Shown here: piece after piece, positions 1-64,000 of the stretch
Position numbering within the stretch: position 1 is the stretch's first letter
Layout: each line of letters opens with the position of its first letter
NCBI GenBank assembly: GCA_018228705.1
Contig: CP073694.1
Span: 1,364,001 to 1,428,000, forward strand
DNA from: Dysosmobacter sp. Marseille-Q4140
Lineage (GTDB): Bacteria; Bacillota; Clostridia; Oscillospirales; Oscillospiraceae
DNA: 64,000 nt
Reading direction: 5' to 3'
Notes under the pieces: generated by a model
Databases searched by the model: none
The model's input: the letters and a program-made list of their open reading frames with translations, nothing else
What the model was told of the DNA's origin: nothing
Translations under genes and position numbers: made by a program

Positions 1-2
1 AG

Positions 3-671
3 AACCGCCTGGTGGGCATTGTCACCGTTGACGACGCCATGGACGTCCTGCAGGAGGAGGTCACGGAGGACATCGAGCTGATGGCCGCCATCCTCCCCTC
101 CGACAAGCCGTATCTGAAAACCGGCGTGCTGGAGACCTGGAAGGCCCGCACACCCTGGCTGCTGATATTGATGCTCTCGGCCACCTTCACCGGCATCATC
201 CTCACCCACTTCGAGTCCTCCCTCTCCGCCTGCGCCATCCTCACCGCCTTCATCCCCATGCTCTCCGGCACCGGCGGCAACAGCGGCACCCAGGCCTCCA
301 CCGCCGTAATCCGTGCCCTGTCTCTGGGCGAGGTCCGCTTCTCCGACCTGCTGCGGGTGCTGTGGAAGGAATTCCGGGTATCCCTGTGCTGCGGCGCCTG
401 CCTGGCGGCAGCCAACTTCGTGAAGATGATGGTGGTGGACCGCTGGCTCATGAACAATCCGGAGGTGACGGCGCCGGTAGCCCTGGTGGTGTGCTGCACG
501 CTGGTGGGTACGGTGCTGTGCGCCAAGCTGGTGGGCTGCTCCCTGCCGCTGCTGGCGGAAAAGGCGGGCTTTGACCCGGCGGTCATGGCCTCCCCCTTCA
601 TCTCCACCATCGTGGACTCCATCTCTCTGCTGATCTATTTCCAGTTTGCCACGGCGCTTCTGGGGATCTGA
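3..671 (+). CDS. mgtE: Magnesium transporter MgtE, C-terminal part (cut by window start)
   Basis: Membrane Mg2+ channel/transporter of the MgtE family. The visible 222 residues start inside the second CBS domain (GIVTVDDAMDVLQEE), pass the connecting helix, and cover the five-helix C-terminal membrane domain. The family motif SGTGGNSGTQ (about residues 87-96 here) and the following helices are intact. The reading frame is open to the window edge, so the gene starts upstream. In known MgtE proteins the cytosolic N and CBS domains sense Mg2+ and gate the pore; only part of that sensor is visible. The gene is followed 15 bp later by a strong terminator, so it ends its transcription unit. Confidence 0.95.
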   Translation, partial: NRLVGIVTVDDAMDVLQEEVTEDIELMAAILPSDKPYLKTGVLETWKARTPWLLILMLSATFTGIILTHFESSLSACAILTAFIPMLSGTGGNSGTQASTAVIRALSLGEVRFSDLLRVLWKEFRVSLCCGACLAAANFVKMMVVDRWLMNNPEVTAPVALVVCCTLVGTVLCAKLVGCSLPLLAEKAGFDPAVMASPFISTIVDSISLLIYFQFATALLGI

Positions 672-686
672 ATTTTTGAAACGATC

Positions 687-714
687 AAGGCCGCCTGTTC
701 AGGCGGCCTTTTTT
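687..714 (+). terminator. Rho-independent terminator after mgtE
   Basis: Perfect 10-bp stem (aaggccgcct / aggcggcctt) with a GTTC loop, followed by a run of T. Confidence 0.9.
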
Positions 715-854
715 CATGGCTCTCAGCACTCCCGCTTGTTCCAAAGACCGCCGGCGCCGGCTTGCGTCTGTTTGGCAGCGCATAATTTCCGGTCCGCGGC
801 ACACACTACCTGCGGCGAAAGCCAAAAGATTTATCACGCAGGAGGATCACGTAT

Positions 855-1037
855 ATGAAGGATTGCACCAACGGCGCCTGCACCCCCAACCAGAGCATCA
901 AGTGCACGGTCAGCAATTGCGCCCATCACTGCCAGAACCAGGACTACTGCGGCCTGACCAGCATCAGCGTCGGCACCCACGAGGCCAACCCCACCAAGAT
1001 GGAGTGCACCGACTGCCAGAGCTTCCAGATGAAATAA
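855..1037 (+). CDS. DUF1540 small cysteine-rich protein
   Basis: A 60-residue protein with eight cysteines arranged as in DUF1540 peptides of Clostridia: CTNGAC near the N terminus, then CTVSNCAHHCQNQDYC, then ECTDC near the C terminus. A good ribosome site (AGGAGG) lies 9 bases before the ATG. The spacing of the cysteines suggests metal binding, but no function is established for the family. It stands alone between terminators, with a GC-rich hairpin just after the stop (about 1042-1075). Confidence 0.85.
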   Translation: MKDCTNGACTPNQSIKCTVSNCAHHCQNQDYCGLTSISVGTHEANPTKMECTDCQSFQMK

Positions 1038-1178
1038 GGCCCCGCTCCACCGGAAGCGGGCGCCTCGCGGCGCCGTGACCGGGACAGACAGGAACCCTCT
1101 CATCCCGCCGGGCTTTGGGAGACCCTTTGGCCTCCCAAGGTCCGGCCTTACATACCACAGCGGAGGGGAGGCGGTCTC

Positions 1179-1535
1179 ACGAAAACCCATCCATGGCCCG
1201 CCCGGCTGGGCGGAGCCGCGGCGGGCCTTGCCAACGGGCTGTTCGGCGGAGGCGGCGGCATGGTGCTGCTGCCCATCCTGGCCCGGTGGGGCGGCCTGAC
1301 CCAGCGGCAGCTGTACGCCACCTGCGTGGGAGTGATCTTCCCTGTGTGCCTGGTGTCGGCGGCGGTGTACCTGCTGCGGGGGCAGCTGGATCTGGAAGCG
1401 GCCCTGCCCTACCTGCTGGGCGGCCTGATCGGCGGCTGGATCGGCGGGCGGCTGTACGGCAAGGTGCCTACCGCGGTTTTGAAGTGGCTCTTCGCCGCCT
1501 TTCTCTTCTACGGCGGCGTGAGGTATCTGCTGTGA
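1179..1535 (+). CDS. TauE/SafE-type permease, N-terminal half protein (apparent ACG start)
   Basis: The frame encodes about 118 residues: a glycine-rich first helix (GLANGLFGGGGGMVLLP), then three further hydrophobic helices ending KWLFAAFLFYGGVRYLL. This is one four-helix repeat of a TauE/SafE anion exporter; full family members carry two repeats in about 250 residues. A strong ribosome site (GGAGGGGAGG, 1162-1171) is followed 7 bases later in frame by ACG (1179), where ATG would be expected. The first in-frame ATG (1260) would cut off the conserved first helix. The stop overlaps the GTG start of the next gene by 4 bases, so the two halves are probably translated together and assemble as one permease. 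The ACG could be a rare start, a mutation or a base error. Confidence 0.65.
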   Translation, partial: TKTHPWPARLGGAAAGLANGLFGGGGGMVLLPILARWGGLTQRQLYATCVGVIFPVCLVSAAVYLLRGQLDLEAALPYLLGGLIGGWIGGRLYGKVPTAVLKWLFAAFLFYGGVRYLL

Positions 1536-1900
1536 CAGCGTGGCTGCTGGCCCTGGCCTGCGGACTGGGGGCCGGGATCCTCTCCGCCTGGGGCGTGGGC
1601 GGCGGGACGCTGCTGCTGCTGGTGATGACGCTGCTGCTGGACGTGGATCAGCGGACAGCCCAGGGCATCAATCTGCTGTTCTTTCTGCCCACCGCCGCCA
1701 GTGCCCTGGTGTGCCACGCCCGCAGCGGCTGCCTGGACAGGCCCTCCCTCCGGGCCGCCATCCCCTGGGCAGTGGCCGCGGCGGCGGCCGGAGCCTGGCT
1801 GTCCTCGGCGGCAGACCCCGCTGCGCTGCGAAAGCCCTTCGGGATCTATCTGCTGCTCTCCGGCGTCAGCCTGCTATGGCCGAAAAAGCGGGAGCATTGA
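1532..1900 (+). CDS. TauE/SafE-type permease, C-terminal half protein
   Basis: A 122-residue membrane protein starting at GTG, overlapping the upstream half-permease by 4 bases (GTGA). It repeats the fold of its partner: a glycine-rich first helix (GAGILSAWGVGGGTLLLLV), a QGINLLFFLPTAASAL helix, and a last helix (FGIYLLLSGVSLLW). The two adjacent half-size proteins together equal one TauE/SafE family transporter, thought to export sulfite, sulfonate or other small anions. The substrate cannot be told from sequence. A terminator follows. Confidence 0.7.
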   Translation: MTAWLLALACGLGAGILSAWGVGGGTLLLLVMTLLLDVDQRTAQGINLLFFLPTAASALVCHARSGCLDRPSLRAAIPWAVAAAAAGAWLSSAADPAALRKPFGIYLLLSGVSLLWPKKREH

Positions 1901-1918
1901 GCCGCTCTGCGTGAAAAA

Positions 1919-1945
1919 AGGCCGTGCCCTTTCGGGCACGGTCTT
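1919..1945. terminator. Terminator between the permease pair and malY
   Basis: Stem gccgtgccc/gggcacggt (1921-1941) flanked by A-rich sequence on the left and a T-rich stretch on the right. It can serve the rightward permease genes and, weakly, the leftward malY-like gene that stops at 1965. Confidence 0.7.
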
Positions 1946-1964
1946 TCTGCGTTTTTCTGCGCCG

Positions 1965-3134
1965 TCACAGGCTGTTGACGGCCGCCTCCAGCTGCTCCAT
2001 GGCTCGCTGCAGCGTAGCCCGGGGGCAGGCGGCGTTGAGGCGCATGAACCCCTCCAGCTGCCGCCCGAAGGAGCAGCCGTCGTTAAGGCCCAGCTTGGCC
2101 TTTTGGATCATGAAGTCGTGGAGCTGCTGATTGGTAAGGCCCAGGGCCCGGCAGTCCAGCCACATGAGATACGTGGCGTCCGGGGCGAAGGTCTTGATCT
2201 TGGGGATATGTTTTTCGCAGTAGTCCACCACGAAGTCGAAGTTGTCGGAGAGGTAGGGCAGCAGCTGCTCCAGCCACTCCTCGCCGCCGGTAAAGGCCGC
2301 CTCCATGGCGGTCAGGGAGAAGGCGTTGTTGCGGTGGATGTCCATGTTCATCCAAAACTTGTCGAACACCGCCTTCTTGTGGGCATCCGGGAACACGGCG
2401 GTGCTGGCCTGGAGGCCCGCCAGGTTGAAGGTCTTGGTGCCGGAGATGCCGGTGATGACGTTGGCGGCGATCTCCGGGGAGAGAGACGCCGTGGGGATGT
2501 GCTTCTTGCCGTGGAAGATCAGGTCGGAGTGGATCTCGTCGGAGACCACGGGCACGTGGTACTTCAGGCACAGCTCCATCATCCGCCGCAGCTCCTCCTC
2601 GGTCCACACGATGCCAACGGGGTTGTGGGGAGAGCACAGGAGAAAGAGGTCGGAGATCTTCAGCTTCTCCTCAAAGTCCGCCCAGTCCACGGTCCACTTC
2701 CCGTCCTTTTCCACCAGGGGGTTCTCCACCACGGTGCGGTTCCAGGCCTCGGTCATGTCGTAGAACTCGGAGTACACCGGGGTCTGGATCAGCACGCTGC
2801 CGCCCTGGGGGGTGAACAGCTTCACGCAGGCGCTGAGGGTCTGGACCACGCCCAGGGAGAAGCTCATGAGGGCGGGGTCGATGTCCCAGCCGTTGCGGCG
2901 CTTCTGCCACGCCCGGATGGCGGCAAAGTAGCTCTCCGGCCGGGCGGTGTAGCCCCAGATGCCCTCCCGGGCCCGGGCCTCCAGAGCGTCGATGACGGGC
3001 TGGGCCGTTCTGAAATCCATATCCGCGATCCACAGCGGGATCACGTCGTCGGTGCCGAATTTCTTCACCCGCTCGTCGTACTTGGCAGAGTGGTTCCGGG
3101 AGCGGTCGATGATCTGGTCGAAATCGTACTTCAT
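1965..3134 (-). CDS. malY: MalY/PatB family PLP-dependent cystathionine beta-lyase / aminotransferase
   Basis: A 389-residue fold-type I PLP enzyme. Family hallmarks are visible: N-terminal DDVIPLWIADMDF (28-40), CSPHNPVG (substrate/PLP-binding Asn), SDEIHSDL (the aspartate that contacts the pyridine ring), and SGTKTFNLAGLQ with the Schiff-base lysine. Enzymes of this class cleave C-S bonds of cystathionine or cysteine conjugates, giving homocysteine or thiols, pyruvate and ammonia in the cytoplasm. The start has a clear AAAGGAG site 7-8 bases upstream. It stands alone. MalY-like regulators and PatB-like lyases cannot be told apart by sequence, so the symbol is a family label. Confidence 0.9.
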   Translation of the reverse strand: MKYDFDQIIDRSRNHSAKYDERVKKFGTDDVIPLWIADMDFRTAQPVIDALEARAREGIWGYTARPESYFAAIRAWQKRRNGWDIDPALMSFSLGVVQTLSACVKLFTPQGGSVLIQTPVYSEFYDMTEAWNRTVVENPLVEKDGKWTVDWADFEEKLKISDLFLLCSPHNPVGIVWTEEELRRMMELCLKYHVPVVSDEIHSDLIFHGKKHIPTASLSPEIAANVITGISGTKTFNLAGLQASTAVFPDAHKKAVFDKFWMNMDIHRNNAFSLTAMEAAFTGGEEWLEQLLPYLSDNFDFVVDYCEKHIPKIKTFAPDATYLMWLDCRALGLTNQQLHDFMIQKAKLGLNDGCSFGRQLEGFMRLNAACPRATLQRAMEQLEAAVNSL

Positions 3135-3214
3135 GGGGTGAACTCCTTTCCACGATGGTCATCTGCTGTCTCCATCATGGGGGCTGCGGCTCCGTTTGTC
3201 AAGGCTTCGCCATC

Positions 3215-6200
3215 TCAGAGGGAGAATTTTTCAAAGCTCAGCCCCTCCAGGCCCCGCACTTCCACCTCCGCGAATTCCTCCGCCCCGCTGGTCCGGTAGT
3301 GCAGCCGGAAGCAGCCGGCGTCCAAGTCGTATTCCGCCCAATTGTTCAGCCCTCCGCCGGGGACAAAGTCCGGCAGTTCCTCAAAACGGCAGGTCCCCAG
3401 ATATACCCCGCCGTCCCGGCGCTGGTACACATAGACTTCCCTGCCGCCGTCGGCGCCGAAGGTGACGTTGCACACCAGCTCCTCTGCCCCGTCCCCGTCC
3501 AGGTCCACGGTATAGTCCTCCGGCTCTCCATAGCCGAAGCTGGCCGCGACGGCGGTCCGGCTGCCGCCATCGGACACAGCGTAATAGGTCCGCTGGCTCC
3601 ATCCGTACAGGGTGGTCACCGTCACCAGCACGCCGTCGTAGCCCAGAATGTCCGTGAAGGGCTCCTCCCGGGTGGAGGCGGGCGCATTGGCCGCCAGCAG
3701 TTCCACCAGAGCGGCGAAGGCCTCCGGCGAGGCGCCGCAGTCCCCGATGGTCATTCCCTCCGGCAGGCTCCGCTCGGCGGTCTCCGACGTCACCCAGGTG
3801 TAACTGCGTCCGTCCGGCGACCAGGCCCGGACCTCCCGGAGCTGGGGATACAGCGCCAGAAGCAGCAGACCGTCGCTGGCCAGGCGGTTCACGGAGACAG
3901 CCCGATCCCAGGCGTCCTCCGTTGTAAATTGCAGAAGCAGCCCGTCTCCCTCCCATGATACGGTGAAGGCCCCCTCCAGATAGGGATCCGCCCAGGGGCC
4001 CCGGCACACCACCTCCGCCGCCATGGCCTCCGGCGTCAGCGTCCGGGCCATGTCGTACAGCTCCCCGGCAGTCAAGGGCTGGAACGCCGTCCAGTTCTCC
4101 AGCCACTCCAGCAACTGCGTCAAGGCGGCAGGAGAGGCCCCCATGGCCTTGACGCCGTCCGTCATGCCTGCCGCAGCCAGCAGTTCGTCGGCTTTCGCCG
4201 CCGTCAATTCCCCGGTGGCAGCCGGGGCGTCCGAGCCCTCCGGCGTCCACTCCCAGATCACCTTCGTCAGTTCCTCCCGCAGCGCCAGCAGCACCACCGC
4301 CTTCTTTTCCATGGCCCGCCCGACCGCCTGGGTATCCGCCTCCGGGTCGTCAAAGCGGAAAGAGAGGGTCTGGGCATCCGTTCGGGCGATGGTACGGCTC
4401 CCCGCCGGGACCCAGGAGGGCTGACCATCCACACCGGGAATTCCCTGGTCCAGCAAAATCTTCTCCAGCTCCATTTCAGAGCCGTCCCGCAACGCCCACA
4501 GCCGCTGGGCCAGGGCGTCCGCGGCGGTGACGGCAGGGAGATCCTCCCACAAGTCGTCCACCAGCGCCTGGAGGCCCGCCAGGGTCTGCCCCAGGGTATG
4601 GATATCCCGCCAGCCCAATTCCCGGGCGAACTTGTCCAGACTGTATGAGCCGTCCTTGGTGTAAAGCGTCTGCCAGTTCCGGCCGCCGTCCCGCCCATAG
4701 CCGTACATCACCTGGTCCACGTCTCCCACCAGGGCCGGCACCACCTTGGAGGCGGTGATCATGGCGTTCTGATACGCCTCCAGGTCCGCCGGGCTCTCGC
4801 AGAATACCCGCAGCGTTCCCGCGTCCTCATAGAGGGGATGGATCCCCAGCTCCAAGGTGCAGTTCTCCAGGTCCGGCACCCCCAACGCCTCCAGGATGGC
4901 CCGAACACCGGAGAGGTCCTGGTCCAGGGTCTCCTGCAAAGGCAGGGTGGGCAGGTCTCCCTCCAGCGCCCGGTCCATCCGCAGTCCGTACAGCACGGCG
5001 GGCAGGCCGATGACGCCGGTCTCGATCCGCTCCGCCAGCGTGTCCGCCATCTGTCGGGATACCGCCAGCCGCAGCACCACCGCCACGGGACAGGCGGCCA
5101 GCAGCTCCGCCGGGTCCCCTTGATTCAGAGCGTCACAGGACATGGCGGGAATGCCCGTCTCGGCGTCGCTGTAAAGCACTGCCGCGATGGCGGCGCTGTC
5201 TCCCAGCCACAGCTCCGTCTGCTCCCGGATATAGGTCCAGGACACCAGTTCACAGCCGTCCGCCTCCGGCATCAGCGTGGGGAAGGAGCCGGAGGAAAAG
5301 CGCACGCCGGTCTTGCCGTCCTCCCGGAAGATCTCCAGGGGGAAGGCGCCCTCCCGCTTTGTGACGCCCTCCTCGTTTTCCGCCATGCCGTCCATGACCA
5401 TGCAGGAGCGGTCCTCCAGTTCCCCATAGCGGTAGACCTCCCGGTAAAAGACGAAGGAGCGGGTGTCCTCGGGGAACTGATACTCCAGGGACCAGACTCC
5501 GTCCGTTCCCTCCGTGCCCCGGACAAAGCCGCTGTCCGGCCGCGGGGCGGGATTGCTGATGCAGGCCGTGACCGCCAGGAATACCGCCGCAAAGGCCAGA
5601 AAGCCGATGCGGGGCGTCTCCTTCTTCCAGTTCAGCACGTGTCTGACCCGCCGGGCGGCGTCGTGCTCCCCAAAGGCCAGGGCCGCCGGCACCCGCCGGG
5701 TCAGGGCGAAGGACACCAGCGCCTCGCTGTACCCGGTTTTCGTCTGGTCTCCCAGGGCGGAGAGCACCGCCTCGTCGCAGCTCATCTCCATGTCCCGGCA
5801 GAACAGCACCCAGCAAAGCCACACCGCCGGGTCCCACCAGTATGCCGCCAGAATGCACCACCCCAGCAGCTTCCACCAGGGATCGCCGCGGCGGATGTGA
5901 TGGCGCTCGTGGACCAGAACGCAGGTCCGCTCCGTGCCGGTCAGGCCCGGCGGCAGGTAGATCCGGGGCCGGAAAAAGCCCAGAACGAAGGGCGTGGGCA
6001 CTGCCTCGCTCTCCCACACCTCGCCGCCGCACCAGACGGCCCCCGCCAGGCGGCGCCGCAGGCGCACCAGGCTGAGGACGCCCACCGCCAGCAGGGCGAT
6101 CACCCCCAGCAGCCACACCACCGCCCCGATCTGAAGCAGCAGCCGGCTCCAGGAAATGGCACCGGAGTCCGAAAGAAGAGGGATCGCCTGTGCCGCCTCC

Positions 6201-6556
6201 TCCACCGGAACAGAGGGGACGCTCACGGCGCCGCCCGATACGGCGGGGGCGGTGACAGACGGCGCCGCCGGGGCCAGGGCTGCCGCCACCCGGGGCAGCT
6301 CGTCCACCATCCCGGTGCCCACGGCGCCGGTGGTCTCCGCCAGCTCATACAGCCCCGGCAGCTCAAAAATGCTCCACAAGTCCTCGGTGCTGACGGGGCA
6401 CGCCAGCCGGAACCCCACCGCCAGCCACAACGCGTAGCTGTACTTCCGAGGCGCCCGCTGAAGAGCCAGACGCACCAGCAGCACCGCGACTATCACCGGC
6501 AGGGCCGTCAGGGCCATGGAAAGGAGCCTGGAAAATACCGCTGTCAGCAGTTCCAT
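3215..6556 (-). CDS. BlaR1-like M56 family membrane metallopeptidase with very long extracellular region
   Basis: Sensor/protease of the BlaR1-MecR1 type. N-terminal hydrophobic helices lie at about 5-34, 42-58 and 141-166. The zinc site HERHH is at about 216-220 (HExxH), followed by WWDPAVWLCWVLFCRDMEMSCDEAVL, the conserved M56 ending, and another helix before CISNPAPRP. The remaining 750 or so residues form an acidic extracytoplasmic region that is not the penicillin-binding domain of BlaR1. Part of it reads like repeated units with ELYDMARTL/LAQRLWALRDG-like helices and a final VDLDGDGAEELV calcium-type motif. The ATG at 6556 has AAGGAGG 7 bases upstream and follows the BlaI gene closely (the alternative GTG at 6562 overlaps its stop). 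It probably cleaves the partner repressor on an external signal. Confidence 0.85.
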   Translation of the reverse strand: MELLTAVFSRLLSMALTALPVIVAVLLVRLALQRAPRKYSYALWLAVGFRLACPVSTEDLWSIFELPGLYELAETTGAVGTGMVDELPRVAAALAPAAPSVTAPAVSGGAVSVPSVPVEEAAQAIPLLSDSGAISWSRLLLQIGAVVWLLGVIALLAVGVLSLVRLRRRLAGAVWCGGEVWESEAVPTPFVLGFFRPRIYLPPGLTGTERTCVLVHERHHIRRGDPWWKLLGWCILAAYWWDPAVWLCWVLFCRDMEMSCDEAVLSALGDQTKTGYSEALVSFALTRRVPAALAFGEHDAARRVRHVLNWKKETPRIGFLAFAAVFLAVTACISNPAPRPDSGFVRGTEGTDGVWSLEYQFPEDTRSFVFYREVYRYGELEDRSCMVMDGMAENEEGVTKREGAFPLEIFREDGKTGVRFSSGSFPTLMPEADGCELVSWTYIREQTELWLGDSAAIAAVLYSDAETGIPAMSCDALNQGDPAELLAACPVAVVLRLAVSRQMADTLAERIETGVIGLPAVLYGLRMDRALEGDLPTLPLQETLDQDLSGVRAILEALGVPDLENCTLELGIHPLYEDAGTLRVFCESPADLEAYQNAMITASKVVPALVGDVDQVMYGYGRDGGRNWQTLYTKDGSYSLDKFARELGWRDIHTLGQTLAGLQALVDDLWEDLPAVTAADALAQRLWALRDGSEMELEKILLDQGIPGVDGQPSWVPAGSRTIARTDAQTLSFRFDDPEADTQAVGRAMEKKAVVLLALREELTKVIWEWTPEGSDAPAATGELTAAKADELLAAAGMTDGVKAMGASPAALTQLLEWLENWTAFQPLTAGELYDMARTLTPEAMAAEVVCRGPWADPYLEGAFTVSWEGDGLLLQFTTEDAWDRAVSVNRLASDGLLLLALYPQLREVRAWSPDGRSYTWVTSETAERSLPEGMTIGDCGASPEAFAALVELLAANAPASTREEPFTDILGYDGVLVTVTTLYGWSQRTYYAVSDGGSRTAVAASFGYGEPEDYTVDLDGDGAEELVCNVTFGADGGREVYVYQRRDGGVYLGTCRFEELPDFVPGGGLNNWAEYDLDAGCFRLHYRTSGAEEFAEVEVRGLEGLSFEKFSL

Positions 6557-6558
6557 GC

Positions 6559-6921
6559 TCACCCCTCCTTATACTGATCGATGAGGCGCTTGAGGTCCTC
6601 CGCCTCCCCCTCCGTCAGCTTCCGCCCGCCCATAAAGGCGGTGAGAAACCCCGGCAGGGACCCGCCGAAGGTCTTGTCCACGAACCCCTCCGCCGCATGG
6701 TGGTCCACGGCCGCCCGGGGCACCGCCGCCGCGACAGTGCTGTTCTCATTTCGGAGGATCCCCTTTTCGCACAGCTTCTTCAAAACCGTATACGTGGTGG
6801 ACTTCTTCCAGCCCAGCTGCTCCCGGCACAGCTCCACCAGCCGTCCGGAGCCCACCGGCTCCGCCGCCCACACCACCTGCAAAAACCGGTACTCACTGTC
6901 GCTGAGATGATACCGCTCCAT
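6559..6921 (-). CDS. BlaI/MecI family transcriptional repressor
   Basis: A 120-residue winged-helix repressor. The start RYHLSDSEYRFLQVVWA matches the first helix of BlaI/MecI/CopY proteins; KKSTTYTVLKKLCEKG is the recognition helix region, and the C-terminal part (FVDKTFGGSLPGFLTAF) is the dimer domain where the partner M56 protease normally cuts. It is followed directly by the M56 gene (coupled translation) and preceded by two dyad operators, so the pair is probably autoregulated. The signal is not evident; the sensor domain does not look like a beta-lactam binder. Confidence 0.92.
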   Translation of the reverse strand: MERYHLSDSEYRFLQVVWAAEPVGSGRLVELCREQLGWKKSTTYTVLKKLCEKGILRNENSTVAAAVPRAAVDHHAAEGFVDKTFGGSLPGFLTAFMGGRKLTEGEAEDLKRLIDQYKEG

Positions 6922-6936
6922 GGTCCGCCCTCCCTT

Positions 6937-6981
6937 GGTCTATTTTTATCGACCTCTTGTCTTTAGTCTATAACAATAGAC
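6937..6981 (-). promoter_or_regulatory. Pair of dyad operators upstream of the BlaI-like gene
   Basis: Two related dyads share the half-site GTCTAT/ATAGAC. One is a perfect repeat with a 4-base centre (6966-6981, gtctat-aaca-atagac); the other is imperfect (6937-6954, ggtctatttttatcgacc). BlaI-type repressors typically bind paired dyads over their own promoter, which fits the position just before the start at 6921. Confidence 0.65.
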
Positions 6982-6989
6982 CTCTCTTG

Positions 6990-7025
6990 TCAAGAAAAAC
7001 CGGGCCGCCTTACGGGCGGCCCGGC
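6990..7025 (-). terminator. Terminator of the stalk-domain protein gene
   Basis: Stem ccgggccgcc/gggcggcccgg around 6999-7023. On the minus strand it is followed by TTTTTCTT. It closes the gene ending at 7047. Confidence 0.85.
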
Positions 7026-7046
7026 AATGGGGACGACGAAATCAAA

Positions 7047-8039
7047 TCACACAGCCAGATACAGATCCAGCAGATTCAGCAGAACGGTCTCGGACAGATA
7101 GGTGACGCCGTTTTCAATGACGCAGGTGCCGCCCGCCTCGAAGGAGGTGCCGTCAGCCTCATAGCCGTACACGGCGCCGCCGGGCACGGCGGACAGCAGC
7201 GCCTCGGAGGCCCAGTTCTCGGGGGCCAGTTCCTCACTGTACGTCACCACAGCGCCCTTGGCCGCATCCCAGCGGACGTTCATGCCCAGGGCCTCGGCCA
7301 CCGCCCGGACCGGCAGCAGCGTCTCGCCCTCAGACGTGACCTTGGCCTTCTGGGCCAGGGCGGCGCCGTTCAGGGTCACGGTGCCGTCCTCAAAGCAGTT
7401 CACATAGCCCTTGTACTGGTAGGGGAACACCAGGACTTTGGTAGCCTCGCCCTTGCTGTCGGACCAGACCAGGATCCGGGTCCCGGGGATCAGGTCCTCC
7501 AGGCGGACGATGTTCTTGGTGCGGTAGGGGGTCAGCTCGGCCTTGTCGGTGATCTTCAGCACCTTGCCGCCGGCGGCAGTGACCTCGGTCCAGGTCAGGG
7601 CCGGAGGGGGCTCAATAGCGGGCACAGCCTGGGGCGTCACGGATACGATCTCATAGAACTGAGGCACCGCGTAATCGGCGGGGATATTGGTGAGGATCAG
7701 CAGCGCCGTGGCCTGGGGCGGCAGGCTCAAGGTCATAGCCGGTCCCACCCAGGCATAGATGAGATCGCCGTCCTTCAGGCTGTCAATATCCACGCTTTCG
7801 CCGGTGACGGCATCCAGGCAGATGATGTCCTCTCCGTGGAGGACCACCTCACTGAGTCCGTCACTGCTGTTTTCCACCAGCAGGCCGCCGTCCTCCAGGT
7901 GAGACAGCGTGCCCCAGACCATCACAGGACCCAGGCGGTCCGCCGCAGGGTCTTTCTCCGTCTCTGCCGCCAACGCGGGCACAGTCAGCAGCGCCATGCA
8001 CAGCAGCAGGGACAGACCTCTTAAAAATCGTTTCATCAT
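7047..8039 (-). CDS. Secreted copper-amine-oxidase N-terminal (stalk) domain protein
   Basis: A 330-residue exported protein. The signal peptide is clear (MKRFLRGLSLLLCMALLTVPALAA, cut near ALA-AET). Residues of the middle part form beta-rich repeats (RILVWSDSKGEATKVLVFP). The C-terminal half holds the stalk domain motif: VTLNGAALAQ, then LPVRAVAEALGMNVRWDAAKGAVV. Such domains are common on cell-surface proteins of Firmicutes and bind or present other modules; no enzymatic part is visible. The chosen ATG (8039) has AAAGGA 8 bases upstream; an ATG 9 bases earlier has no usable site. It has its own terminator. Confidence 0.85.
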   Translation of the reverse strand: MMKRFLRGLSLLLCMALLTVPALAAETEKDPAADRLGPVMVWGTLSHLEDGGLLVENSSDGLSEVVLHGEDIICLDAVTGESVDIDSLKDGDLIYAWVGPAMTLSLPPQATALLILTNIPADYAVPQFYEIVSVTPQAVPAIEPPPALTWTEVTAAGGKVLKITDKAELTPYRTKNIVRLEDLIPGTRILVWSDSKGEATKVLVFPYQYKGYVNCFEDGTVTLNGAALAQKAKVTSEGETLLPVRAVAEALGMNVRWDAAKGAVVTYSEELAPENWASEALLSAVPGGAVYGYEADGTSFEAGGTCVIENGVTYLSETVLLNLLDLYLAV

Positions 8040-8140
8040 ATCGATCATCCTTTCCCGTTTGGGGTGGAGCCTTTGCTCCCTTTGCCCGTACAGACGGCCA
8101 CAGGCCGGGAAAAGTTCCCGCTGAAGAAGGAAAATTTTAT

Positions 8141-8171
8141 AAAAAAGCCCCCGCCTGGTCCAGGCGGGGGC
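8141..8171 (-). terminator. Terminator of typA
   Basis: An 11-bp perfect stem (gcccccgcctg/caggcgggggc) with a 3-base loop, followed on the minus strand by six T residues. It closes typA. Confidence 0.92.
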
Positions 8172-8186
8172 TTTCGGTACGAATGT

Positions 8187-10010
8187 TTACTTTTTCCCGT
8201 GAAGGGCCTTCATCCGCTTTTCGTGATCCAGGATGGACTTGCGCATCCGCAGGCTCTTGGGGGTGACCTCCAGCAGCTCGTCGTCGGCCAGGAACTCCAG
8301 GCACTGCTCCAGGCTCAGCTGACGGGGAGGCACCAGGCGCAGCGCCTCGTCGGAGCCGGAGGCCCGCATGTTGGTCAGCTGCTTCTTCTTGCAGATGTTG
8401 ACGGTGATGTCCTCGCTGCGGGGGCTGACGCCGATGATCATGCCGCCGTAGACCGGCACACCGGCACCGATGAACAGCGTGCCCCGCTCCTGGGCGTTGT
8501 ACAGGCCGTAGGTGATGGACTCGCCGGTCTCGAAGGAGATCATGGAGCCGGTGCCCCGGCGGGAGATGTCGCCCTTGTAGGGGGCGTAGCTGTCGAACAC
8601 GGAGGCCATGATGCCCTCGCCCTTGGTGTCGGTCATGAAGTCGCTACGGTAGCCGAACAGGCCCCGGGCGGGAATCAGGAACTCGATCTTCATCCGCTCG
8701 CCCACGGGGGTCATCTCCACCAGGTCCGCCTTGCGGCTGCCCAGCTTCTCGATGACGGCGCCCACGCAGTCGCCGGGCACGTCCACCACCAGCCGCTCGA
8801 TGGGCTCGCACTTGACCCCGTCGATCTCCTGGTACAGCACGCGGGCGGGAGAGACCTGGAACTCGTAGCCCTCCCGGCGCATGGTCTCGATCAGGATGGA
8901 GAGGCTCATCTCGCCCCGGCCGGCCACGTTGAAGGCGGTCTCCTTGTCGGTGTCGCTGACCTTTAAGGACACGTCCTTCAGCGTCTCCCGGTACAGCCGG
9001 TCCCGCAGCTGGCGGGAGGTGACGAACTTGCCCTCCTTACCTGCGAAGGGAGAGTCGTTGACGGAGAAGGTCATCTCCAGGGTGGGAGCGGAGATCTTCA
9101 CGAAGGGCAGCGCCTCCACGGCGGAGGGGTCGCAGATGGTGTCGCCGATGGTGATGTCGCCGATGCCGCTCATGGCGATGATGTTGCCGGCGGTGGACTC
9201 GGTGACGGCGTTCCGGGCCAGGCCCTCGAACTCATAGATGGCCGTGGCCTTGGCCTTGCGCAGCACGGCCTCGGGGTCGTGGTAGTTGCACACGGCGATC
9301 TCCTGGTTCTGCTTCAGGGTGCCCCGCTCGATGCGGCCGATGGCGATACGGCCCACGAAGTCGTTGTAGTCGATAGAGCTGACCAGCATCTGGAAGGGCT
9401 GGTCCACATCCGCCTCGGGGGCGGGGATATACTCCAGAATGGTCTCAAAGAGGGGCGTGAGGTCGGTGCCCACGGTCTCGGGAGAGTAAGAGGCGGTGCC
9501 GTTGCGGCCGGAGCAGAACAGCATGGGGCTGTCCAGCTGCTCGGGCGTGGCGTCCAGATCCATCAGCAGCTCCAGCACCTCGTCCACCACCTCGTGGATG
9601 CGCTGGTCGGGCCGGTCGATCTTGTTGACCACCACGATCACCCGGTGGCCCAGCTCCAGGGCCTTGGAGAGGACGAAGCGGGTCTGGGGCATGGGACCCT
9701 CGGCGGCGTCCACCAGCAGAATGACGCCGTTGACCATCTTCAAAATGCGCTCCACCTCGCCGCCGAAGTCGGCGTGGCCCGGGGTGTCCACCACGTTGAT
9801 CTTCACGTCCTTGTAGCGGATGGCGGTGTTCTTGGCCAGGATGGTGATGCCCCGCTCCCGCTCCAGGTCGCCGGAGTCCATGACCCGGTCCACCACTTCC
9901 TGGTTCTCCCGGTAGACGCCGCCCTGCTTGAGCATCTCGTCCACCAGCGTGGTCTTGCCGTGGTCAACGTGGGCGATGATGGCGACGTTTCTCAAATGTT
10001 CATTCTTCAT
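8187..10010 (-). CDS. typA: Translational GTPase TypA/BipA
   Basis: A 607-residue ribosome-associated GTPase of the EF-G superfamily, usual length. G1 AHVDHGKT (about 13-20), switch region RERGITILAKNTA, G3 DTPGHADFGGEVER, G4 NKIDRPDQR and the TypA-specific C-terminal domain (GEGIMASVFDSYAPYKGDI, EALRLVPPRQLSLEQCLEFLADDELLEVTP) are all intact. It helps ribosome assembly and translation under stress. SD AGGAG lies 8 bases before ATG, and a consensus promoter lies upstream at 10071-10099. Confidence 0.98.
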   Translation of the reverse strand: MKNEHLRNVAIIAHVDHGKTTLVDEMLKQGGVYRENQEVVDRVMDSGDLERERGITILAKNTAIRYKDVKINVVDTPGHADFGGEVERILKMVNGVILLVDAAEGPMPQTRFVLSKALELGHRVIVVVNKIDRPDQRIHEVVDEVLELLMDLDATPEQLDSPMLFCSGRNGTASYSPETVGTDLTPLFETILEYIPAPEADVDQPFQMLVSSIDYNDFVGRIAIGRIERGTLKQNQEIAVCNYHDPEAVLRKAKATAIYEFEGLARNAVTESTAGNIIAMSGIGDITIGDTICDPSAVEALPFVKISAPTLEMTFSVNDSPFAGKEGKFVTSRQLRDRLYRETLKDVSLKVSDTDKETAFNVAGRGEMSLSILIETMRREGYEFQVSPARVLYQEIDGVKCEPIERLVVDVPGDCVGAVIEKLGSRKADLVEMTPVGERMKIEFLIPARGLFGYRSDFMTDTKGEGIMASVFDSYAPYKGDISRRGTGSMISFETGESITYGLYNAQERGTLFIGAGVPVYGGMIIGVSPRSEDITVNICKKKQLTNMRASGSDEALRLVPPRQLSLEQCLEFLADDELLEVTPKSLRMRKSILDHEKRMKALHGKK

Positions 10011-10070
10011 ATATTCGTCTCCTTAACGGCAGGCCCCGGGGGCGCGCCTGTTTTTCACATACGGCTAAAT

Positions 10071-10099
10071 ATTATAGTCCGCTTTTTTTGACTTTTCAA
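10071..10099 (-). promoter_or_regulatory. SigA-type promoter of typA
   Basis: On the minus strand TTGAAA (10099-10094), 17-base spacer, TATAAT (10076-10071). It reads into typA with a leader of about 60 bases. Confidence 0.85.
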
Positions 10100-10226
10100 T
10101 ATAATATCTCACATTTTTTTAAATTTTTTCCCAACTTTTCCGTCAGTGCGCTCCGTCCCGAAAAAGTATTACCTTTTTCCACAAAGAACCCCCTGCCCCG
10201 TCCGGTGTTTTTTGGTTTCCCCTCCA

Positions 10227-10327
10227 TTGACCCATCCTTTCCGGCGACACTATAATAAAGTTGCTGCGGTGGAAGCGGCGCCAGCGCCGCACGTTCCCCG
10301 CAAGTAACCGTGGTCCGCTGGGACCAC
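10227..10327 (+). promoter_or_regulatory. serA: SigA-type promoter and short hairpin leader of serA
   Basis: TTGACC (10227-10232), 18-base spacer, TATAAT (10251-10256). The leader of about 85 bases holds a 7-bp stem (10310-10316 with 10321-10327) just before the AGGAGG ribosome site, which could modulate translation. No T-box specifier structure was recognised. Confidence 0.75.
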
Positions 10328-10347
10328 CCCAGGAGGCATTTTTCGCC

Positions 10348-11514
10348 ATGTACCGTATCAAGACATTCAACAAGATCTCCCCCGTGGGCCTGAACCGGCT
10401 GGAGCCGGAGCACTACACCGTCTCCGACGCCGAGACGCAGGAGGACGGCATTCTGGTCCGCTCGGCCAAACTCTTGGACTACGACTTCCCCGCCAACCTG
10501 CTGGCCATCGCCCGGGCCGGCGCCGGCGTCAACAACATTCCTCTGGACCGCTGCTCCGAGCAGGGCATCGTGGTGTTCAACACCCCCGGCGCCAACGCCA
10601 ACGCCGTGAAGGAGCTGGTGCTGTGCGCCATGCTGATGGGCTCCCGGGACGTGCCCGGCGCCATCGACTGGGTCCGTAAGCAGGTGGATACCGGTGTGGA
10701 CGTGACCACCGTGGTGGAAAAGGGCAAGGCCGCCTTCGTGGGGCCGGAGCTCTATAAAAAGACCCTGGGCGTCATCGGCCTGGGCGCCATCGGCTCGCTG
10801 GTGGCAAACATTGCCCTGTCCATGGGCATGGATGTCTACGGCTACGACCCCTTCCTGTCCGTGGATGCCGCTCTGCGGCTGGACCGGCACATCCGGGTGG
10901 TCAAGGATATCAACGAGCTCTACAAGCGCTCCGACTATATCACCGTCCACATCCACTACACCGCCAAGACCGAGCATATGATCGACGCCAAGGCCATCGC
11001 CGCCATGAAGCGGGGCGTCCGTTTCATCAACCTGGCCCGGGGCGAGATCGTGGACGACGACGCCATGCTCGCCGCCCTGGACACCGGCTGGGTGGCGGCC
11101 TATATCACCGACTTCCCCAACAACCGTCTGGTGGGCGCGCCCCACGTCATCGCCATGCCCCACCTGGGCGCCTCCACGCCGGAGAGCGAGCAGAACTGTG
11201 CCGTCATGGCGGTGGATGAGCTGAAGGACTATCTGGAAAACGGCAATATCCGCAACAGCGTCAACATGCCTGCCGTCAGCCAGGAGCGCAGCGGCGTTTG
11301 CCGGCTGTGCATCCTGCACCGGAACGTGCCGGCCATGCTGGCCAACATCACCGCCCTGCTGTCCCGGGACGGGGTGAACGTGGAGAACATGAGCAACAAG
11401 TCCCGGGGCGACTACGCCTATACCATCGTAGACCTGGGTTCTCAGATTGACGGGGCCGTAATCCAGGATGTAAAAAACCTGGAAAACGTCATCCGGGTCC
11501 GGTTCATCGCGTGA
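10348..11514 (+). CDS. serA: D-3-phosphoglycerate dehydrogenase SerA
   Basis: A 388-residue NAD-dependent 2-hydroxyacid dehydrogenase, first step of serine biosynthesis (3-phosphoglycerate to 3-phosphohydroxypyruvate). Visible motifs: ARAGAGVNNIP in the substrate domain, Rossmann GLGAIGSLVANIA, NLARGEIVDDDAM with the catalytic Arg, and MPHLGASTPESEQNCA with the catalytic His. The C-terminal 80 residues form an ACT domain (CRLCILHRNVPAMLANITALL), which in the family binds serine for feedback control. The start codon is 11 bases after AGGAGG; upstream codons in the same frame are hairpin leader. It is transcribed alone and ends at a terminator. Confidence 0.96.
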   Translation: MYRIKTFNKISPVGLNRLEPEHYTVSDAETQEDGILVRSAKLLDYDFPANLLAIARAGAGVNNIPLDRCSEQGIVVFNTPGANANAVKELVLCAMLMGSRDVPGAIDWVRKQVDTGVDVTTVVEKGKAAFVGPELYKKTLGVIGLGAIGSLVANIALSMGMDVYGYDPFLSVDAALRLDRHIRVVKDINELYKRSDYITVHIHYTAKTEHMIDAKAIAAMKRGVRFINLARGEIVDDDAMLAALDTGWVAAYITDFPNNRLVGAPHVIAMPHLGASTPESEQNCAVMAVDELKDYLENGNIRNSVNMPAVSQERSGVCRLCILHRNVPAMLANITALLSRDGVNVENMSNKSRGDYAYTIVDLGSQIDGAVIQDVKNLENVIRVRFIA

Positions 11515-11527
11515 ATGTGCCGCACGA

Positions 11528-11564
11528 GAGGCTCCTTTCCAACAAGAAAGGAGCCTCTTCTTTT
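11528..11564 (+). terminator. Terminator of serA
   Basis: An 11-bp perfect stem (gaggctccttt/aaaggagcctc) with an 8-base loop, then TTCTTTTC. Confidence 0.92.
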
Positions 11565-11638
11565 CGTCTGCAAGGCCTCCTGCCGGCTCCCTCATTGACA
11601 GAGACGGGAAAAGCGGGTACAATAAACTTCAATTTCAT

Positions 11639-11712
11639 GCCCCGATAGCTCAGCAGGATAGAGCGATCGCCTCCTAACAATCGATCCGTTCGAACCCCAG
11701 AGCCCTGCAAAA
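11639..11712 (+). pseudogene. Degenerate tRNA-Arg(CCT)-like unit 1
   Basis: The D arm (gctc...gagc) and an anticodon loop CTCCTAA at 11671-11677 are in the right places, and a T-loop-like TTCGAAC follows. The anticodon stem (ATCGC against CAATC) no longer pairs, and the acceptor 3' side does not match the 5' side. It looks like a decayed copy of the intact tRNA that lies exactly 186 bases downstream. Confidence 0.6.
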
Positions 11713-11731
11713 TTGAATATTTTCTGTATAT

Positions 11732-11803
11732 GCCCCCGTACCTCACCGGGATAGAGGGTCCGCCTCCTAAGCGGCAGTTCGTTCGAGTCCGTGGGCGGAG
11801 GAA
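11732..11803 (+). pseudogene. Degenerate tRNA-Arg(CCT)-like unit 2
   Basis: Acceptor-like GCCCCCG, D arm cctc/gagg, anticodon stem TCCGC/GCGGC (four of five pairs) around CTCCTAA, then TTCGAGT. The T stem and acceptor 3' side are mismatched. It lies exactly 93 bases after unit 1 and 93 before the intact gene. Units 1 and 2 share the tail aaaattgaatattt. Confidence 0.6.
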
Positions 11804-11824
11804 AATTGAATATTTTTGATATAT

Positions 11825-11901
11825 GTCCCAGTAGCTCAGTTGGATAGAGCACGAGCCTCCTAAGCCCGGGGTCGCACGTTCGAGTCGTGTCTGGGACGCC
11901 A
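11825..11901 (+). tRNA. tRNA-Arg (anticodon CCT), with encoded CCA; ICE attachment site
   Basis: A 77-base gene. Acceptor GTCCCAG pairs fully with CTGGGAC, D stem GCTC/GAGC, anticodon loop CTCCTAA (anticodon CCT, reads AGG), T arm GCACG-TTCGAGT-CGTGT, discriminator G, CCA encoded at 11899-11901. The anticodon stem CGAGC/GCCCG has one A-C mismatch. The tyrosine-integrase end of a conjugative element begins directly after it, so its 3' end is very probably the integration site (attL). Confidence 0.88.
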
Positions 11902-11908
11902 AAAACAC

Positions 11909-11950
11909 CGCTGCAAGCCATTTTTCGCTGGTTTGCAGCGTTTTTTATTT
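11909..11950 (+). terminator. Terminator after the tRNA-Arg
   Basis: A 12-bp stem (cgctgcaagcca / tggtttgcagcg, one G-T pair), then TTTTTTATTTT. Confidence 0.88.
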
Positions 11951-12010
11951 TGCTTCTCCCGGTCTCTTGCTCGTTTGGGACCGGGAGAATTTTATGCGCT
12001 GCAATGTATA

Positions 12011-12054
12011 TCCTGCTAAGAAGAAACGAACGATTTCCACGTTCCTGCTAAGAA
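12011..12054. repeat. Direct repeat near element end, candidate integrase arm sites
   Basis: The 12-mer tcctgctaagaa occurs at 12011-12022 and again at 12043-12054, a 32-base offset, between the tRNA and the integrase gene; a weaker ttgctaattgg follows. Short direct repeats at this place are typical of arm-type binding sites of tyrosine integrases. Confidence 0.45.
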
Positions 12055-12087
12055 AAATCCCATCTTTGCTAATTGGAGTTTTCGGAC

Positions 12088-13482
12088 TTACCTGCCGCCT
12101 GGTGCCGCCGAGAGCAGCGCAGCCAGGGTATTTGCCAGTTCCGGCGACTGCCGGAGCTGTTCCACCAGGGCCTCCAGGTCAAGCGTCGCCGGTGCCGGTT
12201 CCTTCGGCTCCTCTGGGGGACGGACCGCGCGCAGGTTGGGATTTGCGTAGAAGGCGCTCTCAAACTTCTGGGCGTTGATCTTGCGGTCCTCGTCCAGGAT
12301 ATGGGCATACACGCTGGTAATCATGTCAATCTCCGCATGGCCCGTGTCGCCTTGGGTGGCCTTCAGGTCGCCGTGGTTCAGTTTCAGCTTGTAGGTGGTG
12401 CTGGAATGACGGAGGGAATGAAAGACCACCCTGGGCAGCCCTGCCTTCTCCCGCAGCTTCTCAAACTCCTTCAGGATGATGCGGTCCTCGCAGGGGCGTC
12501 CGTTGGGCAGCGCCACTACCAGGTCATAATCCTGATACTCGTCACCGAGAAAGCCCCGCAGCTCATCCTGGGCTTTCTTCCATTCCCGCAGGATGTAGGC
12601 CAGCGTCTTGGGTAGCCACACCTTGCGGATACTGGAATCCGTCTTGGGCTTTTTCAGAATCACCCTGGTGCTGGTGTTGGGAAACAGCGGCGTAAAGATG
12701 TGGTAGACATCCTTCTGCCCCAGCATCTCAATGGCCCGCTTGGAGGCCCGCGCCAGCTCCTTGTCGATGAAAACATAGGCGTTGTCATCGGCAATATCGT
12801 CATCGGAGATGTGGACATTGTTCCAGGTCAGCCCCAGGATCTCACCCATCCGCAGGGAGCAGGCAAAGGACAGGTTCATCGCTACATAGAGCTTGCTGTC
12901 CGTACACTGATCCAGAGCAGTGCGGATCATATCGGCGGTCCAGATGTCCCGCTTCTTATACTCCGTCTTGGGCAGTACCACATTGTCAAAGGGGTTCTTG
13001 GCGATCAGCTCCCACCGTACTGCCTGCTTGAAGGCGCAGCGCAGGAGCTTGATGATCTTCTCAATGGTGGCGTTAGTGACCAGGTCTGTCTTTGCGTGAT
13101 GGGTTCTGGTATTTACCGCCGGGGTTTTTTGCAGGGTCTGGATGTACTTATCCACTACCCGCGGAGTGACATCCTGCACCTTCATATCCCCAATGATGGG
13201 GTTGATGTAGTTGGCAATCAGCGAGTTTTGGCTGTCGTACATGGACACGCCCCACTTCTTTTCCCCATAAAGAGAAACAAAGTCCAAAAGAAATTCTGCG
13301 ATGGTCTGGTTGCTGGGCGGAAGGAAGGTCCCCGTGAACTGCTGGTTTTCCACCTCCGCCTTGCGCTTCAATGCGTCCTGGTAAGAGGTGCGGGTCTCCC
13401 ATTTCTGCCGGGTCTCACCATTTTCATCCGTATAGTTGTAGACGATGGAATAATTCTTTTTGCGTTTGATAATCGAAGCCAT
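12088..13482 (-). CDS. int: Tyrosine recombinase (ICE integrase)
   Basis: A 464-residue site-specific integrase that inserts and excises the element at the tRNA-Arg gene. The N-terminal part (IIKRKKNYSIVYNYTDENGETRQKWET) is an arm-binding domain, followed by a core-binding domain (about 60-170). Catalytic residues are visible: Arg in SLRMGEILGLTW, His-x-x-Arg in FHSLRHSST, His in GDTGHAEID, and the nucleophile Tyr in ITSVYAHILDED. The last 60 residues are a proline-rich and charged tail. It is encoded at the very end of the element, reading towards the tRNA, with the Xis-like gene 21 bases upstream. Confidence 0.95.
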   Translation of the reverse strand: MASIIKRKKNYSIVYNYTDENGETRQKWETRTSYQDALKRKAEVENQQFTGTFLPPSNQTIAEFLLDFVSLYGEKKWGVSMYDSQNSLIANYINPIIGDMKVQDVTPRVVDKYIQTLQKTPAVNTRTHHAKTDLVTNATIEKIIKLLRCAFKQAVRWELIAKNPFDNVVLPKTEYKKRDIWTADMIRTALDQCTDSKLYVAMNLSFACSLRMGEILGLTWNNVHISDDDIADDNAYVFIDKELARASKRAIEMLGQKDVYHIFTPLFPNTSTRVILKKPKTDSSIRKVWLPKTLAYILREWKKAQDELRGFLGDEYQDYDLVVALPNGRPCEDRIILKEFEKLREKAGLPRVVFHSLRHSSTTYKLKLNHGDLKATQGDTGHAEIDMITSVYAHILDEDRKINAQKFESAFYANPNLRAVRPPEEPKEPAPATLDLEALVEQLRQSPELANTLAALLSAAPGGR

Positions 13483-13502
13483 AACGATACTTCCTTTCTA
13501 AG

Positions 13503-13709
13503 TCATAGGTCAAGTGACTCCAGCCACTCATCGAATGACCGCTTGGAAATGCGTATGGCGTTGCCAATTCGTACGATCTTAAAGTGTCCTTCCTTTACGA
13601 GAAGATAAGCGGATGTGCGGCCAATACCCAGGATTTGAGTAATGTCCTCTACCGTATAAGTTCTTCGCTCGGGGGACTCCTTCTTCGTACCGTTCCATGT
13701 TTGTGACAT
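13503..13709 (-). CDS. Xis-like helix-turn-helix excision factor
   Basis: A 68-residue MerR/excisionase-type winged helix protein: YTVEDITQILGIGRTSAYLLVKEGHFKIVRIGNAIRISKRSFDEWL is the complete HTH_17-type domain. Small DNA-bending proteins of this type next to an integrase direct excision. It precedes int with a 20-base gap, so the two are likely co-transcribed. Confidence 0.82.
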   Translation of the reverse strand: MSQTWNGTKKESPERRTYTVEDITQILGIGRTSAYLLVKEGHFKIVRIGNAIRISKRSFDEWLESLDL

Positions 13710-14233
13710 GGCAGCCCCCTTTCTTAAACAAGAACGGCGCGTTGAAGGAAAGTCATAACTTGCCTATCCTCATTCTAACGCGCCATTCCGGGTTTGTCTG
13801 CTGCTAATCAAAAAGTTTATGAATTATCCATAAACTCAAAAGCAACAGGATTACTTAAAAAGAAAGAGGCAGAAAGCGGATGGCTGCTGGCCGCAGCTCC
13901 ACGGGAATTTCACCCCGGCCCATGCTGATGGGTGCGGCGCACGATGCTTTGTGGGCGTCCAATGCGCGAGTCTCATTATCCTGCCTGCGCATCCTCGCCC
14001 ACAGGCTGCCACACCTGTTTTACGGCTCGGTTTTGTCGCTCACCTGTTTGGTAGGGGTCCCGTCCTGCGGACTTGCAACAGGGTCGTGGCGCACCGGCCG
14101 CCCGGCTCCACACAGACAGATCGTATCCGTCTGCCTTATGCTGCGCCGGAGGCCTCCCGCCGGGCTTTCTTTGTCAAGGAGCGATACAGGGCACCACATG
14201 GAAAGGGGGAAACACGCAGCGCCCGGCCCTGAA
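13710..14233. other. Non-coding stretch between xis and the HTH regulator gene
   Basis: About 520 bases without a convincing gene; the open frames on the plus strand have no family features. Part one (13740-13870) is AT-richer and holds an 8-bp inverted repeat (agtttatg/cataaact, 13814-13836), a plausible xis-int control region. Part two (13880-14230) is GC-rich and full of short complementary stretches. On the minus strand it would be the 3' part of the sigma/HTH transcript. It may encode a structured RNA, but I recognise no known one. Confidence 0.5.
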
Positions 14234-14476
14234 TCAGCTCAGGTCAAAATTCAGGATGGAGATAATCAGCTTCGTTTCCAGCCGCCTGCGCATATCTTCA
14301 TCCACCAAGGAGTGAGGAAAGCCGTTTTTGTCATAGCTTGTCCTCATGGACAGCGCAGCAATATAGCCAGAATAGTGCTGGATCACCCGGTTCACCGCTT
14401 CGGGATAGCCTCCGACAGCGGCGGCGATCACCGGATAAGGAATCAGTGACGCCCGCATATTTGCAGATTTAGTCAT
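14234..14476 (-). CDS. Helix-turn-helix (HTH_16 type) ICE regulator
   Basis: An 80-residue protein of the small conjugative-transposon regulators that follow the sigma-like gene in Tn916/Tn1549 elements (the Orf8-like position). Helices SLIPYPVIAAAVGGYPEAVNRVIQHYSGYI and a C-terminal RRRLETKLIISILNFDLS are typical. The ATG at 14476 overlaps the end of the sigma-like gene by 8 bases and has GGGAGGTG 6 bases upstream. It probably acts with that factor to switch on excision and transfer genes. Confidence 0.8.
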   Translation of the reverse strand: MTKSANMRASLIPYPVIAAAVGGYPEAVNRVIQHYSGYIAALSMRTSYDKNGFPHSLVDEDMRRRLETKLIISILNFDLS

Positions 14477-15017
14477 CCACTTCACCTCCCATCAGCTCCT
14501 TCAGCAGCCGATAGGCTTTTTGCCTGCGGGTGTTGACCGTCCGGCGGGCCATGTTCATGTACTCGGCGATCTCGCGATCTACCATGTTCAGGAACCAGTG
14601 CATCATAAAGATGTCCCGGTCCTCCTGGGGCAGCGCCAGCAGCGCCTCGGCCAGCCGGTCGTCCTCGATCAGAATCACGGCCCCTCCCACAGGGAAGGTT
14701 GTGTATTCCCACGAGTAGCGGTCATAAACCGCAAGCTGGGCCATTGCATCCTCCGGCAGCTCGCTGAGTGAGACCTCACGCCGGCTCCGTTTCCGAAGCT
14801 GCGTGTAAGCGTTCATTGCTTCATTCTTGATGGATCTCTTGCAGTAGCTGTCAAAGGCGTGCTGCTTATGCTCGTAGTGGCGGTCAGGTTTCAAGTTCTC
14901 ACCTCCCTTCGTGCCGGGAGGCAGTTCTTTTCTTCCCCTTTCGCCCACTACTGTTATGGCAATGCCGCTGTTTGGCTGGTTTTCCGCATTTATATCAAAA
15001 AATTTTTTGCCGCTCAT
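14469..15017 (-). CDS. Sigma-70-like regulator of conjugative element (region 4 HTH)
   Basis: A 182-residue sigma-70-family protein. The C-terminal region LPQEDRDIFMMHWFLNMVDREIAEYMNMARRTVNTRRQKAYRLLKELM is sigma region 4 with its helix-turn-helix. Residues 90-110 (RSRREVSLSELPEDAMAQL) recall the linker of Tn916 Orf7-type factors. The first 55 residues are basic and without known domain. It is coupled to the HTH_16 gene, and a hairpin leader lies upstream. Confidence 0.82.
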   Translation of the reverse strand: MSGKKFFDINAENQPNSGIAITVVGERGRKELPPGTKGGENLKPDRHYEHKQHAFDSYCKRSIKNEAMNAYTQLRKRSRREVSLSELPEDAMAQLAVYDRYSWEYTTFPVGGAVILIEDDRLAEALLALPQEDRDIFMMHWFLNMVDREIAEYMNMARRTVNTRRQKAYRLLKELMGGEVDD

Positions 15018-15140
15018 AATCGGTTCCTTTCGTTTCGTTCAGGTTGACAGGCCGGAACGAAACGAGGCGGGGAGCGGCAGCCCACGCCCAGGCGCAGGCG
15101 GTCACGGGGACGGGCTTTGTTGGATATGAGCCGCAGTATA

Positions 15141-15182
15141 TAAAAAGCGAGCCATAACTCACTTTCATGAGCATGGCTCGCT
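15141..15182 (-). terminator. Hairpin followed by T run in the leader of the sigma-like gene
   Basis: A 10-bp stem (agcgagccat 15146-15155 with atggctcgct 15173-15182). On the minus strand it is followed by TTTTTATA. It lies about 125 bases before the sigma-like start, so it may be an attenuator of that operon. Confidence 0.55.
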
Positions 15183-15305
15183 ACTGCGTTATTGGAATAT
15201 TTTTCGTAGTGGCATGGGCGTCCGCCGTACAAGAGGCGAACCCCGCCTTATTTTGACCTCCTTTGTGTTGGCGCTCTCATCCATATCTCCCTTTACTCTG
15301 AAATA

Positions 15306-15319
15306 TGAGTTATAACTCA
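15306..15319. promoter_or_regulatory. Palindromic operator between the sigma-like operon and the XRE repressor gene
   Basis: TGAGTTATAACTCA is a perfect 14-bp palindrome. Half-sites recur nearby as TATATGAG (about 15323-15330 and 15345-15352) and ATAACTCA (15154-15161). It lies between two divergent genes and is a good operator candidate for the HTH protein encoded at 15390. Confidence 0.6.
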
Positions 15320-15389
15320 CCTTATATGAGTTCTATGGTTATTTATATGAGCGGAAGCACACCCTACAATGATGTAGAGGTGATGTGTA

Positions 15390-15719
15390 GTGAACAATCC
15401 GCTGGATCTATTTGCATGGAAGGTGCGGTCAGAACGGAAGCGCCAGCATCTGACGCAGAAGCAGTTAGCTGAACGCCTCGGTATGAACCCCCGCACGATC
15501 ATAGATTTGGAGACCTGCCAGAGTAATCCGAAATTTGAAACGGTGGTCCTTGTCGCCAAAGAATTGAATATCAGCGTGGACGCCGCCATCTTCCCGGAAA
15601 TGGTAAATCAGACAGTCTCGAAAACAGTTGTGGACTTCTTTGCTGGGAAAAGCGAAGCAGAAATCGAAAAATTTATCGCGCTCTGCAAACAGGTGGAAGC
15701 CTTCCAGAAAGACGAGTAA
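15390..15719 (+). CDS. XRE-family helix-turn-helix repressor
   Basis: A 109-residue Cro/CI-like protein. Residues 12-65 (VRSERKRQHLTQKQLAERLGMNPRTIIDLETCQSNPKFETVVLVAKELNI) are a standard HTH_3 domain; the C-terminal 40 residues are probably for dimer contact. The start is GTG (15390), with a weak site gaggtg upstream. It is divergent to the sigma-like gene and likely keeps the ICE quiet through the palindromes between them. Confidence 0.87.
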   Translation: MNNPLDLFAWKVRSERKRQHLTQKQLAERLGMNPRTIIDLETCQSNPKFETVVLVAKELNISVDAAIFPEMVNQTVSKTVVDFFAGKSEAEIEKFIALCKQVEAFQKDE

Positions 15720-15780
15720 CGCGGTCGGGTTCGATGTGCCCGGCCGCGTTACTGTTTCACCCGTTTGTTATGCGGGCAGA

Positions 15781-16152
15781 TTATTCATTTTTTGTTTTAT
15801 AGGCATCGCGCAGACGCTCGAAGGACTCCTGGCTGATGACATGCTCCATCCGGCAGGCGTCCTTTTCCGCCGTTACCGGGTCTACTCCAGCCTCGATCAG
15901 CCGGTCGGTAAAGAAGCGGTGCTTTTCGTAGATCTGCTCCGCCACTTCCCGGCCCACATCGGTCAGATGCAGAAAATAGTCGCTGTCCATTGTCAGGAAG
16001 CCCCCTTCCCGCAGGGTCGCCACCGCATGGCACACGCTGGGCTTTGTGACCTCCAGGTGCCGGGCGACATCCACGGAGCGCACCATACCCATCTTCTTAT
16101 GGAGAACAAGGATGGCCTCCAGATAGTCCTCCCCGGACGCATGAAGTTTCAT
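15781..16152 (-). CDS. DtxR/MntR family metal-dependent repressor
   Basis: A 123-residue metalloregulator. The N-terminal winged helix is LEAILVLHKKMGMVRSVDVARHLEVTKPSVCHAVATLREGGFLTMDSDYFLHLTDVGR. The dimer/metal domain has the expected ligands: D9 and E12 (GEDYLEA), the KHRFF histidine, and DACRMEH, which aligns with the Cys, Glu, His cluster of DtxR. There is no C-terminal SH3 domain, as in MntR. It is the last gene of the ECF-ABC operon, 18 bases after the second ABC gene. It probably represses that operon and two others through the dyads at 22686, 23787 and 29583 when Fe or Mn is plentiful. Confidence 0.88.
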   Translation of the reverse strand: MKLHASGEDYLEAILVLHKKMGMVRSVDVARHLEVTKPSVCHAVATLREGGFLTMDSDYFLHLTDVGREVAEQIYEKHRFFTDRLIEAGVDPVTAEKDACRMEHVISQESFERLRDAYKTKNE

Positions 16153-16170
16153 AAAGACCTCCCTTCGCTA

Positions 16171-17919
16171 TTAAGTCAGGCTCCATCCAGCAGCACTCTT
16201 TCGGATATTGACGAAATCCTGATAGATACCCGGCTGCTCCAGAAGTTCCTCGTGGGTGCCATGCTGTGCGATTTGGCCGTTGTCAATTACCAGGATTTGA
16301 TTGGCATTCTGGATGGTATTCAAACGGTGAGCAATCACAAGCAAGGTCTTACCCTTTACCAGTTCTGAAATAGCCTCTTGAATATAGCTTTCATTGTCGG
16401 TATCAACACTTGCGGTAGCTTCGTCCAAAATAACGATAGGCGCATCCTTCAGAATACAGCGCGCAATCGAAATACGCTGTTTCTCACCGCCGGAAAGCGT
16501 AGCGCCGCCTTCTCCAACCACGGTCTGGAACCCGTCAGGCAAAGCCATGATGAAATCATAGCAGCGGGCCTTTTTTGCCGCCTCATAGACTTCTTCCTCC
16601 GTGGCATCCGGTTTTCCCATACTAATGTTGTTATAGATGGTATCCTGGAACAAATACACGCGCTGGAATACCATGCTGATCTGATCCATCAGTTCTGCCA
16701 GCGGCACATTCCGAATATCCACGCCCCTTATTGCAACCCTGCCGGATTTTACATCCCACAACCGGGCCAACAGATTTGCAATGGTGGATTTGCCGCCGCC
16801 TGACGGTCCCACAAGTGCAGTCATGGTGTTTTTCTGCATAGAGAAGCTGATATTGTGCAGGACTTCCTTGTCCTGATAGGCAAAGCCCACATCACTAAAT
16901 TGTACTTCTGGCTGGTCCGGCTGTGCCTTTGACGGAATATGTTGATTTCCGTTATTGGGAAGCTCGGGCTCGTCCAAAACAGCTTCAATGCGGTCTAACG
17001 CAGCATTCATCACGGTCAGGCGGGTTGCTTCTCCATAAAGAGCTTTCAGAGGTCCAAAGAGATCAAAGACAAACAGCAGCACGCCCAAAAGATAAGCCAG
17101 GGAGAGTACGCCTTCCTGATGTAAAAAAACGGACAAACCGAAGATAACAGCAATGCCCACGCCATAGAGAATGTTTAGGCCAGTGGTCCACGGTGTCATT
17201 TTCTGCTCAAACTTCGTATTGACATCCCTTGATTTTTTGAAGTTTTCTGTTAATTCATCAGATTTTTCTCCAAGCAGATTGTAACTTTTGATAACGCCAA
17301 TTCCTTCAGCAAACGATAAGACCGCATCCGTCAAATTCTCGCTCTGATTTTGACGCCCGACAGCTTCCGTTAAGGAAACCCTATTCATATATTTTGCAAC
17401 CAGTGATGCCAGCAAGGTAATGATTACTGCAATCATTCCAAGTCGCCAGTCCAGTACGAACATAAACACAGCTAAAACCAAAGTAGACAGCATATAGCTC
17501 ATCATGTTTCCAATGGTACTCATAGAAACTTCCTCAATGAATACCATATCCGTACTGAGAACAGAGCTGATTTTACCAATATTCCCCGATGTAAAATAAC
17601 CCATCGGCATTTTTCTTAAATGATTTCCCAACTCCATCCTTTTATCAGCAAAGATCATAAATCCAGCGGCACTTTGCAGACGGTCGCTCAAATAGTGAAC
17701 CACTGTCTGAACCACTACAATGGCTAACAATCCAAGTCCGACAAACAGACAGGTCTTTCCAGTCAGCGTATTATCCGCAAACCCGGCCAAGACAATAAAC
17801 GCCATGAAGATTGGCATTTTGGAGAGAATGGACTCGACAAATGCACATAGAAACGCAGCTTGAATACGGCTTTTATACCTCCCGGAGAGGTTCAGGATTC
17901 TTGAAATCAATGCAAACAT
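16171..17919 (-). CDS. ABC transporter permease-ATPase fusion (YbtQ/SiaE-like position)
   Basis: A 582-residue protein with six membrane helices (about 20-300) fused to an ATPase domain. Walker A GPSGGGKST, Q-loop VFQRVYLFQD, signature LSGGEKQRISIARC, Walker B APIVILDEATASVD and H-loop VIAHRLNTI are intact, so both catalytic halves look active. It starts one base after the stop of its partner gene. Exporter-fold heterodimers in iron operons (YbtPQ, IrtAB) import metal-siderophores; the metal-type regulator in this operon supports such a role, but export cannot be excluded. Confidence 0.88.
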   Translation of the reverse strand: MFALISRILNLSGRYKSRIQAAFLCAFVESILSKMPIFMAFIVLAGFADNTLTGKTCLFVGLGLLAIVVVQTVVHYLSDRLQSAAGFMIFADKRMELGNHLRKMPMGYFTSGNIGKISSVLSTDMVFIEEVSMSTIGNMMSYMLSTLVLAVFMFVLDWRLGMIAVIITLLASLVAKYMNRVSLTEAVGRQNQSENLTDAVLSFAEGIGVIKSYNLLGEKSDELTENFKKSRDVNTKFEQKMTPWTTGLNILYGVGIAVIFGLSVFLHQEGVLSLAYLLGVLLFVFDLFGPLKALYGEATRLTVMNAALDRIEAVLDEPELPNNGNQHIPSKAQPDQPEVQFSDVGFAYQDKEVLHNISFSMQKNTMTALVGPSGGGKSTIANLLARLWDVKSGRVAIRGVDIRNVPLAELMDQISMVFQRVYLFQDTIYNNISMGKPDATEEEVYEAAKKARCYDFIMALPDGFQTVVGEGGATLSGGEKQRISIARCILKDAPIVILDEATASVDTDNESYIQEAISELVKGKTLLVIAHRLNTIQNANQILVIDNGQIAQHGTHEELLEQPGIYQDFVNIRKSAAGWSLT

Positions 17920-19704
17920 TTATCTTCCCTCCTTTGCAGTAGATACTTTCCACTCGGAGCTGTCCTGTGCAGCTTTCCATAGTTTTTGATACTCCGGGCA
18001 GGACTGAATCAATTCCTGATGTTTTCCGGTAGCCACCAGATTACCATGATCCATAACACAAATCTGGTCAGCGTTCATAATTGCGGGCAGCTTGTGAGCG
18101 ATGACAATCAGGGTCTTACCCTTCACCAGTTCCGCAATAGCAGCCTCCATTTTTTCCTCATTCTCTGGATCAGCGTAGGCTGTCGCTTCATCAAGGACAA
18201 CGATAGGAGCATCTTTTAAGATCGCCCGCGCCAAAGAAATGCGCTGGCGCTGGCCGCCAGAAAGCATTTTCCCGGCATCGCCTGCCATAGAATGAATGCC
18301 CTGGGGAAGTTTTTTCAGGAACTCCATGCACTGAGCTTTCTTTGCTGCCTCCATTACTTCCTCGTCTGTTGCGTTCAGTCGGCCAAGCCGGATGTTTTCC
18401 AACAGAGAAGTATTAAACAGATATTGATCCTGAGCCACATAGGAAATGCGACTGTTCAATGCCTCCAGGCTCATATCACAAAGTTTCTGCCCTCCAATGG
18501 AAATGCTCCCTTTCTGCGGATCGTAGTAGTGAATCAACAGTTTTGCAAGGGTACTCTTTCCAGAGCCGGATTCACCAACCAGGGCAGTTTTTTGTCCTGC
18601 CTTTGCCACAAAGGTAATATCGTGGAGGACTTCGTTTTCCGCTATTATCGGGTTTCCATCCGGGCCAGGCTGGGCCGTCTGATATGCAAAGGAAACATGA
18701 TCGTAAGAAATGTTAAAATCCTGTCCGTGAAAATCATCTTCAGCAGCTTGCAACGGTGCCGCATTTAACGTCTGTTCAAGTGCTGTAATCTTATAATTCA
18801 GATTTGGAATCGTCTCCATAAAGCTCAGAGCTTTTAGGAGAGGAATCCCGATGCTTAAGGAAAGACAAAGGACTAAAATCAAATCAGGCAATGTGCTTAT
18901 GCCGCAGAGAACAAACCACGCTCCAAGAGGCAAAGTCAAAATAACAGTGCAGGGCAGCAAACTTCCGTATATCGCCATCCAGGGCCAGGCGGCCTTATAC
19001 CATGCCAGGGTATAATCACGATAGTTCATTACATCATTGCGGAAGTTCTCGTAAGATTCACTCTCCCGGTTGAAAACCTTGACAACCTCCATGCCATTGA
19101 TGTACTCAATGATTGTATTGTTCATTTTCTGTGCAGACTGATAGTACGGTCCCATACGCTTCATTCCAACAGAGTACATAATAACCATAGAGAGCAGGCT
19201 GATCGGGATAGAGGCCAAAGACATAAGAGCCAGTTTCCAATCTGCGCAAAACATGGCAATATAAATTACCAGCGGAATCAGTAAATTTGCGATGCCCTCA
19301 GGGACAGAATGCGCAAGGAGCAATTCCAGGCTGTCCACATCATCAACAAACAGCTTTTTGATTGTTCCTGTTCCTTTTTCCTCCACAATGCCAAGAGGAA
19401 GTTTCTCAAACTTCTTTTGCAGAGATACCCGCAGCCGGAGTAATGTGTTATATGCGGCTTTATGAGAAATTGATAATCCCCATCCATACAAAACCGCCTG
19501 CAAAATAAGACAGATTAAAACCCCTATAACACGCAATAAAACAAATCCTGTCTCAACAGAATCGCCCATAACCAATGGCGAAATGACCTGATAGGCCAGC
19601 ACAAAGGGCAGGACGCCCATAAGAACGCTAACCAGTACGACCACCGTGGCCGCATACATATTTTTCTTATATGGCCCTGCGTACTCAAAGATTTTTTTGA
19701 ACAT
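17920..19704 (-). CDS. ABC transporter permease-ATPase fusion (YbtP/SiaD-like position)
   Basis: A 594-residue partner of the next gene. Six hydrophobic helices lie in residues 15-290; the ATPase has Walker A GESGSGKST, Q-loop VAQDQYLF, signature LSGGQRQRISLARA, Walker B APIVVLDEATAYADPE and H-loop VIAHKLPAI. The Glu after Walker B is present in both partners. ATG has AGGAGG upstream. A 128-base gap with a hairpin separates it from the EcfA gene, so the ABC pair may have a lower level or separate expression from the ECF genes. Confidence 0.88.
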   Translation of the reverse strand: MFKKIFEYAGPYKKNMYAATVVVLVSVLMGVLPFVLAYQVISPLVMGDSVETGFVLLRVIGVLICLILQAVLYGWGLSISHKAAYNTLLRLRVSLQKKFEKLPLGIVEEKGTGTIKKLFVDDVDSLELLLAHSVPEGIANLLIPLVIYIAMFCADWKLALMSLASIPISLLSMVIMYSVGMKRMGPYYQSAQKMNNTIIEYINGMEVVKVFNRESESYENFRNDVMNYRDYTLAWYKAAWPWMAIYGSLLPCTVILTLPLGAWFVLCGISTLPDLILVLCLSLSIGIPLLKALSFMETIPNLNYKITALEQTLNAAPLQAAEDDFHGQDFNISYDHVSFAYQTAQPGPDGNPIIAENEVLHDITFVAKAGQKTALVGESGSGKSTLAKLLIHYYDPQKGSISIGGQKLCDMSLEALNSRISYVAQDQYLFNTSLLENIRLGRLNATDEEVMEAAKKAQCMEFLKKLPQGIHSMAGDAGKMLSGGQRQRISLARAILKDAPIVVLDEATAYADPENEEKMEAAIAELVKGKTLIVIAHKLPAIMNADQICVMDHGNLVATGKHQELIQSCPEYQKLWKAAQDSSEWKVSTAKEGR

Positions 19705-19743
19705 ATAAGCCCTCCTTATATTGAGCCGTACTGTCTGTGCTTC

Positions 19744-19780
19744 AAAAACAGGAGGCCGCCAAAGTGAAGCGGCCTCCTGT
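19744..19780 (-). terminator. Intra-operon hairpin between EcfA and the ABC pair
   Basis: A 12-bp stem (acaggaggccgc/gcggcctcctgt) followed on the minus strand by TTTTTG. It looks like a terminator, perhaps partial, in front of the ABC pair. Confidence 0.7.
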
Positions 19781-19832
19781 CATTATCTTTCTATTCAGTC
19801 AAGGCGGCCCTGACATTCATAATTTCTAAAGT

Positions 19833-21299
19833 TCACTGGCGGATTCGGAAAAAATCCAAAACCTTTTTACTGCCGGATTCGTCCAATGGATAGCTTTCTT
19901 TGATTTGCCCTTTTTCCATATGGACTACATAAGAGCATCCCGCCATCACCAACTCCGGATCGTGCGTAATAACAAGAAGCGTTTTGCCCTGATCCGCGAG
20001 TGACTTCAAACCCCGCGCAACCTCCCGCATATGTTTGAGATCAAGCCCGCTGGTTGGTTCGTCAAACACAATGATCTCCCGGTTACTCACAATGGCAGAC
20101 GCAATCGCTACTCGCTGCTTCTGCCCGCCGGAAAGAGAAAGCGGGTGTCTGTCTTTATATTCCAGAAGATCAAACTGTTTAAGGATTTTATTTACAATAG
20201 TCTCATCCTCGTCATCCATGCTCAGAAGAACTTCATCTGTCACGCTTTCGGTAAATAGCTGATGGCTGGTATCCTGCATCACCATATAGCAATGTTTGAG
20301 CCGGGCTTTCCAATCAAGGGATTTTCCATCAATCTGCAAAATGCCACATTTCTTTTCAAGTCCGCAAATACAGCGGGCCAGAGTAGATTTCCCCGCACCG
20401 TTCAGACCGATAATGGCAATCGTTTCTCCAACGGGCAGTTTTGCATTTGGAATATCGAGACTTTTCGGCTCCCGCTTTTTATACGCAAAGCAAAAATTTT
20501 GAAGCTCCATCTGTTTAGCTGTATGCGTCTGATACTGATTAGCTGGTTTCAGTTTCGAGAGCGAAAACGGCCGTAGTCCCATTTCTTTTCGAGTGCTATC
20601 CGATAAACTGTCAAATTCAGCAGGTGTGTATTCCTGTTTAATCTCCCCATCTTTTACATACAGCACACGGTCCACAAGGTCGTGAAGATAGTAAAGGCGA
20701 TGTTCTGCAATCAGAATTGTTTTGCCCTGCTTTTTCCAGAGGCTCAGGACCTGCCGAAGATCGTCAATAGCAGACATATCCAAATTAGAAGATGGTTCGT
20801 CAAGGACCATAATTCCCGGCAACAATACGCTTGAAGAAGCGCAGGCTATTTTTTGTTTCTCACCACCGGACAGAGCAAACACGCTCCGCCCCATCAAATC
20901 TTCGATATGATAATCGGAAATTGTCCTGTCCATCCTTTGCAGGATGTCCTCCTGAGGATAGCCCAAATTTTCACAGGCAAAGGCTAATTCACTATCCGTA
21001 TCTACGTTGAAAAACTGGCTTTTAGGATTTTGGAACACAGATCCCACCATAGCAGCCAAGTCGTAAAGCGGCGTATCGGATACACTTTTTCCGTCCAGAA
21101 AGACATCGCCTTCTAAATTGCCCTCATAATAATGAGGCACCAGCCCGTTTACCAAACGGGTGATTGTTGTTTTCCCACAGCCGGATTCCCCTGTGAGTAA
21201 AACAAATTCCCCGGTTTTTATGGTTAGATTGATATTTCTAATACCTCCGCCGTGGGATTCTTCACCATAAGAAAAAGAAACATTTTGAAAATCTATCAT
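19833..21299 (-). CDS. ECF transporter double ATPase (two EcfA domains fused)
   Basis: A 488-residue cytoplasmic ATPase with two complete nucleotide-binding domains. The first (1-230): GESGCGKTT, LSGGEKQKIACASSS, GIMVLDEPSSNLD. The second (265-485): GLNGAGKST, LSGGQKQRVAIASA, EIIVFDEPTSGLD. In ECF importers two ATPases drive the T component; here both are on one chain. The ATG at 21299 overlaps the EcfT stop (ATGA) and has AGGAGGG upstream, so upstream in-frame codons are not used. Confidence 0.92.
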   Translation of the reverse strand: MIDFQNVSFSYGEESHGGGIRNINLTIKTGEFVLLTGESGCGKTTITRLVNGLVPHYYEGNLEGDVFLDGKSVSDTPLYDLAAMVGSVFQNPKSQFFNVDTDSELAFACENLGYPQEDILQRMDRTISDYHIEDLMGRSVFALSGGEKQKIACASSSVLLPGIMVLDEPSSNLDMSAIDDLRQVLSLWKKQGKTILIAEHRLYYLHDLVDRVLYVKDGEIKQEYTPAEFDSLSDSTRKEMGLRPFSLSKLKPANQYQTHTAKQMELQNFCFAYKKREPKSLDIPNAKLPVGETIAIIGLNGAGKSTLARCICGLEKKCGILQIDGKSLDWKARLKHCYMVMQDTSHQLFTESVTDEVLLSMDDEDETIVNKILKQFDLLEYKDRHPLSLSGGQKQRVAIASAIVSNREIIVFDEPTSGLDLKHMREVARGLKSLADQGKTLLVITHDPELVMAGCSYVVHMEKGQIKESYPLDESGSKKVLDFFRIRQ

Positions 21300-22048
21300 G
21301 GCAAAATCCCTCCTGCGGAAATTATCGGGGAAGCAATCGCCCAAAACACTACAAAGCAGCAAAACAAAATCAGCACCACATCGGCAAAATTAAATTTGAG
21401 CTGGCAAATGTTTGTGCGTTTAACAGGAGCGCCGAGACCACGGGTAATTGCCGCAGCGGAGAGTTCCTCACCGATTTTCACGGAGCAGGTAATCATCGGG
21501 ATCAGCTTATACTCCAATATCTTTGAAGATTTTTTCCCTCCAAGCTTAATTCCCCGCATTTTCATAGCATCGCTGATTGCTTCTGACTCCTGAAAAACAG
21601 TCGGAAAGAAGCGGAACATGACTGTTAAGGGGATTGTCACTTCTTTAGGCATATGAATTCTTTCCATGCCGGAAATCAATTCACTGACTGTTGTTGTTTT
21701 CACAGCATAGGCCGCCATTGCAACGCTGGGAAGAATGCGGCAAAAGAAACCAGTTGTAAACAGCACAAGAAAATTCAATATTCCTGTGAGATGCGGCAGG
21801 ACAGAGATTTGAACAGCATAAAAAGCAGCAAAAATAACAATGTATCCAACCGCTTTTCCAAATTGTTTGGAAAAAAGCAGTAACAAAGCTGGAATGGCAC
21901 AAAGAACAAGGCGGAGTAGCCCCATAGCTTCTCCGCCTGTCCCTCCCATGACAAAAATACTGATGATGAAGATGAGCAACAGCTTTGTACGCGGATCAAG
22001 CCGCAGGCCTGTTTCTGCTTTTTTGCTGAGTAGAATTTCCCGCGCCAT
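21296..22048 (-). CDS. ecfT: ECF transporter T component (EcfT/CbiQ family)
   Basis: A 250-residue membrane protein of the CbiQ/EcfT family: KAETGLRLDPRTKLLLIFIISIFV at the N terminus, then helices, and the two coupling motifs near the C terminus (SDAMKMRGIKL and SAAAITRGLGA, the Ala-Arg-Gly motifs that dock on the ATPases). It overlaps the S component stop (TAATG) and the ATPase start (ATGA), so the three are translationally coupled. Confidence 0.92.
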   Translation of the reverse strand: MAREILLSKKAETGLRLDPRTKLLLIFIISIFVMGGTGGEAMGLLRLVLCAIPALLLLFSKQFGKAVGYIVIFAAFYAVQISVLPHLTGILNFLVLFTTGFFCRILPSVAMAAYAVKTTTVSELISGMERIHMPKEVTIPLTVMFRFFPTVFQESEAISDAMKMRGIKLGGKKSSKILEYKLIPMITCSVKIGEELSAAAITRGLGAPVKRTNICQLKFNFADVVLILFCCFVVFWAIASPIISAGGILP

Positions 22049-22650
22049 TATGCAATACCAGCACGCTGGAAGTGCTTTTTACAAATGGCCTTTCCAATCA
22101 GACCACCAACAATACCAAACACAAAGCAGGCAACCAGCAGAATAGGCGCAATCCACATAGGCATATATGTATTAAGGGTAGCTGCATATTCAGCGCCGTA
22201 TCCTTCGGTCAGCATTACCATATAGCTTTCACGGTTCAGGAAAATGGGAGCAAAATTGCCAAACACCCAGATGCTGAACACGCCGCAGGAAAGGACTGTA
22301 CTTTTCGCGCTCTTGTAGTCAGCCTTTTTCAGGATCACATCAGCCAACAGGCCGCCAACGAGACCAGTTGCCATAGTAAGATAGCCGTTGCCGAAGAACA
22401 CCATAATCAGGCCAATCAGGAAACCCATAATTGCGGTCATCCCAAATTTTTTAGCCTTTGTAACATACAGCATATAGGGAATGCCGCCGATCAAAGGGCA
22501 CAGCACCGCCATCAGCGGAATAAAAATGGGGATGAAGCCAAGCATCGCCACCAGCATGACAATAACAACATAAATCACAGTGTAAATGCCGATGGTAATA
22601 AGGTCTTTGCCTTCCAATCCTTTTTTCGATTTTTCTGAGTTCATACTCAT
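22048..22650 (-). CDS. ECF transporter S component, MptD family
   Basis: A 200-residue substrate-binding membrane protein with five or six helices: LITIGIYTVIYVVIVMLVAM, FIPIFIPLMAVLCPLIGGIPYMLY, MTAIMGFLIGLIMVFFGNGYL, a helix about SKSTVLSCGVFSIWVFGNFAP, and WIAPILLVACFVFGIVGGLIGKAI. This is the MptD-type S component pattern. The substrate is not shown by sequence; the DtxR-type gene and operator point to a metal, metallophore or haem. AGGAGG lies 7 bases before ATG. First gene of the operon. Confidence 0.85.
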   Translation of the reverse strand: MSMNSEKSKKGLEGKDLITIGIYTVIYVVIVMLVAMLGFIPIFIPLMAVLCPLIGGIPYMLYVTKAKKFGMTAIMGFLIGLIMVFFGNGYLTMATGLVGGLLADVILKKADYKSAKSTVLSCGVFSIWVFGNFAPIFLNRESYMVMLTEGYGAEYAATLNTYMPMWIAPILLVACFVFGIVGGLIGKAICKKHFQRAGIA

Positions 22651-22672
22651 AAAAATGCCTCCTCTACAAACA

Positions 22673-22716
22673 AATTGGGATGTACGGTTAGCACTGACTA
22701 ACCGTACATCCCAATT
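22673..22716 (-). promoter_or_regulatory. 44-base perfect inverted repeat containing a DtxR-type dyad
   Basis: 19-base arms (22673-22691 and 22698-22716) are perfectly complementary, with a 6-base centre (cactga). The inner part is GGTTAG-N6-CTAACC (22686-22703), the dyad also found before the AraC gene and the 29549 operon. It overlaps the presumed transcription start and lies just upstream of the ribosome site, so it can act as an operator and also as an RNA hairpin. Confidence 0.75.
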
Positions 22717-22742
22717 ATATTAGTTTCTTGATGCGAGTTCAC
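22714..22742 (-). promoter_or_regulatory. Promoter of the ECF-ABC-DtxR operon
   Basis: On the minus strand the -10 TATAAT is at 22719-22714. The -35 hexamer at 17 bases (GTGAAC, 22742-22737) is a poor match, as expected for a promoter needing an activator such as the AraC protein encoded upstream. Confidence 0.55.
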
Positions 22743-22791
22743 CCCCTAAACCCGCATATTTTTACCCAAAAACGGTTTTTATGATTTTTAT

Positions 22792-23763
22792 TCAATCTAA
22801 GATTTGGGTTTCTCGATAGGTCTTAGGTAGAACACCATATTTTCTTTGAAATGCTGACGAAAAATTGCTTGGCTTTGAATACCCAACAGAAAGTGCAACT
22901 TGACCAACAGTCATTTCTGTTTCAGTAAGAAGCTGAGCCGCTTTCTCTAATCGCTGATTGATAATATAACTGTGTACTGGGCTGCCAAAAAGATTAACAA
23001 ATCCCTTTGTTAATTTGCTTACACTGAGTTGTACCTGTCTACTTAACTCCAGACAAGAAGGCGCATCAGACAAATTGCTGTCAATAATTCTTTTGGCTTC
23101 AATTAGGGAAGCACGATCTGTTCTGGATAGGGGCACACTATTGCTTACCAAAATATCAAGTTCCAATACCTCACTTAAATATATGGAGATCAACTCCAGA
23201 ACTTTTCCATCTAAATAGATATATCCCAGCCCACCACGATATAAAACAAAGTCTTTTAGTTCAGCAAGTAATCGCTCCATTGAAGGCGTGGTTTTTATTT
23301 TGGAAACGGAAGAAAACAATTTCTTTTCATATGCGGCAATCTCCTGTTCCTCAAAATAACTATTAAGTAGCTGATTGAAATAGGAGACCGGAATTTTGAT
23401 GCTTTTGAACGAGAAATTGCTACCTTTTGTATAGCAACTATATTCCATTTCACCTCTGCCCTTGTATATACAGGACTCACCTTTTTGAATACTAACAGCA
23501 TGTTCACCCTTCATTAAGTTCCACGAAATGCCGTCATTTAAGCAAAAAATAATATGAAGAAATGTTTCATTATTACTACCTTGCACATTCACATCAGATG
23601 AATAGCACATTTGCCAGTCAGAAAGTACGACTCCTTGCTTTGTCGTTGTTTGAGTAATCCTCCCCGTCCCCATTTCTGATGGCACATTCATAGAGCAAGT
23701 CCTCGGAGAATTTGCAATCATTTCGCTATATAATTTATCGAGAAAATTGTTATCTTTTATCAT
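22792..23763 (-). CDS. AraC family transcriptional activator
   Basis: A 323-residue regulator. The C-terminal 100 residues hold the two helix-turn-helix units (CLELSRQVQLSVSKLTKGF and TVGQVALSVGYSKPSNFSSAFQRKYG, then PKTYRE). The N-terminal 200 residues are a cupin-like effector domain without named match (SIQKGESCIYKGRGEMEY). The ATG at 23763 fits better than the in-frame GTG at 23775. AraC-type activators of iron genes (such as YbtA) bind the metal-chelator complex; this one reads in the same direction as the transporter operon, about 140 bases upstream. Confidence 0.88.
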   Translation of the reverse strand: MIKDNNFLDKLYSEMIANSPRTCSMNVPSEMGTGRITQTTTKQGVVLSDWQMCYSSDVNVQGSNNETFLHIIFCLNDGISWNLMKGEHAVSIQKGESCIYKGRGEMEYSCYTKGSNFSFKSIKIPVSYFNQLLNSYFEEQEIAAYEKKLFSSVSKIKTTPSMERLLAELKDFVLYRGGLGYIYLDGKVLELISIYLSEVLELDILVSNSVPLSRTDRASLIEAKRIIDSNLSDAPSCLELSRQVQLSVSKLTKGFVNLFGSPVHSYIINQRLEKAAQLLTETEMTVGQVALSVGYSKPSNFSSAFQRKYGVLPKTYRETQILD

Positions 23764-23786
23764 ATCAACACCCACTTTAGCGAGTT

Positions 23787-23804
23787 GGTTAGTTTATGCT
23801 AACC
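23787..23804 (-). promoter_or_regulatory. DtxR-type dyad before the AraC gene
   Basis: GGTTAG-TTTATG-CTAACC, a perfect dyad with the same 6-base centre length as the sites at 22686 and 29583. It lies 24 bases upstream of the AraC start. Confidence 0.7.
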
Positions 23805-23941
23805 ATGATACAACTTTTTTGCTCTCCAGTCAAGATATGGCCAAAATGCGGTCTCCGAATTGTAGTATTAGTAGAGGGTAAATACGAGGGAAGGGTTACG
23901 ATAGCAAGCACAGCCAGCGAGTACCCACTGGCGGATTTTCG

Positions 23942-23967
23942 GTTTAGGGGGACCCCTGCCCCTAAAC
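23942..23967. other. Candidate oriT of the ICE
   Basis: A perfect 9-bp inverted repeat (gtttagggg / cccctaaac) with an 8-base centre, followed by a smaller repeat (ctgggatagtcccag, 23981-23995), 60-85 bases before the MobC-relaxase pair. Position and structure fit an origin of transfer; the nick site is not identifiable from sequence alone. Confidence 0.55.
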
Positions 23968-24025
23968 ACGAAAATTGCTTGCTGGGATAGTCCCAGACCC
24001 TTATAAGAAACGGAGGCGAAGCGGA

Positions 24026-24355
24026 ATGGTAAACAGAAAGCGGAACATCCAGATGAAGTTCTGGGTGACGGAGGAGGAGAAGCGGCTCATCGACGAGAAG
24101 ATGGCGCAGCTCCCCACAAAGCGGTATGGGGCATATCTGCGGAAGATGGCGATTGACGGATACATCATTCAGGTGGACACCACCGACATCAAGGAGATGA
24201 CAAAGGCCCTGGGCTCCATCGGCCGGAACATCAATCAAATCGCCAAGAGGGTGAACGCCGGCGGCCCAACCTATCAAGCCGATATGGAGGAGATCCTGGA
24301 GAGATTGGAGCAGATATGGCAGTTACAAAGACGCATCCTATTAAGTCAACGCTGA
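24026..24355 (+). CDS. mobC: MobC-type relaxosome accessory protein
   Basis: A 109-residue DNA-binding protein. N-terminal ribbon-helix-helix (IQMKFWVTEEEKRLIDEKMAQL) and the MobC signature in the C-terminal part (LGSIGRNINQIAKRVNAGG). It helps the relaxase open oriT. ATG at 24026 is 9 bases after GGAGG. It overlaps the relaxase gene by 40 bases, showing coupling. Confidence 0.92.
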   Translation: MVNRKRNIQMKFWVTEEEKRLIDEKMAQLPTKRYGAYLRKMAIDGYIIQVDTTDIKEMTKALGSIGRNINQIAKRVNAGGPTYQADMEEILERLEQIWQLQRRILLSQR

Positions 24356-25665
24356 AAGCGGCCATCGACTATATCTGCAATCCAGACAAGACGGACGGGA
24401 AGCTGCTGGTGTCCTCCTTCGGCTGCACCGTGGAGACCGCCGATATTGAATTTGCATGGACCCGCCGCCATGCCATCGACAAGGGCACGAACCTGGGCCG
24501 GCACCTCATCCAGGCGTTTGAGCCTGGGGAGGTCACGCCGGAGGAGGCCCACCGGATCGGCATGGAGCTGGCGCGGGAGGTCCTGGGGGGAAAATATGAG
24601 TTTGTCCTCACCACCCACATAGACAGGGATCACGTCCATAACCACCTGATTTTCAATGCGGTCAGTTTCCAGGATCACCGGCACTACCACTCCAATAAGC
24701 GGAGCTACCATGAGATCCGCCGCACCAGCGACCGAATCTGCAAGGAGCATAGCCTGTCCGTCATCGTCCCAGGCCGGGACAAGGGCAAGAGCTACATCGA
24801 ACACCAGGCGGAACAGAACGGCACCAGCTACAAGGCGAAGCTGCGCTCCGCCATCGACCGGCTCCTGCCCGGCTGCGCCGGCCTGGAGGACCTGCTCCGC
24901 CGCCTTCAGCGGGAAGGGTACGAACTGAAACGGGGCAAGTACATCTCCGCCAGGGCACCGGGCCAGGAGCGGTTCACCCGATTGAAGGCCCTGGGCGCCG
25001 ACTACGCAGAGGAGGCCCTGACCGCCCGGATCGCCGGCAGGCCCAGCCCCTCCCGCCAGCCGAAGCAGCGCACCGGGAAGCCCAGCCTGCTCATCGACAT
25101 CCAGAACAATATCAAGGCCCAACAGAGCGCCGGTTACAAGCATTGGGCAACCATCGAGAACTTGAAGCGGGCGGCGGAAACGCTGAACTTCCTGACGGAG
25201 CATGGCATCGGAAGTTTGGAGGACCTGTCCGAGCGGTGCGACGGGGCGGCAGCCGCCACCGCCAGGGTGAAGGCGGACCTCCGGGCAACGGAGAAGGAGA
25301 TGGAGCGGCTGACCCTCACCATGAAGCACGCCGCCACCTATCGCCAGCTCCGTCCCCTGTATGAGGAATACCGCCAGTCCAGGGACAAGGAGAAGTTCCT
25401 CCGGGGGCATGAGGGCGAAATCATCCTGTTTGAGGCGGCGGCAAGAGAGCTGAAACGCCTGGACGCTGTACCCCTGCCCGCCACCAAACGGCTCCGGGCC
25501 GAGATGGACGGGCTCACCGCCAGGCGGACCGCCCTGCAATCGGAATATCGGAAGGCCCAGCGGGAGGAGCGGGAGTACGACACCCTCCGCCAGAATGTGG
25601 AGGCCCTGCTGGAAAAGCCAAGGGAAGCCGAACCGCAGAGGCAGCGGAATCACGAACTGGAATAG
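24316..25665 (+). CDS. Relaxase/mobilisation nuclease (PF03432, MOBP type) of the ICE
   Basis: A 449-residue relaxase that nicks oriT and leads the strand into the recipient. The N-terminal catalytic domain has the His triad THIDRDHVHNHLIFNAVS (about 94-111) and the candidate Tyr (AIDYICNP, about 17). Residues 180-240 hold the DNA-binding extension, and 270-449 form a long coiled coil (RVKADLRATEKEMERLTL). Its genes run opposite to the transfer operon. Confidence 0.93.
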   Translation: MAVTKTHPIKSTLKAAIDYICNPDKTDGKLLVSSFGCTVETADIEFAWTRRHAIDKGTNLGRHLIQAFEPGEVTPEEAHRIGMELAREVLGGKYEFVLTTHIDRDHVHNHLIFNAVSFQDHRHYHSNKRSYHEIRRTSDRICKEHSLSVIVPGRDKGKSYIEHQAEQNGTSYKAKLRSAIDRLLPGCAGLEDLLRRLQREGYELKRGKYISARAPGQERFTRLKALGADYAEEALTARIAGRPSPSRQPKQRTGKPSLLIDIQNNIKAQQSAGYKHWATIENLKRAAETLNFLTEHGIGSLEDLSERCDGAAAATARVKADLRATEKEMERLTLTMKHAATYRQLRPLYEEYRQSRDKEKFLRGHEGEIILFEAAARELKRLDAVPLPATKRLRAEMDGLTARRTALQSEYRKAQREEREYDTLRQNVEALLEKPREAEPQRQRNHELE

Positions 25666-25758
25666 GTAGGATTGTGCGCTTTGCCGGACTTTTCAAAGGC
25701 CCCTGGGCGCGGTCTGATTTTATCTGTATAATGGGAGGCAGGAATGGAGGTGCCGCCA

Positions 25759-26094
25759 ATGACGAGAACCGAGGCCGTTAAGGAATTTTTCAAGAAGGCA
25801 GTTTTGCCCGTCGCCATCGCCGGGCTGCTGTACTGCATTTTCAAATCCGCCTGCATCAGGAATGGAGAGCTGGATCTTCTCTGGCTCTGGATACTCTGCG
25901 GCCTGCCCTTCGGCATCCATCGGATGTGCGTGTGGATCGTGCCGGGCGGCGACTCCCTGGGCGGCGGCGCCGCCCTGTTTGTTCTGAACTTCGTGATCGG
26001 CGGCATCATCGGCGGCTTCGTCCTGGTGTGGCGCCTGCTGGTGGCGGCATGGTATGTGCCCCTCACCATCTACCGCCTGATCGTGGGATATTGA
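25759..26094 (+). CDS. DUF6050-like small membrane protein
   Basis: A 111-residue membrane protein with four hydrophobic stretches (AVLPVAIAGLLYCIF, LLWLWILCGLPFGIH, ALFVLNFVIGGIIGGFVLVW, LLVAAWYVPLTIYRLIVGY). I recognise it as the DUF6050-type protein often found after the relaxase in Tn1549-like elements; no function is known. The ATG at 25759 has GGAGGTG 6 bases upstream; an ATG 15 bases earlier does not. Confidence 0.75.
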   Translation: MTRTEAVKEFFKKAVLPVAIAGLLYCIFKSACIRNGELDLLWLWILCGLPFGIHRMCVWIVPGGDSLGGGAALFVLNFVIGGIIGGFVLVWRLLVAAWYVPLTIYRLIVGY

Positions 26095-26110
26095 GATGGA
26101 CAAATGATAG

Positions 26111-26140
26111 AGAGCCGGCTGGCATTGACCAGCCGGCTCT
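26111..26140. terminator. Convergent terminator
   Basis: A perfect 12-bp stem (agagccggctgg/ccagccggctct) with a 6-base loop between convergent genes. The following T content is weak. Confidence 0.7.
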
Positions 26141-26142
26141 CC

Positions 26143-27009
26143 TCATGGTGTCCGCTCCAGAATAAATTTTGTTACCAGATCCGCATACTGTTCCAGCCGC
26201 ACCATCAGCGCCAGGTGGCCGCCGGTCAGGTCGGTGACCACCGTGGGACTTGGCATCAGGGCGATCAGGTCCTCCCGGCAGGCCGGGGTGAAGGTGGTGT
26301 CGTCCTCGGACAAAATCAGCAGCACCCGCCCCTCCCACGGGGCAAAATCATTGCGGGTCATGCCAAAGTAGTGTTCTGCGTCACAGAGAAAGTCAATCAT
26401 GTGCTGTTCATAGGGCTTGGTGAGCAGTTCCATCATAGCGCCGCACAGTTCCTCCATAGCGGCCTTTTCCTGGGCTGTAAAGCCATCGGTTTTCTTTTTC
26501 ATCACCGCCCATCTCATCATCCGCTTGATGAGCGGAAACGGCAGGAAGGCAAGCCATTTTTTGAACTTCCGCTGGCTTTCGATTATCTTCATCAGATCCT
26601 GATACCCGGCCTTGCTCATGCTGCCGGACAGCGAGCAGGTGTTGGAGAGGACCAGCCCCTCCACCACTTCCGGGTGGCGGGAGGCGATGACCTGGGCCAC
26701 TACGCCGCCCAGGGACTGTCCCACCAGCCAGACCTTTTCCTTCAGGTGGCGGAGTAGTTCAGCCACGGCATCGGCAAACTCGCCGTTGTCCCCGAACTGG
26801 AGCTGATAGTCAAAGGTCAGCACCGAAAAATCCCTGGCGAACCGGGCAAAGTGCTTATAAAACAGGTCGGACAGCCCAATGCCGCCCGTGAGCAGGACCA
26901 GCGTGGCTTTGGCCTGGGGATTTTGATAGTAGCGATAGGTAAAGAGTTTCCCGCTGCTGACCGTGAAGGCAGCGGTTGGATAAACCCGGCGAAATTCTGC
27001 AAGTGTCAT
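26143..27009 (-). CDS. Alpha/beta hydrolase
   Basis: A 288-residue serine hydrolase. Nucleophile elbow VGQSLGGVV (Ser about 96), acid in LILSEDDTTF, and the general-base His in TDLTGGHLALM. The N-terminal TLVLLTGGIGLSDLFYKHF carries the oxyanion region. A cap domain (about 120-210) has MRWAVMKKK and other helices. It is the last gene of the five-gene operon starting at 29549. The substrate is unknown; in this context it may hydrolyse an ester or amide of a small metallophore-like compound, but that is a guess. Confidence 0.88.
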   Translation of the reverse strand: MTLAEFRRVYPTAAFTVSSGKLFTYRYYQNPQAKATLVLLTGGIGLSDLFYKHFARFARDFSVLTFDYQLQFGDNGEFADAVAELLRHLKEKVWLVGQSLGGVVAQVIASRHPEVVEGLVLSNTCSLSGSMSKAGYQDLMKIIESQRKFKKWLAFLPFPLIKRMMRWAVMKKKTDGFTAQEKAAMEELCGAMMELLTKPYEQHMIDFLCDAEHYFGMTRNDFAPWEGRVLLILSEDDTTFTPACREDLIALMPSPTVVTDLTGGHLALMVRLEQYADLVTKFILERTP

Positions 27010-27022
27010 GGAACTCCTCCTT

Positions 27023-27514
27023 TCAGATCCAGGTGAGCAGATACCCGTTGATTAAAGCAACAGCCAAAAACAGAAGAACTCCCCGCAGGAAAGCGTAAAA
27101 GTGTTTGCGGGGGTCCGCATATAATTCCGGACTTTCCTCGGTGCCGGAAAACCGCACCCGTTTTGTGTGCCGCCACCAAAGCAGGTCGATCACCAAAAAA
27201 TCAAACAGATTCAGCGCCTGTCCTAAAAGCAGAGTGTTCAAAAAGTTGCCTGCAAAATATTCCTGCCGGGTGAGAAGCCCCATCGCAAACAGGAGCGCAG
27301 TAAACAAAAGCAGATTTCCAGCGAAGATGGCCGCAGGACCTCGCTGCCGAATATTTCCTGATAGCTCCGGGCGGGCTTTCACAATCTTCTGTACCTCGTC
27401 CGGGTAAGTAGAAAAATTACGGATGTTTTTCTCGTCGCTCCCGGTGCCCAGCCAGCAAAAAGCCCAAAACAAGGAACACAGGAGCATACCCTCTGCCAGC
27501 AGCATTTGAACCAT
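27023..27514 (-). CDS. Hypothetical membrane protein (paralogue of the 29034-29549 product)
   Basis: A 163-residue membrane protein with four helices (MLLAEGMLLCSLFWAFCWLG, AAIFAGNLLLFTALLFAMGLL, LLGQALNLFDFLVIDLLWW, FLRGVLLFLAVALINGYLL). The segment DFLVIDLLWWRHTKRVRFSGTEESPEL parallels DLLFLDVWLIQKKAKDRFVIPGTEGHPG in the first gene of the same operon, so the two are diverged paralogues. I do not recognise a function. ATG at 27514; it overlaps no gene but lies 17 bases from the ATC-hydrolase-like stop. Confidence 0.7.
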   Translation of the reverse strand: MVQMLLAEGMLLCSLFWAFCWLGTGSDEKNIRNFSTYPDEVQKIVKARPELSGNIRQRGPAAIFAGNLLLFTALLFAMGLLTRQEYFAGNFLNTLLLGQALNLFDFLVIDLLWWRHTKRVRFSGTEESPELYADPRKHFYAFLRGVLLFLAVALINGYLLTWI

Positions 27515-27531
27515 CTTCCATCTCCCGATTT

Positions 27532-28191
27532 CTATTTTCCCTGCCGTTCTTTGTCCCAACGGGAACCCTTTTTGCAGATATAAAAGTCACAGCAGTCACC
27601 GCCGGCCGCCAGCGTTTTGGTACGGTAGAGCCGCCCACCCATCCAGTCGACGGACATCGTGTCCAGAGCGCATAGATAGGGAACCAGATGAGGAAGGCCC
27701 TCCTGTCGGCCCAGGGCACACAGACCGCACTGGTGGTAAAGGATCGTATATTCCTCTGCATCCCGGCCGAAGATGACCTCGGCATTCCACTGAAAGGGGT
27801 TCCTATCTGCATCCGCCAAAGATGCAGTCGCTGCTCGCTTATATTGAGCCTTCAAAGTAAATGCAGTCTTGGCTTTGCCCCGGAAGGCAGCCACAACCAG
27901 AGGAGAACGCATACTGGCACTTACCATGCCCTCAAAGCGCTTTTCACTCATTTTTTCTTCTGCCGCCTTATAGATAGACAGCCATAGAATTCCACCAGTC
28001 AGGCAGACCCGCAACGGGTTTTCCATCATGGAGCCAATATCCGGGGTACGGGATACCATTTGCCGGTAAATCTGCTTAGAGAGCTGCTTCAACGCAGAAA
28101 TATCCCATCCCAACTCCTGCCTTGCCAGATACCGAAATGCGGCAGGAGCGATGGCAGCCCACATCAGCCTTTCACAATATGTATAGGTCAT
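27532..28191 (-). CDS. ATC hydrolase-like protein (PF14196 type)
   Basis: A 219-residue protein that I recognise as the L-2-amino-thiazoline-4-carboxylate hydrolase family from its C-terminal pattern: YHQCGLCALGRQEGLPHLVPYLCALD, then GGRLYRTKTLAAGGDCCDFYIC. Cysteines and His in these motifs are conserved in the family. The named activity opens a thiazoline ring to S-carbamoyl-cysteine, but most relatives in Firmicutes are of unknown substrate. Its place in an operon sharing the DtxR-type dyad is notable since thiazolines occur in siderophores such as yersiniabactin. Confidence 0.75.
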   Translation of the reverse strand: MTYTYCERLMWAAIAPAAFRYLARQELGWDISALKQLSKQIYRQMVSRTPDIGSMMENPLRVCLTGGILWLSIYKAAEEKMSEKRFEGMVSASMRSPLVVAAFRGKAKTAFTLKAQYKRAATASLADADRNPFQWNAEVIFGRDAEEYTILYHQCGLCALGRQEGLPHLVPYLCALDTMSVDWMGGRLYRTKTLAAGGDCCDFYICKKGSRWDKERQGK

Positions 28192-28205
28192 GACAAACCT
28201 CCGTC

Positions 28206-29030
28206 TTACTTCCGCCCCACCAGCATCCGGGAGTCGCCCAGCATCATCATGCCCGCCCGCCGGCGGGAGCCGAAGACCTCCGTGGCCGTGTCGATGAGGC
28301 GCACGTCCTCATAGCCCATGTCCCGCAGCTTTTGGACAAAGGCATCCATGTCCCCGTACATTTTTGGCTTCATGTCATCGTTGAGCGCAAAGACGCCGCC
28401 CTTTTTCAGCACCCGCAGGGTCTCCAACAGCAGAGCCTGCTTGTCCGCACCCATTACATTGTGGTAGACATAGTTGCTCACCACGGCGTCGAAACTCTCA
28501 TCAGGGAAATCCAGCTTGTTGGCATCCCCGTGCCGGAACGCACACCTGAAGCCGACGCCCTCGCTCTCGGCATTTTTCTCGCACATGGCCTGACCATAGC
28601 CGTAGGCCACACCCCAATAGTCCATGCCGGTGATTTGGGCGTCCGGCCAGGTGAGAGCCGCCCGTATGCTCAGTGCGCCGGAGCCGCATCCAACCTCCAG
28701 AAGTTGTCCCTGCCCGTCAAAATCCAGATGGGAGAGGACGACCTGATGGACCCGCTCCATCATTCCTCCGCCGCCGAAAGCGTACTGTTTCCGTATCCAT
28801 GCACACCAGATCAGCAGGGCAAGCAGCGCCGCTGCGGCAACAGAGAACAGGATGCCGAGCGCGGCAATATGAAACATGGAAAAGGATAGCGCTGCCAGCA
28901 CCGCCGACAGGGTCAACAGCCCACCGATCATGTAAAAAACCGGGTTAGACATCCAGCTTCCGTAGTCCTCGCCGTGGGTGCCGAGTCGGATTATTTTTTG
29001 TTGCTTTTGATGTTGTTTCATTTGAACCAT
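28206..29030 (-). CDS. Membrane-anchored class I SAM-dependent methyltransferase
   Basis: A 274-residue protein. Two hydrophobic helices at about 32-80 (FYMIGGLLTLSAVLAALSFSMF and ALGILFSVAAAALLALLIWCA) precede a Rossmann methyltransferase domain: motif I LLEVGCGSGALSI, motif II ITGMDYWG, motif post-I DANKLDFPDESFDAVVSNYVYHNV, then LRVLKKGGVFALND. The membrane anchor is unusual for small-molecule methylases and suggests a lipid or membrane-associated substrate. Third enzyme-class gene in this operon; ATG overlaps none, 3 bases from the previous stop. Confidence 0.85.
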   Translation of the reverse strand: MVQMKQHQKQQKIIRLGTHGEDYGSWMSNPVFYMIGGLLTLSAVLAALSFSMFHIAALGILFSVAAAALLALLIWCAWIRKQYAFGGGGMMERVHQVVLSHLDFDGQGQLLEVGCGSGALSIRAALTWPDAQITGMDYWGVAYGYGQAMCEKNAESEGVGFRCAFRHGDANKLDFPDESFDAVVSNYVYHNVMGADKQALLLETLRVLKKGGVFALNDDMKPKMYGDMDAFVQKLRDMGYEDVRLIDTATEVFGSRRRAGMMMLGDSRMLVGRK

Positions 29031-29033
29031 CTC

Positions 29034-29549
29034 CTATCCTATCTTTTGCAATAACAGCCCCAATCCCGCCTGAGCCGCCGCCATGAGCGGGCACAGCAGC
29101 AGCGGCCATTGGAGCAGGTGCTCTGGCAGCGCATAGCCCTTCATCCAGTCTGTGAACTCATAGCCGGGATGTCCCTCTGTACCAGGGATCACAAAACGGT
29201 CTTTCGCTTTTTTCTGGATCAGCCACACATCCAGAAAAAGAAGATCGCCTATGTTGATCATCATCCACTGGATGTATCCCATCAGGGATAGACTCCAGAA
29301 TCCGGTTGTCCCTCCCTCCACAGCGCTGACCGCACCATAAAGAAGGAGGGGCAGCAGCTCTCCGAAGCAGATCCAAAGCCGGTAAAAACGGTTTTCGGCC
29401 TTTGTCGGCGGATCTTTTGCCGCCTTGATGATGGCGGGCGGATAGCAGGGAAACATCAGCCGGGGCCTATACAGCGCCACCGCCGCGGCGAACAGGTTAA
29501 AATAGGCCGCCATGGCAATCCCGTCCAGGATGGTGCGTGTCCAATTCAC
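29034..29549 (-). CDS. Hypothetical membrane protein, first gene of the dyad-controlled operon
   Basis: A 171-residue membrane protein with helices near 8-25, 62-82, 84-110 and 150-168, and a conserved soluble patch KDRFVIPGTEGHPGYEFTDWMKGYALPEH. It resembles the product of 27023-27514 in layout and in the D-x-L-x-x-D motif. Function not recognised. It follows the promoter and dyad at 29583-29640. Confidence 0.7.
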   Translation of the reverse strand: MNWTRTILDGIAMAAYFNLFAAAVALYRPRLMFPCYPPAIIKAAKDPPTKAENRFYRLWICFGELLPLLLYGAVSAVEGGTTGFWSLSLMGYIQWMMINIGDLLFLDVWLIQKKAKDRFVIPGTEGHPGYEFTDWMKGYALPEHLLQWPLLLCPLMAAAQAGLGLLLQKIG

Positions 29550-29582
29550 ATATAGCCCCCTTTCACTTGTAAGTAATCATAA

Positions 29583-29640
29583 GGTTAGCAATAACTAACT
29601 GATATGTATTCAGTATACCTTATCCCGCGTGAAAAAGCAA
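29583..29640 (-). promoter_or_regulatory. Promoter and DtxR-type dyad of the five-gene operon
   Basis: On the minus strand TTGCTT (29640-29635), 17-base spacer, TATACT (29617-29612). The dyad GGTTAG-CAATAA-CTAACT (29583-29600) follows the -10 box over the expected transcription start, as at the ECF operon. Confidence 0.7.
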
Positions 29641-30052
29641 TGCACCATTGATGCCTTCCTGCGATTTTGCACTATGGAAATGTGGAAAACGGCTGCTCCG
29701 CCGATGGAAAGCAGATATTCACGGCCCGATGGAAAAGCCGCCGGCTTTCCCACAGCCCGCAAACATCGTTTCCCACAGTTCCGCAAGCATGACCGTTTAC
29801 GCACATTCCCACAGCGCCTACTACGGCGAATATCCTTCCCGTCCGATCCTGATTGAAAGAGAAAAAAGAGAACAAAAAAAGAAGCGGGAGCGTCACCCTC
29901 GGCCTAAACCGAAGGCGGCGCTCCCGCTTTGTTATGGAAAAGTGTTCAAAACAGTCTCTTTGTCCCCCCTCAAATCAGAGGGTGAGGACTACATGGGAAA
30001 TCATAAGGGCGGCTCCCGGAAAAGCCGCCACAGGCGATTTTTCAGCCCGTTT
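29641..30052. other. Intergenic stretch with operon-end terminator
   Basis: No gene is supported here. It holds a strong minus-strand terminator for the long transfer operon: an 11-bp stem (aagcgggagcg 29882-29892 with cgctcccgctt 29919-29929) with further pairing inside, then a long T-rich run on the minus strand (29866-29881). Confidence 0.7.
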
Positions 30053-30235
30053 TCAACCCCTATTCCCGCACTTTTTTGAGCGTGCGGACTGGTAATGAGG
30101 GCAGGAGATAAGAACCGCCCGGAAGCTCTGCTTGCAGGGATGGACACAGCCCTTGCAAATCTTGTTGTACCTGCGGCGGCCGTTCTCCCCGAGGAAGAAG
30201 GACCATTCCAGCCGCCACTTCTTGCTCCGGCTCAC
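30053..30235 (-). CDS. Small Cys-rich ICE protein
   Basis: A 60-residue basic protein: SRSKKWRLEWSFFLGENGRRRYNKICKGCVHPCKQSFRAVLISCPHY. The CKGC...C...C pattern suggests a zinc-binding knuckle. Similar small proteins end the transfer operon of Tn1549-like elements. It begins with GTG overlapping the stop of the ArdA-like gene (GTGA), which supports it as a real coupled gene. Confidence 0.65.
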   Translation of the reverse strand: MSRSKKWRLEWSFFLGENGRRRYNKICKGCVHPCKQSFRAVLISCPHYQSARSKKCGNRG

Positions 30236-32091
30236 AGGTCATGCTCCGGGGGCTTCTTCTGCTGGGCCCTGTCCGGGGGCTTGCGCTCGCCGCACTCCCG
30301 TTTGGCCTCCGCCAGCCGCTCCCGGATGGAAGGGCGCTTCTCCGGGGCGCCCCTATGCGCTTCGCCCTGGGCCTTCTCCTGCTCCTCACCTTTGCGGCCG
30401 TTGTTCAGCACCCCGTCGATCATCCCGTAGTCGTCCTCCAGGGTCATCTCGGCGGTGCGGAGCGGGTTCTCCGGCTCCGCTGGCAGGGCGATGATCTGCC
30501 CGTTCAGGCTGATGAACTGCTCCGGCTGCTTGAAGTGCTCCGTGTATTTCTGCACCTGCTCCGGGGTCAGGGAGTTGAAGCTGTCCTCACTCAGCCCCAC
30601 CACCAGGAAGGTGCCGGCCATGACGTCGTAAATCTCCCCATGCTCGTCCCGCAGGCTCCGGTTCAGCTCCAGGCCGATGAGCTTGCCCTCATCGTTGCAG
30701 ACCAGTCCCACCGGGTCGGAGAAGGGATAGGAGGCGGCAATGTCGCCGCCCACTTCCGCCTGTAACGAGTGGAGGCCGGGGTCGATCTCCTTCACACAGG
30801 GCTCCTTCATGGGCTCCACCACCAGGACGGTCATCTTCTCCGGGGCGGCGTGCTCCTGGGCCTCCTCGCTGCGGATAGCGAAGGCGCGGGAACCGTTGCC
30901 CATGATGAGGTACTTCCCATCGTCAGACTGATGGTGGAAGCCGTACCCGGCCGCCTCCATCTGCTCCCGGCTCATATCCGTCACATAGAAGGTGCCCCTG
31001 GGAGTCCGCACCGTTTCGCCGGTCTCCCGGTCATCCGGGGAGGGCGCCGGGGTCTGTCCGGCCAGCTCCGCCTCATACTCCCGGCCCGCCTGCTCCGCAA
31101 AGGCCAGCATCTCGTCCACATGGGACTTGTCCGGGTCCTCCAATGCCGCTTTGATTACAGCCGGATCAAAGTCAAGAAATTCCTCATAGCCGGTGGCGTC
31201 TTTGAATTTCTCAATCTCCGAAGGGAGATAGTCCTCCTGGGTCTGCCCCAGGGCGGCCAGCTTCTCATCCAGGGCGGAAATGCGGCCGGCCATCAGATTT
31301 TCGTAGATCTCCTCCTTGGCCGCGTGCTCCTCCGGGTGCTCGGCGGCATACTGCGGGTCGTGCTGGCGGAAGAACTCGTCCATATCGTAGGCGATGTCCA
31401 TCGCCCATTCGGATTTTTCCTCCTCGGTCAGCTCCTCCGCGTCCTGGAAGGTCATCACCCGGTATTCCTCCGGGATGCTGCCATGCTCCCCATCGTAATA
31501 CTCATGGAAGCTGCTCCCGGTGTCCCGCACATACCCCAGGTCGGTGAACTCGCCGCCCTCCTCCAGGGCGACGTCCCGGCCGTAGGCCTCATAGTCGATG
31601 TAGTTCCGCAGGTGCTCCGGCACCTGCATGGCGTCCAGCTCCTCGATGTAATACCGGCCCAGGTCGTCGTGGTCGTGGATGTCGGGGTAAATGTCGTAGC
31701 AGTCCAGGTTCTCGGTCAGGTTGATGATCTCCTGCAAGCTGCCCGAATGGTCGCCGATCTCCATCGCCGCCTGGAACTGTTCGTACTCGCCCTGGCTCAT
31801 CTCGTCCAGCTTGGAGGCCAGGTAGTTGAGCTCGTCCAGGTTCTCATACTCGCCCAGCTTGTCGTAGAGGCCGTCCACATAGCAGTCATAGTCAGTGATG
31901 AACCACTCCTCATAGGGCTGGCCGAAGTCATCCTTCTGCCCAATGCCGATCCGTTCAAACACCTTCTGCATCTCCTCTGGCGTGGTGGGGAACTTCACCC
32001 ATTCGCCCACCAGGTCGCCCTCGTTGTACTTGCCCAGGTTGGTGATGAAGGCGGCAAAGGGATAATCCTTGTCATATTCATAATGGGGCAT
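30232..32091 (-). CDS. ArdA-like antirestriction multidomain protein (ArdA / DUF3846 / DUF4316)
   Basis: A 619-residue acidic protein. The N-terminal 180 residues match ArdA (FAAFITNLGKYNEGDLVGEWVKFP; LDELNYLASKLDEMS), a DNA mimic that blocks type I restriction enzymes. Middle: GTFYVTDMSREQMEAAGYGFHH with NGSRAFAIR. Residues about 410-540 resemble DUF3846 (VVEPMKEPCVKEIDPGLHSLQ; DVMAGTFLVVGL). The C-terminal MTLEDDYGMIDGVLNNG and RPSIRERLAEAKREC tail is the DUF4316/YodL type. It probably protects the ICE on entry into a new host. The C-terminal tail motif recurs in the next upstream gene. Confidence 0.8.
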   Translation of the reverse strand: MPHYEYDKDYPFAAFITNLGKYNEGDLVGEWVKFPTTPEEMQKVFERIGIGQKDDFGQPYEEWFITDYDCYVDGLYDKLGEYENLDELNYLASKLDEMSQGEYEQFQAAMEIGDHSGSLQEIINLTENLDCYDIYPDIHDHDDLGRYYIEELDAMQVPEHLRNYIDYEAYGRDVALEEGGEFTDLGYVRDTGSSFHEYYDGEHGSIPEEYRVMTFQDAEELTEEEKSEWAMDIAYDMDEFFRQHDPQYAAEHPEEHAAKEEIYENLMAGRISALDEKLAALGQTQEDYLPSEIEKFKDATGYEEFLDFDPAVIKAALEDPDKSHVDEMLAFAEQAGREYEAELAGQTPAPSPDDRETGETVRTPRGTFYVTDMSREQMEAAGYGFHHQSDDGKYLIMGNGSRAFAIRSEEAQEHAAPEKMTVLVVEPMKEPCVKEIDPGLHSLQAEVGGDIAASYPFSDPVGLVCNDEGKLIGLELNRSLRDEHGEIYDVMAGTFLVVGLSEDSFNSLTPEQVQKYTEHFKQPEQFISLNGQIIALPAEPENPLRTAEMTLEDDYGMIDGVLNNGRKGEEQEKAQGEAHRGAPEKRPSIRERLAEAKRECGERKPPDRAQQKKPPEHDL

Positions 32092-32103
32092 ATACGCACC
32101 TCC

Positions 32104-32631
32104 TTACAGCTCCGGCTCAGACTTCCCCTTGCGGGGCGCCTGGGCCTTGTTTTTGTTCCTGCACTCCTGTTTGCTCTGTTCCAGCCGCTCCCTGATGGAG
32201 GGCTTGCGGTCCGCCTGCTTCGCCTGGGGGCGGTCGTGCTGCCATGGGTCATCCGTGGGGAACAGATACCCCCGGCTGGTGAAGCACCCCCGGTCCTCCT
32301 CCAGGGCGCGCCGGCCGAAGGGGGCGGGGTCAATGGCGGCCCGGAGGTCGTCCGTCAGGCCGATGGTCAGTTTCTCCTCCAGGTACTCCCAGCCCAGGTC
32401 CTCCAGGGTCCGAACATGGGGCTCCAGCACGAAGCAGTCCACATTTTTCTCAAATTCCAGGAACTGCTCCGCCGTGGTCAGCCGATAGGGGGACTCCTGG
32501 ACAGCAGCCAGAAGGTCCCGGTCCTCCTGGGATAGGGCGGCAACGGCTTTCGCTACCGCCGCCAGCTCCTCCCGGCTCATGTTCTGTTCAGCGCCGCCCA
32601 GGGAAATATCCGGGATTGCTTTATCTGCCAT
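32104..32631 (-). CDS. ICE accessory protein sharing the RPSIRERL-type tail
   Basis: A 175-residue protein. The middle holds LTTAEQFLEFEKNVDCFVLEPHVRTLEDLGWEYLEEK, then a small domain (PAPFGRRALEEDRGCFTSRGYLF), and a tail KPSIRERLEQSKQECRNKNK alike to the tail of the ArdA-like neighbour. I recognise it as a common passenger next to TopB in Tn1549-like elements, perhaps antirestriction, with no proven role. It overlaps the topB stop by 11 bases. Confidence 0.65.
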   Translation of the reverse strand: MADKAIPDISLGGAEQNMSREELAAVAKAVAALSQEDRDLLAAVQESPYRLTTAEQFLEFEKNVDCFVLEPHVRTLEDLGWEYLEEKLTIGLTDDLRAAIDPAPFGRRALEEDRGCFTSRGYLFPTDDPWQHDRPQAKQADRKPSIRERLEQSKQECRNKNKAQAPRKGKSEPEL

Positions 32632-34717
32632 TCACGCCCTCCTTCCGTTTGGGGAACTCCAATTTGAAGCGGACATACTTCTCGCCGGTATCGTCCAGCA
32701 CCACCACCGCGTCATAGGCGGCGCCCTTCTTTTCAGACCACATCCCCTTGACGGAGGTGCGGCCCTTCTTCAAAAGGTCGCCGGCCATCTTTTTTGTCAG
32801 CTCCTTCTTGCGGGAGGTCCAGAAGCGGTCGTCCTTCCAAAGGACAAAGCGGCAGGCGCGGTCGGAGCAGTAAAAATTCTTCCTGCCCTCATAGACCGGC
32901 TTGCCGCAGCGGGGGCAGAGACCCACGGCCTCCCGCTCCGGGGCGAACAGTTTCTGGCCCTCCTCGGAGATGTGGGAATAGGTTTTCACCAGTTCCCGCG
33001 CCATGTCAGAGATCCCCGCCATGAAAGCGGCGGGATCGCCCTCACCCCTGGCGATGGCGGTCAGCTTCTGCTCCCACTCCGCCGTGAGCATGGGAGAGGT
33101 CAGCGTATCCGGCAGGACAGTGACCAGGTTGATCCCCGCCTTGGTAGGGATGAGGCTTTTCCCTTTGCGCTCCACAAACCCGGCCGCCACCAGCTTCTCC
33201 AGGATCGCCGCCCTGGTGGCCGGGGTGCCCAGGCCCTTGCGCTCGGCGTCCTCCGGCATCTCCTCTTTCCCGGCAGTCTCCATCGCCGCCAGGAGGGTGT
33301 CCTCCGTGTACGCCTTGGGCGGGGCGGTGAAGTGTTCGGTGACAGCGGCCTCCACCTGGTCAAAAAGTTGACCCTCGGTGAAGTCCGGCAGAGCGGCGGG
33401 TTCCGCCTCGCCCTCCGGCTGCTCCTTCAGGGAAGCGCGGAAAATGTGGTCGATCTCACGCCAGCCCTCGGAGAGGATGCGCCGCCCCTTGGCGGTGAAG
33501 GTCTGCCCGCCGCAGGTAAAGGTCGCCGTCACCGCCTCGTACACATAGGGCTCCGCAACCGCGCACAGCAGCTCCCGGCACACCAGCAGAAGGATATTGC
33601 GCTCACCCACGGGCAGTTCGGACAGGTCCGCCTTCTCCAGCTCCAGCGTGGGGATGATGGCGTGGTGGTCGGACACCTTCTTGTCATTTACCAGCAAGGA
33701 CACATCCGGGAAGAACTCCCCGCACCCGTCAAAGGGCGGTACCTTGGCCGCCAGGTGGAGGACCACCGAAGCGGTCTCCGCCATGTCGGCGGTCAAAAAC
33801 CGGCTGTCCGTCCGGGGATAGGTCAGCAGCTTTTTCTCATAGAGGGATTGTGCGTAGTCCAGCGTCTGTTTCGCCGTGTAGCCGAAGATGCGGTTGGCCT
33901 CCCGCTGGAGGGTGGTCAGGTCGTAGAGCCTGGGCGGTGCCTCTTTCTTCTGTTCACGGGTGACGGAAGCGCAGACTGCCTCCGCGCCGGCACAGGCCGC
34001 CCTCAGGGCCTCCGCCTCCTCCGGGGCGGCGATCTTCTCCGACACCGCCTCGGCCCCGCCCAGGGTCAGGCGCACATGATGGTATTTCTCTTTGCGGAAC
34101 ATTGTGATTTTGCTGTCCCGGTCCACCAGCATGGCAAGGGTGGGGGTCTGCACCCGCCCCACATTCAGGGTGCGGTGGTAGAGGACAGAAAAAAGTCTTG
34201 TGGCGTTGATCCCAATGAGCCAGTCTGCTTTCTGGCGGCAGAGGGCGGACTGGTACAGCGGGTCATACTCCGCGCCGGGGCGCAGGTCCTGGAAGCCCTC
34301 CCGGATCGCCGCGTCCTCCATGGAAGAGATCCACAGACGGGAGAAGGGCTTCTGGCATCCCGCCATCTCATAGACCAGCCGGAAGATGAGCTCGCCCTCC
34401 CGCCCGGCGTCGCAGGCGTTGACCAGCTCGGTGACGTCCTCTCGCTCCATGAGGTGCTTCAAGTTCTGGAAGGCGTCCTCCTTGCCATTCGCCAGCACAT
34501 AGCGGAAGGGCTCCGGCAGGATGGGAAGGTCATCATACTTCCATTTCTTATAACCAAGGTCGTACCCGGCTGCGTCCATCGGGGACACCAAATGCCCCAC
34601 GCACCAGGAAACGATGAGCCCATTTCCTTCAAAACAGCCATCGGCCCTGGATGTGACACCCAGGGCCGACGCGATGGATTTTGCAACACTCGGTTTCTCA
34701 CAGATTATAAGTTTCAC
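32621..34717 (-). CDS. topB: DNA topoisomerase III (TopB)
   Basis: A 698-residue type IA topoisomerase. Toprim domain starts MKLIICEKPSVAKSIASALG and has NACDAGREGELIFRLVYE; the catalytic Tyr is in LLTYPRTDSRFL (about 294). The last 90 residues have a zinc-finger-like segment (LCPRCGKPVYEGRKNFYCSDRACRF). Conjugative elements use it to resolve strands during transfer and replication. First gene of the segment left of the TIR gene. Confidence 0.95.
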   Translation of the reverse strand: MKLIICEKPSVAKSIASALGVTSRADGCFEGNGLIVSWCVGHLVSPMDAAGYDLGYKKWKYDDLPILPEPFRYVLANGKEDAFQNLKHLMEREDVTELVNACDAGREGELIFRLVYEMAGCQKPFSRLWISSMEDAAIREGFQDLRPGAEYDPLYQSALCRQKADWLIGINATRLFSVLYHRTLNVGRVQTPTLAMLVDRDSKITMFRKEKYHHVRLTLGGAEAVSEKIAAPEEAEALRAACAGAEAVCASVTREQKKEAPPRLYDLTTLQREANRIFGYTAKQTLDYAQSLYEKKLLTYPRTDSRFLTADMAETASVVLHLAAKVPPFDGCGEFFPDVSLLVNDKKVSDHHAIIPTLELEKADLSELPVGERNILLLVCRELLCAVAEPYVYEAVTATFTCGGQTFTAKGRRILSEGWREIDHIFRASLKEQPEGEAEPAALPDFTEGQLFDQVEAAVTEHFTAPPKAYTEDTLLAAMETAGKEEMPEDAERKGLGTPATRAAILEKLVAAGFVERKGKSLIPTKAGINLVTVLPDTLTSPMLTAEWEQKLTAIARGEGDPAAFMAGISDMARELVKTYSHISEEGQKLFAPEREAVGLCPRCGKPVYEGRKNFYCSDRACRFVLWKDDRFWTSRKKELTKKMAGDLLKKGRTSVKGMWSEKKGAAYDAVVVLDDTGEKYVRFKLEFPKRKEGVNGR

Positions 34718-34742
34718 CTAATACCACCACCTATATAATGTA

Positions 34743-34771
34743 TTGATTTGCTTTCATTTTCGTAGTATAAT
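34743..34771 (+). promoter_or_regulatory. SigA-type promoter of the TIR gene
   Basis: TTGATT (34743-34748), 17-base spacer, TATAAT (34766-34771). Confidence 0.8.
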
Positions 34772-34807
34772 ACCAAATATGGATTTTCGTTTGAAAGAAG
34801 GGGAATA

Positions 34808-35521
34808 ATGGGAAAAATAAAAATCACTCGTAAAGTAACTGTTAAACAGCAGGTGCGTGTTCAACGCAATGTGCAAGTTACTTCTCAACCCATAACATAC
34901 ACCCAACCCGCACCTCAAATCTCCACCGCCCCGGTTCAGAAGGCGTTGAACGACTTGTCTAACGAAGTTAAGAATGCGCAGAGAAAACTTGAATCTTCGT
35001 CTCGAAGAAGGACTCTCCCTTCTGGTGTTTACAGCAAGCCTGTTGAGGATGTTTTCTATGCTTTGGACGAGCGCCGAAAACCGGAAAATTTGGAGTCCCA
35101 AGCAATGTACGATGTGTTTATCTCACATGCCAGTGAAGATAAGAAGGAGTTTGTGGCCCCCCTTGTGGAAAAACTTCAGGATGCCGGAATCACGGTTTGG
35201 TATGATGCTTTGGAGTTGCAATGGGGTAAAAGTTTACGAGAGCAAATTGACAATGGGATTAAACGCTCAAAATTTGCTATCCTTGTGCTGTCTAAACACT
35301 TTTTTGAGAAGCAATGGCCCAGACGTGAGTTGGATGGCATTTTGGCAAAGGAAACCGTATCCGGTAATGCCCCACTTCCAATCTGGTACAATGTGACTCA
35401 AGAAGATGTTTACGAGTTTAGTCCCACACTATCAGGCTTATATGCTATCTCCACTGATAACCACAGCATCGATGATATTTGCAAGGCCCTCCAACTTGTA
35501 CTTGAGAAAGAAACTGCATAA
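34808..35521 (+). CDS. TIR-domain protein, candidate defence cargo
   Basis: A 237-residue protein. Residues 1-95 are a basic, coiled stretch (KITRKVTVKQQVRVQRNVQV; ALNDLSNEVKNAQRKLESSSRRR) without a known domain. Residues 99-235 form a TIR domain: YDVFISHASEDKKEFV (box 1), GITVWYDALELQWGKSL, SKFAILVLSKHFFEKQWPRRELDGI, where the Glu in RREL is at the catalytic place of TIR NADases. The region is AT-richer than its neighbours and is the only plus-strand gene in the transfer operon, with its own promoter and terminator, so it was added as a cassette. Bacterial TIR proteins often cleave NAD in phage defence. Confidence 0.85.
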   Translation: MGKIKITRKVTVKQQVRVQRNVQVTSQPITYTQPAPQISTAPVQKALNDLSNEVKNAQRKLESSSRRRTLPSGVYSKPVEDVFYALDERRKPENLESQAMYDVFISHASEDKKEFVAPLVEKLQDAGITVWYDALELQWGKSLREQIDNGIKRSKFAILVLSKHFFEKQWPRRELDGILAKETVSGNAPLPIWYNVTQEDVYEFSPTLSGLYAISTDNHSIDDICKALQLVLEKETA

Positions 35522-35524
35522 GCA

Positions 35525-35571
35525 TAAGGCCAACATTCTAACTTAGTGGAATGTTGGCCTTACGTTTTTTG
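35525..35571. terminator. Terminator after the TIR gene
   Basis: A perfect 14-bp stem (35525-35538 with 35549-35562) and a TTTTTT run on the plus strand. Confidence 0.92.
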
Positions 35572-35572
35572 A

Positions 35573-36721
35573 CTATCCCACTATTTCATTATCGGTATCC
35601 TCATTTTCATATTCCTCATCCTCGAAGTCATAGTCGTCCGGGTCTGCGCTGACCTTGGACGCCTGCTTGGGACGGATAAACTTGATATAGGCGAAGGCTC
35701 CGCCGCCGCCCAGCACCACCAGCGCCAGGACCAGCGCCAGGGCGCCCATGCCCCCGGACTTCTCCGCCTCCGGCTCCGGTTCGGGTTCCGGCTCCGGCTC
35801 CGCGCCGGCGCACTCGGCCATATTCACCGCGCACACCTCGCAGGAGGTGTTCACCGCCCCGGCCTGGCATTTCTCCGTACAGGTGCAGACCGCCGGCGCC
35901 TCCTGGGCCTCGCCATCCTCCATCAGTGCCAGGAGGTCCGCCTCGTCCACCTGGTTCAGGAAGTGGACGGTCTGCGCCCCCTCGTCATCCCGGTCGATGA
36001 TGAGATAGAACACGTTGCCGCCCTTTGTCTCCACCGTGATGAACTGCTTGCCGGAGGATGTCCCGCCCAGGTCGTCAATGAGGGACAGGTTCCCATCCGG
36101 GGTCAGGGCTGCCCCTCCGCCCCCGGAGAGGCCGGAGGTGAACAGCTCCAGCAGGGCGGAGAGGTCCGTCCCGTCCAGGGAGAGGGAGAAGCTGCCCGTG
36201 TCCGTGATGGTCAGGTAGTCGGAATGAACATAGCCCTCCCGCTCCGGCAGAAGCACCTTGACCCATTCGCCCTCGGTGCCGATGACTTCTACCTGCGCCC
36301 CATCGGGAAGCTGGGTGAAGGCGTCGTTATCCAGCCCAGCGCCGGTGCGGACATTCAGGTTGCCGCCGCAGGTGGTCACGGTGCCGGTCTGCTGGGTTTC
36401 CCATTTCTCCGTGTCAGGGGTAAACAGGATACCGTCCTCGGTGACAGTCACAGTCCCCAGGCCGCCCAGCAGCTCGGCAAGCTGATCCAGAGTATCAGCG
36501 CCGGCCTGCGTATCATTGTTGCCAGCAGTATCTTCATCATCGGTCACAGTGACCTCCGGGGCCTCGGCGTCCTCCGCAGGGTCCGCCTCCGTCCCGGCAG
36601 TTTCGGTGTAGTAGGGTTCGCCCTCCCCACCGCCGGCGAAAGCGGGGACAGCAAAGGCCGTGGCACAGAGCGCCACGGCCAGGGCCGCCGTAAACAGGCG
36701 GATGATCTTCTTATTCTTCAT
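35573..36721 (-). CDS. SH3 / DUF4366-type ICE surface protein
   Basis: A 382-residue exported protein. Signal peptide MKNKKIIRLFTAALAVALCATAFAVPAFA; an acidic spacer; a bacterial SH3 domain (CGGNLNVRTGAGLDNDAFTQLPDGAQVEVIG...GYVHSDYL, about 120-180); a DUF4366-type part (FITVETKGGNVFYLIIDRD; NQVDEADLLALME) and a cysteine-rich patch (CTCTEKCQAGAVNTSCEVC). An EPEPEP repeat precedes the C-terminal membrane helix (MGALALVLALVVLGGGGAFAYI) and an acidic tail. It probably anchors to the cell wall or envelope during transfer. ATG at 36721 overlaps the DUF4315 gene. Confidence 0.8.
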   Translation of the reverse strand: MKNKKIIRLFTAALAVALCATAFAVPAFAGGGEGEPYYTETAGTEADPAEDAEAPEVTVTDDEDTAGNNDTQAGADTLDQLAELLGGLGTVTVTEDGILFTPDTEKWETQQTGTVTTCGGNLNVRTGAGLDNDAFTQLPDGAQVEVIGTEGEWVKVLLPEREGYVHSDYLTITDTGSFSLSLDGTDLSALLELFTSGLSGGGGAALTPDGNLSLIDDLGGTSSGKQFITVETKGGNVFYLIIDRDDEGAQTVHFLNQVDEADLLALMEDGEAQEAPAVCTCTEKCQAGAVNTSCEVCAVNMAECAGAEPEPEPEPEPEAEKSGGMGALALVLALVVLGGGGAFAYIKFIRPKQASKVSADPDDYDFEDEEYENEDTDNEIVG

Positions 36722-36992
36722 ACTCGGCATCCTCCATCTCATTCTCGCCGGGGTCCGCCGCGGGCTCCGCCTCCATCATGCCGTTCGGCAGGGTGATGAG
36801 GCCGCTGGCATAGGCCTTCAGGAAGGCCGTCAGCTCCCGGTTGTCCATCTTCACCGCCTTGACCATGCGGACGATCTCCAGGTTCTCCTCCTCGGTGAGC
36901 TGGGCCTCCAGGGTGCGGAGGCGCTTCTGCTGCTCGGAGATCTTCTCCCTGGTCTTTTCAATATCGCGGCGGATCTTATCAACAGTTGCCAT
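36711..36992 (-). CDS. DUF4315 family protein
   Basis: A 93-residue coiled-coil protein (KIRRDIEKTREKISEQQKRLRTLEAQLTEEENLEIVRMVKAVKMDNRELTAFLKAY), a standard DUF4315 protein in Tn1549-like transfer operons; role unknown. The ATG at 36992 has AAAGGAG 10 bases upstream. It overlaps both neighbours. Confidence 0.85.
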   Translation of the reverse strand: MATVDKIRRDIEKTREKISEQQKRLRTLEAQLTEEENLEIVRMVKAVKMDNRELTAFLKAYASGLITLPNGMMEAEPAADPGENEMEDAEYEE

Positions 36993-37713
36993 GTTCGCAA
37001 AACTCCTTTCCAAATCGTTCTTTCCATGAGTAGTTCCGGCCCAGGCCCTGGACCGTTTTCAAATTGGGGCGGGCATTGTCCTCCAGCGCGATGGCCCTTC
37101 GGAACAGGTCCGGGTGGTGGTCCCGCAGGTGGATGATCTCCTCCGCCCTCATGCTGGGGCAGAAGAAGCAGGAGGATTTGCCCGGCTGGGGCAGACCCGC
37201 ATTTTCAATGGCCTGCATACACGCTGCCCGGTCCCATCCCCATTCCATCAGGGGATACCACTTGCTGTACTTGGGGTCGGCCAGGTCGCCCAGCAGCACC
37301 TTGTCGCTGCGGTAGCCCTCGCCGGCGTCGTAGCCGATGAATTTCACCACCCGCTTGCCCGCTGCCCATACCTTTTGGCAGGGCAAATAGTGATTGCAGA
37401 ACTTTTCCTGCGGCCCGATCTTGTGTTTCAGGGAACACCGCTTGAAGCCGTAGGCGATGGAGGGCAGGGTGCCGCTCTGCAAGCACTCCTGCTCCAGGGT
37501 CAGCCGCTTGCTGTCCCGCGTGGTCTTGTAGACTCTGGTGATGGGCGGCATCCCGTGGCCCTTCAGCCAGCGGTCCATAATGTCCAGGTAGGCATAGGTG
37601 TGGGGATGCTCCGCCCCGGTATCCGCAAAGAGGATCAGGTCCACCGGGATGCGGTGCTGGTGCAGGCCGATCAAAAGGGCGGTGCTGTTGACACCGCCCC
37701 CGTAGGAAACCAT
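36979..37713 (-). CDS. PP-loop (PAPS reductase-like) protein of the ICE
   Basis: A 244-residue protein of the adenine nucleotide alpha-hydrolase superfamily. The PP-loop SYGGGVNSTALL is at residues 3-14, then DLILFADTGAEHPHTYAYLDIM and YPLMEWGWDRAACMQAIENAGLPQPGKSSCFFCP. Cysteines (RCSLKHKIGP; SSCFFCPS) resemble sulfurtransferase/PAPS reductases and DndC, but it is shorter than DndC. It is found in many ICEs of this class and its role is not known; thiolation of a small molecule or nucleic acid would fit the fold. Confidence 0.8.
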   Translation of the reverse strand: MVSYGGGVNSTALLIGLHQHRIPVDLILFADTGAEHPHTYAYLDIMDRWLKGHGMPPITRVYKTTRDSKRLTLEQECLQSGTLPSIAYGFKRCSLKHKIGPQEKFCNHYLPCQKVWAAGKRVVKFIGYDAGEGYRSDKVLLGDLADPKYSKWYPLMEWGWDRAACMQAIENAGLPQPGKSSCFFCPSMRAEEIIHLRDHHPDLFRRAIALEDNARPNLKTVQGLGRNYSWKERFGKEFCEHGNC

Positions 37714-37735
37714 ATTGATGCTTTACCACCTCCCA

Positions 37736-39634
37736 TCAGTTGTACGGCGGCCGGCCGTAGGCATAAAAGTGAGACTGCCAGTAGCTGGTGTTCAAATTGG
37801 TGTAGGAAATCGGATCTCCACAGTGCAGCATCATATTGTCGCCCACATAGATGCCCACATGGGAGATACCGCTGGTGTCATAGGTGCCCACAAAGAACAC
37901 CAGGTCGCCCGGCTGGGGGTCGGAGACCGGCGTGGAGATGTTATAGAGCCCCTGGGCGCCCAGCCGCCCGGTGTTGCACAGGCCGGTATTGGTCAGCACA
38001 TAGCTGACGAAGCCGGAACAGTCAAAGGAGGTCTCCGGGCTGCTCCCGCCCCAGACATAAGGGTATCCCAGGTATTTCTCCGCCTCGGTGATGAGGGTGG
38101 CGAACCGCTCATCCGTCAGGTACTCGGCGGGAATGTCCCAGGCCGTGGGCGGGTTCTCAATGTACTTGCCCACATACCCGGAGGACGGGAACAGGTCCGG
38201 TCGGTTGCCCAGGGTGGACATATACACGGCGTACATGGAGAGCTGGTCCTCGCCCATGATATAGACCGGCACATGGGAGAGGTCGAAATTCTCCAGCGTG
38301 ACGGTGCAGATGTACCAGGTGTAGGGAACCTCTACCTCGTACTCGTTGCCCTCGCTGTCCGTCCTCGTTTCTGTCCGATACCGTGTTTCAGTGGTCACGG
38401 TCTCGGTGAGGATGTACTGCTTGTCAAAGAGCATTTCCAGATCCCCTTGCACCTCGTCCAGGGTGAACACCCCCTCGTGAAGCGCCGACAGGATGGACAG
38501 CAGCACATAGGGGTCATGCTCGATCTCGTCCAGGTCAAAGTGGTACTCGTCGTAGTCGTGGGTGGCCTCGTAGGTGTTCAGATATTCTTGCAGCTCCGCC
38601 TCCATCTCGCAGTAGGCGGCCTCGGCCCCGGTCAGGTCCGCGTCCTCCGAAAGATAGGAGGAGGCCACCAGGCCGGAAGTCCCGCCCCCGAACATGGAGG
38701 TGCAGGACTGCATCAGCCCCATGATGAGCATGAGGATCAAGCCAATCCCGCCCACAATGAGAAGGGTGTGTTTGTTCTTGGTGACGAAGCCGCCCAGCTT
38801 CTGGGCGATGGTCCCGCCGCCCTTCTTCGCTGCGGAGGCGGCGGTCTGGGACGCCTTGCCCGCGGCCTGGGCTGCGCCGGTTCCTGCCCGGTGGGCGGCG
38901 GCGTACTGTTTTTGCAGCCGTTTCTTCTGCCACAGGCGGGAGATGGGGTTACTGGACGCAAGCTGGGGATTTTCCATGACGGACTTCCGCCAGTAGAAAT
39001 CGGCATTGGATTTCACCGCTGCCTGCTCCGCCTGTTTCACATCCCGCCAGGGTTTCAGTTTCCGGTCCGTGCGTGCCTGATGGATACGCCGGCCGCCATA
39101 GCCCACGGCCTTCTCGATCTGCCGCTCTCCCAGGTGGCCGGCCTGGACGCCGGAATTTTCACCCTCCACCTTGCTCACTTCGCTGTGGAGGGTGGACTTC
39201 ACCTCCTGCACCGGCCAGGATAAGGGGTTGCCATGCTCCTTACCGGGAGGCTTCACGGGGACGGCGGCCTTTGCCGCGTCCAGCTTATCCGCCGCCTTGT
39301 CCGACTTGCGGACAGCTTTTTTCAGCTCCGGCGCCGCCCGGTCTGCCTCCGAAAACTGCAAACGGGAGGAAGGGCGGTCCCTGGCCGCCTCACCCTCCCG
39401 GAAGGTGTCGCGCCGCTTGCGCCGCGCTTTTTTCGCCTGGCGCCGTTCCACATGGCCCTCCACCTCGTCCACCGCCCGGCTCAATGTCCCCGCCGTTTCA
39501 TCAGCAGAGGAATAGTCCTGTTCCTGGGGGCGGTCCGAAATGTGGGTGGCCTCGCCGGTCACCAGGTTCACCGAAATGGCCCCGTCACGGGTCATCTTCT
39601 GGGCCTCCTTCTCGGAGGCTTTCCATTCTTGCAT
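37736..39634 (-). CDS. NlpC/P60 cell-wall hydrolase of the transfer system (CD1108-type)
   Basis: A 632-residue protein. The first 285 residues are basic and predicted cytoplasmic (KKARRKRRDTFREG), a membrane helix lies at about 288-310 (HTLLIVGGIGLILMLIMGLM), a middle extracellular domain follows (320-510), and residues 515-632 are an NlpC/P60 peptidase with Cys in FDCSGFVSYV, His in ISHVGIYVGD and a third polar residue in MMLHCGDP. It opens peptidoglycan for the transfer channel, as VirB1-like factors do. It overlaps no gene but is one base from the C5 methylase stop. Confidence 0.9.
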   Translation of the reverse strand: MQEWKASEKEAQKMTRDGAISVNLVTGEATHISDRPQEQDYSSADETAGTLSRAVDEVEGHVERRQAKKARRKRRDTFREGEAARDRPSSRLQFSEADRAAPELKKAVRKSDKAADKLDAAKAAVPVKPPGKEHGNPLSWPVQEVKSTLHSEVSKVEGENSGVQAGHLGERQIEKAVGYGGRRIHQARTDRKLKPWRDVKQAEQAAVKSNADFYWRKSVMENPQLASSNPISRLWQKKRLQKQYAAAHRAGTGAAQAAGKASQTAASAAKKGGGTIAQKLGGFVTKNKHTLLIVGGIGLILMLIMGLMQSCTSMFGGGTSGLVASSYLSEDADLTGAEAAYCEMEAELQEYLNTYEATHDYDEYHFDLDEIEHDPYVLLSILSALHEGVFTLDEVQGDLEMLFDKQYILTETVTTETRYRTETRTDSEGNEYEVEVPYTWYICTVTLENFDLSHVPVYIMGEDQLSMYAVYMSTLGNRPDLFPSSGYVGKYIENPPTAWDIPAEYLTDERFATLITEAEKYLGYPYVWGGSSPETSFDCSGFVSYVLTNTGLCNTGRLGAQGLYNISTPVSDPQPGDLVFFVGTYDTSGISHVGIYVGDNMMLHCGDPISYTNLNTSYWQSHFYAYGRPPYN

Positions 39635-40651
39635 TTATCCGTCACCTCCTCCATAGGGGCAGATGCTGGCGCACGCCCCGGTCTCAATCGCCGCGATATA
39701 GTGAAAAATGGGATAGGCCTGGGGCGGGCAGACTGCGTTGCCCAGGGTTTTCAGGCGCAGGGCCCGGTCCTTCGTGTCATCAGTTATGCGGGGGACATCT
39801 GCGGGTTCCTCTCGCCAGAGGATACGGCCGTCCATCCTTTCGGGAAGCCCATGAGCCATTCCACCCAATCCGGGTTCAGTGCCGCCTTCTCCGACAGGGG
39901 CTGCTCCTGGTGGATCACCTGGGCCGAAAGGTTGCTGGACGGGGACTTGCCCCGGAAGGCCGCCGGTTTCAAGGTGGAGCGGTAGCCCTCCGACGCCGCC
40001 GGCGTCAGGTAGAACACCGCCGCCGAAAGGCTCAGGCTCCAGATCGTCCCGTCCCTGTTCCGCTTGCGGAAGATCCCATTGTCCGACAGGTACACATCCA
40101 GGTTTGCCGCGTCCCTGCAGGTGGATTTGTCGGAGGCAAGGGGCGTGGGAAACATCAGCCGCGACGATAAAAGTTCGCTGGCGCTCATGCCACGCGCCGA
40201 CGCCGCAAGCCGGAAATACGAATGGGAGAACAGCGTATCCCGCTTTTGCCAGGTCAAAAATCGTTTTGTCGAGCCCCATATTGATGAAGCCAGCAACATT
40301 TTCCCCAAGCACCCAACGGGGCCGCAGCTCGGTAATAACTCTGCACATTTCCGGCCACAGGTAGCGTTCATCCGCAAAGCCCTTCCGCTTTCCCGCGGTG
40401 GAGAAGGGCTGGCAGGGGAAGCCGCCGGAGATGATGGTGACTGTTTCAAGTCCTGTTTTCTCAAAAAACGCCTCCTTCGTGAATGTGGTGATGTCCCGGA
40501 ACTTCGGCACGTCCGGCCAGTGCCGCTCCAGGACGGAATAGGGGTAGTCCGCCCATTCACACTGGCAGACGGTCTCGAACCCGGCCGCCTCCGCCGCCAG
40601 GTCCAGACCGCCGATGCCGGAGAACAGGCTCACATGGGTCAGTCGCTCCAT
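39635..40651 (-). pseudogene. C5 cytosine DNA methyltransferase with two compensating frameshifts
   Basis: The N-terminal frame has clear C5 motifs: VSLFSGIGGLDLAAE (motif I), ISGGFPCQPFS (motif IV, catalytic Cys), GENVAGF (motif VI, ENV), and HERQRTFIVA (motif VIII). After about 40165-40205 the homology continues in another frame (MFPTPLASDKST; DGTIWSLSLSAAVFYLTP; LNPDWVEWLMGFPKGW). At about 39810-39840 it returns to the first frame (LWREEPADVPRI; RLKTLGNAVCPPQAYPIF, motif X). The frame switch is +1 and then -1. The open first frame gives a 338-residue product whose middle is scrambled, so the enzyme is probably dead unless the indels are base errors. Confidence 0.65.
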
Positions 40652-41274
40652 ACCTCGTCCCCTTCAAGGTCTCCCTCGTCCTGGGGCTCCTCCACATCCT
40701 CCAGGCGGACCAGGTTATGGCGGCGGATGATGGACTCCTCCAGGACGTCCTGGGCGGCATTGCTGTCCTCCGGGAGGCCCAGGCTGCGGAAGAGCTTTTT
40801 CAGCACCTTTTCATAGCCGCCGGCCTTTTTCTTCAGCCGGAGGAAGTCCTTCTCCGTTTCCGTCTCGGACAGGCGGCGGGCCAGCGAATAGTAGAGGACG
40901 ATCAGGTGGTGGATGTCGCCCACCAGCATACGGAAGCCATAGCCGGGGATGATGTACTCATCCTTATACTTCTTGGGCTTCGGCTCCTCCACGGGCACCG
41001 GGGTGGCCTCCGCCAGCTCCTTTGCCATAAGGTCCTTTAGGTCTTTGGGGTCGCCGAATACCAGGTAGCGGCCGGGGATGCCCCAGCCCTGGAATTTCTC
41101 CTCGGCGATCTCGCCGTAGCGCTTCGCCGCGTCCAGCACATGGAACACGTCCTCCTCGTCCTTGATCCGGCCCGCCAGGAAGGCGAGCTGGTGGAGAAGG
41201 CCGTATAGGTGGACCTCATCGTTGATGTGGTTGAGATAGGTCTTGCCGTCGATAATGTAAATCTTGTTTTTCAT
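40639..41274 (-). CDS. Unknown ICE transfer-operon protein
   Basis: A 211-residue soluble protein, acidic at the C terminus (EEPQDEGDLEGDEVWSD). Visible helices: HLYGLLHQLAFLAGRIKDEEDVFHVLDAAKRYGEIAEEKF and DIHHLIVLYYSLARRLSETETEKDFLRLKKKAGGYEKVLKKLFRSLG. I do not recognise a family. It lies between the antirepressor and the C5 methylase, overlapping the latter's start by 13 bases, and so belongs to the transfer operon. ATG at 41274 has GAGG 7 bases upstream. Confidence 0.7.
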   Translation of the reverse strand: MKNKIYIIDGKTYLNHINDEVHLYGLLHQLAFLAGRIKDEEDVFHVLDAAKRYGEIAEEKFQGWGIPGRYLVFGDPKDLKDLMAKELAEATPVPVEEPKPKKYKDEYIIPGYGFRMLVGDIHHLIVLYYSLARRLSETETEKDFLRLKKKAGGYEKVLKKLFRSLGLPEDSNAAQDVLEESIIRRHNLVRLEDVEEPQDEGDLEGDEVWSD

Positions 41275-41276
41275 AT

Positions 41277-42038
41277 TCACGCCTCGCTTTCACAAAAATC
41301 AAATTCCATGCTCATCTGCCCGCCGCAGAGCATCATCCGCAGGAGGTCCTTCCCCTGGGGCGTGATAAGGGTCTGCTGGCGGAAATGCCCGTACTTCCAG
41401 AAGTCCTTCACCTGGAACAGCCCCTTATTGGAGGGCTTGGCGTAGGGCAGAAGGTATCCGGCCGGGCAGCGGTAGAGGAAGCCCTCCTCCATCAGGAAGC
41501 GGCAGAAGTCGCGCTCGCCCACGCCCAGCTCCTTGGCTGTGGCCCGGATATTGGTGCAGTTGCCGGGGCGCACAAAGGCGTCGTAAAAATCCGCTTTCGG
41601 CCGCAGCCGTTCCACCTCCCCGGTAAGGCGGCGGTTCTTCTCATGCTCCGCCAGGAGCTGGTCCGCAAAGGAGAGAAGGATCTCCGGGTGCCTGGCCGCC
41701 TCCTCCAGCAGGGAGGGCGTCATGTAGCCCCCGGTCCTGCGGATCGTGGGAAGCACCTCATCGAACACCCATTTCTCAAACCGCTCCGCGCCGGGCAGCC
41801 GGCTATGAACGATCAGGCGGTAGACGTCGCCCTCCGGGAGGAAGGTCATTGTCTGGTCACCGCTTGCGGTGGGGATGGAACGTTTCGTTCCACCCCTCGC
41901 ATGGTCACGGACAGCCTTTCGGGGATTGCTGTACCCCAGGGCCTTTGCCACATCCGAACCGCAGAACAGGTATTTCCCGTCCTCCTCGATCACGCGGATA
42001 CTGCCAAATTCACTGTTTCTGAATATCTCCATGTTCAT
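41277..42038 (-). CDS. BRO/KilA-type phage antirepressor
   Basis: A 253-residue protein with an N-terminal BRO domain (FGSIRVIEEDGKYLFCGSDVAKALGYSNPRKAVRDHA...FLPEGDVYRLIVHSRLPGAERFEKWVFDEVLPTIRRTGGYM) and a C-terminal KilAC-type domain (ATAKELGVGERDFCRFLMEEGFLYR). Phage antirepressors inactivate CI-like repressors; in an ICE it may relieve repression by the XRE protein. It overlaps or abuts both neighbours. Confidence 0.85.
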   Translation of the reverse strand: MNMEIFRNSEFGSIRVIEEDGKYLFCGSDVAKALGYSNPRKAVRDHARGGTKRSIPTASGDQTMTFLPEGDVYRLIVHSRLPGAERFEKWVFDEVLPTIRRTGGYMTPSLLEEAARHPEILLSFADQLLAEHEKNRRLTGEVERLRPKADFYDAFVRPGNCTNIRATAKELGVGERDFCRFLMEEGFLYRCPAGYLLPYAKPSNKGLFQVKDFWKYGHFRQQTLITPQGKDLLRMMLCGGQMSMEFDFCESEA

Positions 42039-42040
42039 AT

Positions 42041-44464
42041 TCACGCCTCCGTTTCCGCCGCGTGCTCCACCTCGCTGGGCTTGGTGGTAAGCAGCTTATA
42101 AAGCTCCGTGTCCTTTGGGAAGTCGTCCGCAAAGGGCAGGATCACATTGTTGAAGAACAGCAGCCCATGGCCCGGCTCGGAATTGGTCACATAGGCAAGC
42201 TGTTCCGCCGAAATGCCCAGCCGCTCCGCCAAAATCTTGCGGTCGCCGGCGGCCTGGTTGAGCATATAGATGAAATCGCTGTTTTCCAGGATGTTCTCGA
42301 TCTCCGGGGAGGAGAGCAGGTCCTTGGGGTTCTGGGTCGCCCCGGTGGGCACCCCGCCCCATTTTCTAAACCGTTTCCAGATCTCCGCCGAATAGGCCGC
42401 CGTCTGCTCCTCCTTCAGCAGGAGGTGGAACTCGTCCACGAAATACCAGGTGGAGCGCCCAATGGCCCGGTTGATGGTGACGGTGTTCCACACCGCATCC
42501 TGGACAATGAGCATCCCCGGCTTTTTCAGGTTTTTGCCCAGACCCTTGATGTCAAAGCAGACCAGCCGGTTGCGGATGTCCACGGTAGTGCGGTGATTAA
42601 AGAAGTTCAGCGAACCGTTCACATACAGGTCCAGCGCCTGGGCCACCCGGTCGGCCTCCGGGATGCCCTGCGCCAGCAGCGCCTCCATCAGGTCGCCCAG
42701 GATGGGCATATTCTCCGGCCGGGGGTCTGCGAAGTAGGGCTGGTAGATCTTCTGCACCGCCCGGTCGATGACCGTTTTCTCGATGGCCTCCAGCCCCGTC
42801 TTGCTCCCCATGATGAGCTCGCAGAAGGACAGGACAAAATCACTTTTCAGCGCCAGGGGGTTCTCCTCATCCGAATAATTCAGGTTGATGTCCAGGGGGT
42901 TCACATAGTCGGTGCTGGACGGGGACAGCCGGATCACCTGCCCGCCCAGTCGGCGCACCAGGGGCGAATACTCGTCCTCCGGGTCGCAGATGATGACATT
43001 ATCTTTTGTGGTCAGGATGATGAAAGTGATCTCCCGCTTGCAGCTCATGGACTTGCCGCTGCCCGGCGTGCCGAACACCAGCCCGTTGGGGCTTCTGGAC
43101 TGTTTGCGGTCCAGAAGGATCATGTTGTTACTCAAAGCGTTGAGGCCGTAGTACATGGCGTCCCCGCCCATAAACAGCTCCTGGGTGACGAAGGGGACGA
43201 ACACCGCCAGCGCCGAAGTGGTGAGGCTCCGCTCGATTTTGATACGGTTGAGCCCCAGGGGAAGGCTGCTCATCAGTCCGTCCTCCTGCTGGAAGTCCAG
43301 CCGGGTGAGGAGGCAGTTGTAGGTCTGCGCCACGCTGGCCGCCTGGGACACGGCAATCTCCAGCTTCTGCTTGGTCTCCGCCATGTGCATGACCAGGAAG
43401 GTCAGATTGAACATTCGCTCATTCCTGCTTTGCAGGTCCTGGAGGATGGTCTTTGCCGCGCCGCCGTAGGTGGCAAGGTCGCTGGGGAGGATGTCCATGT
43501 CGTAGCCGCTGCGTACCGCCCGCTTCTGCTCCGCGATCTTCATGGCGTCCAAATCCGTGATCTTGCGCTTGACCATCTTGATGGCCTCGTTCTGGTTGAT
43601 GCCCCGGATGTGCATAGTTACCAGGATGTTGCCCTCGGTCTCCATAAACTCCGCCAAAATGCGGTCGTGGATCTCCGGGGCGGTGATCTGCAAAAAGCTC
43701 ACCGCCCCGTACATCTCGCCAATGCGGAAGGTGCGGGTCTCCCCGAAGTGGAAGGAGGACGGGGCGATGAAGTCCTTGACCGAAAGGCCGCTGGGCACCA
43801 GCCAGTCCCAATCGAAGGCAAACTTGCCTCCCTCCGGGTGGAGGATGCCGTGAAGCAGCTCCAGCCGCTCTTTCCCGTCCAGCACATGGGCGGCGGCGCC
43901 CATGACCTTGAAGCGGTTGAGGGTGTCGGTCTCGATGCGGGCGAAGCGCGCCCGCGCCGCCGCCAGGTTTTCCGCCTCGATGGTCAGGGTCACATACTTG
44001 GTTTTCACATAGCCGTTGCTGCCCCGCTCATACTGGAAGCGGAGTATCCCGGCCGCGTCCTCCCGGACAGGGTCCAGGTCGTCCCCCTGGGGGCGGATGC
44101 CGAACAGGTCCTCCTCCGGCCCATGCTCCACATACCGGCTGCTGAGCGACACCTGCACCCCAATGGTGGGGTCGTAGCCATTGTAGAAATCGCAGAGGTG
44201 TTCAAAAATATCCCGCTGATCCTCCGGCGAAGCCAGACGGTAGTTGACGTCCTCGAAGGCGATGGTCTTGGAGAAGGCCCCGCCCTCCAGCCGGCACAGG
44301 CCGTCCGGGAACATATTGCGGAAGGGGATGCTCTCCTGCACTGTATGGGCTTTCCCGTCCCCCTTGGCTTGGCGGACCACCGCCTCGATCTGCTTACGCT
44401 CGGCGCGGGTCAGCTTGCGCCTTGCCCCTGCCGGTTTTGCGGGTCTTGCCGTTTTTGCCTGCAA
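42041..44464 (-). CDS. VirB4-family conjugation ATPase
   Basis: An 807-residue ATPase of the type IV secretion channel. Walker A FGTPGSGKSMSCKREI (about 460), Walker B TWYFVDEFHLLL (about 690), and N-terminal VirB4 features (RNMFPDGLCRLEGGAFSKTIAFEDVNYRLA). It energises substrate transfer at the inner face of the membrane. Overlaps the PrgI gene by 71 bases and begins at ATG 44464, with a basic proline-rich tail in the first 25 residues. Confidence 0.93.
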   Translation of the reverse strand: MQAKTARPAKPAGARRKLTRAERKQIEAVVRQAKGDGKAHTVQESIPFRNMFPDGLCRLEGGAFSKTIAFEDVNYRLASPEDQRDIFEHLCDFYNGYDPTIGVQVSLSSRYVEHGPEEDLFGIRPQGDDLDPVREDAAGILRFQYERGSNGYVKTKYVTLTIEAENLAAARARFARIETDTLNRFKVMGAAAHVLDGKERLELLHGILHPEGGKFAFDWDWLVPSGLSVKDFIAPSSFHFGETRTFRIGEMYGAVSFLQITAPEIHDRILAEFMETEGNILVTMHIRGINQNEAIKMVKRKITDLDAMKIAEQKRAVRSGYDMDILPSDLATYGGAAKTILQDLQSRNERMFNLTFLVMHMAETKQKLEIAVSQAASVAQTYNCLLTRLDFQQEDGLMSSLPLGLNRIKIERSLTTSALAVFVPFVTQELFMGGDAMYYGLNALSNNMILLDRKQSRSPNGLVFGTPGSGKSMSCKREITFIILTTKDNVIICDPEDEYSPLVRRLGGQVIRLSPSSTDYVNPLDINLNYSDEENPLALKSDFVLSFCELIMGSKTGLEAIEKTVIDRAVQKIYQPYFADPRPENMPILGDLMEALLAQGIPEADRVAQALDLYVNGSLNFFNHRTTVDIRNRLVCFDIKGLGKNLKKPGMLIVQDAVWNTVTINRAIGRSTWYFVDEFHLLLKEEQTAAYSAEIWKRFRKWGGVPTGATQNPKDLLSSPEIENILENSDFIYMLNQAAGDRKILAERLGISAEQLAYVTNSEPGHGLLFFNNVILPFADDFPKDTELYKLLTTKPSEVEHAAETEA

Positions 44465-44816
44465 TCGCTCTCACCTCCTGTTCCAATTCGTACTGCCGCA
44501 CCAGGGCGGAGTACAGGTTGTTGGTCTGGTAGATCCGCGTCTTTGGGCGGATAAATTTGTTTTCAATGAGATGTCCCAGGAACACCTCCAGGGGCTGCCC
44601 GTTCTTCTCGTACATGGCGAACAGGAAGAAGGGAAGCATCACCAGGATCATGCACAGGGCCGCCGTGGTGGTGCCAAGTGCCCCCTTGGTCAAAAAGAAA
44701 AGCGGCACGCCGATAATTGCCGCCGCTCCGAAACAGATCACCTGCCGTTTGGTCAGCCCGAACAGGACCTTGCTCTGTACCTTGCTCAGGTCCTTCGGGA
44801 TCGTTACATAGGCCAA
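44394..44816 (-). CDS. PrgI family (VirB3-like) membrane protein
   Basis: A 140-residue protein: TIPKDLSKVQSKVLFGLTKRQVICFGAAAIIGVPLFFLTKGALGTTTAALCMILVMLPFFLFAMYEKNG is the PrgI domain with two membrane helices, and the basic C terminus overlaps the VirB4 start. In this class PrgI partners VirB4. Confidence 0.9.
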   Translation of the reverse strand: MAYVTIPKDLSKVQSKVLFGLTKRQVICFGAAAIIGVPLFFLTKGALGTTTAALCMILVMLPFFLFAMYEKNGQPLEVFLGHLIENKFIRPKTRIYQTNNLYSALVRQYELEQEVRAIAGKNGKTRKTGRGKAQADPRRA

Positions 44817-44821
44817 TAAAA

Positions 44822-45379
44822 TCAGCTCCTTTCCGCAAGCTGAATGTTGCTTGCTACTTCATTTCCCCATACATCCCAGCCGGGGGTCGCCTGCCGGGCG
44901 AACAGCTCGATCCGGGGGACGTCCCCCATCAGGGCCTCGATCCGGCGCCGCGCCTCATCCGGCTTTTTGCTGTGCTCCTCAACATGGGAGAGGATGACCT
45001 GCTTGACGTCCCTGGCTGCCCGTTTCGGGTGCCCGCGGGTCGCCAGCAGGCAGATCTCCGCGTTGGCGCGGGTCCAGTATCCCATCCCGGTGAAGATGTT
45101 GTCCGATTTGCGGCACTGCTTCACCCACACGAAGGCCACCGTCTTGAAGGTGAAGCCCCAGGCGTCCATAACGCCCCAGCCCTCCCGGAGCATGGGGAAG
45201 GTGATCCAGAGGAACAGGGCGCAGTCCCTGGCTGCAAGCCGGGACACGGGCAGCGCCTTGATGGCCTCTATGCTCATGGTCGGATAATGGCTTTCCGCGC
45301 TCCGGCCCGCGCCCTTTTTGCTCCATACCTTGTAGGACCAGGGCGGGTCCGCGTAAATGACATTGTATTTCTTCTCCAT
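44822..45379 (-). CDS. MT-A70 family adenine DNA methyltransferase
   Basis: A 185-residue enzyme. The catalytic DPPW is in YADPPWSYKVW (about 9-19), with SHYPTMSIEAIKALPV and the SAM motif in the later part (RIELFARQATPGWDVWGNEV). It probably makes N6-methyladenine and protects ICE DNA from restriction. It is located between VirB6-like and PrgI genes, 12 bases after the former. Confidence 0.9.
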   Translation of the reverse strand: MEKKYNVIYADPPWSYKVWSKKGAGRSAESHYPTMSIEAIKALPVSRLAARDCALFLWITFPMLREGWGVMDAWGFTFKTVAFVWVKQCRKSDNIFTGMGYWTRANAEICLLATRGHPKRAARDVKQVILSHVEEHSKKPDEARRRIEALMGDVPRIELFARQATPGWDVWGNEVASNIQLAERS

Positions 45380-45391
45380 ATCGGCCTCCCC

Positions 45392-46258
45392 CTAATGCGC
45401 CCCAAACAGGGACTTTGCGAGGCTGCCGGTCTTAAAGAGGGTGAAGCACAGGAGCACCGTGTACCCCATGCACCCCCAGATGGCGCCGGAAATGTTGTCG
45501 CCGCTCAGGGAGATGCCCTCCACCAGCACCGCGTAGATGCCCACGCAGATCATAATGAGGAACGCCTGGAAGCCCAGGGCCAGCAGGGAGCGGAGATAGT
45601 TCTGCCCCGTGTTGCCCCATTCCCGGTTCACCATCGTGGCAAAGGGGATGGAACCTATCGAGGTCACCAAATACACCTCAATCATCCTTCCGTAGATCAC
45701 CAGGAAGATACAGATGGAGAGGATCTGCGTACACAGCCCCACAAAGATGCTCTGGAACCACAGCCCCAGCAAAGCGCCGATACTCCAGTCCGCGAGCTGG
45801 GTCTCCAGGTCGGCGGTCACGCCGGATATGTCGATGCCCGCGTCCGAAATGATGACGCCGGCGCTCTGGCTGACCACGTTCTGCGCCACATCGAACACCG
45901 CCATGACGATGTTCCAGGTGTTGGTGACGATGAGCACCGCGCAGAAGGTCTTGAAGATCCACTTGAAGAAGATCCAGGTGTCGAAGTCGTGGAGGTTGTT
46001 CTTTTCTACGATGAGCTGGATGAGCTCATAGCACATGACAAAGGTGAGGACGATGCCGGCGATGGGGACGATCACGGTCTCCGAGAGGTTGCGGACCATG
46101 TTGAAAATGCCGCTGTTCCACGCGGAAGGCGTCATGCCCACCTCCCCGGCGATCTCGCCCACCTTGGTATTCAGGGTATCAAACATCCCGGTCAGGTTTG
46201 AAATGATACCGTCGATGAGCAGTTCCTGGAACCACTCCTGTATCGCGTCAAAGATCAA
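45392..46258 (-). CDS. VirB6/TrbL-like conjugation membrane protein
   Basis: A 288-residue protein with about six helices (TVIVPIAGIVLTFVMCYELIQLIV; FKWIFKTFCAVLIVTNTWNIVMA; IGALLGLWFQSIFVGLCTQILSICIFLVIYGRM; LLALGFQAFLIMICVGIYAVLVEG; MGYTVLLCFTLFKTGSL). This is the pore-like VirB6 position in Tn1549 systems. A hairpin (about 46279-46306, ggaggccccg/cggggcctcc) lies between it and the maff2 remnant. Confidence 0.87.
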   Translation of the reverse strand: MIFDAIQEWFQELLIDGIISNLTGMFDTLNTKVGEIAGEVGMTPSAWNSGIFNMVRNLSETVIVPIAGIVLTFVMCYELIQLIVEKNNLHDFDTWIFFKWIFKTFCAVLIVTNTWNIVMAVFDVAQNVVSQSAGVIISDAGIDISGVTADLETQLADWSIGALLGLWFQSIFVGLCTQILSICIFLVIYGRMIEVYLVTSIGSIPFATMVNREWGNTGQNYLRSLLALGFQAFLIMICVGIYAVLVEGISLSGDNISGAIWGCMGYTVLLCFTLFKTGSLAKSLFGAH

Positions 46259-46324
46259 CGGGGATCACCTCCTTTCCGGGAGGCCCCGTGTGCCGGGGCC
46301 TCCCGTGGGGTCTGCTGGCAGACA

Positions 46325-46420
46325 TCAGGCGGAGAGCAGGCCGGACAGCAGGGGGATCAGGGTCAGGCCGATGAGGGCGACACCGCCGCCGGCCATGAGC
46401 TGCTTGATGCCCTGGCTTTT
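46325..46420 (-). pseudogene. maff2 3' fragment (split by the 12.3-kb element)
   Basis: On the minus strand it reads KSQGIKQLMAGGGVALIGLTLIPLLSGLLSA and stop, the C-terminal half of a Maff2-type small membrane protein. Its 5' half is at 58732-58856. Removing the insert and one copy of the 2-bp duplication gives one open frame of 72 residues. Confidence 0.88.
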
Positions 46421-46444
46421 TGCTTATGTGTGATAAAGAAGCAA
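46421..46444 (+). repeat. Left terminal inverted repeat of the tet(W) element
   Basis: It starts tgcttatgtgtgataaagaa and ends gcaa; 19 of its 24 bases match the complement of 58708-58731. Confidence 0.85.
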
Positions 46445-46469
46445 TAGAAGTGCAAAAAATTTTGCCGTT

Positions 46470-46502
46470 CCTATCCGACACTTGGCCATTGTGTCGGATA
46501 GG
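46470..46502 (-). terminator. Hairpin after the recombinase gene
   Basis: A perfect 12-bp stem (cctatccgacac/gtgtcggatagg) with a 9-base loop, 9 bases past the recombinase stop. On the minus strand it is followed at some distance by a T run, so termination is likely but not certain. It may also be a recombinase binding structure. Confidence 0.6.
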
Positions 46503-46510
46503 TCGGGCGG

Positions 46511-48127
46511 TTATTCGGGCAAGTCAATCTTGCCGACAAAGCTGTAATAAATCTCAATGTCCTGCCTGCGGGTGCCGTTCTCATCATAGCTGCACTCATG
46601 CACCACAATTTTCTCGATCATTTCCCGCAAGAGAGTGGGGGTCAGTTCTTCAAAGGCAAGGTGCTTGCGGACAATGCCCATAAATTTCTCGGCGTTGACG
46701 GTAGCTGCCTGTGACTTGTCCAGTTCGGCTTGCAGGGCGGCGGCTCTCTTTTTCAGCTCCGCTTGCTCGGCTTCGTAGTCAGCCGACAGTTCCATGAAAC
46801 GCTCATCGCTGATTTTGCCGTTTACATTGTCCTCATACAGCCGCTTGATAATGCGGCTGATTTCAGAAATGCGTTCCTGCGCCTGTTCAAGCTGCTTGAT
46901 GGCTGCGGCGGTCTTTCGCTTGCCGCCGATCTCGTTCTGCTGGACAAGTAGTTTCACAAACCGGCTCTCATGCTTGGCTGCGTATTCGGTCACTTGCCGG
47001 AGATTTGCCAGGACACCAGCGGTCAACAGATCGGTGCGGATAAAGTGCGCCGTACAGTTGCGGGTGCGCTTCTTGTAGCTGCCGCAGATGTAGCAGTCCT
47101 GTTTGCGGTCTTTGTTCTGATACCGCTGCTGATACAGCACATGGCCGCAGTCGGCGCAGAACAAAATCCCGGAGAACAGCCCCACTTCATCGTAGCGGTT
47201 CGGGCGTTTGCGCTGTTTGCGTAACTCCTGCACCCGTTCCCATGTTTCCTTGTCGATGATCGGCTCATGGTGGTTCTCGAAAATGGCCTGCTTCTCGACG
47301 GGGTTCTCTATGCTGTGCTTGACCTTATAAGAAGGCTTTTCCGTTTTGAAGTTCACCAGACATCCGGTGTACTCTCGGTTTTCGAGGATATGAACGACGG
47401 TGTTGGTCGCCCATTTGCACTCATAGCCTGGGTGATAACGGCGGGTGCTGCCTGTCCGCTGATATTCCAGCGTCCCCGGCGTGGGGATTTGCTGCTCCGT
47501 CAGCATACGGGCAATCTTGGTCGGGCCGTTCCCGGCAAGGCAAAGCTGGTAAATCTGCTGCACCACCGGGGCGGCTTCCTCGTCTATAATAAAATTCTCG
47601 TCCTCGTCCATCACATAGCCGTAAACCGGCTTGCTGGTAACAGGCTTGCCGCTCATGCCTTTTGACTTTTTCACTGCCTTGATTTTCTTGCTCGTATCTC
47701 TCACCAGCCATTCATTGAACAGATTTCGCAGCGGGGTAAAATCGTTGTCCATGCCCTCGCTGGCACTGTCCACATTATCGTTGACAGCGATAAAACGCAC
47801 ACCCTTTTGAGGGAACAGCATTTCCGTGTAAAACCCTACCTGCAAGTAGTTTCGCCCTAACCGGCTCATGTCCTTGACGATGACCGTACCCACTTTCCCG
47901 GCTTCAATGTCCGCAAGCATGGCTTGAAATCCGGGCCGCTGGAAGTTCGCGCCGGAAAAACCGTCGTCGGTGTACCAGCGCAGATTGGTAAAGCCGTTCT
48001 GTTTTGCGTAGGTTTCGAGTATCCTTTTTTGGTTCGATATGGAATTACTCTCGCCTTGCAATTCATCCTCGTGGGACAATCTCGGATAAAGGGCGGTAAT
48101 GAGGTTTTGGGTGGCTTGTCTTAACAT
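46511..48127 (-). CDS. Large serine recombinase (TnpX-like)
   Basis: A 538-residue recombinase that cuts out and inserts the element. Catalytic domain: TALYPRLSHEDELQGESNSISNQ (nucleophile Ser about 18), then GTVIVKDMSRLGRNYLQVG. A recombinase domain follows (PVYGYVMDEDENFIIDEEAAPVVQQIY), and a zinc-ribbon domain (LFCADCGHVLYQQRYQ...YICGSYKKRTRNCTAHFI) with a coiled coil and a DUF4368-type C terminus (FEELTPTLLREMIEKIVVHE). Located at one end of the element, as usual for this class. Confidence 0.95.
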   Translation of the reverse strand: MLRQATQNLITALYPRLSHEDELQGESNSISNQKRILETYAKQNGFTNLRWYTDDGFSGANFQRPGFQAMLADIEAGKVGTVIVKDMSRLGRNYLQVGFYTEMLFPQKGVRFIAVNDNVDSASEGMDNDFTPLRNLFNEWLVRDTSKKIKAVKKSKGMSGKPVTSKPVYGYVMDEDENFIIDEEAAPVVQQIYQLCLAGNGPTKIARMLTEQQIPTPGTLEYQRTGSTRRYHPGYECKWATNTVVHILENREYTGCLVNFKTEKPSYKVKHSIENPVEKQAIFENHHEPIIDKETWERVQELRKQRKRPNRYDEVGLFSGILFCADCGHVLYQQRYQNKDRKQDCYICGSYKKRTRNCTAHFIRTDLLTAGVLANLRQVTEYAAKHESRFVKLLVQQNEIGGKRKTAAAIKQLEQAQERISEISRIIKRLYEDNVNGKISDERFMELSADYEAEQAELKKRAAALQAELDKSQAATVNAEKFMGIVRKHLAFEELTPTLLREMIEKIVVHECSYDENGTRRQDIEIYYSFVGKIDLPE

Positions 48128-48352
48128 AAAATCCTCCGTTTCCGACAGCCAGCCCCACTATTCCGTGGTTTCATTGTACCACGGAACGGCGGGGGCTGTA
48201 CAGCGGCAAAAGCGTTAAATTTGCTTCTTTACAGCTTTTCAATTTTCCGATTTTTATGGTATGGGTTGTCGTCCCATATTTGCAGTAGAAAAGTTCATAA
48301 CTCCGTGGTATACTCTGATTTAACAAAAAAATCAGAAGTTAAAGGAGAAAAC

Positions 48353-48553
48353 ATGAAGTATACAATAGATGAATTAACCGCGGCCAAAAGGCAAATTGAT
48401 TCAACTCTGCACAAGCTAAGAGAAACAGTAAAAACATTTGAATCAAAGGATAATTCCGAGCGTTATAAATCACAAATCACATTGGCAAAGAGAAGAATAA
48501 AAGCCTTTGAAATTGCAAATTATTTTATAGAGAATGAGATTAAGAATTGCTAA
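48353..48553 (+). CDS. Small helical protein, unknown
   Basis: A 66-residue charged protein (MKYTIDELTAAKRQIDSTLHKLRETVKTF then IKAFEIANYFIENEIKNC), with AAAGGAG 5 bases before ATG, the only plus-strand gene in this part of the element, and AT-rich. It might be a coiled-coil protein; I do not recognise it. Confidence 0.65.
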   Translation: MKYTIDELTAAKRQIDSTLHKLRETVKTFESKDNSERYKSQITLAKRRIKAFEIANYFIENEIKNC

Positions 48554-48617
48554 AGCACTTCCGATTTTCGTTCCAGCGGTCATGCTCCCTGGCATGGCCG
48601 CTTTTCCATGCCCCGGT

Positions 48618-48812
48618 TCACGCCGGATAAGTCGGCTCCTGTGTAGCAGCGGCTTCCGCTTCCAGTACCCGCGCCATTTTGTCGGCGGCTGTGGTTGTGG
48701 TGTCTTTCTTGAAATAGCCGGACACGACAAGGACGGAATTGCCCATGCGGATTTCCGTCACACAGTCAGGGCGGCGGGTGGTGCGGGTGTCGTGCTGCTT
48801 GTTATCTGCCAT
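48618..48812 (-). CDS. TnpW-like small transposon protein
   Basis: A 64-residue protein (RRPDCVTEIRMGNSVLVVSGYFKKDTTTTAADKMARVLEAE), the TnpW-type peptide often found between the DnaC-like gene and the recombinase in these elements; no proven function. AAAGGAG lies 8 bases before ATG. Confidence 0.75.
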   Translation of the reverse strand: MADNKQHDTRTTRRPDCVTEIRMGNSVLVVSGYFKKDTTTTAADKMARVLEAEAAATQEPTYPA

Positions 48813-48826
48813 AGGCAATACTCCTT

Positions 48827-49669
48827 TCAGTCGGTAATCAGTTTCTTCATGCTCTCCATTTTCCGCTTGGCGGTTTCCTGCCGGAAGTTGTCGCCGGTAA
48901 AGCGTACCGGGACGCACATGGAAAGCAGGCGGTCATAAATCCGGGAATGGGCGGTGTCCTCCGGGTTGTGCAGGTCGTCCAGCGTAAGGTTGGTCGTGAC
49001 GATCAGCGGCTTGCCGCTGCGGTAACGGCTGTCAATCACATTGAACACCTGTTCCAGCCCGTATTCCGTCCCGCGTTCCATGCCGAAGTCGTCAAGGATC
49101 AGCAGCGGATAACGACAAAGGCGGGAAATGTACTCGTTGCGCCCCTCAAAGCTGGCGGCAAGGTCATTGAGGATAAGAGCAAAGTTCGTCATGCGGACGG
49201 GGATTTCTTTCTCCATGAGGGCGTTTGCGATACAGCCTGCAAGGTAGCTTTTGCCGGTGCCTACGCCGCCCCAGAACAGGCAGCCGATATTGTCTGTCCG
49301 CATATCTTCCCAATGCTCCACATACCGGCGGGCAAGCCCGGTCTGCGGGTTCCTGCCGTTGTCGTTCTCGAAAGTCCAGTCCCGCATGGTGGGGTCGGTA
49401 AAGCCCCGGCGTTTCAGTTCTTCCACGGTGTCAAGGTGTCTGCGCCGCTTTTCGGCGGCTTCCCGTTCCTCGCGGGCGGTTCTCTGGCAGTCGCACTCTG
49501 CCGGGTGGCGGTCGCGCCCGAAGATAGCGGCCTTATCCGGCGCAAAATAGGCTTCTTTCGGCTTGCGGCACTTGCCGCAGTACAGTAAACCGTCCTCGCC
49601 GGTGTAGTCCTCCGGCTCCGGGATGGTGGTCGTCATATTCTCCAAAACCGCGTTGATTTCATTCTTCAT
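48827..49669 (-). CDS. DnaC/IstB-like AAA+ ATPase
   Basis: A 280-residue helicase-loader-like ATPase. Zinc-type motif CGKCRKPKEAYFA near the start (about 35-47), Walker A WGGVGTGKSYLAGCIAN (about 130), Walker B PLLILDDFGMERGTEYG (about 195), sensor TTNLTLDDL. It probably helps RepA replicate the excised circle. ATG at 49669 overlaps the RepA stop by 4 bases. Confidence 0.9.
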   Translation of the reverse strand: MKNEINAVLENMTTTIPEPEDYTGEDGLLYCGKCRKPKEAYFAPDKAAIFGRDRHPAECDCQRTAREEREAAEKRRRHLDTVEELKRRGFTDPTMRDWTFENDNGRNPQTGLARRYVEHWEDMRTDNIGCLFWGGVGTGKSYLAGCIANALMEKEIPVRMTNFALILNDLAASFEGRNEYISRLCRYPLLILDDFGMERGTEYGLEQVFNVIDSRYRSGKPLIVTTNLTLDDLHNPEDTAHSRIYDRLLSMCVPVRFTGDNFRQETAKRKMESMKKLITD

Positions 49670-50460
49670 AAACTCTCGCCCTCCTTGCATGAGTAGTCTG
49701 GTATGCCCTTTTTAGGGGCTTCCTTTTTGTCGTTCCCCGCCCATATCCGCAGGGCGGCGGCATAGTTCTGGTAGCTTTTCCCGTTGGCGGCAAGGTAGCG
49801 GCTCATTTCCTCGATGAACCGTTCCAGCCTGTCAGGGTACTCTGCCTGCAACTCGTCGTATTCGGTCTGTGACAGAAAAATATTTCCATATCGGCCATAG
49901 GGCGCGGACGGCCCCCCACTCACTCCCTTTGTTTGGCTCTCTGTAAGGTTGTTTATAGTAGTTTGGTTAGGGGACGGTTTTCCGACCATCATAAGGTCGG
50001 TTTTCTGACCATCAGTAGGACGGTTTTCCGGCTCTATGAGGGGCGGACTTCCGGCCATCAGTTGGTCTGAAAACTGTACCTGTGGCACTGGCGGTACTTT
50101 GACATAAAGCCGGTTCGGTGCGGAGAAGCCGCCCCGTTCCCGTTCCAACAGCCCCGCCGTGTCCAGTTCATTAAGCGCCCCCTTGATGGTGGTGCTGCCT
50201 TTATCCAGTATTTCTGCTATCTCCGCGATGGGATAGATAATATAAATCCTGCCCTCGTCGTCCAGCCACTTGTTTTTCTGGGAGAGGGTGGAACGGTCTA
50301 ACAGCAGCGAATACAGCAGCTTGGCGGTCTGTGAAATCTCCATTTTCAGCAGGAAACGGGGATACGGCAGATAGGCGGGCAGCCGCGTGTCTGCCCTGAT
50401 ATAATCAGCGATAGGATCACCTCCCTGTGTTCGGGTTGATTTTGGCGTATTGTCACGCAT
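49666..50460 (-). CDS. repA: Replication initiator RepA (N-terminal winged helix type)
   Basis: A 264-residue initiator: YIRADTRLPAYLPYPRFLLKMEISQTAKLLYSLLLDRSTLSQKNKWLDDEGRIYIIYPIAEIAEILDKGSTTIKGALNELDTAGLLERERGG is the RepA_N domain. The C-terminal part (EYDELQAEYPDRLERFIEEMSRYLAANGKSYQNYAAALRIWA) is a DUF6017-like tail common in these elements. It gives the circular form a means to replicate. The ATG at 50460 is chosen since the region upstream lacks family homology. Confidence 0.87.
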   Translation of the reverse strand: MRDNTPKSTRTQGGDPIADYIRADTRLPAYLPYPRFLLKMEISQTAKLLYSLLLDRSTLSQKNKWLDDEGRIYIIYPIAEIAEILDKGSTTIKGALNELDTAGLLERERGGFSAPNRLYVKVPPVPQVQFSDQLMAGSPPLIEPENRPTDGQKTDLMMVGKPSPNQTTINNLTESQTKGVSGGPSAPYGRYGNIFLSQTEYDELQAEYPDRLERFIEEMSRYLAANGKSYQNYAAALRIWAGNDKKEAPKKGIPDYSCKEGESL

Positions 50461-50532
50461 TAAAACGCCGTTTCCGGGGGAAAAGGATAAATGTATCGCG
50501 TACCCTTTGACACCCACGAAAAAAGCCTTGAT

Positions 50533-50919
50533 TTATGCGGGTTTGAAAGGCTCTAAAGCGTGACATCTCTGCCTTTGTTTCCGCTTTCTCTCGGCGGCTT
50601 TGATTTTCTTCATGCGCCCGGCGCAGTCGGGGCAGTATTTTCCCCGGTTGGATTTGGGGACAAAGGCCGCCCCGCAGACGGCACACCGTTTCCGGCTTCC
50701 CCGGCACAAGAGGGCTGCGGCCAGCTCCCCGTCAAGGGGCAGGACAGCCACACGGAACCAGTGGCACATGAGGGAAAAGGAAATGCTCTGGACGCACACG
50801 CAAGGCTCCCCGTCGTCCAATAGCAGGCAGTTCCCCTCATCGTAGTTACAGCACTCATGTACCAGCCGCCGCGCCCGCCGGTGCTGGCGGTAGTCCATGT
50901 GGGGCAGGTTATCGCTCAT
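50533..50919 (-). CDS. Cysteine-rich VLP-type protein
   Basis: A 128-residue zinc-binding protein: VHECCNYDEGNCLLLDDGEPCVCVQSISFSLMCHWF and a C-terminal ribbon KRCAVCGAAFVPKSNRGKYCPDCAGRM. Regular companion of MobA and RepA in such elements; function unknown. ATG overlaps the MobA stop by 11 bases. Confidence 0.85.
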   Translation of the reverse strand: MSDNLPHMDYRQHRRARRLVHECCNYDEGNCLLLDDGEPCVCVQSISFSLMCHWFRVAVLPLDGELAAALLCRGSRKRCAVCGAAFVPKSNRGKYCPDCAGRMKKIKAAERKRKQRQRCHALEPFKPA

Positions 50920-52543
50920 GGCTCTGCTCCTTTCTGCGGTGCGGCTCGTCCCGGCGCAAAATCTGGTCGATGTTCCGCTTGACGGTCTGCAACTCCTTGA
51001 ACCGCTGTTTCTGTTCGTGATAGGTGTTATACAGGCCGTCTTTCTCGGAGATAAGCTGCTCGATCTCGGCCTGCAACGCTTTCCGGGCGGGCAGCTTGGT
51101 AATGCCATGCGCCTTGAAATACCGGGCTGCTGCGTCGGCTATGATAAAATCGCTCTCATGGGCCTGCCGGTATGCGGCGCGGGCTTTCTCGGATTTCTGT
51201 GCCCGCAGCCCGTCGCGGGCGGCCTTGGTCTGGGCGTAGGCCAACACCTGCCGCTGCAACTTCTTTTTCCCTTGCAGCTTCGTTTCCAGTGCTTTCAGTT
51301 CGCCGCTGGTCTGGCGCATTTTCTGATAGGCGGTGTCAACGGCGGCTTCTAACTGCTCCGGGGAAGTAAAGCCGTATTGCTGGTAGACGGACAGCGTTTT
51401 GGCGGCCTGCTTCAGATTGTGTATCTTCGCCCAGCGTTCATAGCCCCGGCCTTTGCCCTCGGCCATTTTCTGCTCAATGTCCACAAGCCGCTGCACTCCG
51501 TCCTGTTTCGGGGCGGCTATCTCGGCTCTGGCAACCTGCAAGCGGTCTTTTATGGTGCGTGGGGGATCGGGGGATCTGGCTGGCGCTTCGGCTGCTCTGG
51601 CGGCGTTTTGCTCTAAAACGGCAAAGACAGCGGCGCGGTCAAAATCGTCGCCCAGCTTCCGGGCGGTAATTGGCTTTGTCCTGTCCGGCGTGAGGTAGGA
51701 AAGCCGCCCCCGGCTCTCCTTGACGGTCACACCCTCCTGCAGCAACAGAGAGGAAAACTCGTCAAAGCTGGCGGCGGTGGCAAGGGCTTTCCGTAGGGTC
51801 TGCCGCAGCTTCTCCTTGTTCGTTTCAAACTTGGTCTGCCGGGGCGTGATACTATCGGCAATCATGGGGGCGTTCTGCTTGTCCAGCGCGGCCTGTCCCT
51901 TTTTCTGCGCCCAATACTCCCGGTCGGTGACGCGGTTCTTGCTGCCGTTCAAGAGGTCGATTTGATAAAGCCCCTCCCGGTGGCACATCTCCATGACTTC
52001 GGATTTGAAGTAGCGCAGGGCAGCGTCGGTACATCGGTGCTTGCAGCCGACTTTCGTATCGGCCGGCCTGTCCATGTAGGGCAGGAACGGCACTTCCTCA
52101 ATCCGCAGGCTGTTTATGACGATATGCACATGAATGTTGCCGCTGTGGTTATGCCCGTCCGGGTGGGTGCAGACAAGGGCCTGGTGGCCGGGAAAATGCT
52201 CTTTACAGAATTGTTCCCCCAACGCCTGCGCCCGGTCTACGGTCAGGCCGTTGTCCGGCCCGTCCCGCGGGTCAAAGCTGATGATGTAGTGGTGGCTTTT
52301 CACATCTTCCCGCCGCTGGTTTTTCTGATAGCGGAGATTGGCCCGCATACACGCAACGGCAAAATCCTCCCCGTCGCAGTTCAGCGTGGACAGCCGGTAG
52401 TCCTCGCGGGGGATAAGCCTGCCGGTTTCATCAAGGACGGGCTTCATGGTAAACTCGTCATGCTCAAAGAGAAGATATTGCTCGGCGGCTCCGTAGTCGG
52501 CGTTTTTAGAGTTGATATGCTTGAGTGTTGCCAACCGCGTCAC
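50909..52543 (-). CDS. mobA: Relaxase MobA of the tet(W) element (PF03432 type)
   Basis: A 544-residue relaxase. His triad HPDGHNHSGNIHVHIVINS (about 126-144), KSHHYIISFDPRDGPDNGL before it, and candidate Tyr in NADYGAAEQYLLFEH. C-terminal half is a long coiled coil (KGRGYERWAKIHNLKQAAKTL; KLQGKKKLQRQVLAY). It initiates mobilisation from the oriT-like region right of mobC. Overlaps the mobC gene by 38 bases. Confidence 0.93.
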   Translation of the reverse strand: MTRLATLKHINSKNADYGAAEQYLLFEHDEFTMKPVLDETGRLIPREDYRLSTLNCDGEDFAVACMRANLRYQKNQRREDVKSHHYIISFDPRDGPDNGLTVDRAQALGEQFCKEHFPGHQALVCTHPDGHNHSGNIHVHIVINSLRIEEVPFLPYMDRPADTKVGCKHRCTDAALRYFKSEVMEMCHREGLYQIDLLNGSKNRVTDREYWAQKKGQAALDKQNAPMIADSITPRQTKFETNKEKLRQTLRKALATAASFDEFSSLLLQEGVTVKESRGRLSYLTPDRTKPITARKLGDDFDRAAVFAVLEQNAARAAEAPARSPDPPRTIKDRLQVARAEIAAPKQDGVQRLVDIEQKMAEGKGRGYERWAKIHNLKQAAKTLSVYQQYGFTSPEQLEAAVDTAYQKMRQTSGELKALETKLQGKKKLQRQVLAYAQTKAARDGLRAQKSEKARAAYRQAHESDFIIADAAARYFKAHGITKLPARKALQAEIEQLISEKDGLYNTYHEQKQRFKELQTVKRNIDQILRRDEPHRRKEQSHER

Positions 52544-52904
52544 CTACTTTCTTGAGGACTTCATACTTGAGGACGGCAAGGTCGGATATGGCGGCGCGTA
52601 CCTCGCCGGAAAGGGTGTTGTAGGGTACGCCGTATTCGTTCAGATACCGGGCAATCTGATTGAGGTTGCCGCCGATCCTGCCGTACTCGGCTGTCAGCTT
52701 CCCGACAGCGGAAAGCAACTCGTCATTGACCGACGACACATGGACAACCGGGCGTATGGTCGCCCGCCGTATCGCCTGCCGGAGAAATTCGGACTGGCTG
52801 ATACCATAGGGCGCAAGCCGCGCTGTGAAGTCGGCATACTCATCTTCGGACAGCCGGGTTTTCACAACGCGGCTGCGGTGGGGCGTGTTGTATTTCTTTC
52901 GCAT
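52506..52904 (-). CDS. mobC: MobC-type relaxosome protein of the tet(W) element
   Basis: A 132-residue protein: N-terminal ribbon-helix-helix (SRVVKTRLSEDEYADFTARLAPYGISQSEFLRQAI), and the MobC motif YGRIGGNLNQIARYLNEYG. GGAGGT lies 7 bases before ATG. It acts with MobA at oriT. Confidence 0.92.
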   Translation of the reverse strand: MRKKYNTPHRSRVVKTRLSEDEYADFTARLAPYGISQSEFLRQAIRRATIRPVVHVSSVNDELLSAVGKLTAEYGRIGGNLNQIARYLNEYGVPYNTLSGEVRAAISDLAVLKYEVLKKVGDAVGNTQAYQL

Positions 52905-53401
52905 GGTGTGACCTCCTTTCTCGCCCGTAAGGGCGCATGAGCAGGGTTTGGGGAAGGCACTCCCCAACAAGTTTCCCGCGAGGGGCAAAACTGCAGAATT
53001 GCGGATTTTGGCACCGTGGTAGAAACTTGCTCTCCGTGACTGCAAACTTTCTCTCACTTCCGTCCGCCACTTTTTTGGAAAACTGCAACCACAAAAGTTT
53101 GTTTCTCTTTTTCTGCTACTACTAATCCTGTAAAGGGCATTCCTGCCCGCTTTCGCTAAAATGACACCGGACGCAGTGGTTTCTACCCGGTGTTGGAGAA
53201 ATCCTTTCTCTTTGCCCTCTACTACGGGTAAATGCTCCAAATGCCAAACACCAGGGCAGAAAAATTCCCTCCTCGCTTACTACTACAACCGGCAGGGGGC
53301 AAAATGGCCGGGAGCGGAGCCGGACAACAAAAAAAGCAGTAAATCTTTTTCAAGACTTACTGCTTTCGCTGGCCGCGTCGGTGGCGGCTGGTATTCAGTT
53401 T
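52905..53401. other. Non-coding region with oriT-like repeat of the tet(W) element
   Basis: No supported gene. A 7-bp perfect inverted repeat (ttgggga 52948-52954 with tccccaa 52961-52967) lies 45-65 bases before mobC, the expected oriT place. Near 53335-53365 an inverted repeat (agcagtaa/ttactgct) may end the sigma/HTH transcript. Confidence 0.5.
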
Positions 53402-53614
53402 TTATGACTTGTCCGGTGGTTCGTCAAGCCGGAACTTGAATTGACAGTCAATTAACCGCTGCTTTACATAGTCCTCCACCTCGGCGTTGACCTGCCCGTT
53501 CACTTTTGAGAAATAGCGGATATATCCGGCGTAGTGGAGCAGGACAGCGTTCACGGCTTCTGGGTCGCCCTCACGGGCTTTGAGGATTGTTTCATAGGGG
53601 AGAAGTCTACTCAT
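53402..53614 (-). CDS. Helix-turn-helix (HTH_16 type) regulator
   Basis: A 70-residue protein: LPYETILKAREGDPEAVNAVLLHYAGYIRYFS and DYVKQRLIDCQFKFRLDEPPDK. Same family as the ICE protein at 14234-14476. Overlaps the sigma-like gene by 8 bases. Confidence 0.85.
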   Translation of the reverse strand: MSRLLPYETILKAREGDPEAVNAVLLHYAGYIRYFSKVNGQVNAEVEDYVKQRLIDCQFKFRLDEPPDKS

Positions 53615-54029
53615 ACCGGCTCACCCCCATTTCTTCGCGTAGCCGCTGCAAGGCAAGCTGGATATGCCGCCCCGCTGTGCTGCGTGACCGGCCAATACAC
53701 GCGCCGATCACGCGCTGCGGCTGGCGCAGAAAGTAATAGCGCAGGATTTCTTCCCGCGTCTGCTCCGGCAAAACAGAGATCGCGTCGGCAAGGGCGGCGT
53801 TGCAGAGCAGGACGGTCTGACCGCAGACGGTAAATGGGTATTCCTCGTCCGGCTCCGACGCGGCAAACTGGACAAACTTCTCGTTCATCAGATAGTCAAG
53901 GGAAACTTGCCGTTCCCATTGCCGTTTAAGCTTCAAAATCTTGTCCAAGGCGGCACAGCGGATAACAGTCTTGCAAAAGGCGTTGTACCTGCGCTGGATA
54001 TATTCTTGATAGGCTATCTGGTCGGTCAT
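53607..54029 (-). CDS. Sigma-70-like regulator of the tet(W) element
   Basis: A 140-residue protein with a sigma region 4 type HTH (LPEQTREEILRYYFLRQPQRVIGACIGRSRSTAGRHIQLALQRLREEMG). The ATG at 54029 has AAAGGGG upstream. It pairs with the HTH_16 gene, as in the ICE, and likely controls mobilisation genes. Confidence 0.83.
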   Translation of the reverse strand: MTDQIAYQEYIQRRYNAFCKTVIRCAALDKILKLKRQWERQVSLDYLMNEKFVQFAASEPDEEYPFTVCGQTVLLCNAALADAISVLPEQTREEILRYYFLRQPQRVIGACIGRSRSTAGRHIQLALQRLREEMGVSRYE

Positions 54030-54584
54030 GGAAATTCCCCTTTCTGAATAATAGTGCGGGGCGGTGGCACTTCTTGCTGTCGCCCCTTGATTGCCTACCA
54101 GCAAAGGCGGGCGGGGCTGTCAACGGCTGCGCATATGCGCCGTTCATCTTGACCGTTGACTGGCTCGGCTGGGTTTGCTATTTACCCGACAAACTTGAAT
54201 TTATTTTAAGCTATCACGTTTTACCTTCTTAAGCCTTACTATCATTACCATAGGAATTTCTTTGTTGGTTTTAAAACATTCTTCATAAAATCCATCAATG
54301 ACAAATCCAGCTCTAAAACAAAGGTTAAAAATATCTTGTATGGAACGATGATAATAAATCTGCTCTTTCGGTTGCCCTTCAATCGCTATATCATAGTAAC
54401 TGTGCGGTGTCATATATTTTTCAGTCAACGTGACAAAACAAGGGTGTTGCGTTGCAAAGACAAAAATTCCGCTTTCCTGCAACAGTTCATAAACAGCCAT
54501 AAGAAGTGGTTCAATATCCGTAATATCCATAATTGCCATATTAGAAACTGCTTTCGTAAAGGCTCGATTTCTTTTTAATTCTAA

Positions 54585-55718
54585 GGCAATACCGCACAGA
54601 AAAGTAGGCGCGATACTGCCAGGAGTGATATAATAAGACCATGGATAAACAGATGACAATGTCTGCGCTTAGTGATGAGTTGGCGCAGGTACGGACAAAG
54701 AAGAAAGAATTTCTAGCCCAGATCGAGCGGATCGTCCCGTGGAAGGAATGGCTTACGCTGATCCAGCCGTGCTATTACAAAGGAGAGCGCGGCAATAAAC
54801 CCTATCCACTGGAGACCATGCTGCGGTTGTATCTGCTGCAAAATCTGTATGACCTGAGTGATGAAGCAACAGCGGCGGAGGCAATCGACAGCCGGGCATT
54901 TTCAGATTTCTGCGGCGTTGATTCCAGCAATCAGGTGCCGAACGGAGATACCATTGGCCGCTTTCGGAACCTGCTGGTGAAGAATGGACTGCAGGAGAAA
55001 CTGTTTGCACAAGTTGTTACCGCGCTCACTGAACAGGGCCTTATCCTGAAAAAGGGAACGATCGTAGATTCCACCATTATTTCCGCGCCGTCTTCCACCA
55101 AGAACAAGGAGAAAAAGCGGGATCCGGATGCACATCAGGTCAAGAAGGGCAACACATGGCACTTTGGCTATAAAGCCCATGTTGGGGTGGATAAGGACAG
55201 CGGACTGGTACACACAGTGGAGGCGACACCAGCCAATGTCCATGATGTGACGCAGACTTCATCCCTGCTGACCGGTGAGGAAGATGTCGTTTACGGCGAC
55301 AGTGGCTATCTTGGAGCCGGGAACCGTGAGGACGCGATCGTTCGGAACAAATCCGGACGCAAGATCAAATACAAAATTAACCGACGTCCATCTCAATTAA
55401 AAAAGCTGAGCAAGAGCGGCCAGTATGCCGCAAAGAAAGTAGAACACGCAAAGTCTTCTGTTCGGGCAAAAGTAGAGCACGTATTCGGTGTCGTCAAGAA
55501 ACAGCTGCAATTTCGAAAAACGCGATACCGAGGGCTCGAAAAACAGCGAGCCAAATTCAATATCATGTTCGCATTGGCGAATCTGCTTCTGGCTGACAGG
55601 CCCTGCCTGGCGGCTTGAAGTTGTGCGCTCTCGCGAAGAAATGCGCCGGGAAGCCTATGGTTTCCTGCCTGATAGGTGATTCGACAGCGCTTGCCTCAGC
55701 AATTGTGCGGTGCTGCCC
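54585..55718 (+). mobile_element. IS5-family insertion sequence (1,134 bp)
   Basis: Terminal inverted repeats ggcaataccgcacag (54585-54599) and its near complement ending gtgcggtgctgcc (to 55718), 12 of 15 matching. Flanked on both sides by CTAA (54581-54584 and 55719-55722), a 4-bp target duplication fitting the YTAR target of IS5-type elements. One transposase gene inside. Confidence 0.9.
54641..55618 (+). CDS. IS5-family DDE transposase
   Basis: A 325-residue transposase. N-terminal DUF772-type domain (WLTLIQPCYYKGERGNKPYPLETMLRLYLLQNLYDLSDEATAAEAIDSRAFSDFCG), catalytic D in GTIVDSTIISAP, second D in VVYGDSGYLGA, and E in VRAKVEHVFGVVKKQ. All three are present, so it is probably active. 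Confidence 0.95.
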   Translation: MDKQMTMSALSDELAQVRTKKKEFLAQIERIVPWKEWLTLIQPCYYKGERGNKPYPLETMLRLYLLQNLYDLSDEATAAEAIDSRAFSDFCGVDSSNQVPNGDTIGRFRNLLVKNGLQEKLFAQVVTALTEQGLILKKGTIVDSTIISAPSSTKNKEKKRDPDAHQVKKGNTWHFGYKAHVGVDKDSGLVHTVEATPANVHDVTQTSSLLTGEEDVVYGDSGYLGAGNREDAIVRNKSGRKIKYKINRRPSQLKKLSKSGQYAAKKVEHAKSSVRAKVEHVFGVVKKQLQFRKTRYRGLEKQRAKFNIMFALANLLLADRPCLAA

Positions 55719-56155
55719 TAATATACTTTTTCTATCGGTCGCATCCGCCACACAAAATTCAATTTGTTTTGCATATTGTGATTGCCGTCTTTTAGCCAAT
55801 TCTATCATTTTTTTGCTGTAATCAAAAGCGACAACCGAAGCGCCTCTTTGTGCAAGATACGAAGAATAATTTCCATTGCCACACGCAATATCCAAAATGT
55901 AATCCGCAGGATTAGGAGATAGAAGTTCCGTTACTTTGGGACGCACTACCTCTCTGTGAAATTCATTAGATTCGTCACCCATTGCATTATCCCAAAATTG
56001 TGCGTTCTCCTCCCAGATTTTTTTACTTTCCTCTGTTCCCATGTTCTCTCCCACTCCCCAAATTTGCTTTTTTGCTTCCATTAAATCTTCCTTACTATAT
56101 TCCATTGTTACCCTCCATAACTTCTGATTGTTGCCGTCTTGACGATTATGTATCT

Positions 56156-58075
56156 TTACATTACCTTCTGAAACATATGGCGCACCTTGTCCAGGCGGCT
56201 GTTTGGACGGCGGGGCTGGATGACCGGCTGACCGACAGCGGCCTGATATCCTTTCAGCTCTGTAAGGCATACGCTCCGCCCGTTGGTGTAAAAGGCCAGA
56301 TCAGTACGGTATGCCTGTATACAGCGGGCGGGAATCTCGCCAGTAAAGACAACTTCATCCTTTTTTACCTGGGCCGTTTCGATGGTGGCACAGTATTTCG
56401 GTGCATCATGATAAGCCCTGGAAAGGTATTCCTGGGGCGCATAGAGGATGAAGGAGAGATAAGGTTCCAGCAGCTGCGTCCCCGATTCCTTCAATGCCTG
56501 TTCCAATACAATCGGGGCCAATGAGCGGAAGTCCGCCGGCGTGCTGACCGGACTGTAATAAAGCCCGTATTCAAAGCAAATCTTACAGTCCGTTACGTTC
56601 CAGCCGAACAAGCCCTGCTCCAGCCCGTAACGGATACCATCCCTGACAGCGTTTTGAAAACTCTGGTTCAAGTATCCCAGCGAAACCCGGCTCTCGTATT
56701 GTACACCGGAGCCAAGCGAGAGTGGTGTAACAGACAGTCCTATGGATGCCCAAAACGGGTTGGGCGGCACCTCGATATGGATGGTGTGGCTGGCTGCTTT
56801 GAGCGGCCGCTCCATATAAATGACGGAGGGTTCCTTTACCACTGTTTCAAGCTTGTATTTTTCCGACAGCAAAGCGGAAACAACCTCCAACTGCACCCGG
56901 CCCAAAAAAGAAAGAATGATCTCATGGGTGATGGAATCCACTTCGCAACGCAAAAGCGGGTCAGTATCCGCAAGTTGCGTAAGAGCGTCCAGCAGCCGTT
57001 CTCTTTGCGCTGCCGTTTTCGGCGCAATCGTCGTCCGCAGCATGGGGAGGGGGTCCTCGCGCCACCTTTTACGAGGGAGCCGGGTTTGGTCCCCTAATAC
57101 ATCGTTTAACCTCACGCTGTCGCTGGGAAGGATAACAATTTCACCCTGATAAGCGGTGTCTGTCCGAACAATTTCCCCTTTGGATGGAATACGCATCTCT
57201 GTGATTTTCAGCTTTTCTCTCCCGGCCAGGGCCACCGTATCCCGCAGGCGCAGCGTTCCGCTGTATAACCGTAGATAGACACGCCGCTGGCCGCAATCGG
57301 TGTACTCAACCTTGAAAACGCTGCCGCATAGGGCGGCGCCCCCCTGTTCCCCAATCGGTTGGAACAGCCCTGTCACCGCATCCATCAACGGTTGAATGCC
57401 AAGGCCATTTTTGGCGCTGCCATGATAGACTGGGAACAGGGAGGCGTCTTGAACCCGCTGCTGTTCCTCCCGCGCAAGTTTTTCCCGGCTGATTGGTTCT
57501 CCTGCGATATACTTTTCCAATAATTCATCGTTATTTTCGATGACCGCATCCCATGCTTCTATGTCGGTATTTTCCTCCAGGACTATTTCCGGGGACAGCG
57601 ACACCGTCTGCTTGATGATAATATCGGCGGAGAGCTTATCCCGAACAGACTGAACCACGCTCTGCAAATCAACGCCAGCCTGGTCGATCTTGTTGATAAA
57701 GATAACGGTGGGAATGTTCATTTTCCGCAGGGCATGGAACAGAATACGGGTCTGGGCCTGCACGCCATCTTTAGCGGAGATCACCAAGATGGCCCCATCT
57801 AAAACAGCCAAAGAGCGGTACACCTCCGCCAAAAAATCCATGTGGCCGGGCGTATCCACAATGTTAACTTTACATCTGTGCCACTGGAAGGAAGTGACTG
57901 CCGCTTGAATGGTAATCCCACGCTGCCGCTCCAAAAACATGGTGTCCGTCCTCGTTGTCCCTTTTTCGACGCTCCCCGGTTCTGAAATGGCTCCGCTGGC
58001 ATATAGCAGGCTCTCCGTCAAGGTCGTCTTTCCAGCGTCTACATGGGCAAGAATTCCAATATTGATTATTTTCAT
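56156..58075 (-). CDS. tet(W): Tetracycline resistance ribosomal protection protein Tet(W)
   Basis: A 639-residue EF-G-like GTPase that releases tetracycline from the ribosome. G1 AHVDAGKTT (10-18), [12 protein letters not shown]3 DTPGHMDF, G4 [10 protein letters not shown], and the C-terminal loop [17 protein letters not shown] near the domain IV/V junction. Sequence and length match Tet(W) as I remember it throughout. A leader peptide and attenuator precede it. SD AGGGAGG upstream of ATG. Confidence 0.95.
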
Positions 58076-58109
58076 GTGATTGTCCTCCCTTTACAGCCCC
58101 AAAGGGCAT

Positions 58110-58179
58110 AAAAATCCCCAGCAGTAAAATACTTTTACCACTGGGGATTATAAGTTGCGGACATACACATATACAGCAT
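58110..58179 (-). promoter_or_regulatory. tet(W) leader peptide and transcription attenuator
   Basis: A 14-codon leader (58179 to 58135, MLYMCMSATYNPQW) ends inside a hairpin whose arms (aatcccca... and ...tggggatt, 58113-58149) are followed on the minus strand by TTTTTA (58114-58110). The arrangement is that of Tet(M)-type attenuation, where slowed translation of the leader allows read-through. Confidence 0.75.
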
Positions 58180-58707
58180 ACACCTGTTTGTGATTGCTGT
58201 TTTTGGGGATATGTCAAAATTGATAAGGCAAAAGTATTCTTAAATTGGGTACAAAAAACTAAGCCCCTACAAAAGGAGCTATCATAATCCTTTGTTCCCA
58301 CTATTTGATTATAGTTTTATTTAAGAATACCTTGCCGCATATTTTTTACTCCTTTTCTGGATTAAATCATTGTATCACATCAGTTTTAGGAAAGCAAGTA
58401 CCTAAAAGAAATTTTTCTTCCCCTTATATGTAACAATCATACCGGCTTCCTAGCGTTCAGAATGTTTTCTGCTGTCTGCTGTGGTGTTTGGTTGGAATTG
58501 TCCAACCAAAAGCCGATCCGTGGTGTTGTCTGCATTTTACTAAATACAAATTCAATGTATACAGAAAGATATAAGGAGTGGGAGGGATTCCGCCGTAGTT
58601 GGCATTGTAGGAAAATCCAAAAGTTTAGATTTTCCCACAATGCTTATCTTTTGGTCTTTGGTTCGGAATAGTGTAGTGCTGGCGGTCTATCTCTTGTTTT
58701 CGGTTGC
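58180..58707. other. Non-coding region upstream of tet(W), with a gene remnant
   Basis: AT-rich. A TTGACA-like box lies on the minus strand at 58217-58212 but its -10 is weak. At 58437-58540 the minus strand ends a frame with IGFWLDNSNQTPQQTAENIL, which looks like the C-terminal end of a nucleotide-kinase-like protein and is probably a remnant. A near-perfect inverted repeat (58608-58641, tgtaggaaaatc/gattttcccaca) follows. Nothing else is supported. Confidence 0.45.
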
Positions 58708-58731
58708 TTGCTTCCTTACCGTACATGAGCA
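58708..58731 (-). repeat. Right terminal inverted repeat of the tet(W) element
   Basis: Read on the minus strand it starts tgctcatgtacggtaaggaa and ends gcaa; 19 of 24 bases match the left end. Confidence 0.85.
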
Positions 58732-58856
58732 TTGGAGGCAGGGTTGTCCTGGCCGTAACCTTCCAGGAGGTTGATGCCGCCCCACACGCACAGGCCGCCG
58801 CCCAGCGCAATCACCAGAGTCTGCAATACGTCGATAGCGTTAGTGAAAAAATCCAT
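58732..58856 (-). pseudogene. maff2 5' fragment (split by the 12.3-kb element)
   Basis: Codes MDFFTNAIDVLQTLVIALGG, then a GINLLEGYGQDNPAS end, the N-terminal part of a Maff2-type membrane protein (one helix). At 58732 it meets the insert. Joined with 46325-46420 it gives a 72-residue protein, usual size. It lies directly after virD4 in the transfer operon. Confidence 0.88.
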
Positions 58857-58888
58857 AAATCATATTTCCTTTCTTCGTTGTAGAATTG

Positions 58889-60427
58889 TTATTGAAGGTC
58901 CGTTGCTGTCAATTCGTACATCTCGAAAGGCTCATCCGGCTTTACGATGGCCGGTTTGCGTTTCATGTACCGTTCCATATCAAAGAGGTACTTCTTGTCG
59001 GCGTCGGCGGTGTATTTGTAGTTCGGATGCTTCGTCAGGTCGTACTTGTCCGAGAGGAACGGGCGCACGCCCCGCAGCATGAAGATACACTTGCCTCCGT
59101 CCATCACTGCCAATTCGTCTTGTGTCATCAGCTCCTTTCCCAATTTTTGATAGGTGAGGCCGTGGGAAACCTGGCTGCCGCGGTTCTCCGATTGATTGAA
59201 ACTGTCAATCGTTTCTTTCCCCAGCAGCTCCGAAATTTCTTTCAGGGTGGATTTCTCCTTGCCTCCCAAAAACAAGGTGCTGTCGCAGTTACCCACGATG
59301 GTATCCGCCGCGTCCTTGTAGATGGTCTTTAACTGGCTTTGCGACTGCAAAATAATAGAAGCCGAGATCTCCCGGCTCCGGATGGTGGCGATCAGCTTGT
59401 CGAAGTTCGGGATTTGCCCGATGTTCGCGAACTCGTCCAGCAGGCACCGCACATGGACCGGCAGGCGGCCCCCGTAGAAGTCGTCCGCCTTGTCGCACAG
59501 GAGGTTGAAAAGCTGGGAGTACATGAGCGCCGCCACAAAATTGAAGGTGCTGTCTGTATCCGAGAGGATGACAAACAGCGCCGATTTGCGGTCGCCCAGG
59601 GTATCCAGCTCCAGCTCGTCCTCCGCCATGAGGTCCCGCAGCTCCTGGATGTCAAAGGGAGAAAGGCGGGCGCCGCAGCTAATCAGTATGGATTTCAGAG
59701 TTTTGCCGGCGGCTAATTTGAATTTGCGATACTGCTTCACGGCGAAGTGATCCGGGTGTTCTTTCTCCAACTTTGCAAAGAGCAGGTCAACAGGGCTTTG
59801 AAATTCCTCGTCGTCCTCTCTGGCCTCCGATGCGTTGATGAGTTCCAGCAGCGTGAGGAAGTTTCGCTCCTCCGGCTCCGCCTCGTACCAGATGTACCCG
59901 ATCAGTGCGCAGTACAAAAGCCGTTCGGCCTTGACCCAAAAATCTTCGGAGGATTTTTCTCCGTCGCCTTTGGTGTTGGCAATGATGACATTGACCAATT
60001 TGAGGATGTCTTTCTCCGACCGGATATAGGCGAAGGGGTTGTATTTCATGCTCTTTTTGAAGTTGATGGTATTGAGGACTTTAATGCGGTACGGTTCATA
60101 AATGACCTTCCCGCGGGCGTCCCGCATAGGCTTTCCGTTCTCGTCCAGCTTGGGGGCGCCCCTCCGCAGCATGGTTCCCACCTCGGACAAAAGCTGTCCT
60201 TTGGGATCAGTGACCACATAGGAACTGTGCATCTGCATGAGGGAGGGCTTGACGAAGAACCGGGTTTTGCCGCTGCCGCTGCCGCCGATGACCAAAATAT
60301 TCTTGTTCCTGGCGTACTTGGGCTCCTTGGGGCGGCTCGACATGGTGATCCGCTCCGTCTGGGTCATGGGGATGTTGTTGAAAAAATCCTTGTCCATGTA
60401 AGGGGCGATGTCGGCCTGGGTGCCCCA
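58889..60427 (-). pseudogene. VirD4/TraG coupling protein, truncated at its 5' end by a second element
   Basis: The frame runs from a stop at 58889 up to 60427, where homology (WGTQADIAPYMDKDFFNNIP) breaks off. It covers Walker A VIGGSGSGKTRFF, Walker B CLLDEFANIGQIPNFDKLIATIR, and the C terminus of a TraG/VirD4 ATPase, which brings the relaxase-DNA complex to the channel. Full-length family members have a further 80-100 N-terminal residues with membrane helices, which are missing here. The in-frame ATG at 60397 could still start a soluble, non-anchored 502-residue product. Confidence 0.82.
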
Positions 60428-60521
60428 TGAAGCGTTTTGTCAAGTGCTTTTTTGAGTTATTGACGCAAATTCTTGTGAAAGTGCGAAAGTGCAAAGTGCA
60501 AAGGGTCTGCGTTTTGCACTT

Positions 60522-62423
60522 TCAGCTTGCGGGTTCGGGTGGCTGCTTCTTCTTGATGAAGTTATACCATTGACCGCCGACACGCCTTGCGCCTAAAATA
60601 CCGCCCATGTTGCGCTTGGCGTTCTGTACCGTCCTCTCGGATATTCCGGCTTCGGCTGCGGCCTTTACAATGTCCTCGCTGGCAAGTTCTTTCCCGTCTG
60701 CAAGCAGGTCAAGTATCAGCTTCTCGGCTTGCTCGGTCTTGGTGGCGGTGTTCCCGCCCGCGCCGGATAGCAGCTCGTCGGCGGTTATGTCATATTCGCC
60801 TATCCATGAAAAGCCTGTTTCCGGGTCAAGGCAAAAGGCAACGGGCTTGCCCTCCGGCGCAAGGGAAGATTTGTCATGGACGATAACGCGCACATTCGGC
60901 TCCCGCTTCACGCGCCCGATCAGCAGGACGCTCCTTGCTGCGGCGCGGAAGTCAATAGAACCTAAGCCCCGGTATGCGCTCTGTCCTCCGGCGGCTTTGT
61001 TCAAGTGTCCGATAAGGATAACGGCGCACCCGGTACGCTCGGCAACATCGGCAAGGCGGCGGAACATGGGGCGCACTTCGTTTGCCCTGTTCATGTCGGT
61101 CTTTTCGCCCATGTACGCCTGTATGGGGTCAAGGATAATCAACCGCGCCCCGTTCTGCGTGATTGCCTTTTCTATGCGCTCGTCGGAGAGGGTAAGCTCC
61201 CGTTTGGCTTCATCAATCACAAGCACGCGGTCAAGGTCGGCTTCGGCTTCTATCAAGCGGGGCTTGACGGTATCGCCCAGCCCGTCCTCGGCGGTCTGGT
61301 AAATCACTTGGAATGGCGGCAAGGGCTTCATTCCCGGCAGCGTTCCCCCGGTGGTGCAGGCGGCGGCAAGGCGTAGGGCAAAGGTGGTCTTGCCCTCGCC
61401 GGGGTTGCCTTGCACAATGGTTACTTTCCCAAAAGGGATATACGGCTCCCATAGCCATTCAACGGTCTGTGTGTCAACCTCGCTCATGCGGATAATCTCG
61501 ACGGTTTCTTCCTGCGGCGGTTCTTTCAATCCGTAAACCGCTTCCCGGATATACTTCCCGTCTGTGATTTCTGCCCGGTGCTGCAATACCTCGTTCCAGT
61601 CCTTGTAAAGCGGCACAAGGCGGTGGACGGTCAAGCCCTCCGGCACAAGCTCCGCAAGGCGGCTGCAAGCGTCGTTTCCGGCTTGGTCGCTGTCAAGGCA
61701 GAGGTAAACGGTCTTGATGTTCGGGCGGTCAGAGAGGAAACGCAACAGGGCTTTTTCTCCCACGCCGCCCAATGACAAATAGCTCTGCTTCTGCCACGCC
61801 TTTTTGAACAGGCAGAGGAAAGAGAGCAGGTCAACGGGGGCTTCAAAGACAAAAAGCCTGTCACCCTCGCCTCGGTAGCAGAAATTAAAGGCTTTGTCGC
61901 TGCCTTTCACATCAAACCGGAAGTTTCCCGCCGTTCCCTTGCTGTGGGCGTAGCGCGGTATTCCGTCCTCGTCCCGCCCCACAAATACGGCGTTGTGGTG
62001 GGCTGCGTCCTCGTAAATATCGCCGCGGGCAAAGAAAAAGCCCGTCACATCATCATCAATGCGGCGGGCTGCTGTGAGGTAGTTCCTCGCTATTCTGTTG
62101 TCGTTGTTTGGGGGCGGTAGCCGGAAGTCGGAAAGGGACGCGTGGCAAGGTCTGTCCGGCGGCGGTGCGGCTCCCTTTTCTCCTGTGAGAAGTTCCACGG
62201 CTTCGGTGAAGCTCTTGCCGAAAAACTCCATGACAAAATCAACGGGGCCGCCGCCCTTGCTCTGGCTGTGCCTGTACCATTTGTTTCCCCGGACGGTCAA
62301 GCTGTCGTGCCGTTTCCAGCGGTATTCATTCCCGGCGCGGGTAAGCTGCTCGCCCTGTGATTGCAGGAAAGAAACAAGGTCGGCTTGGTTCGCCCGGTTT
62401 ATCTGTTCTTGGGTGTAATACAT
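60522..62423 (-). CDS. Primase-helicase fusion (DUF3991/Toprim + RepA-like AAA ATPase)
   Basis: A 633-residue replication protein. Residues 1-300: DUF3991-like start (LVSFLQSQGEQLTRAGNEYRWKRHDSLTVRGNKWYRHS) and Toprim domain (LFVFEAPVDLLSFL; VYLCLDSDQAGNDAC). Residues 320-560: RepA/RadA-type ATPase with Walker A QGNPGEGKTTFALRLA, Walker B ARLIILDPIQAYMG, and IGHLNKAAGGQSAYRGLGS. C-terminal 90 residues: a winged helix (KTEQAEKLILDLLADGKELASEDIVKAAAEAGISERTVQNAK). Complete within the window; used to replicate the excised element. Confidence 0.9.
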   Translation of the reverse strand: MYYTQEQINRANQADLVSFLQSQGEQLTRAGNEYRWKRHDSLTVRGNKWYRHSQSKGGGPVDFVMEFFGKSFTEAVELLTGEKGAAPPPDRPCHASLSDFRLPPPNNDNRIARNYLTAARRIDDDVTGFFFARGDIYEDAAHHNAVFVGRDEDGIPRYAHSKGTAGNFRFDVKGSDKAFNFCYRGEGDRLFVFEAPVDLLSFLCLFKKAWQKQSYLSLGGVGEKALLRFLSDRPNIKTVYLCLDSDQAGNDACSRLAELVPEGLTVHRLVPLYKDWNEVLQHRAEITDGKYIREAVYGLKEPPQEETVEIIRMSEVDTQTVEWLWEPYIPFGKVTIVQGNPGEGKTTFALRLAAACTTGGTLPGMKPLPPFQVIYQTAEDGLGDTVKPRLIEAEADLDRVLVIDEAKRELTLSDERIEKAITQNGARLIILDPIQAYMGEKTDMNRANEVRPMFRRLADVAERTGCAVILIGHLNKAAGGQSAYRGLGSIDFRAAARSVLLIGRVKREPNVRVIVHDKSSLAPEGKPVAFCLDPETGFSWIGEYDITADELLSGAGGNTATKTEQAEKLILDLLADGKELASEDIVKAAAEAGISERTVQNAKRNMGGILGARRVGGQWYNFIKKKQPPEPAS

Positions 62424-62505
62424 GGTTGATACCTCGCTTTCTTCGGTTGAATTGTTCATAGTTTCTAAGTATAATAAAAACAACAAATTGGAAGTTATCA
62501 TAAAG

Positions 62506-62874
62506 ATGGTGCGATATATGATTTTTAAGGGATTTCCATACTATTTGGGGGCAATTGCGACAACAAAATGTATAAGAGCGATTTTATTTGTGTTTGTGCC
62601 TGGCAAAAACGGAGATAGGGTTACCCTGGATTCTTGTACTGGATGGGTTAGGCACATGGGAAGATTTTACGAGAGCAGGACATATTCATTTTTGTTAGAT
62701 ACACAATTGTCGAAAGGGAATATAGAGGTCCTTTTGCTGGATAAGAAGAAGCACCCCATATTAAAACTCAATGAACACTCTCCATCCGGTACAATAGCCT
62801 TAGATGGAAAGAGCAGATATTATCTGCGTTGGGAATTTAGGAGTGCCTCTGGTAAATGTAAGCTACAATGGTAA
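62506..62874 (+). CDS. Hypothetical protein, AT-rich cargo of the second element
   Basis: A 122-residue frame. Residues 50-122 (CTGWVRHMGRFYESRTYSFLL; LSKGNIEVLLLDKKKHPIL; LNEHSPSGTIALDGKSRYYLRWEFRSASGKCKLQW) read like a beta-sandwich domain ending in a cysteine-tryptophan pair. The first 45 residues are poorly conserved-looking and may be a disrupted signal region. It is the only plus-strand gene here, AT-rich, with a terminator after it. Unrecognised; the start is uncertain. Confidence 0.5.
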   Translation: MVRYMIFKGFPYYLGAIATTKCIRAILFVFVPGKNGDRVTLDSCTGWVRHMGRFYESRTYSFLLDTQLSKGNIEVLLLDKKKHPILKLNEHSPSGTIALDGKSRYYLRWEFRSASGKCKLQW

Positions 62875-62904
62875 AAGCAAATCCCGGTTTATCGGAAAGC
62901 ATTT

Positions 62905-62939
62905 AGGACGGACAAGCTGGACAGCTTGCCCGTCCTTTT
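62905..62939. terminator. Bidirectional terminator
   Basis: Stem aggacgg-caagct / agcttg-ccgtcct with one asymmetric base, T run on the plus strand. Between the convergent hypothetical gene and the relaxase gene. Confidence 0.75.
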
Positions 62940-62941
62940 CC

Positions 62942-64000
62942 TTATCGCTCCTGTTCATGCCGCTTGGCGCGGGTCTGCTCCGGCTGGTCGGCTTTCAGCG
63001 CAATATCAACGCACTTGCGGATATTGTGCAGTTCGGCAACCTCGGCGCGGGTTTCTTTCAGCTTGGTATATTCCGCTGTTCTCTGCCCGCTGAGAGTGGC
63101 GTACTCTTTTTCCCATTCAGAGATAGGCAAGGTCTTTGTCCCTTTCGGCAGATTTGCATGGAGATAGCGGCTCGCTGCGTTCCATAGGGTCAACTCGGCG
63201 CGGTGGGCTTCCTCGTACTTGTCGCGCTTGCTCGTCCAGCCATTTTTCAGCTTTTTCAGCTCGTCGTGAATGGGCTTGTACTCGGTGTAGTTCTTCCCGT
63301 ATTCAATCAGCTTTTGTAATTCTTTCATGCGCTTCTCGGCGGTTTTCATGCCCGCCCGGATAGCGTCGGCTTGGTCGCTGACAGAGGAAAGGGTAGCGTC
63401 CAGCTCCGCAAGGGTGGAAATGCCATGCTCGGAAAGATAGCCTACTGCCTTTGCAACGGTTTTCAGTTCATCGGCGGCGTGCTGCCTTTGCCAACTTTGC
63501 GAATACTTCCGGCTCTTTTCTCTCTGAACGCTTAAATACTTCATCAGCAGATTTGCAAGGCCGGGGGATTGCGGGGGCTGCTCCGGGGCGTTTTCCCGCG
63601 CCTTGAACAGTTCGCCAATCCATTCTTTGAGCTTTCCAATCTGCGCCCGGATTTCCCGGATAAGGCGGTTTGCCTTTTGGATATTCCGGTTCAGCTCGCC
63701 TTTCTCGGTGGCTATGCCTTTCTTCTCCATTTGACAAGCCGCTACGCCCATGTGGACGGTAGGCAGCTCGTCAATGCCGCGCTCGGCGTTACTGCGGTGG
63801 TCGATACGCTCCGGGCGTCCGGCGCGTTCAAGGTAGGCATTTGAAATATCCGCCCATGCCTTGCGCCATAAAAGCGCGTTGCCCTTGTCGTTCCAGCCTG
63901 TGAGGTCAACTTTGTGTGTCTTGTATCTGCCGCTTGGTAAGCGTATGCGCTCGCCGTTCTCGTCAATGTCATATTCCTTTTTGGACTTCGCCGCCCATGC
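62942..64000 (-). CDS. MobA/MobL family relaxase, C-terminal part (cut by window end)
   Basis: Open from the window edge to 62942 (352 residues). The visible start (GERIRLPSGRYKTHKVDLTGWNDKG; WRKAWADISNAYLERAGRPERIDHRS; ERGIDELPTVHMGV) is the end of the MobA/MobL nuclease domain, which follows its catalytic histidines in family members. A long coiled coil ends the protein. This is a different relaxase family from the two others in the window (PF03432). Confidence 0.9.
   Translation of the reverse strand, partial: AWAAKSKKEYDIDENGERIRLPSGRYKTHKVDLTGWNDKGNALLWRKAWADISNAYLERAGRPERIDHRSNAERGIDELPTVHMGVAACQMEKKGIATEKGELNRNIQKANRLIREIRAQIGKLKEWIGELFKARENAPEQPPQSPGLANLLMKYLSVQREKSRKYSQSWQRQHAADELKTVAKAVGYLSEHGISTLAELDATLSSVSDQADAIRAGMKTAEKRMKELQKLIEYGKNYTEYKPIHDELKKLKNGWTSKRDKYEEAHRAELTLWNAASRYLHANLPKGTKTLPISEWEKEYATLSGQRTAEYTKLKETRAEVAELHNIRKCVDIALKADQPEQTRAKRHEQER

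Follow-up and report, generated by a model that had tools for sequence, protein, structure and literature searches.

The equibactin locus (eqbA-N) of ICESe2 in Streptococcus equi encodes a DtxR-like repressor, EqbA, which in gel shifts needs a 36-bp palindrome located before eqbB; after EDTA treatment, EqbA binding is raised by Fe2+ or Zn2+, and less by Mn2+ (PMC3672683). Loss of eqbKL is reported not to abolish the iron phenotype, and the authors propose a possible efflux/export function (PMC3672683). The EqbA operator as printed there contains the core GTTAG-N6-CTAAC, and 10/10 of its outer pairs are complementary. The yersiniabactin system combines the iron repressor Fur with the AraC-type regulator YbtA. 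The 19-bp consensus of the actinobacterial repressor IdeR contains TTAG-N6-CTAA twice, 5 bp apart; two dimers occupy the full consensus, and one dimer can bind a half site (PMC8464063). Finally, an iron-regulated ECF heme importer, LhaSTA, is described in Staphylococcus lugdunensis (PMC7299338).

Here, we analyzed a window, i.e., the whole stretch of 64 kb, in which the cargo of an ICE is of the same predicted type of regulation and uptake as eqbA-N without being an equibactin locus. Both are ICE cargo with a DtxR-like repressor devoid of the SH3 domain, the operator core GTTAG-N6-CTAAC, a predicted or known iron importer (eqbHIJ in ICESe2), a YbtPQ-related ABC pair (eqbKL), and an alpha/beta hydrolase (EqbN). 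The two differ in that an NRPS makes the siderophore in S. equi, whereas no NRPS domain was found in the window ORFs scanned (a subset of all ORFs), and in that the window adds an AraC gene, has three putative operators, and carries the probable processing genes in an operon of their own. With yersiniabactin uptake (YbtA, YbtPQ), the window shares an AraC gene and a heterodimeric exporter-fold pair under a predicted iron repressor; it has a DtxR-type protein in place of Fur and adds an ECF importer, again with no NRPS seen. The window dyad resembles DtxR-type boxes, as noted in the initial annotation; in addition, its spacing is that of a DtxR/IdeR site for one dimer, and its core recurs in the operator used in the EqbA gel shifts. 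The likeness to the actinobacterial regulons consists in the two-domain core of the protein and the TTAG-N6-CTAA geometry; the window protein differs by the absence of the SH3 domain and, whereas the IdeR half site TTAGG-N4-CCTAA has the inner CC/GG fixed, the window dyad has a free inner base and a fixed outer G/C (PMC8464063). The dyad is best read as a putative one-dimer DtxR site in which the fixed base has moved outward.

Cargo genes and dyads in the window

The relevant features of the window are the following:

12088..13482, minus strand: ICE integrase (PF00589)
15781..16152, minus strand: DtxR/MntR-type regulator of 123 aa, last gene of operon 1 (PF01325 and PF02742, without the SH3-like third domain)
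16171..17919, minus strand: ABC half-transporter 2, exporter fold (PF00664 and PF00005)
17920..19704, minus strand: ABC half-transporter 1 (ABC1), exporter fold, YbtPQ/IrtA-like (PF00664 and PF00005)
19833..21362, minus strand: ECF double ATPase (two ABC_tran stretches; ECF ATPase models below their cut-offs)
21296..22048, minus strand: ECF T component (PF02361, CbiQ)
22048..22650, minus strand: ECF S component, MptD/Trep_Strep family (PF09605; TIGR02185 above cut-off)
22673..22716: 44-bp palindrome with perfect 19-bp arms and dyad 1 at its centre, overlapping TATAAT by 3 bases
22686..22703: dyad 1, full form GGTTAG-N6-CTAACC, 5' of the ECF operon
22792..23775, minus strand: AraC-type regulator (PF12833), with a dyad of its own
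23787..23804: dyad 2, full form GGTTAG-N6-CTAACC, in the AraC gene promoter, immediately 3' of the -10 box
24316..25665, plus strand: ICE relaxase (PF03432), separating the two cargo blocks
26143..27009, minus strand: alpha/beta hydrolase, gene 5 of the five-gene operon (PF00561)
27023..27559, minus strand: orf178, gene 4 of the five-gene operon (no family)
27532..28191, minus strand: PF14196 (ATC hydrolase family) protein, gene 3 of the five-gene operon
28206..29030, minus strand: SAM methyltransferase, gene 2 of the five-gene operon (PF08241 and others)
29034..29549, minus strand: orf171, gene 1 of the five-gene operon (no family)
29583..29600: dyad 3, GGTTAG-N6-CTAACT as read on the plus strand, 5' of the five-gene operon

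The gene calls of the initial annotation agree with the Pfam matches (DtxR, ABC pair, ECF A/T/S, AraC), and operon 1 has the order ECF S, T, A, two exporter-fold ABC proteins, and, as had been stated, DtxR in the last place. The ECF S, T, and A components are all present, with two ABC ATPase stretches within one protein; the listed TTG start of the ATPase overlaps the T gene, and the real start is probably further downstream. Five co-directional genes follow from dyad 3, beyond the relaxase. Hallmarks of an ICE in the window are the integrase, the relaxase, and a T4SS coupling protein. Cargo-type DtxR was found in 7/391 genomes at the class level (E 1e-40), and relatives of the PF14196 protein in only 7/291 genomes of the class.

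Among the best 60 of 235 PDB matches to ABC1, the half-size chains are led by YbtPQ (6p6i, 8vsi), followed by IrtA; larger eukaryotic double proteins, each matching twice, score higher. In both fold class and nearest half-size chains, the ABC pair would fit importers of siderophores of the YbtPQ/IrtAB type. Most likely, the cargo as a whole (the AraC regulator, the ECF importer, the YbtPQ/IrtA-like pair, and the five-gene operon) serves a foreign ferric metallophore, and because no NRPS domain was detected in the ORFs scanned, uptake of a metallophore made by others would be the likeliest role. An importer for heme or another iron compound, with regulation unchanged, appears unlikely: LhaSTA is indeed an ECF transporter under iron regulation, although placed in the isd locus (PMC7299338), but the YbtPQ/IrtA-like pair, the AraC gene, and the linked methyltransferase and hydrolase genes argue against heme, as does the requirement of eqbHIJ for equibactin-associated iron import (PMC3672683).

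Exact copies of GTTAG-N6-CTAAC are located at 22687-22702, 23788-23803, and 29584-29599, in front of the three units as initially annotated, with no other copy in 64 kb; 0.02 matches are expected, and at least three were reached in 0/100 shuffles. The longer pattern with up to 2 mismatches showed no excess in the window (9 matches vs 8.24 expected) and, therefore, only exact dyads were counted. The centres of dyads 1, 2, and 3, which had been reported as the same, are alike in length (6 bases) and differ in sequence (CACTGA, TTTATG, and CAATAA, respectively). The proposed location of each dyad at a -10 box or near a start is borne out: in the ECF leader, TATAAT is followed after 10 nt by GGTTAG; the AraC gene promoter is TTGACT-17-TATCAT, with GGTTAG abutting TATCAT without a gap; and in the five-gene operon, 11 nt separate TATACT from dyad 3. 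Consensus promoter calls around dyads 1 and 2 numbered 5 vs 4.0 in shuffles, which is weak evidence, and the same scan called no promoter at dyad 3.

The dyad in related loci and on chromosomes of the family

A search of genome contigs with the window DtxR protein found 157 encoding stretches, and the best 80 of these yielded 75 loci (1,303,572 bases), some of which overlap or are close kin. Here, 98 copies of the core have a gap of 6 (82 distinct sites), and a single copy has another gap within the range of 0-15, compared to 7 copies of the reversed control at gap 6. The dyads lie outside long ORFs in 89/98 cases, vs 0/7 for the control, and at most 250 bp from the start of a long ORF in 77/98 cases, vs 0/7. 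The best window-like neighbour of the 98 sites was ECF_S (35), ABC1 (26), AraC (7), ECF_T (4), ABC2 (2), or orf171 (1), with none for 23. At least one exact dyad is present in 62/75 loci and in 49/54 of those of at least 15 kb. These frequencies and the EqbA operator core favor the single ICE-borne regulon that the initial annotation had predicted, whereas the 13/75 loci without an exact dyad, including 5 of the 54 longer ones, count against reading the dyads as EqbA-type operators. One-mismatch sites in these 13 loci and in L168, L171, and L172 were no more frequent than in shuffles (7 vs 6.65); those of L168, L171, and L172 are immediately 5' of ECF_S, ECF_S, and DtxR, respectively.

The layout of the window, with all three dyads, recurs in L157 of genome G001. 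In a genome of another family (G478, locus L160), methyltransferase, PF14196, hydrolase, and AraC genes are joined to an ECF-ABC cluster with three dyads, and no DtxR was found in this stretch. Viral contigs searched with the DtxR protein yielded no relative. The best DtxR matches in plasmids were on Subdoligranulum plasmids (75% and 58.5%), and a search of plasmids with the S component returned 5 records, all below 60%.

Import modules appear to be swapped. Where the relaxase identity is 90% or more (seven loci), DtxR identity is 90-96% and that of ABC1 is 32-84%. The opposite pattern is found in L116, where the ECF and ABC proteins are at 95-99% and DtxR is at 77%; its ECF leader is unlike that of the window, yet contains a palindromic dyad. 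Across the 75 loci, the similarity of DtxR to its window counterpart is unrelated to that of ABC1 (rho -0.03) and weakly negatively related to that of ABC2 (rho -0.23, p 0.04), and these figures are rough because window-like ABC matches are unspecific.

Among 120 family genomes searched, the chromosomal typA gene of the window (8187-10010) matches its counterpart in G083 at 93% identity and the one in G001 at 83%; thus, the ICE host is very probably a member of this family. G083, the nearest chromosomal relative identified, has 7 exact dyads vs 3 for the control; the dyads flank or precede genes for DUF3793 (two), feoA, feoB, a second feoB, and a flavodoxin-domain protein (two). G156, of the same genus, has 1 exact dyad vs 1 control, and this single dyad is 5' of feoB (10/11 candidate ORFs beside the dyads of the two genomes were scanned). 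For the nearest family (200 genomes), the strict pattern was found 306 + 293 = 599 times vs 20 + 26 = 46 times for the reversed pattern, a 13-fold difference, and in 137 vs 31 genomes; in a hand tally of GGTTAG-N0to12-CTAACC across the family, the gap was 6 in 54/65 cases. Frequent random occurrence in the chromosome, which the initial annotation would have taken as evidence against a regulon, was not observed: G001 has 9 dyads vs 3 reversed, and a DtxR-domain gene is also present on 4/5 of its dyad-bearing contigs. A chance origin of the dyads is ruled out by the excess in the window and in the family, the fixed gap, and the placement outside ORFs.

The mean number of dyads per genome was 1.4, 2.2, and 7.9 for 0, 1, and at least 2 DtxR hits (n = 27, 142, and 31, respectively), and the reversed control was flat across these classes (0.1-0.3 per genome). 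Dyads occur despite the lack of a close DtxR relative in 12/27 genomes; 7 of these 12 were checked, with a PF01325 match in 7/7 that was over the cut-off in 6/7. Among the matches listed, 11/93 dyads are near a DtxR gene, compared to 0.06 expected, and these come from 9 of the 28 genomes compared. Six genomes have only one DtxR hit, of the resident type (46-52%), and a dyad located 103-217 bp upstream of this gene; in addition, places compared by eye put a dyad about 110-165 bp upstream of a DtxR gene in G004, G005, G017, G018, G035, and G042. The ORFs beside dyads, taken in both directions so that many are not genes, included FeoA (3), FeoB (3), DtxR (2), FecCD (1), exporter-type ABC (6), DUF3793 (5), and AraC (3), with 53/55 candidates scanned.

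GTTAG-N6-CTAAC is, on this comparative evidence, a predicted iron operator of the family that is also borne by ICE cargo. The initial annotation had considered the regulon independent of the host's own metal control; this view conflicts with the dyads that precede feoA, feoB, DUF3793, and flavodoxin genes in G083, and resident dtxR genes as well. With this dyad also present at iron genes of the chromosome and at resident dtxR genes, the ICE cargo would be wired into a common iron network, and the repressors can probably cross-regulate. The converse, namely, that the ICE-borne DtxR alone uses the dyads and host repressors ignore them, is improbable. Repressor and operators do move together on the ICE, and the recognition helix has C-H in cargo repressors vs mostly S-R in resident DtxR, so that common binding is not certain; however, the same core is found 5' of resident iron and dtxR genes, with base preferences alike between cargo and chromosomal dyads. 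A manganese regulon under an MntR-like sensor is improbable as well. The nearest solved chains of the 123-aa regulator are MntR, DtxR, and IdeR, and the ligands of its primary metal site are mixed, with D9 as in MntR (at the position of MntR D8) and C100, E103, and H104 as in DtxR; its best NCBIfam matches are MntR models (all below cut-off). Evidence against manganese consists of C100, as also in EqbA, and of the dyads 5' of feoA, feoB, fecCD, and flavodoxin genes.

Long palindromes with covarying arms

The 44-bp palindrome centred on dyad 1, which the initial annotation had overlooked, has an RNA folding energy of -37.4 kcal/mol (z -7.8); long palindromic arms are found in the window at dyad 1 only. 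Of 194 distinct dyads in the window and the loci fetched by then, 22 score at least 6 for complementarity of the outer arms, vs 151 of 60,000 random places. Of these long palindromes, 17/22 could be aligned gap-free: each of the ten pairs flanking the core is present in 15-17/17 sequences, with both sides changed in 3-9, whereas the outermost five, which lie at the -10 box, are present in 9-11/17. The covariation of the outer arms was 0.615 vs 0.198 in shuffles (reached by 0/500). It should be noted that the aligned rows were picked as palindromic, which biases pairing upward, and related rows are counted repeatedly; hence the differing pair types are the informative part. The long-palindrome dyads are 30-39 nt before a start codon in 19/22 cases, and a -10-like hexamer (score 5 or 6) is close upstream in 16/22, vs 19/89 other dyads. 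At transport promoters, the dyad is thus embedded in a 36-bp palindrome, the length of the EqbA operator as reported, the outer arms of which covary without sequence conservation.

A plain RNA hairpin was rejected as the full cause of the long palindrome: the left arm begins beside the -10 box and, therefore, is mostly upstream of the expected transcript start. Mismatches outside the first pair, read on the sense strand, are 4 G.T and 0 A.C, which is suggestive, but the cases are few. In a terminator scan, both strands of the palindrome were flagged (3 sites resembling terminators vs 1.3 in shuffles). An intrinsic terminator was rejected; on the operon strand, the palindrome precedes the genes, so that an attenuator is possible but not favored.

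Predicted regulation and its meaning

The observations comprise the dyad, its spacing and placement, its co-occurrence, its sharing with chromosomal iron genes, and the gene families. The comparison gives good support to a predicted DtxR-controlled iron regulon on the ICE that resembles the EqbA system, and the dyads very probably are EqbA-type operators of the DtxR family that place the import cargo of the ICE in an iron network common with the host. We infer binding of the protein to the dyads, with iron as the metal, as follows: each dyad would accommodate a single repressor dimer; when intracellular iron(II) suffices, DtxR would bind between the -10 box and the leader and switch off three units, i.e., (i) the AraC regulator, (ii) the importer operon including dtxR itself, as feedback, and (iii) the five-gene operon; under iron scarcity, all three would be released. 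The -35 box of the importer promoter is poor, and this promoter probably also requires the AraC protein, a presumed activator, together with its ligand, analogous to Fur plus YbtA. The products of the five-gene operon probably modify or open the imported metallophore, the presumed substrate.

A tentative and broader possibility, which we consider somewhat less than even in likelihood, is that a repressor and a universal iron operator stay with the ICE backbone and act as a socket for swapped AraC-ECF-ABC modules, each of which would at once come under the host-shared iron network. In addition, the 36-bp palindromes of transport promoters (10+5+6+5+10), found in Clostridia and in the streptococcal EqbA site, would carry outer arms that are free in sequence and complementary, i.e., a structure-level signal (a leader stem-loop, a cruciform, or a hairpin in the non-template strand upon melting) on top of the repressor site. 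Systems of this kind are already known; what looks new is the sharing of the operator, the swapping of modules, and the covariation of the arms, and a literature search by title found no paper describing this operator in gut Clostridia.

GTTAG-N6-CTAAC is a candidate iron operator, open to testing, in a large family of gut Firmicutes. The long palindromes bear on a question implicit in the 36-bp operator of EqbA, namely, why the palindrome far exceeds the need of one dimer. With import modules exchanged under one operator, the exchange of iron sources between gut bacteria becomes traceable. Mobile cargo of this type could be restrained: on arrival in a new host, an importer would immediately be exposed to the same iron signal.

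Palindromic operators and an upstream element

The dyads (GTTAG-N6-CTAAC core) of the transport promoters sit inside 36-bp palindromes, as seen in a gap-free alignment of 17 sites; in the window, the palindrome around the first dyad extends to 44 bp (22673-22716). In this alignment, whose rows were picked for being palindromic, the outer arms covary without conservation of sequence. The operator of EqbA, the DtxR-like repressor of the equibactin ICE of Streptococcus equi, is identical in size and form (PMC3672683). A GGAGTAG/GGGTTGG-like element, common to loci L101, L104, L105, L107, L075 and others, lies ~20-45 nt upstream of the dyads, over the -35 region of the palindromic transport promoters, and could be the site for AraC.

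Repressor metal site and operator sharing

The metal site of the window repressor (15781-16152) is mixed: Asp9 is as in MntR, whereas Cys100 is of the DtxR type. In a resident relative (L012) residue 9 is Asn, and position 13 of EqbA is likewise Asn. The single genome G183 (loci L162-L165) contains nine DtxR matches and 33 exact dyads, one operator being common to many paralogous repressor-transporter clusters.

Resistance gene and possible nested mobile units

Downstream of the iron cargo, the same window carries a tetracycline-resistance gene, and three mobility genes lie close to it:
46511-48127, large serine recombinase
50909-52543, second relaxase
54641-55618, DDE transposase
56156-58075, minus strand, ribosomal protection gene for tetracycline resistance, TetM/TetW/TetO/TetS family (match to NF033148 over its cut-off)
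The mobility genes suggest additional nested mobile units at 46511-55618.

DUF3793 genes

DUF3793 genes recur behind the dyad, accounting for 5 of the 53 candidate ORFs scanned (taken in both directions, many not genes; L198, L002 and other loci), and DUF3793 also lies beside dyads in G083, the closest chromosomal kin found. Because of this recurrence, DUF3793 proteins probably belong to the iron response.
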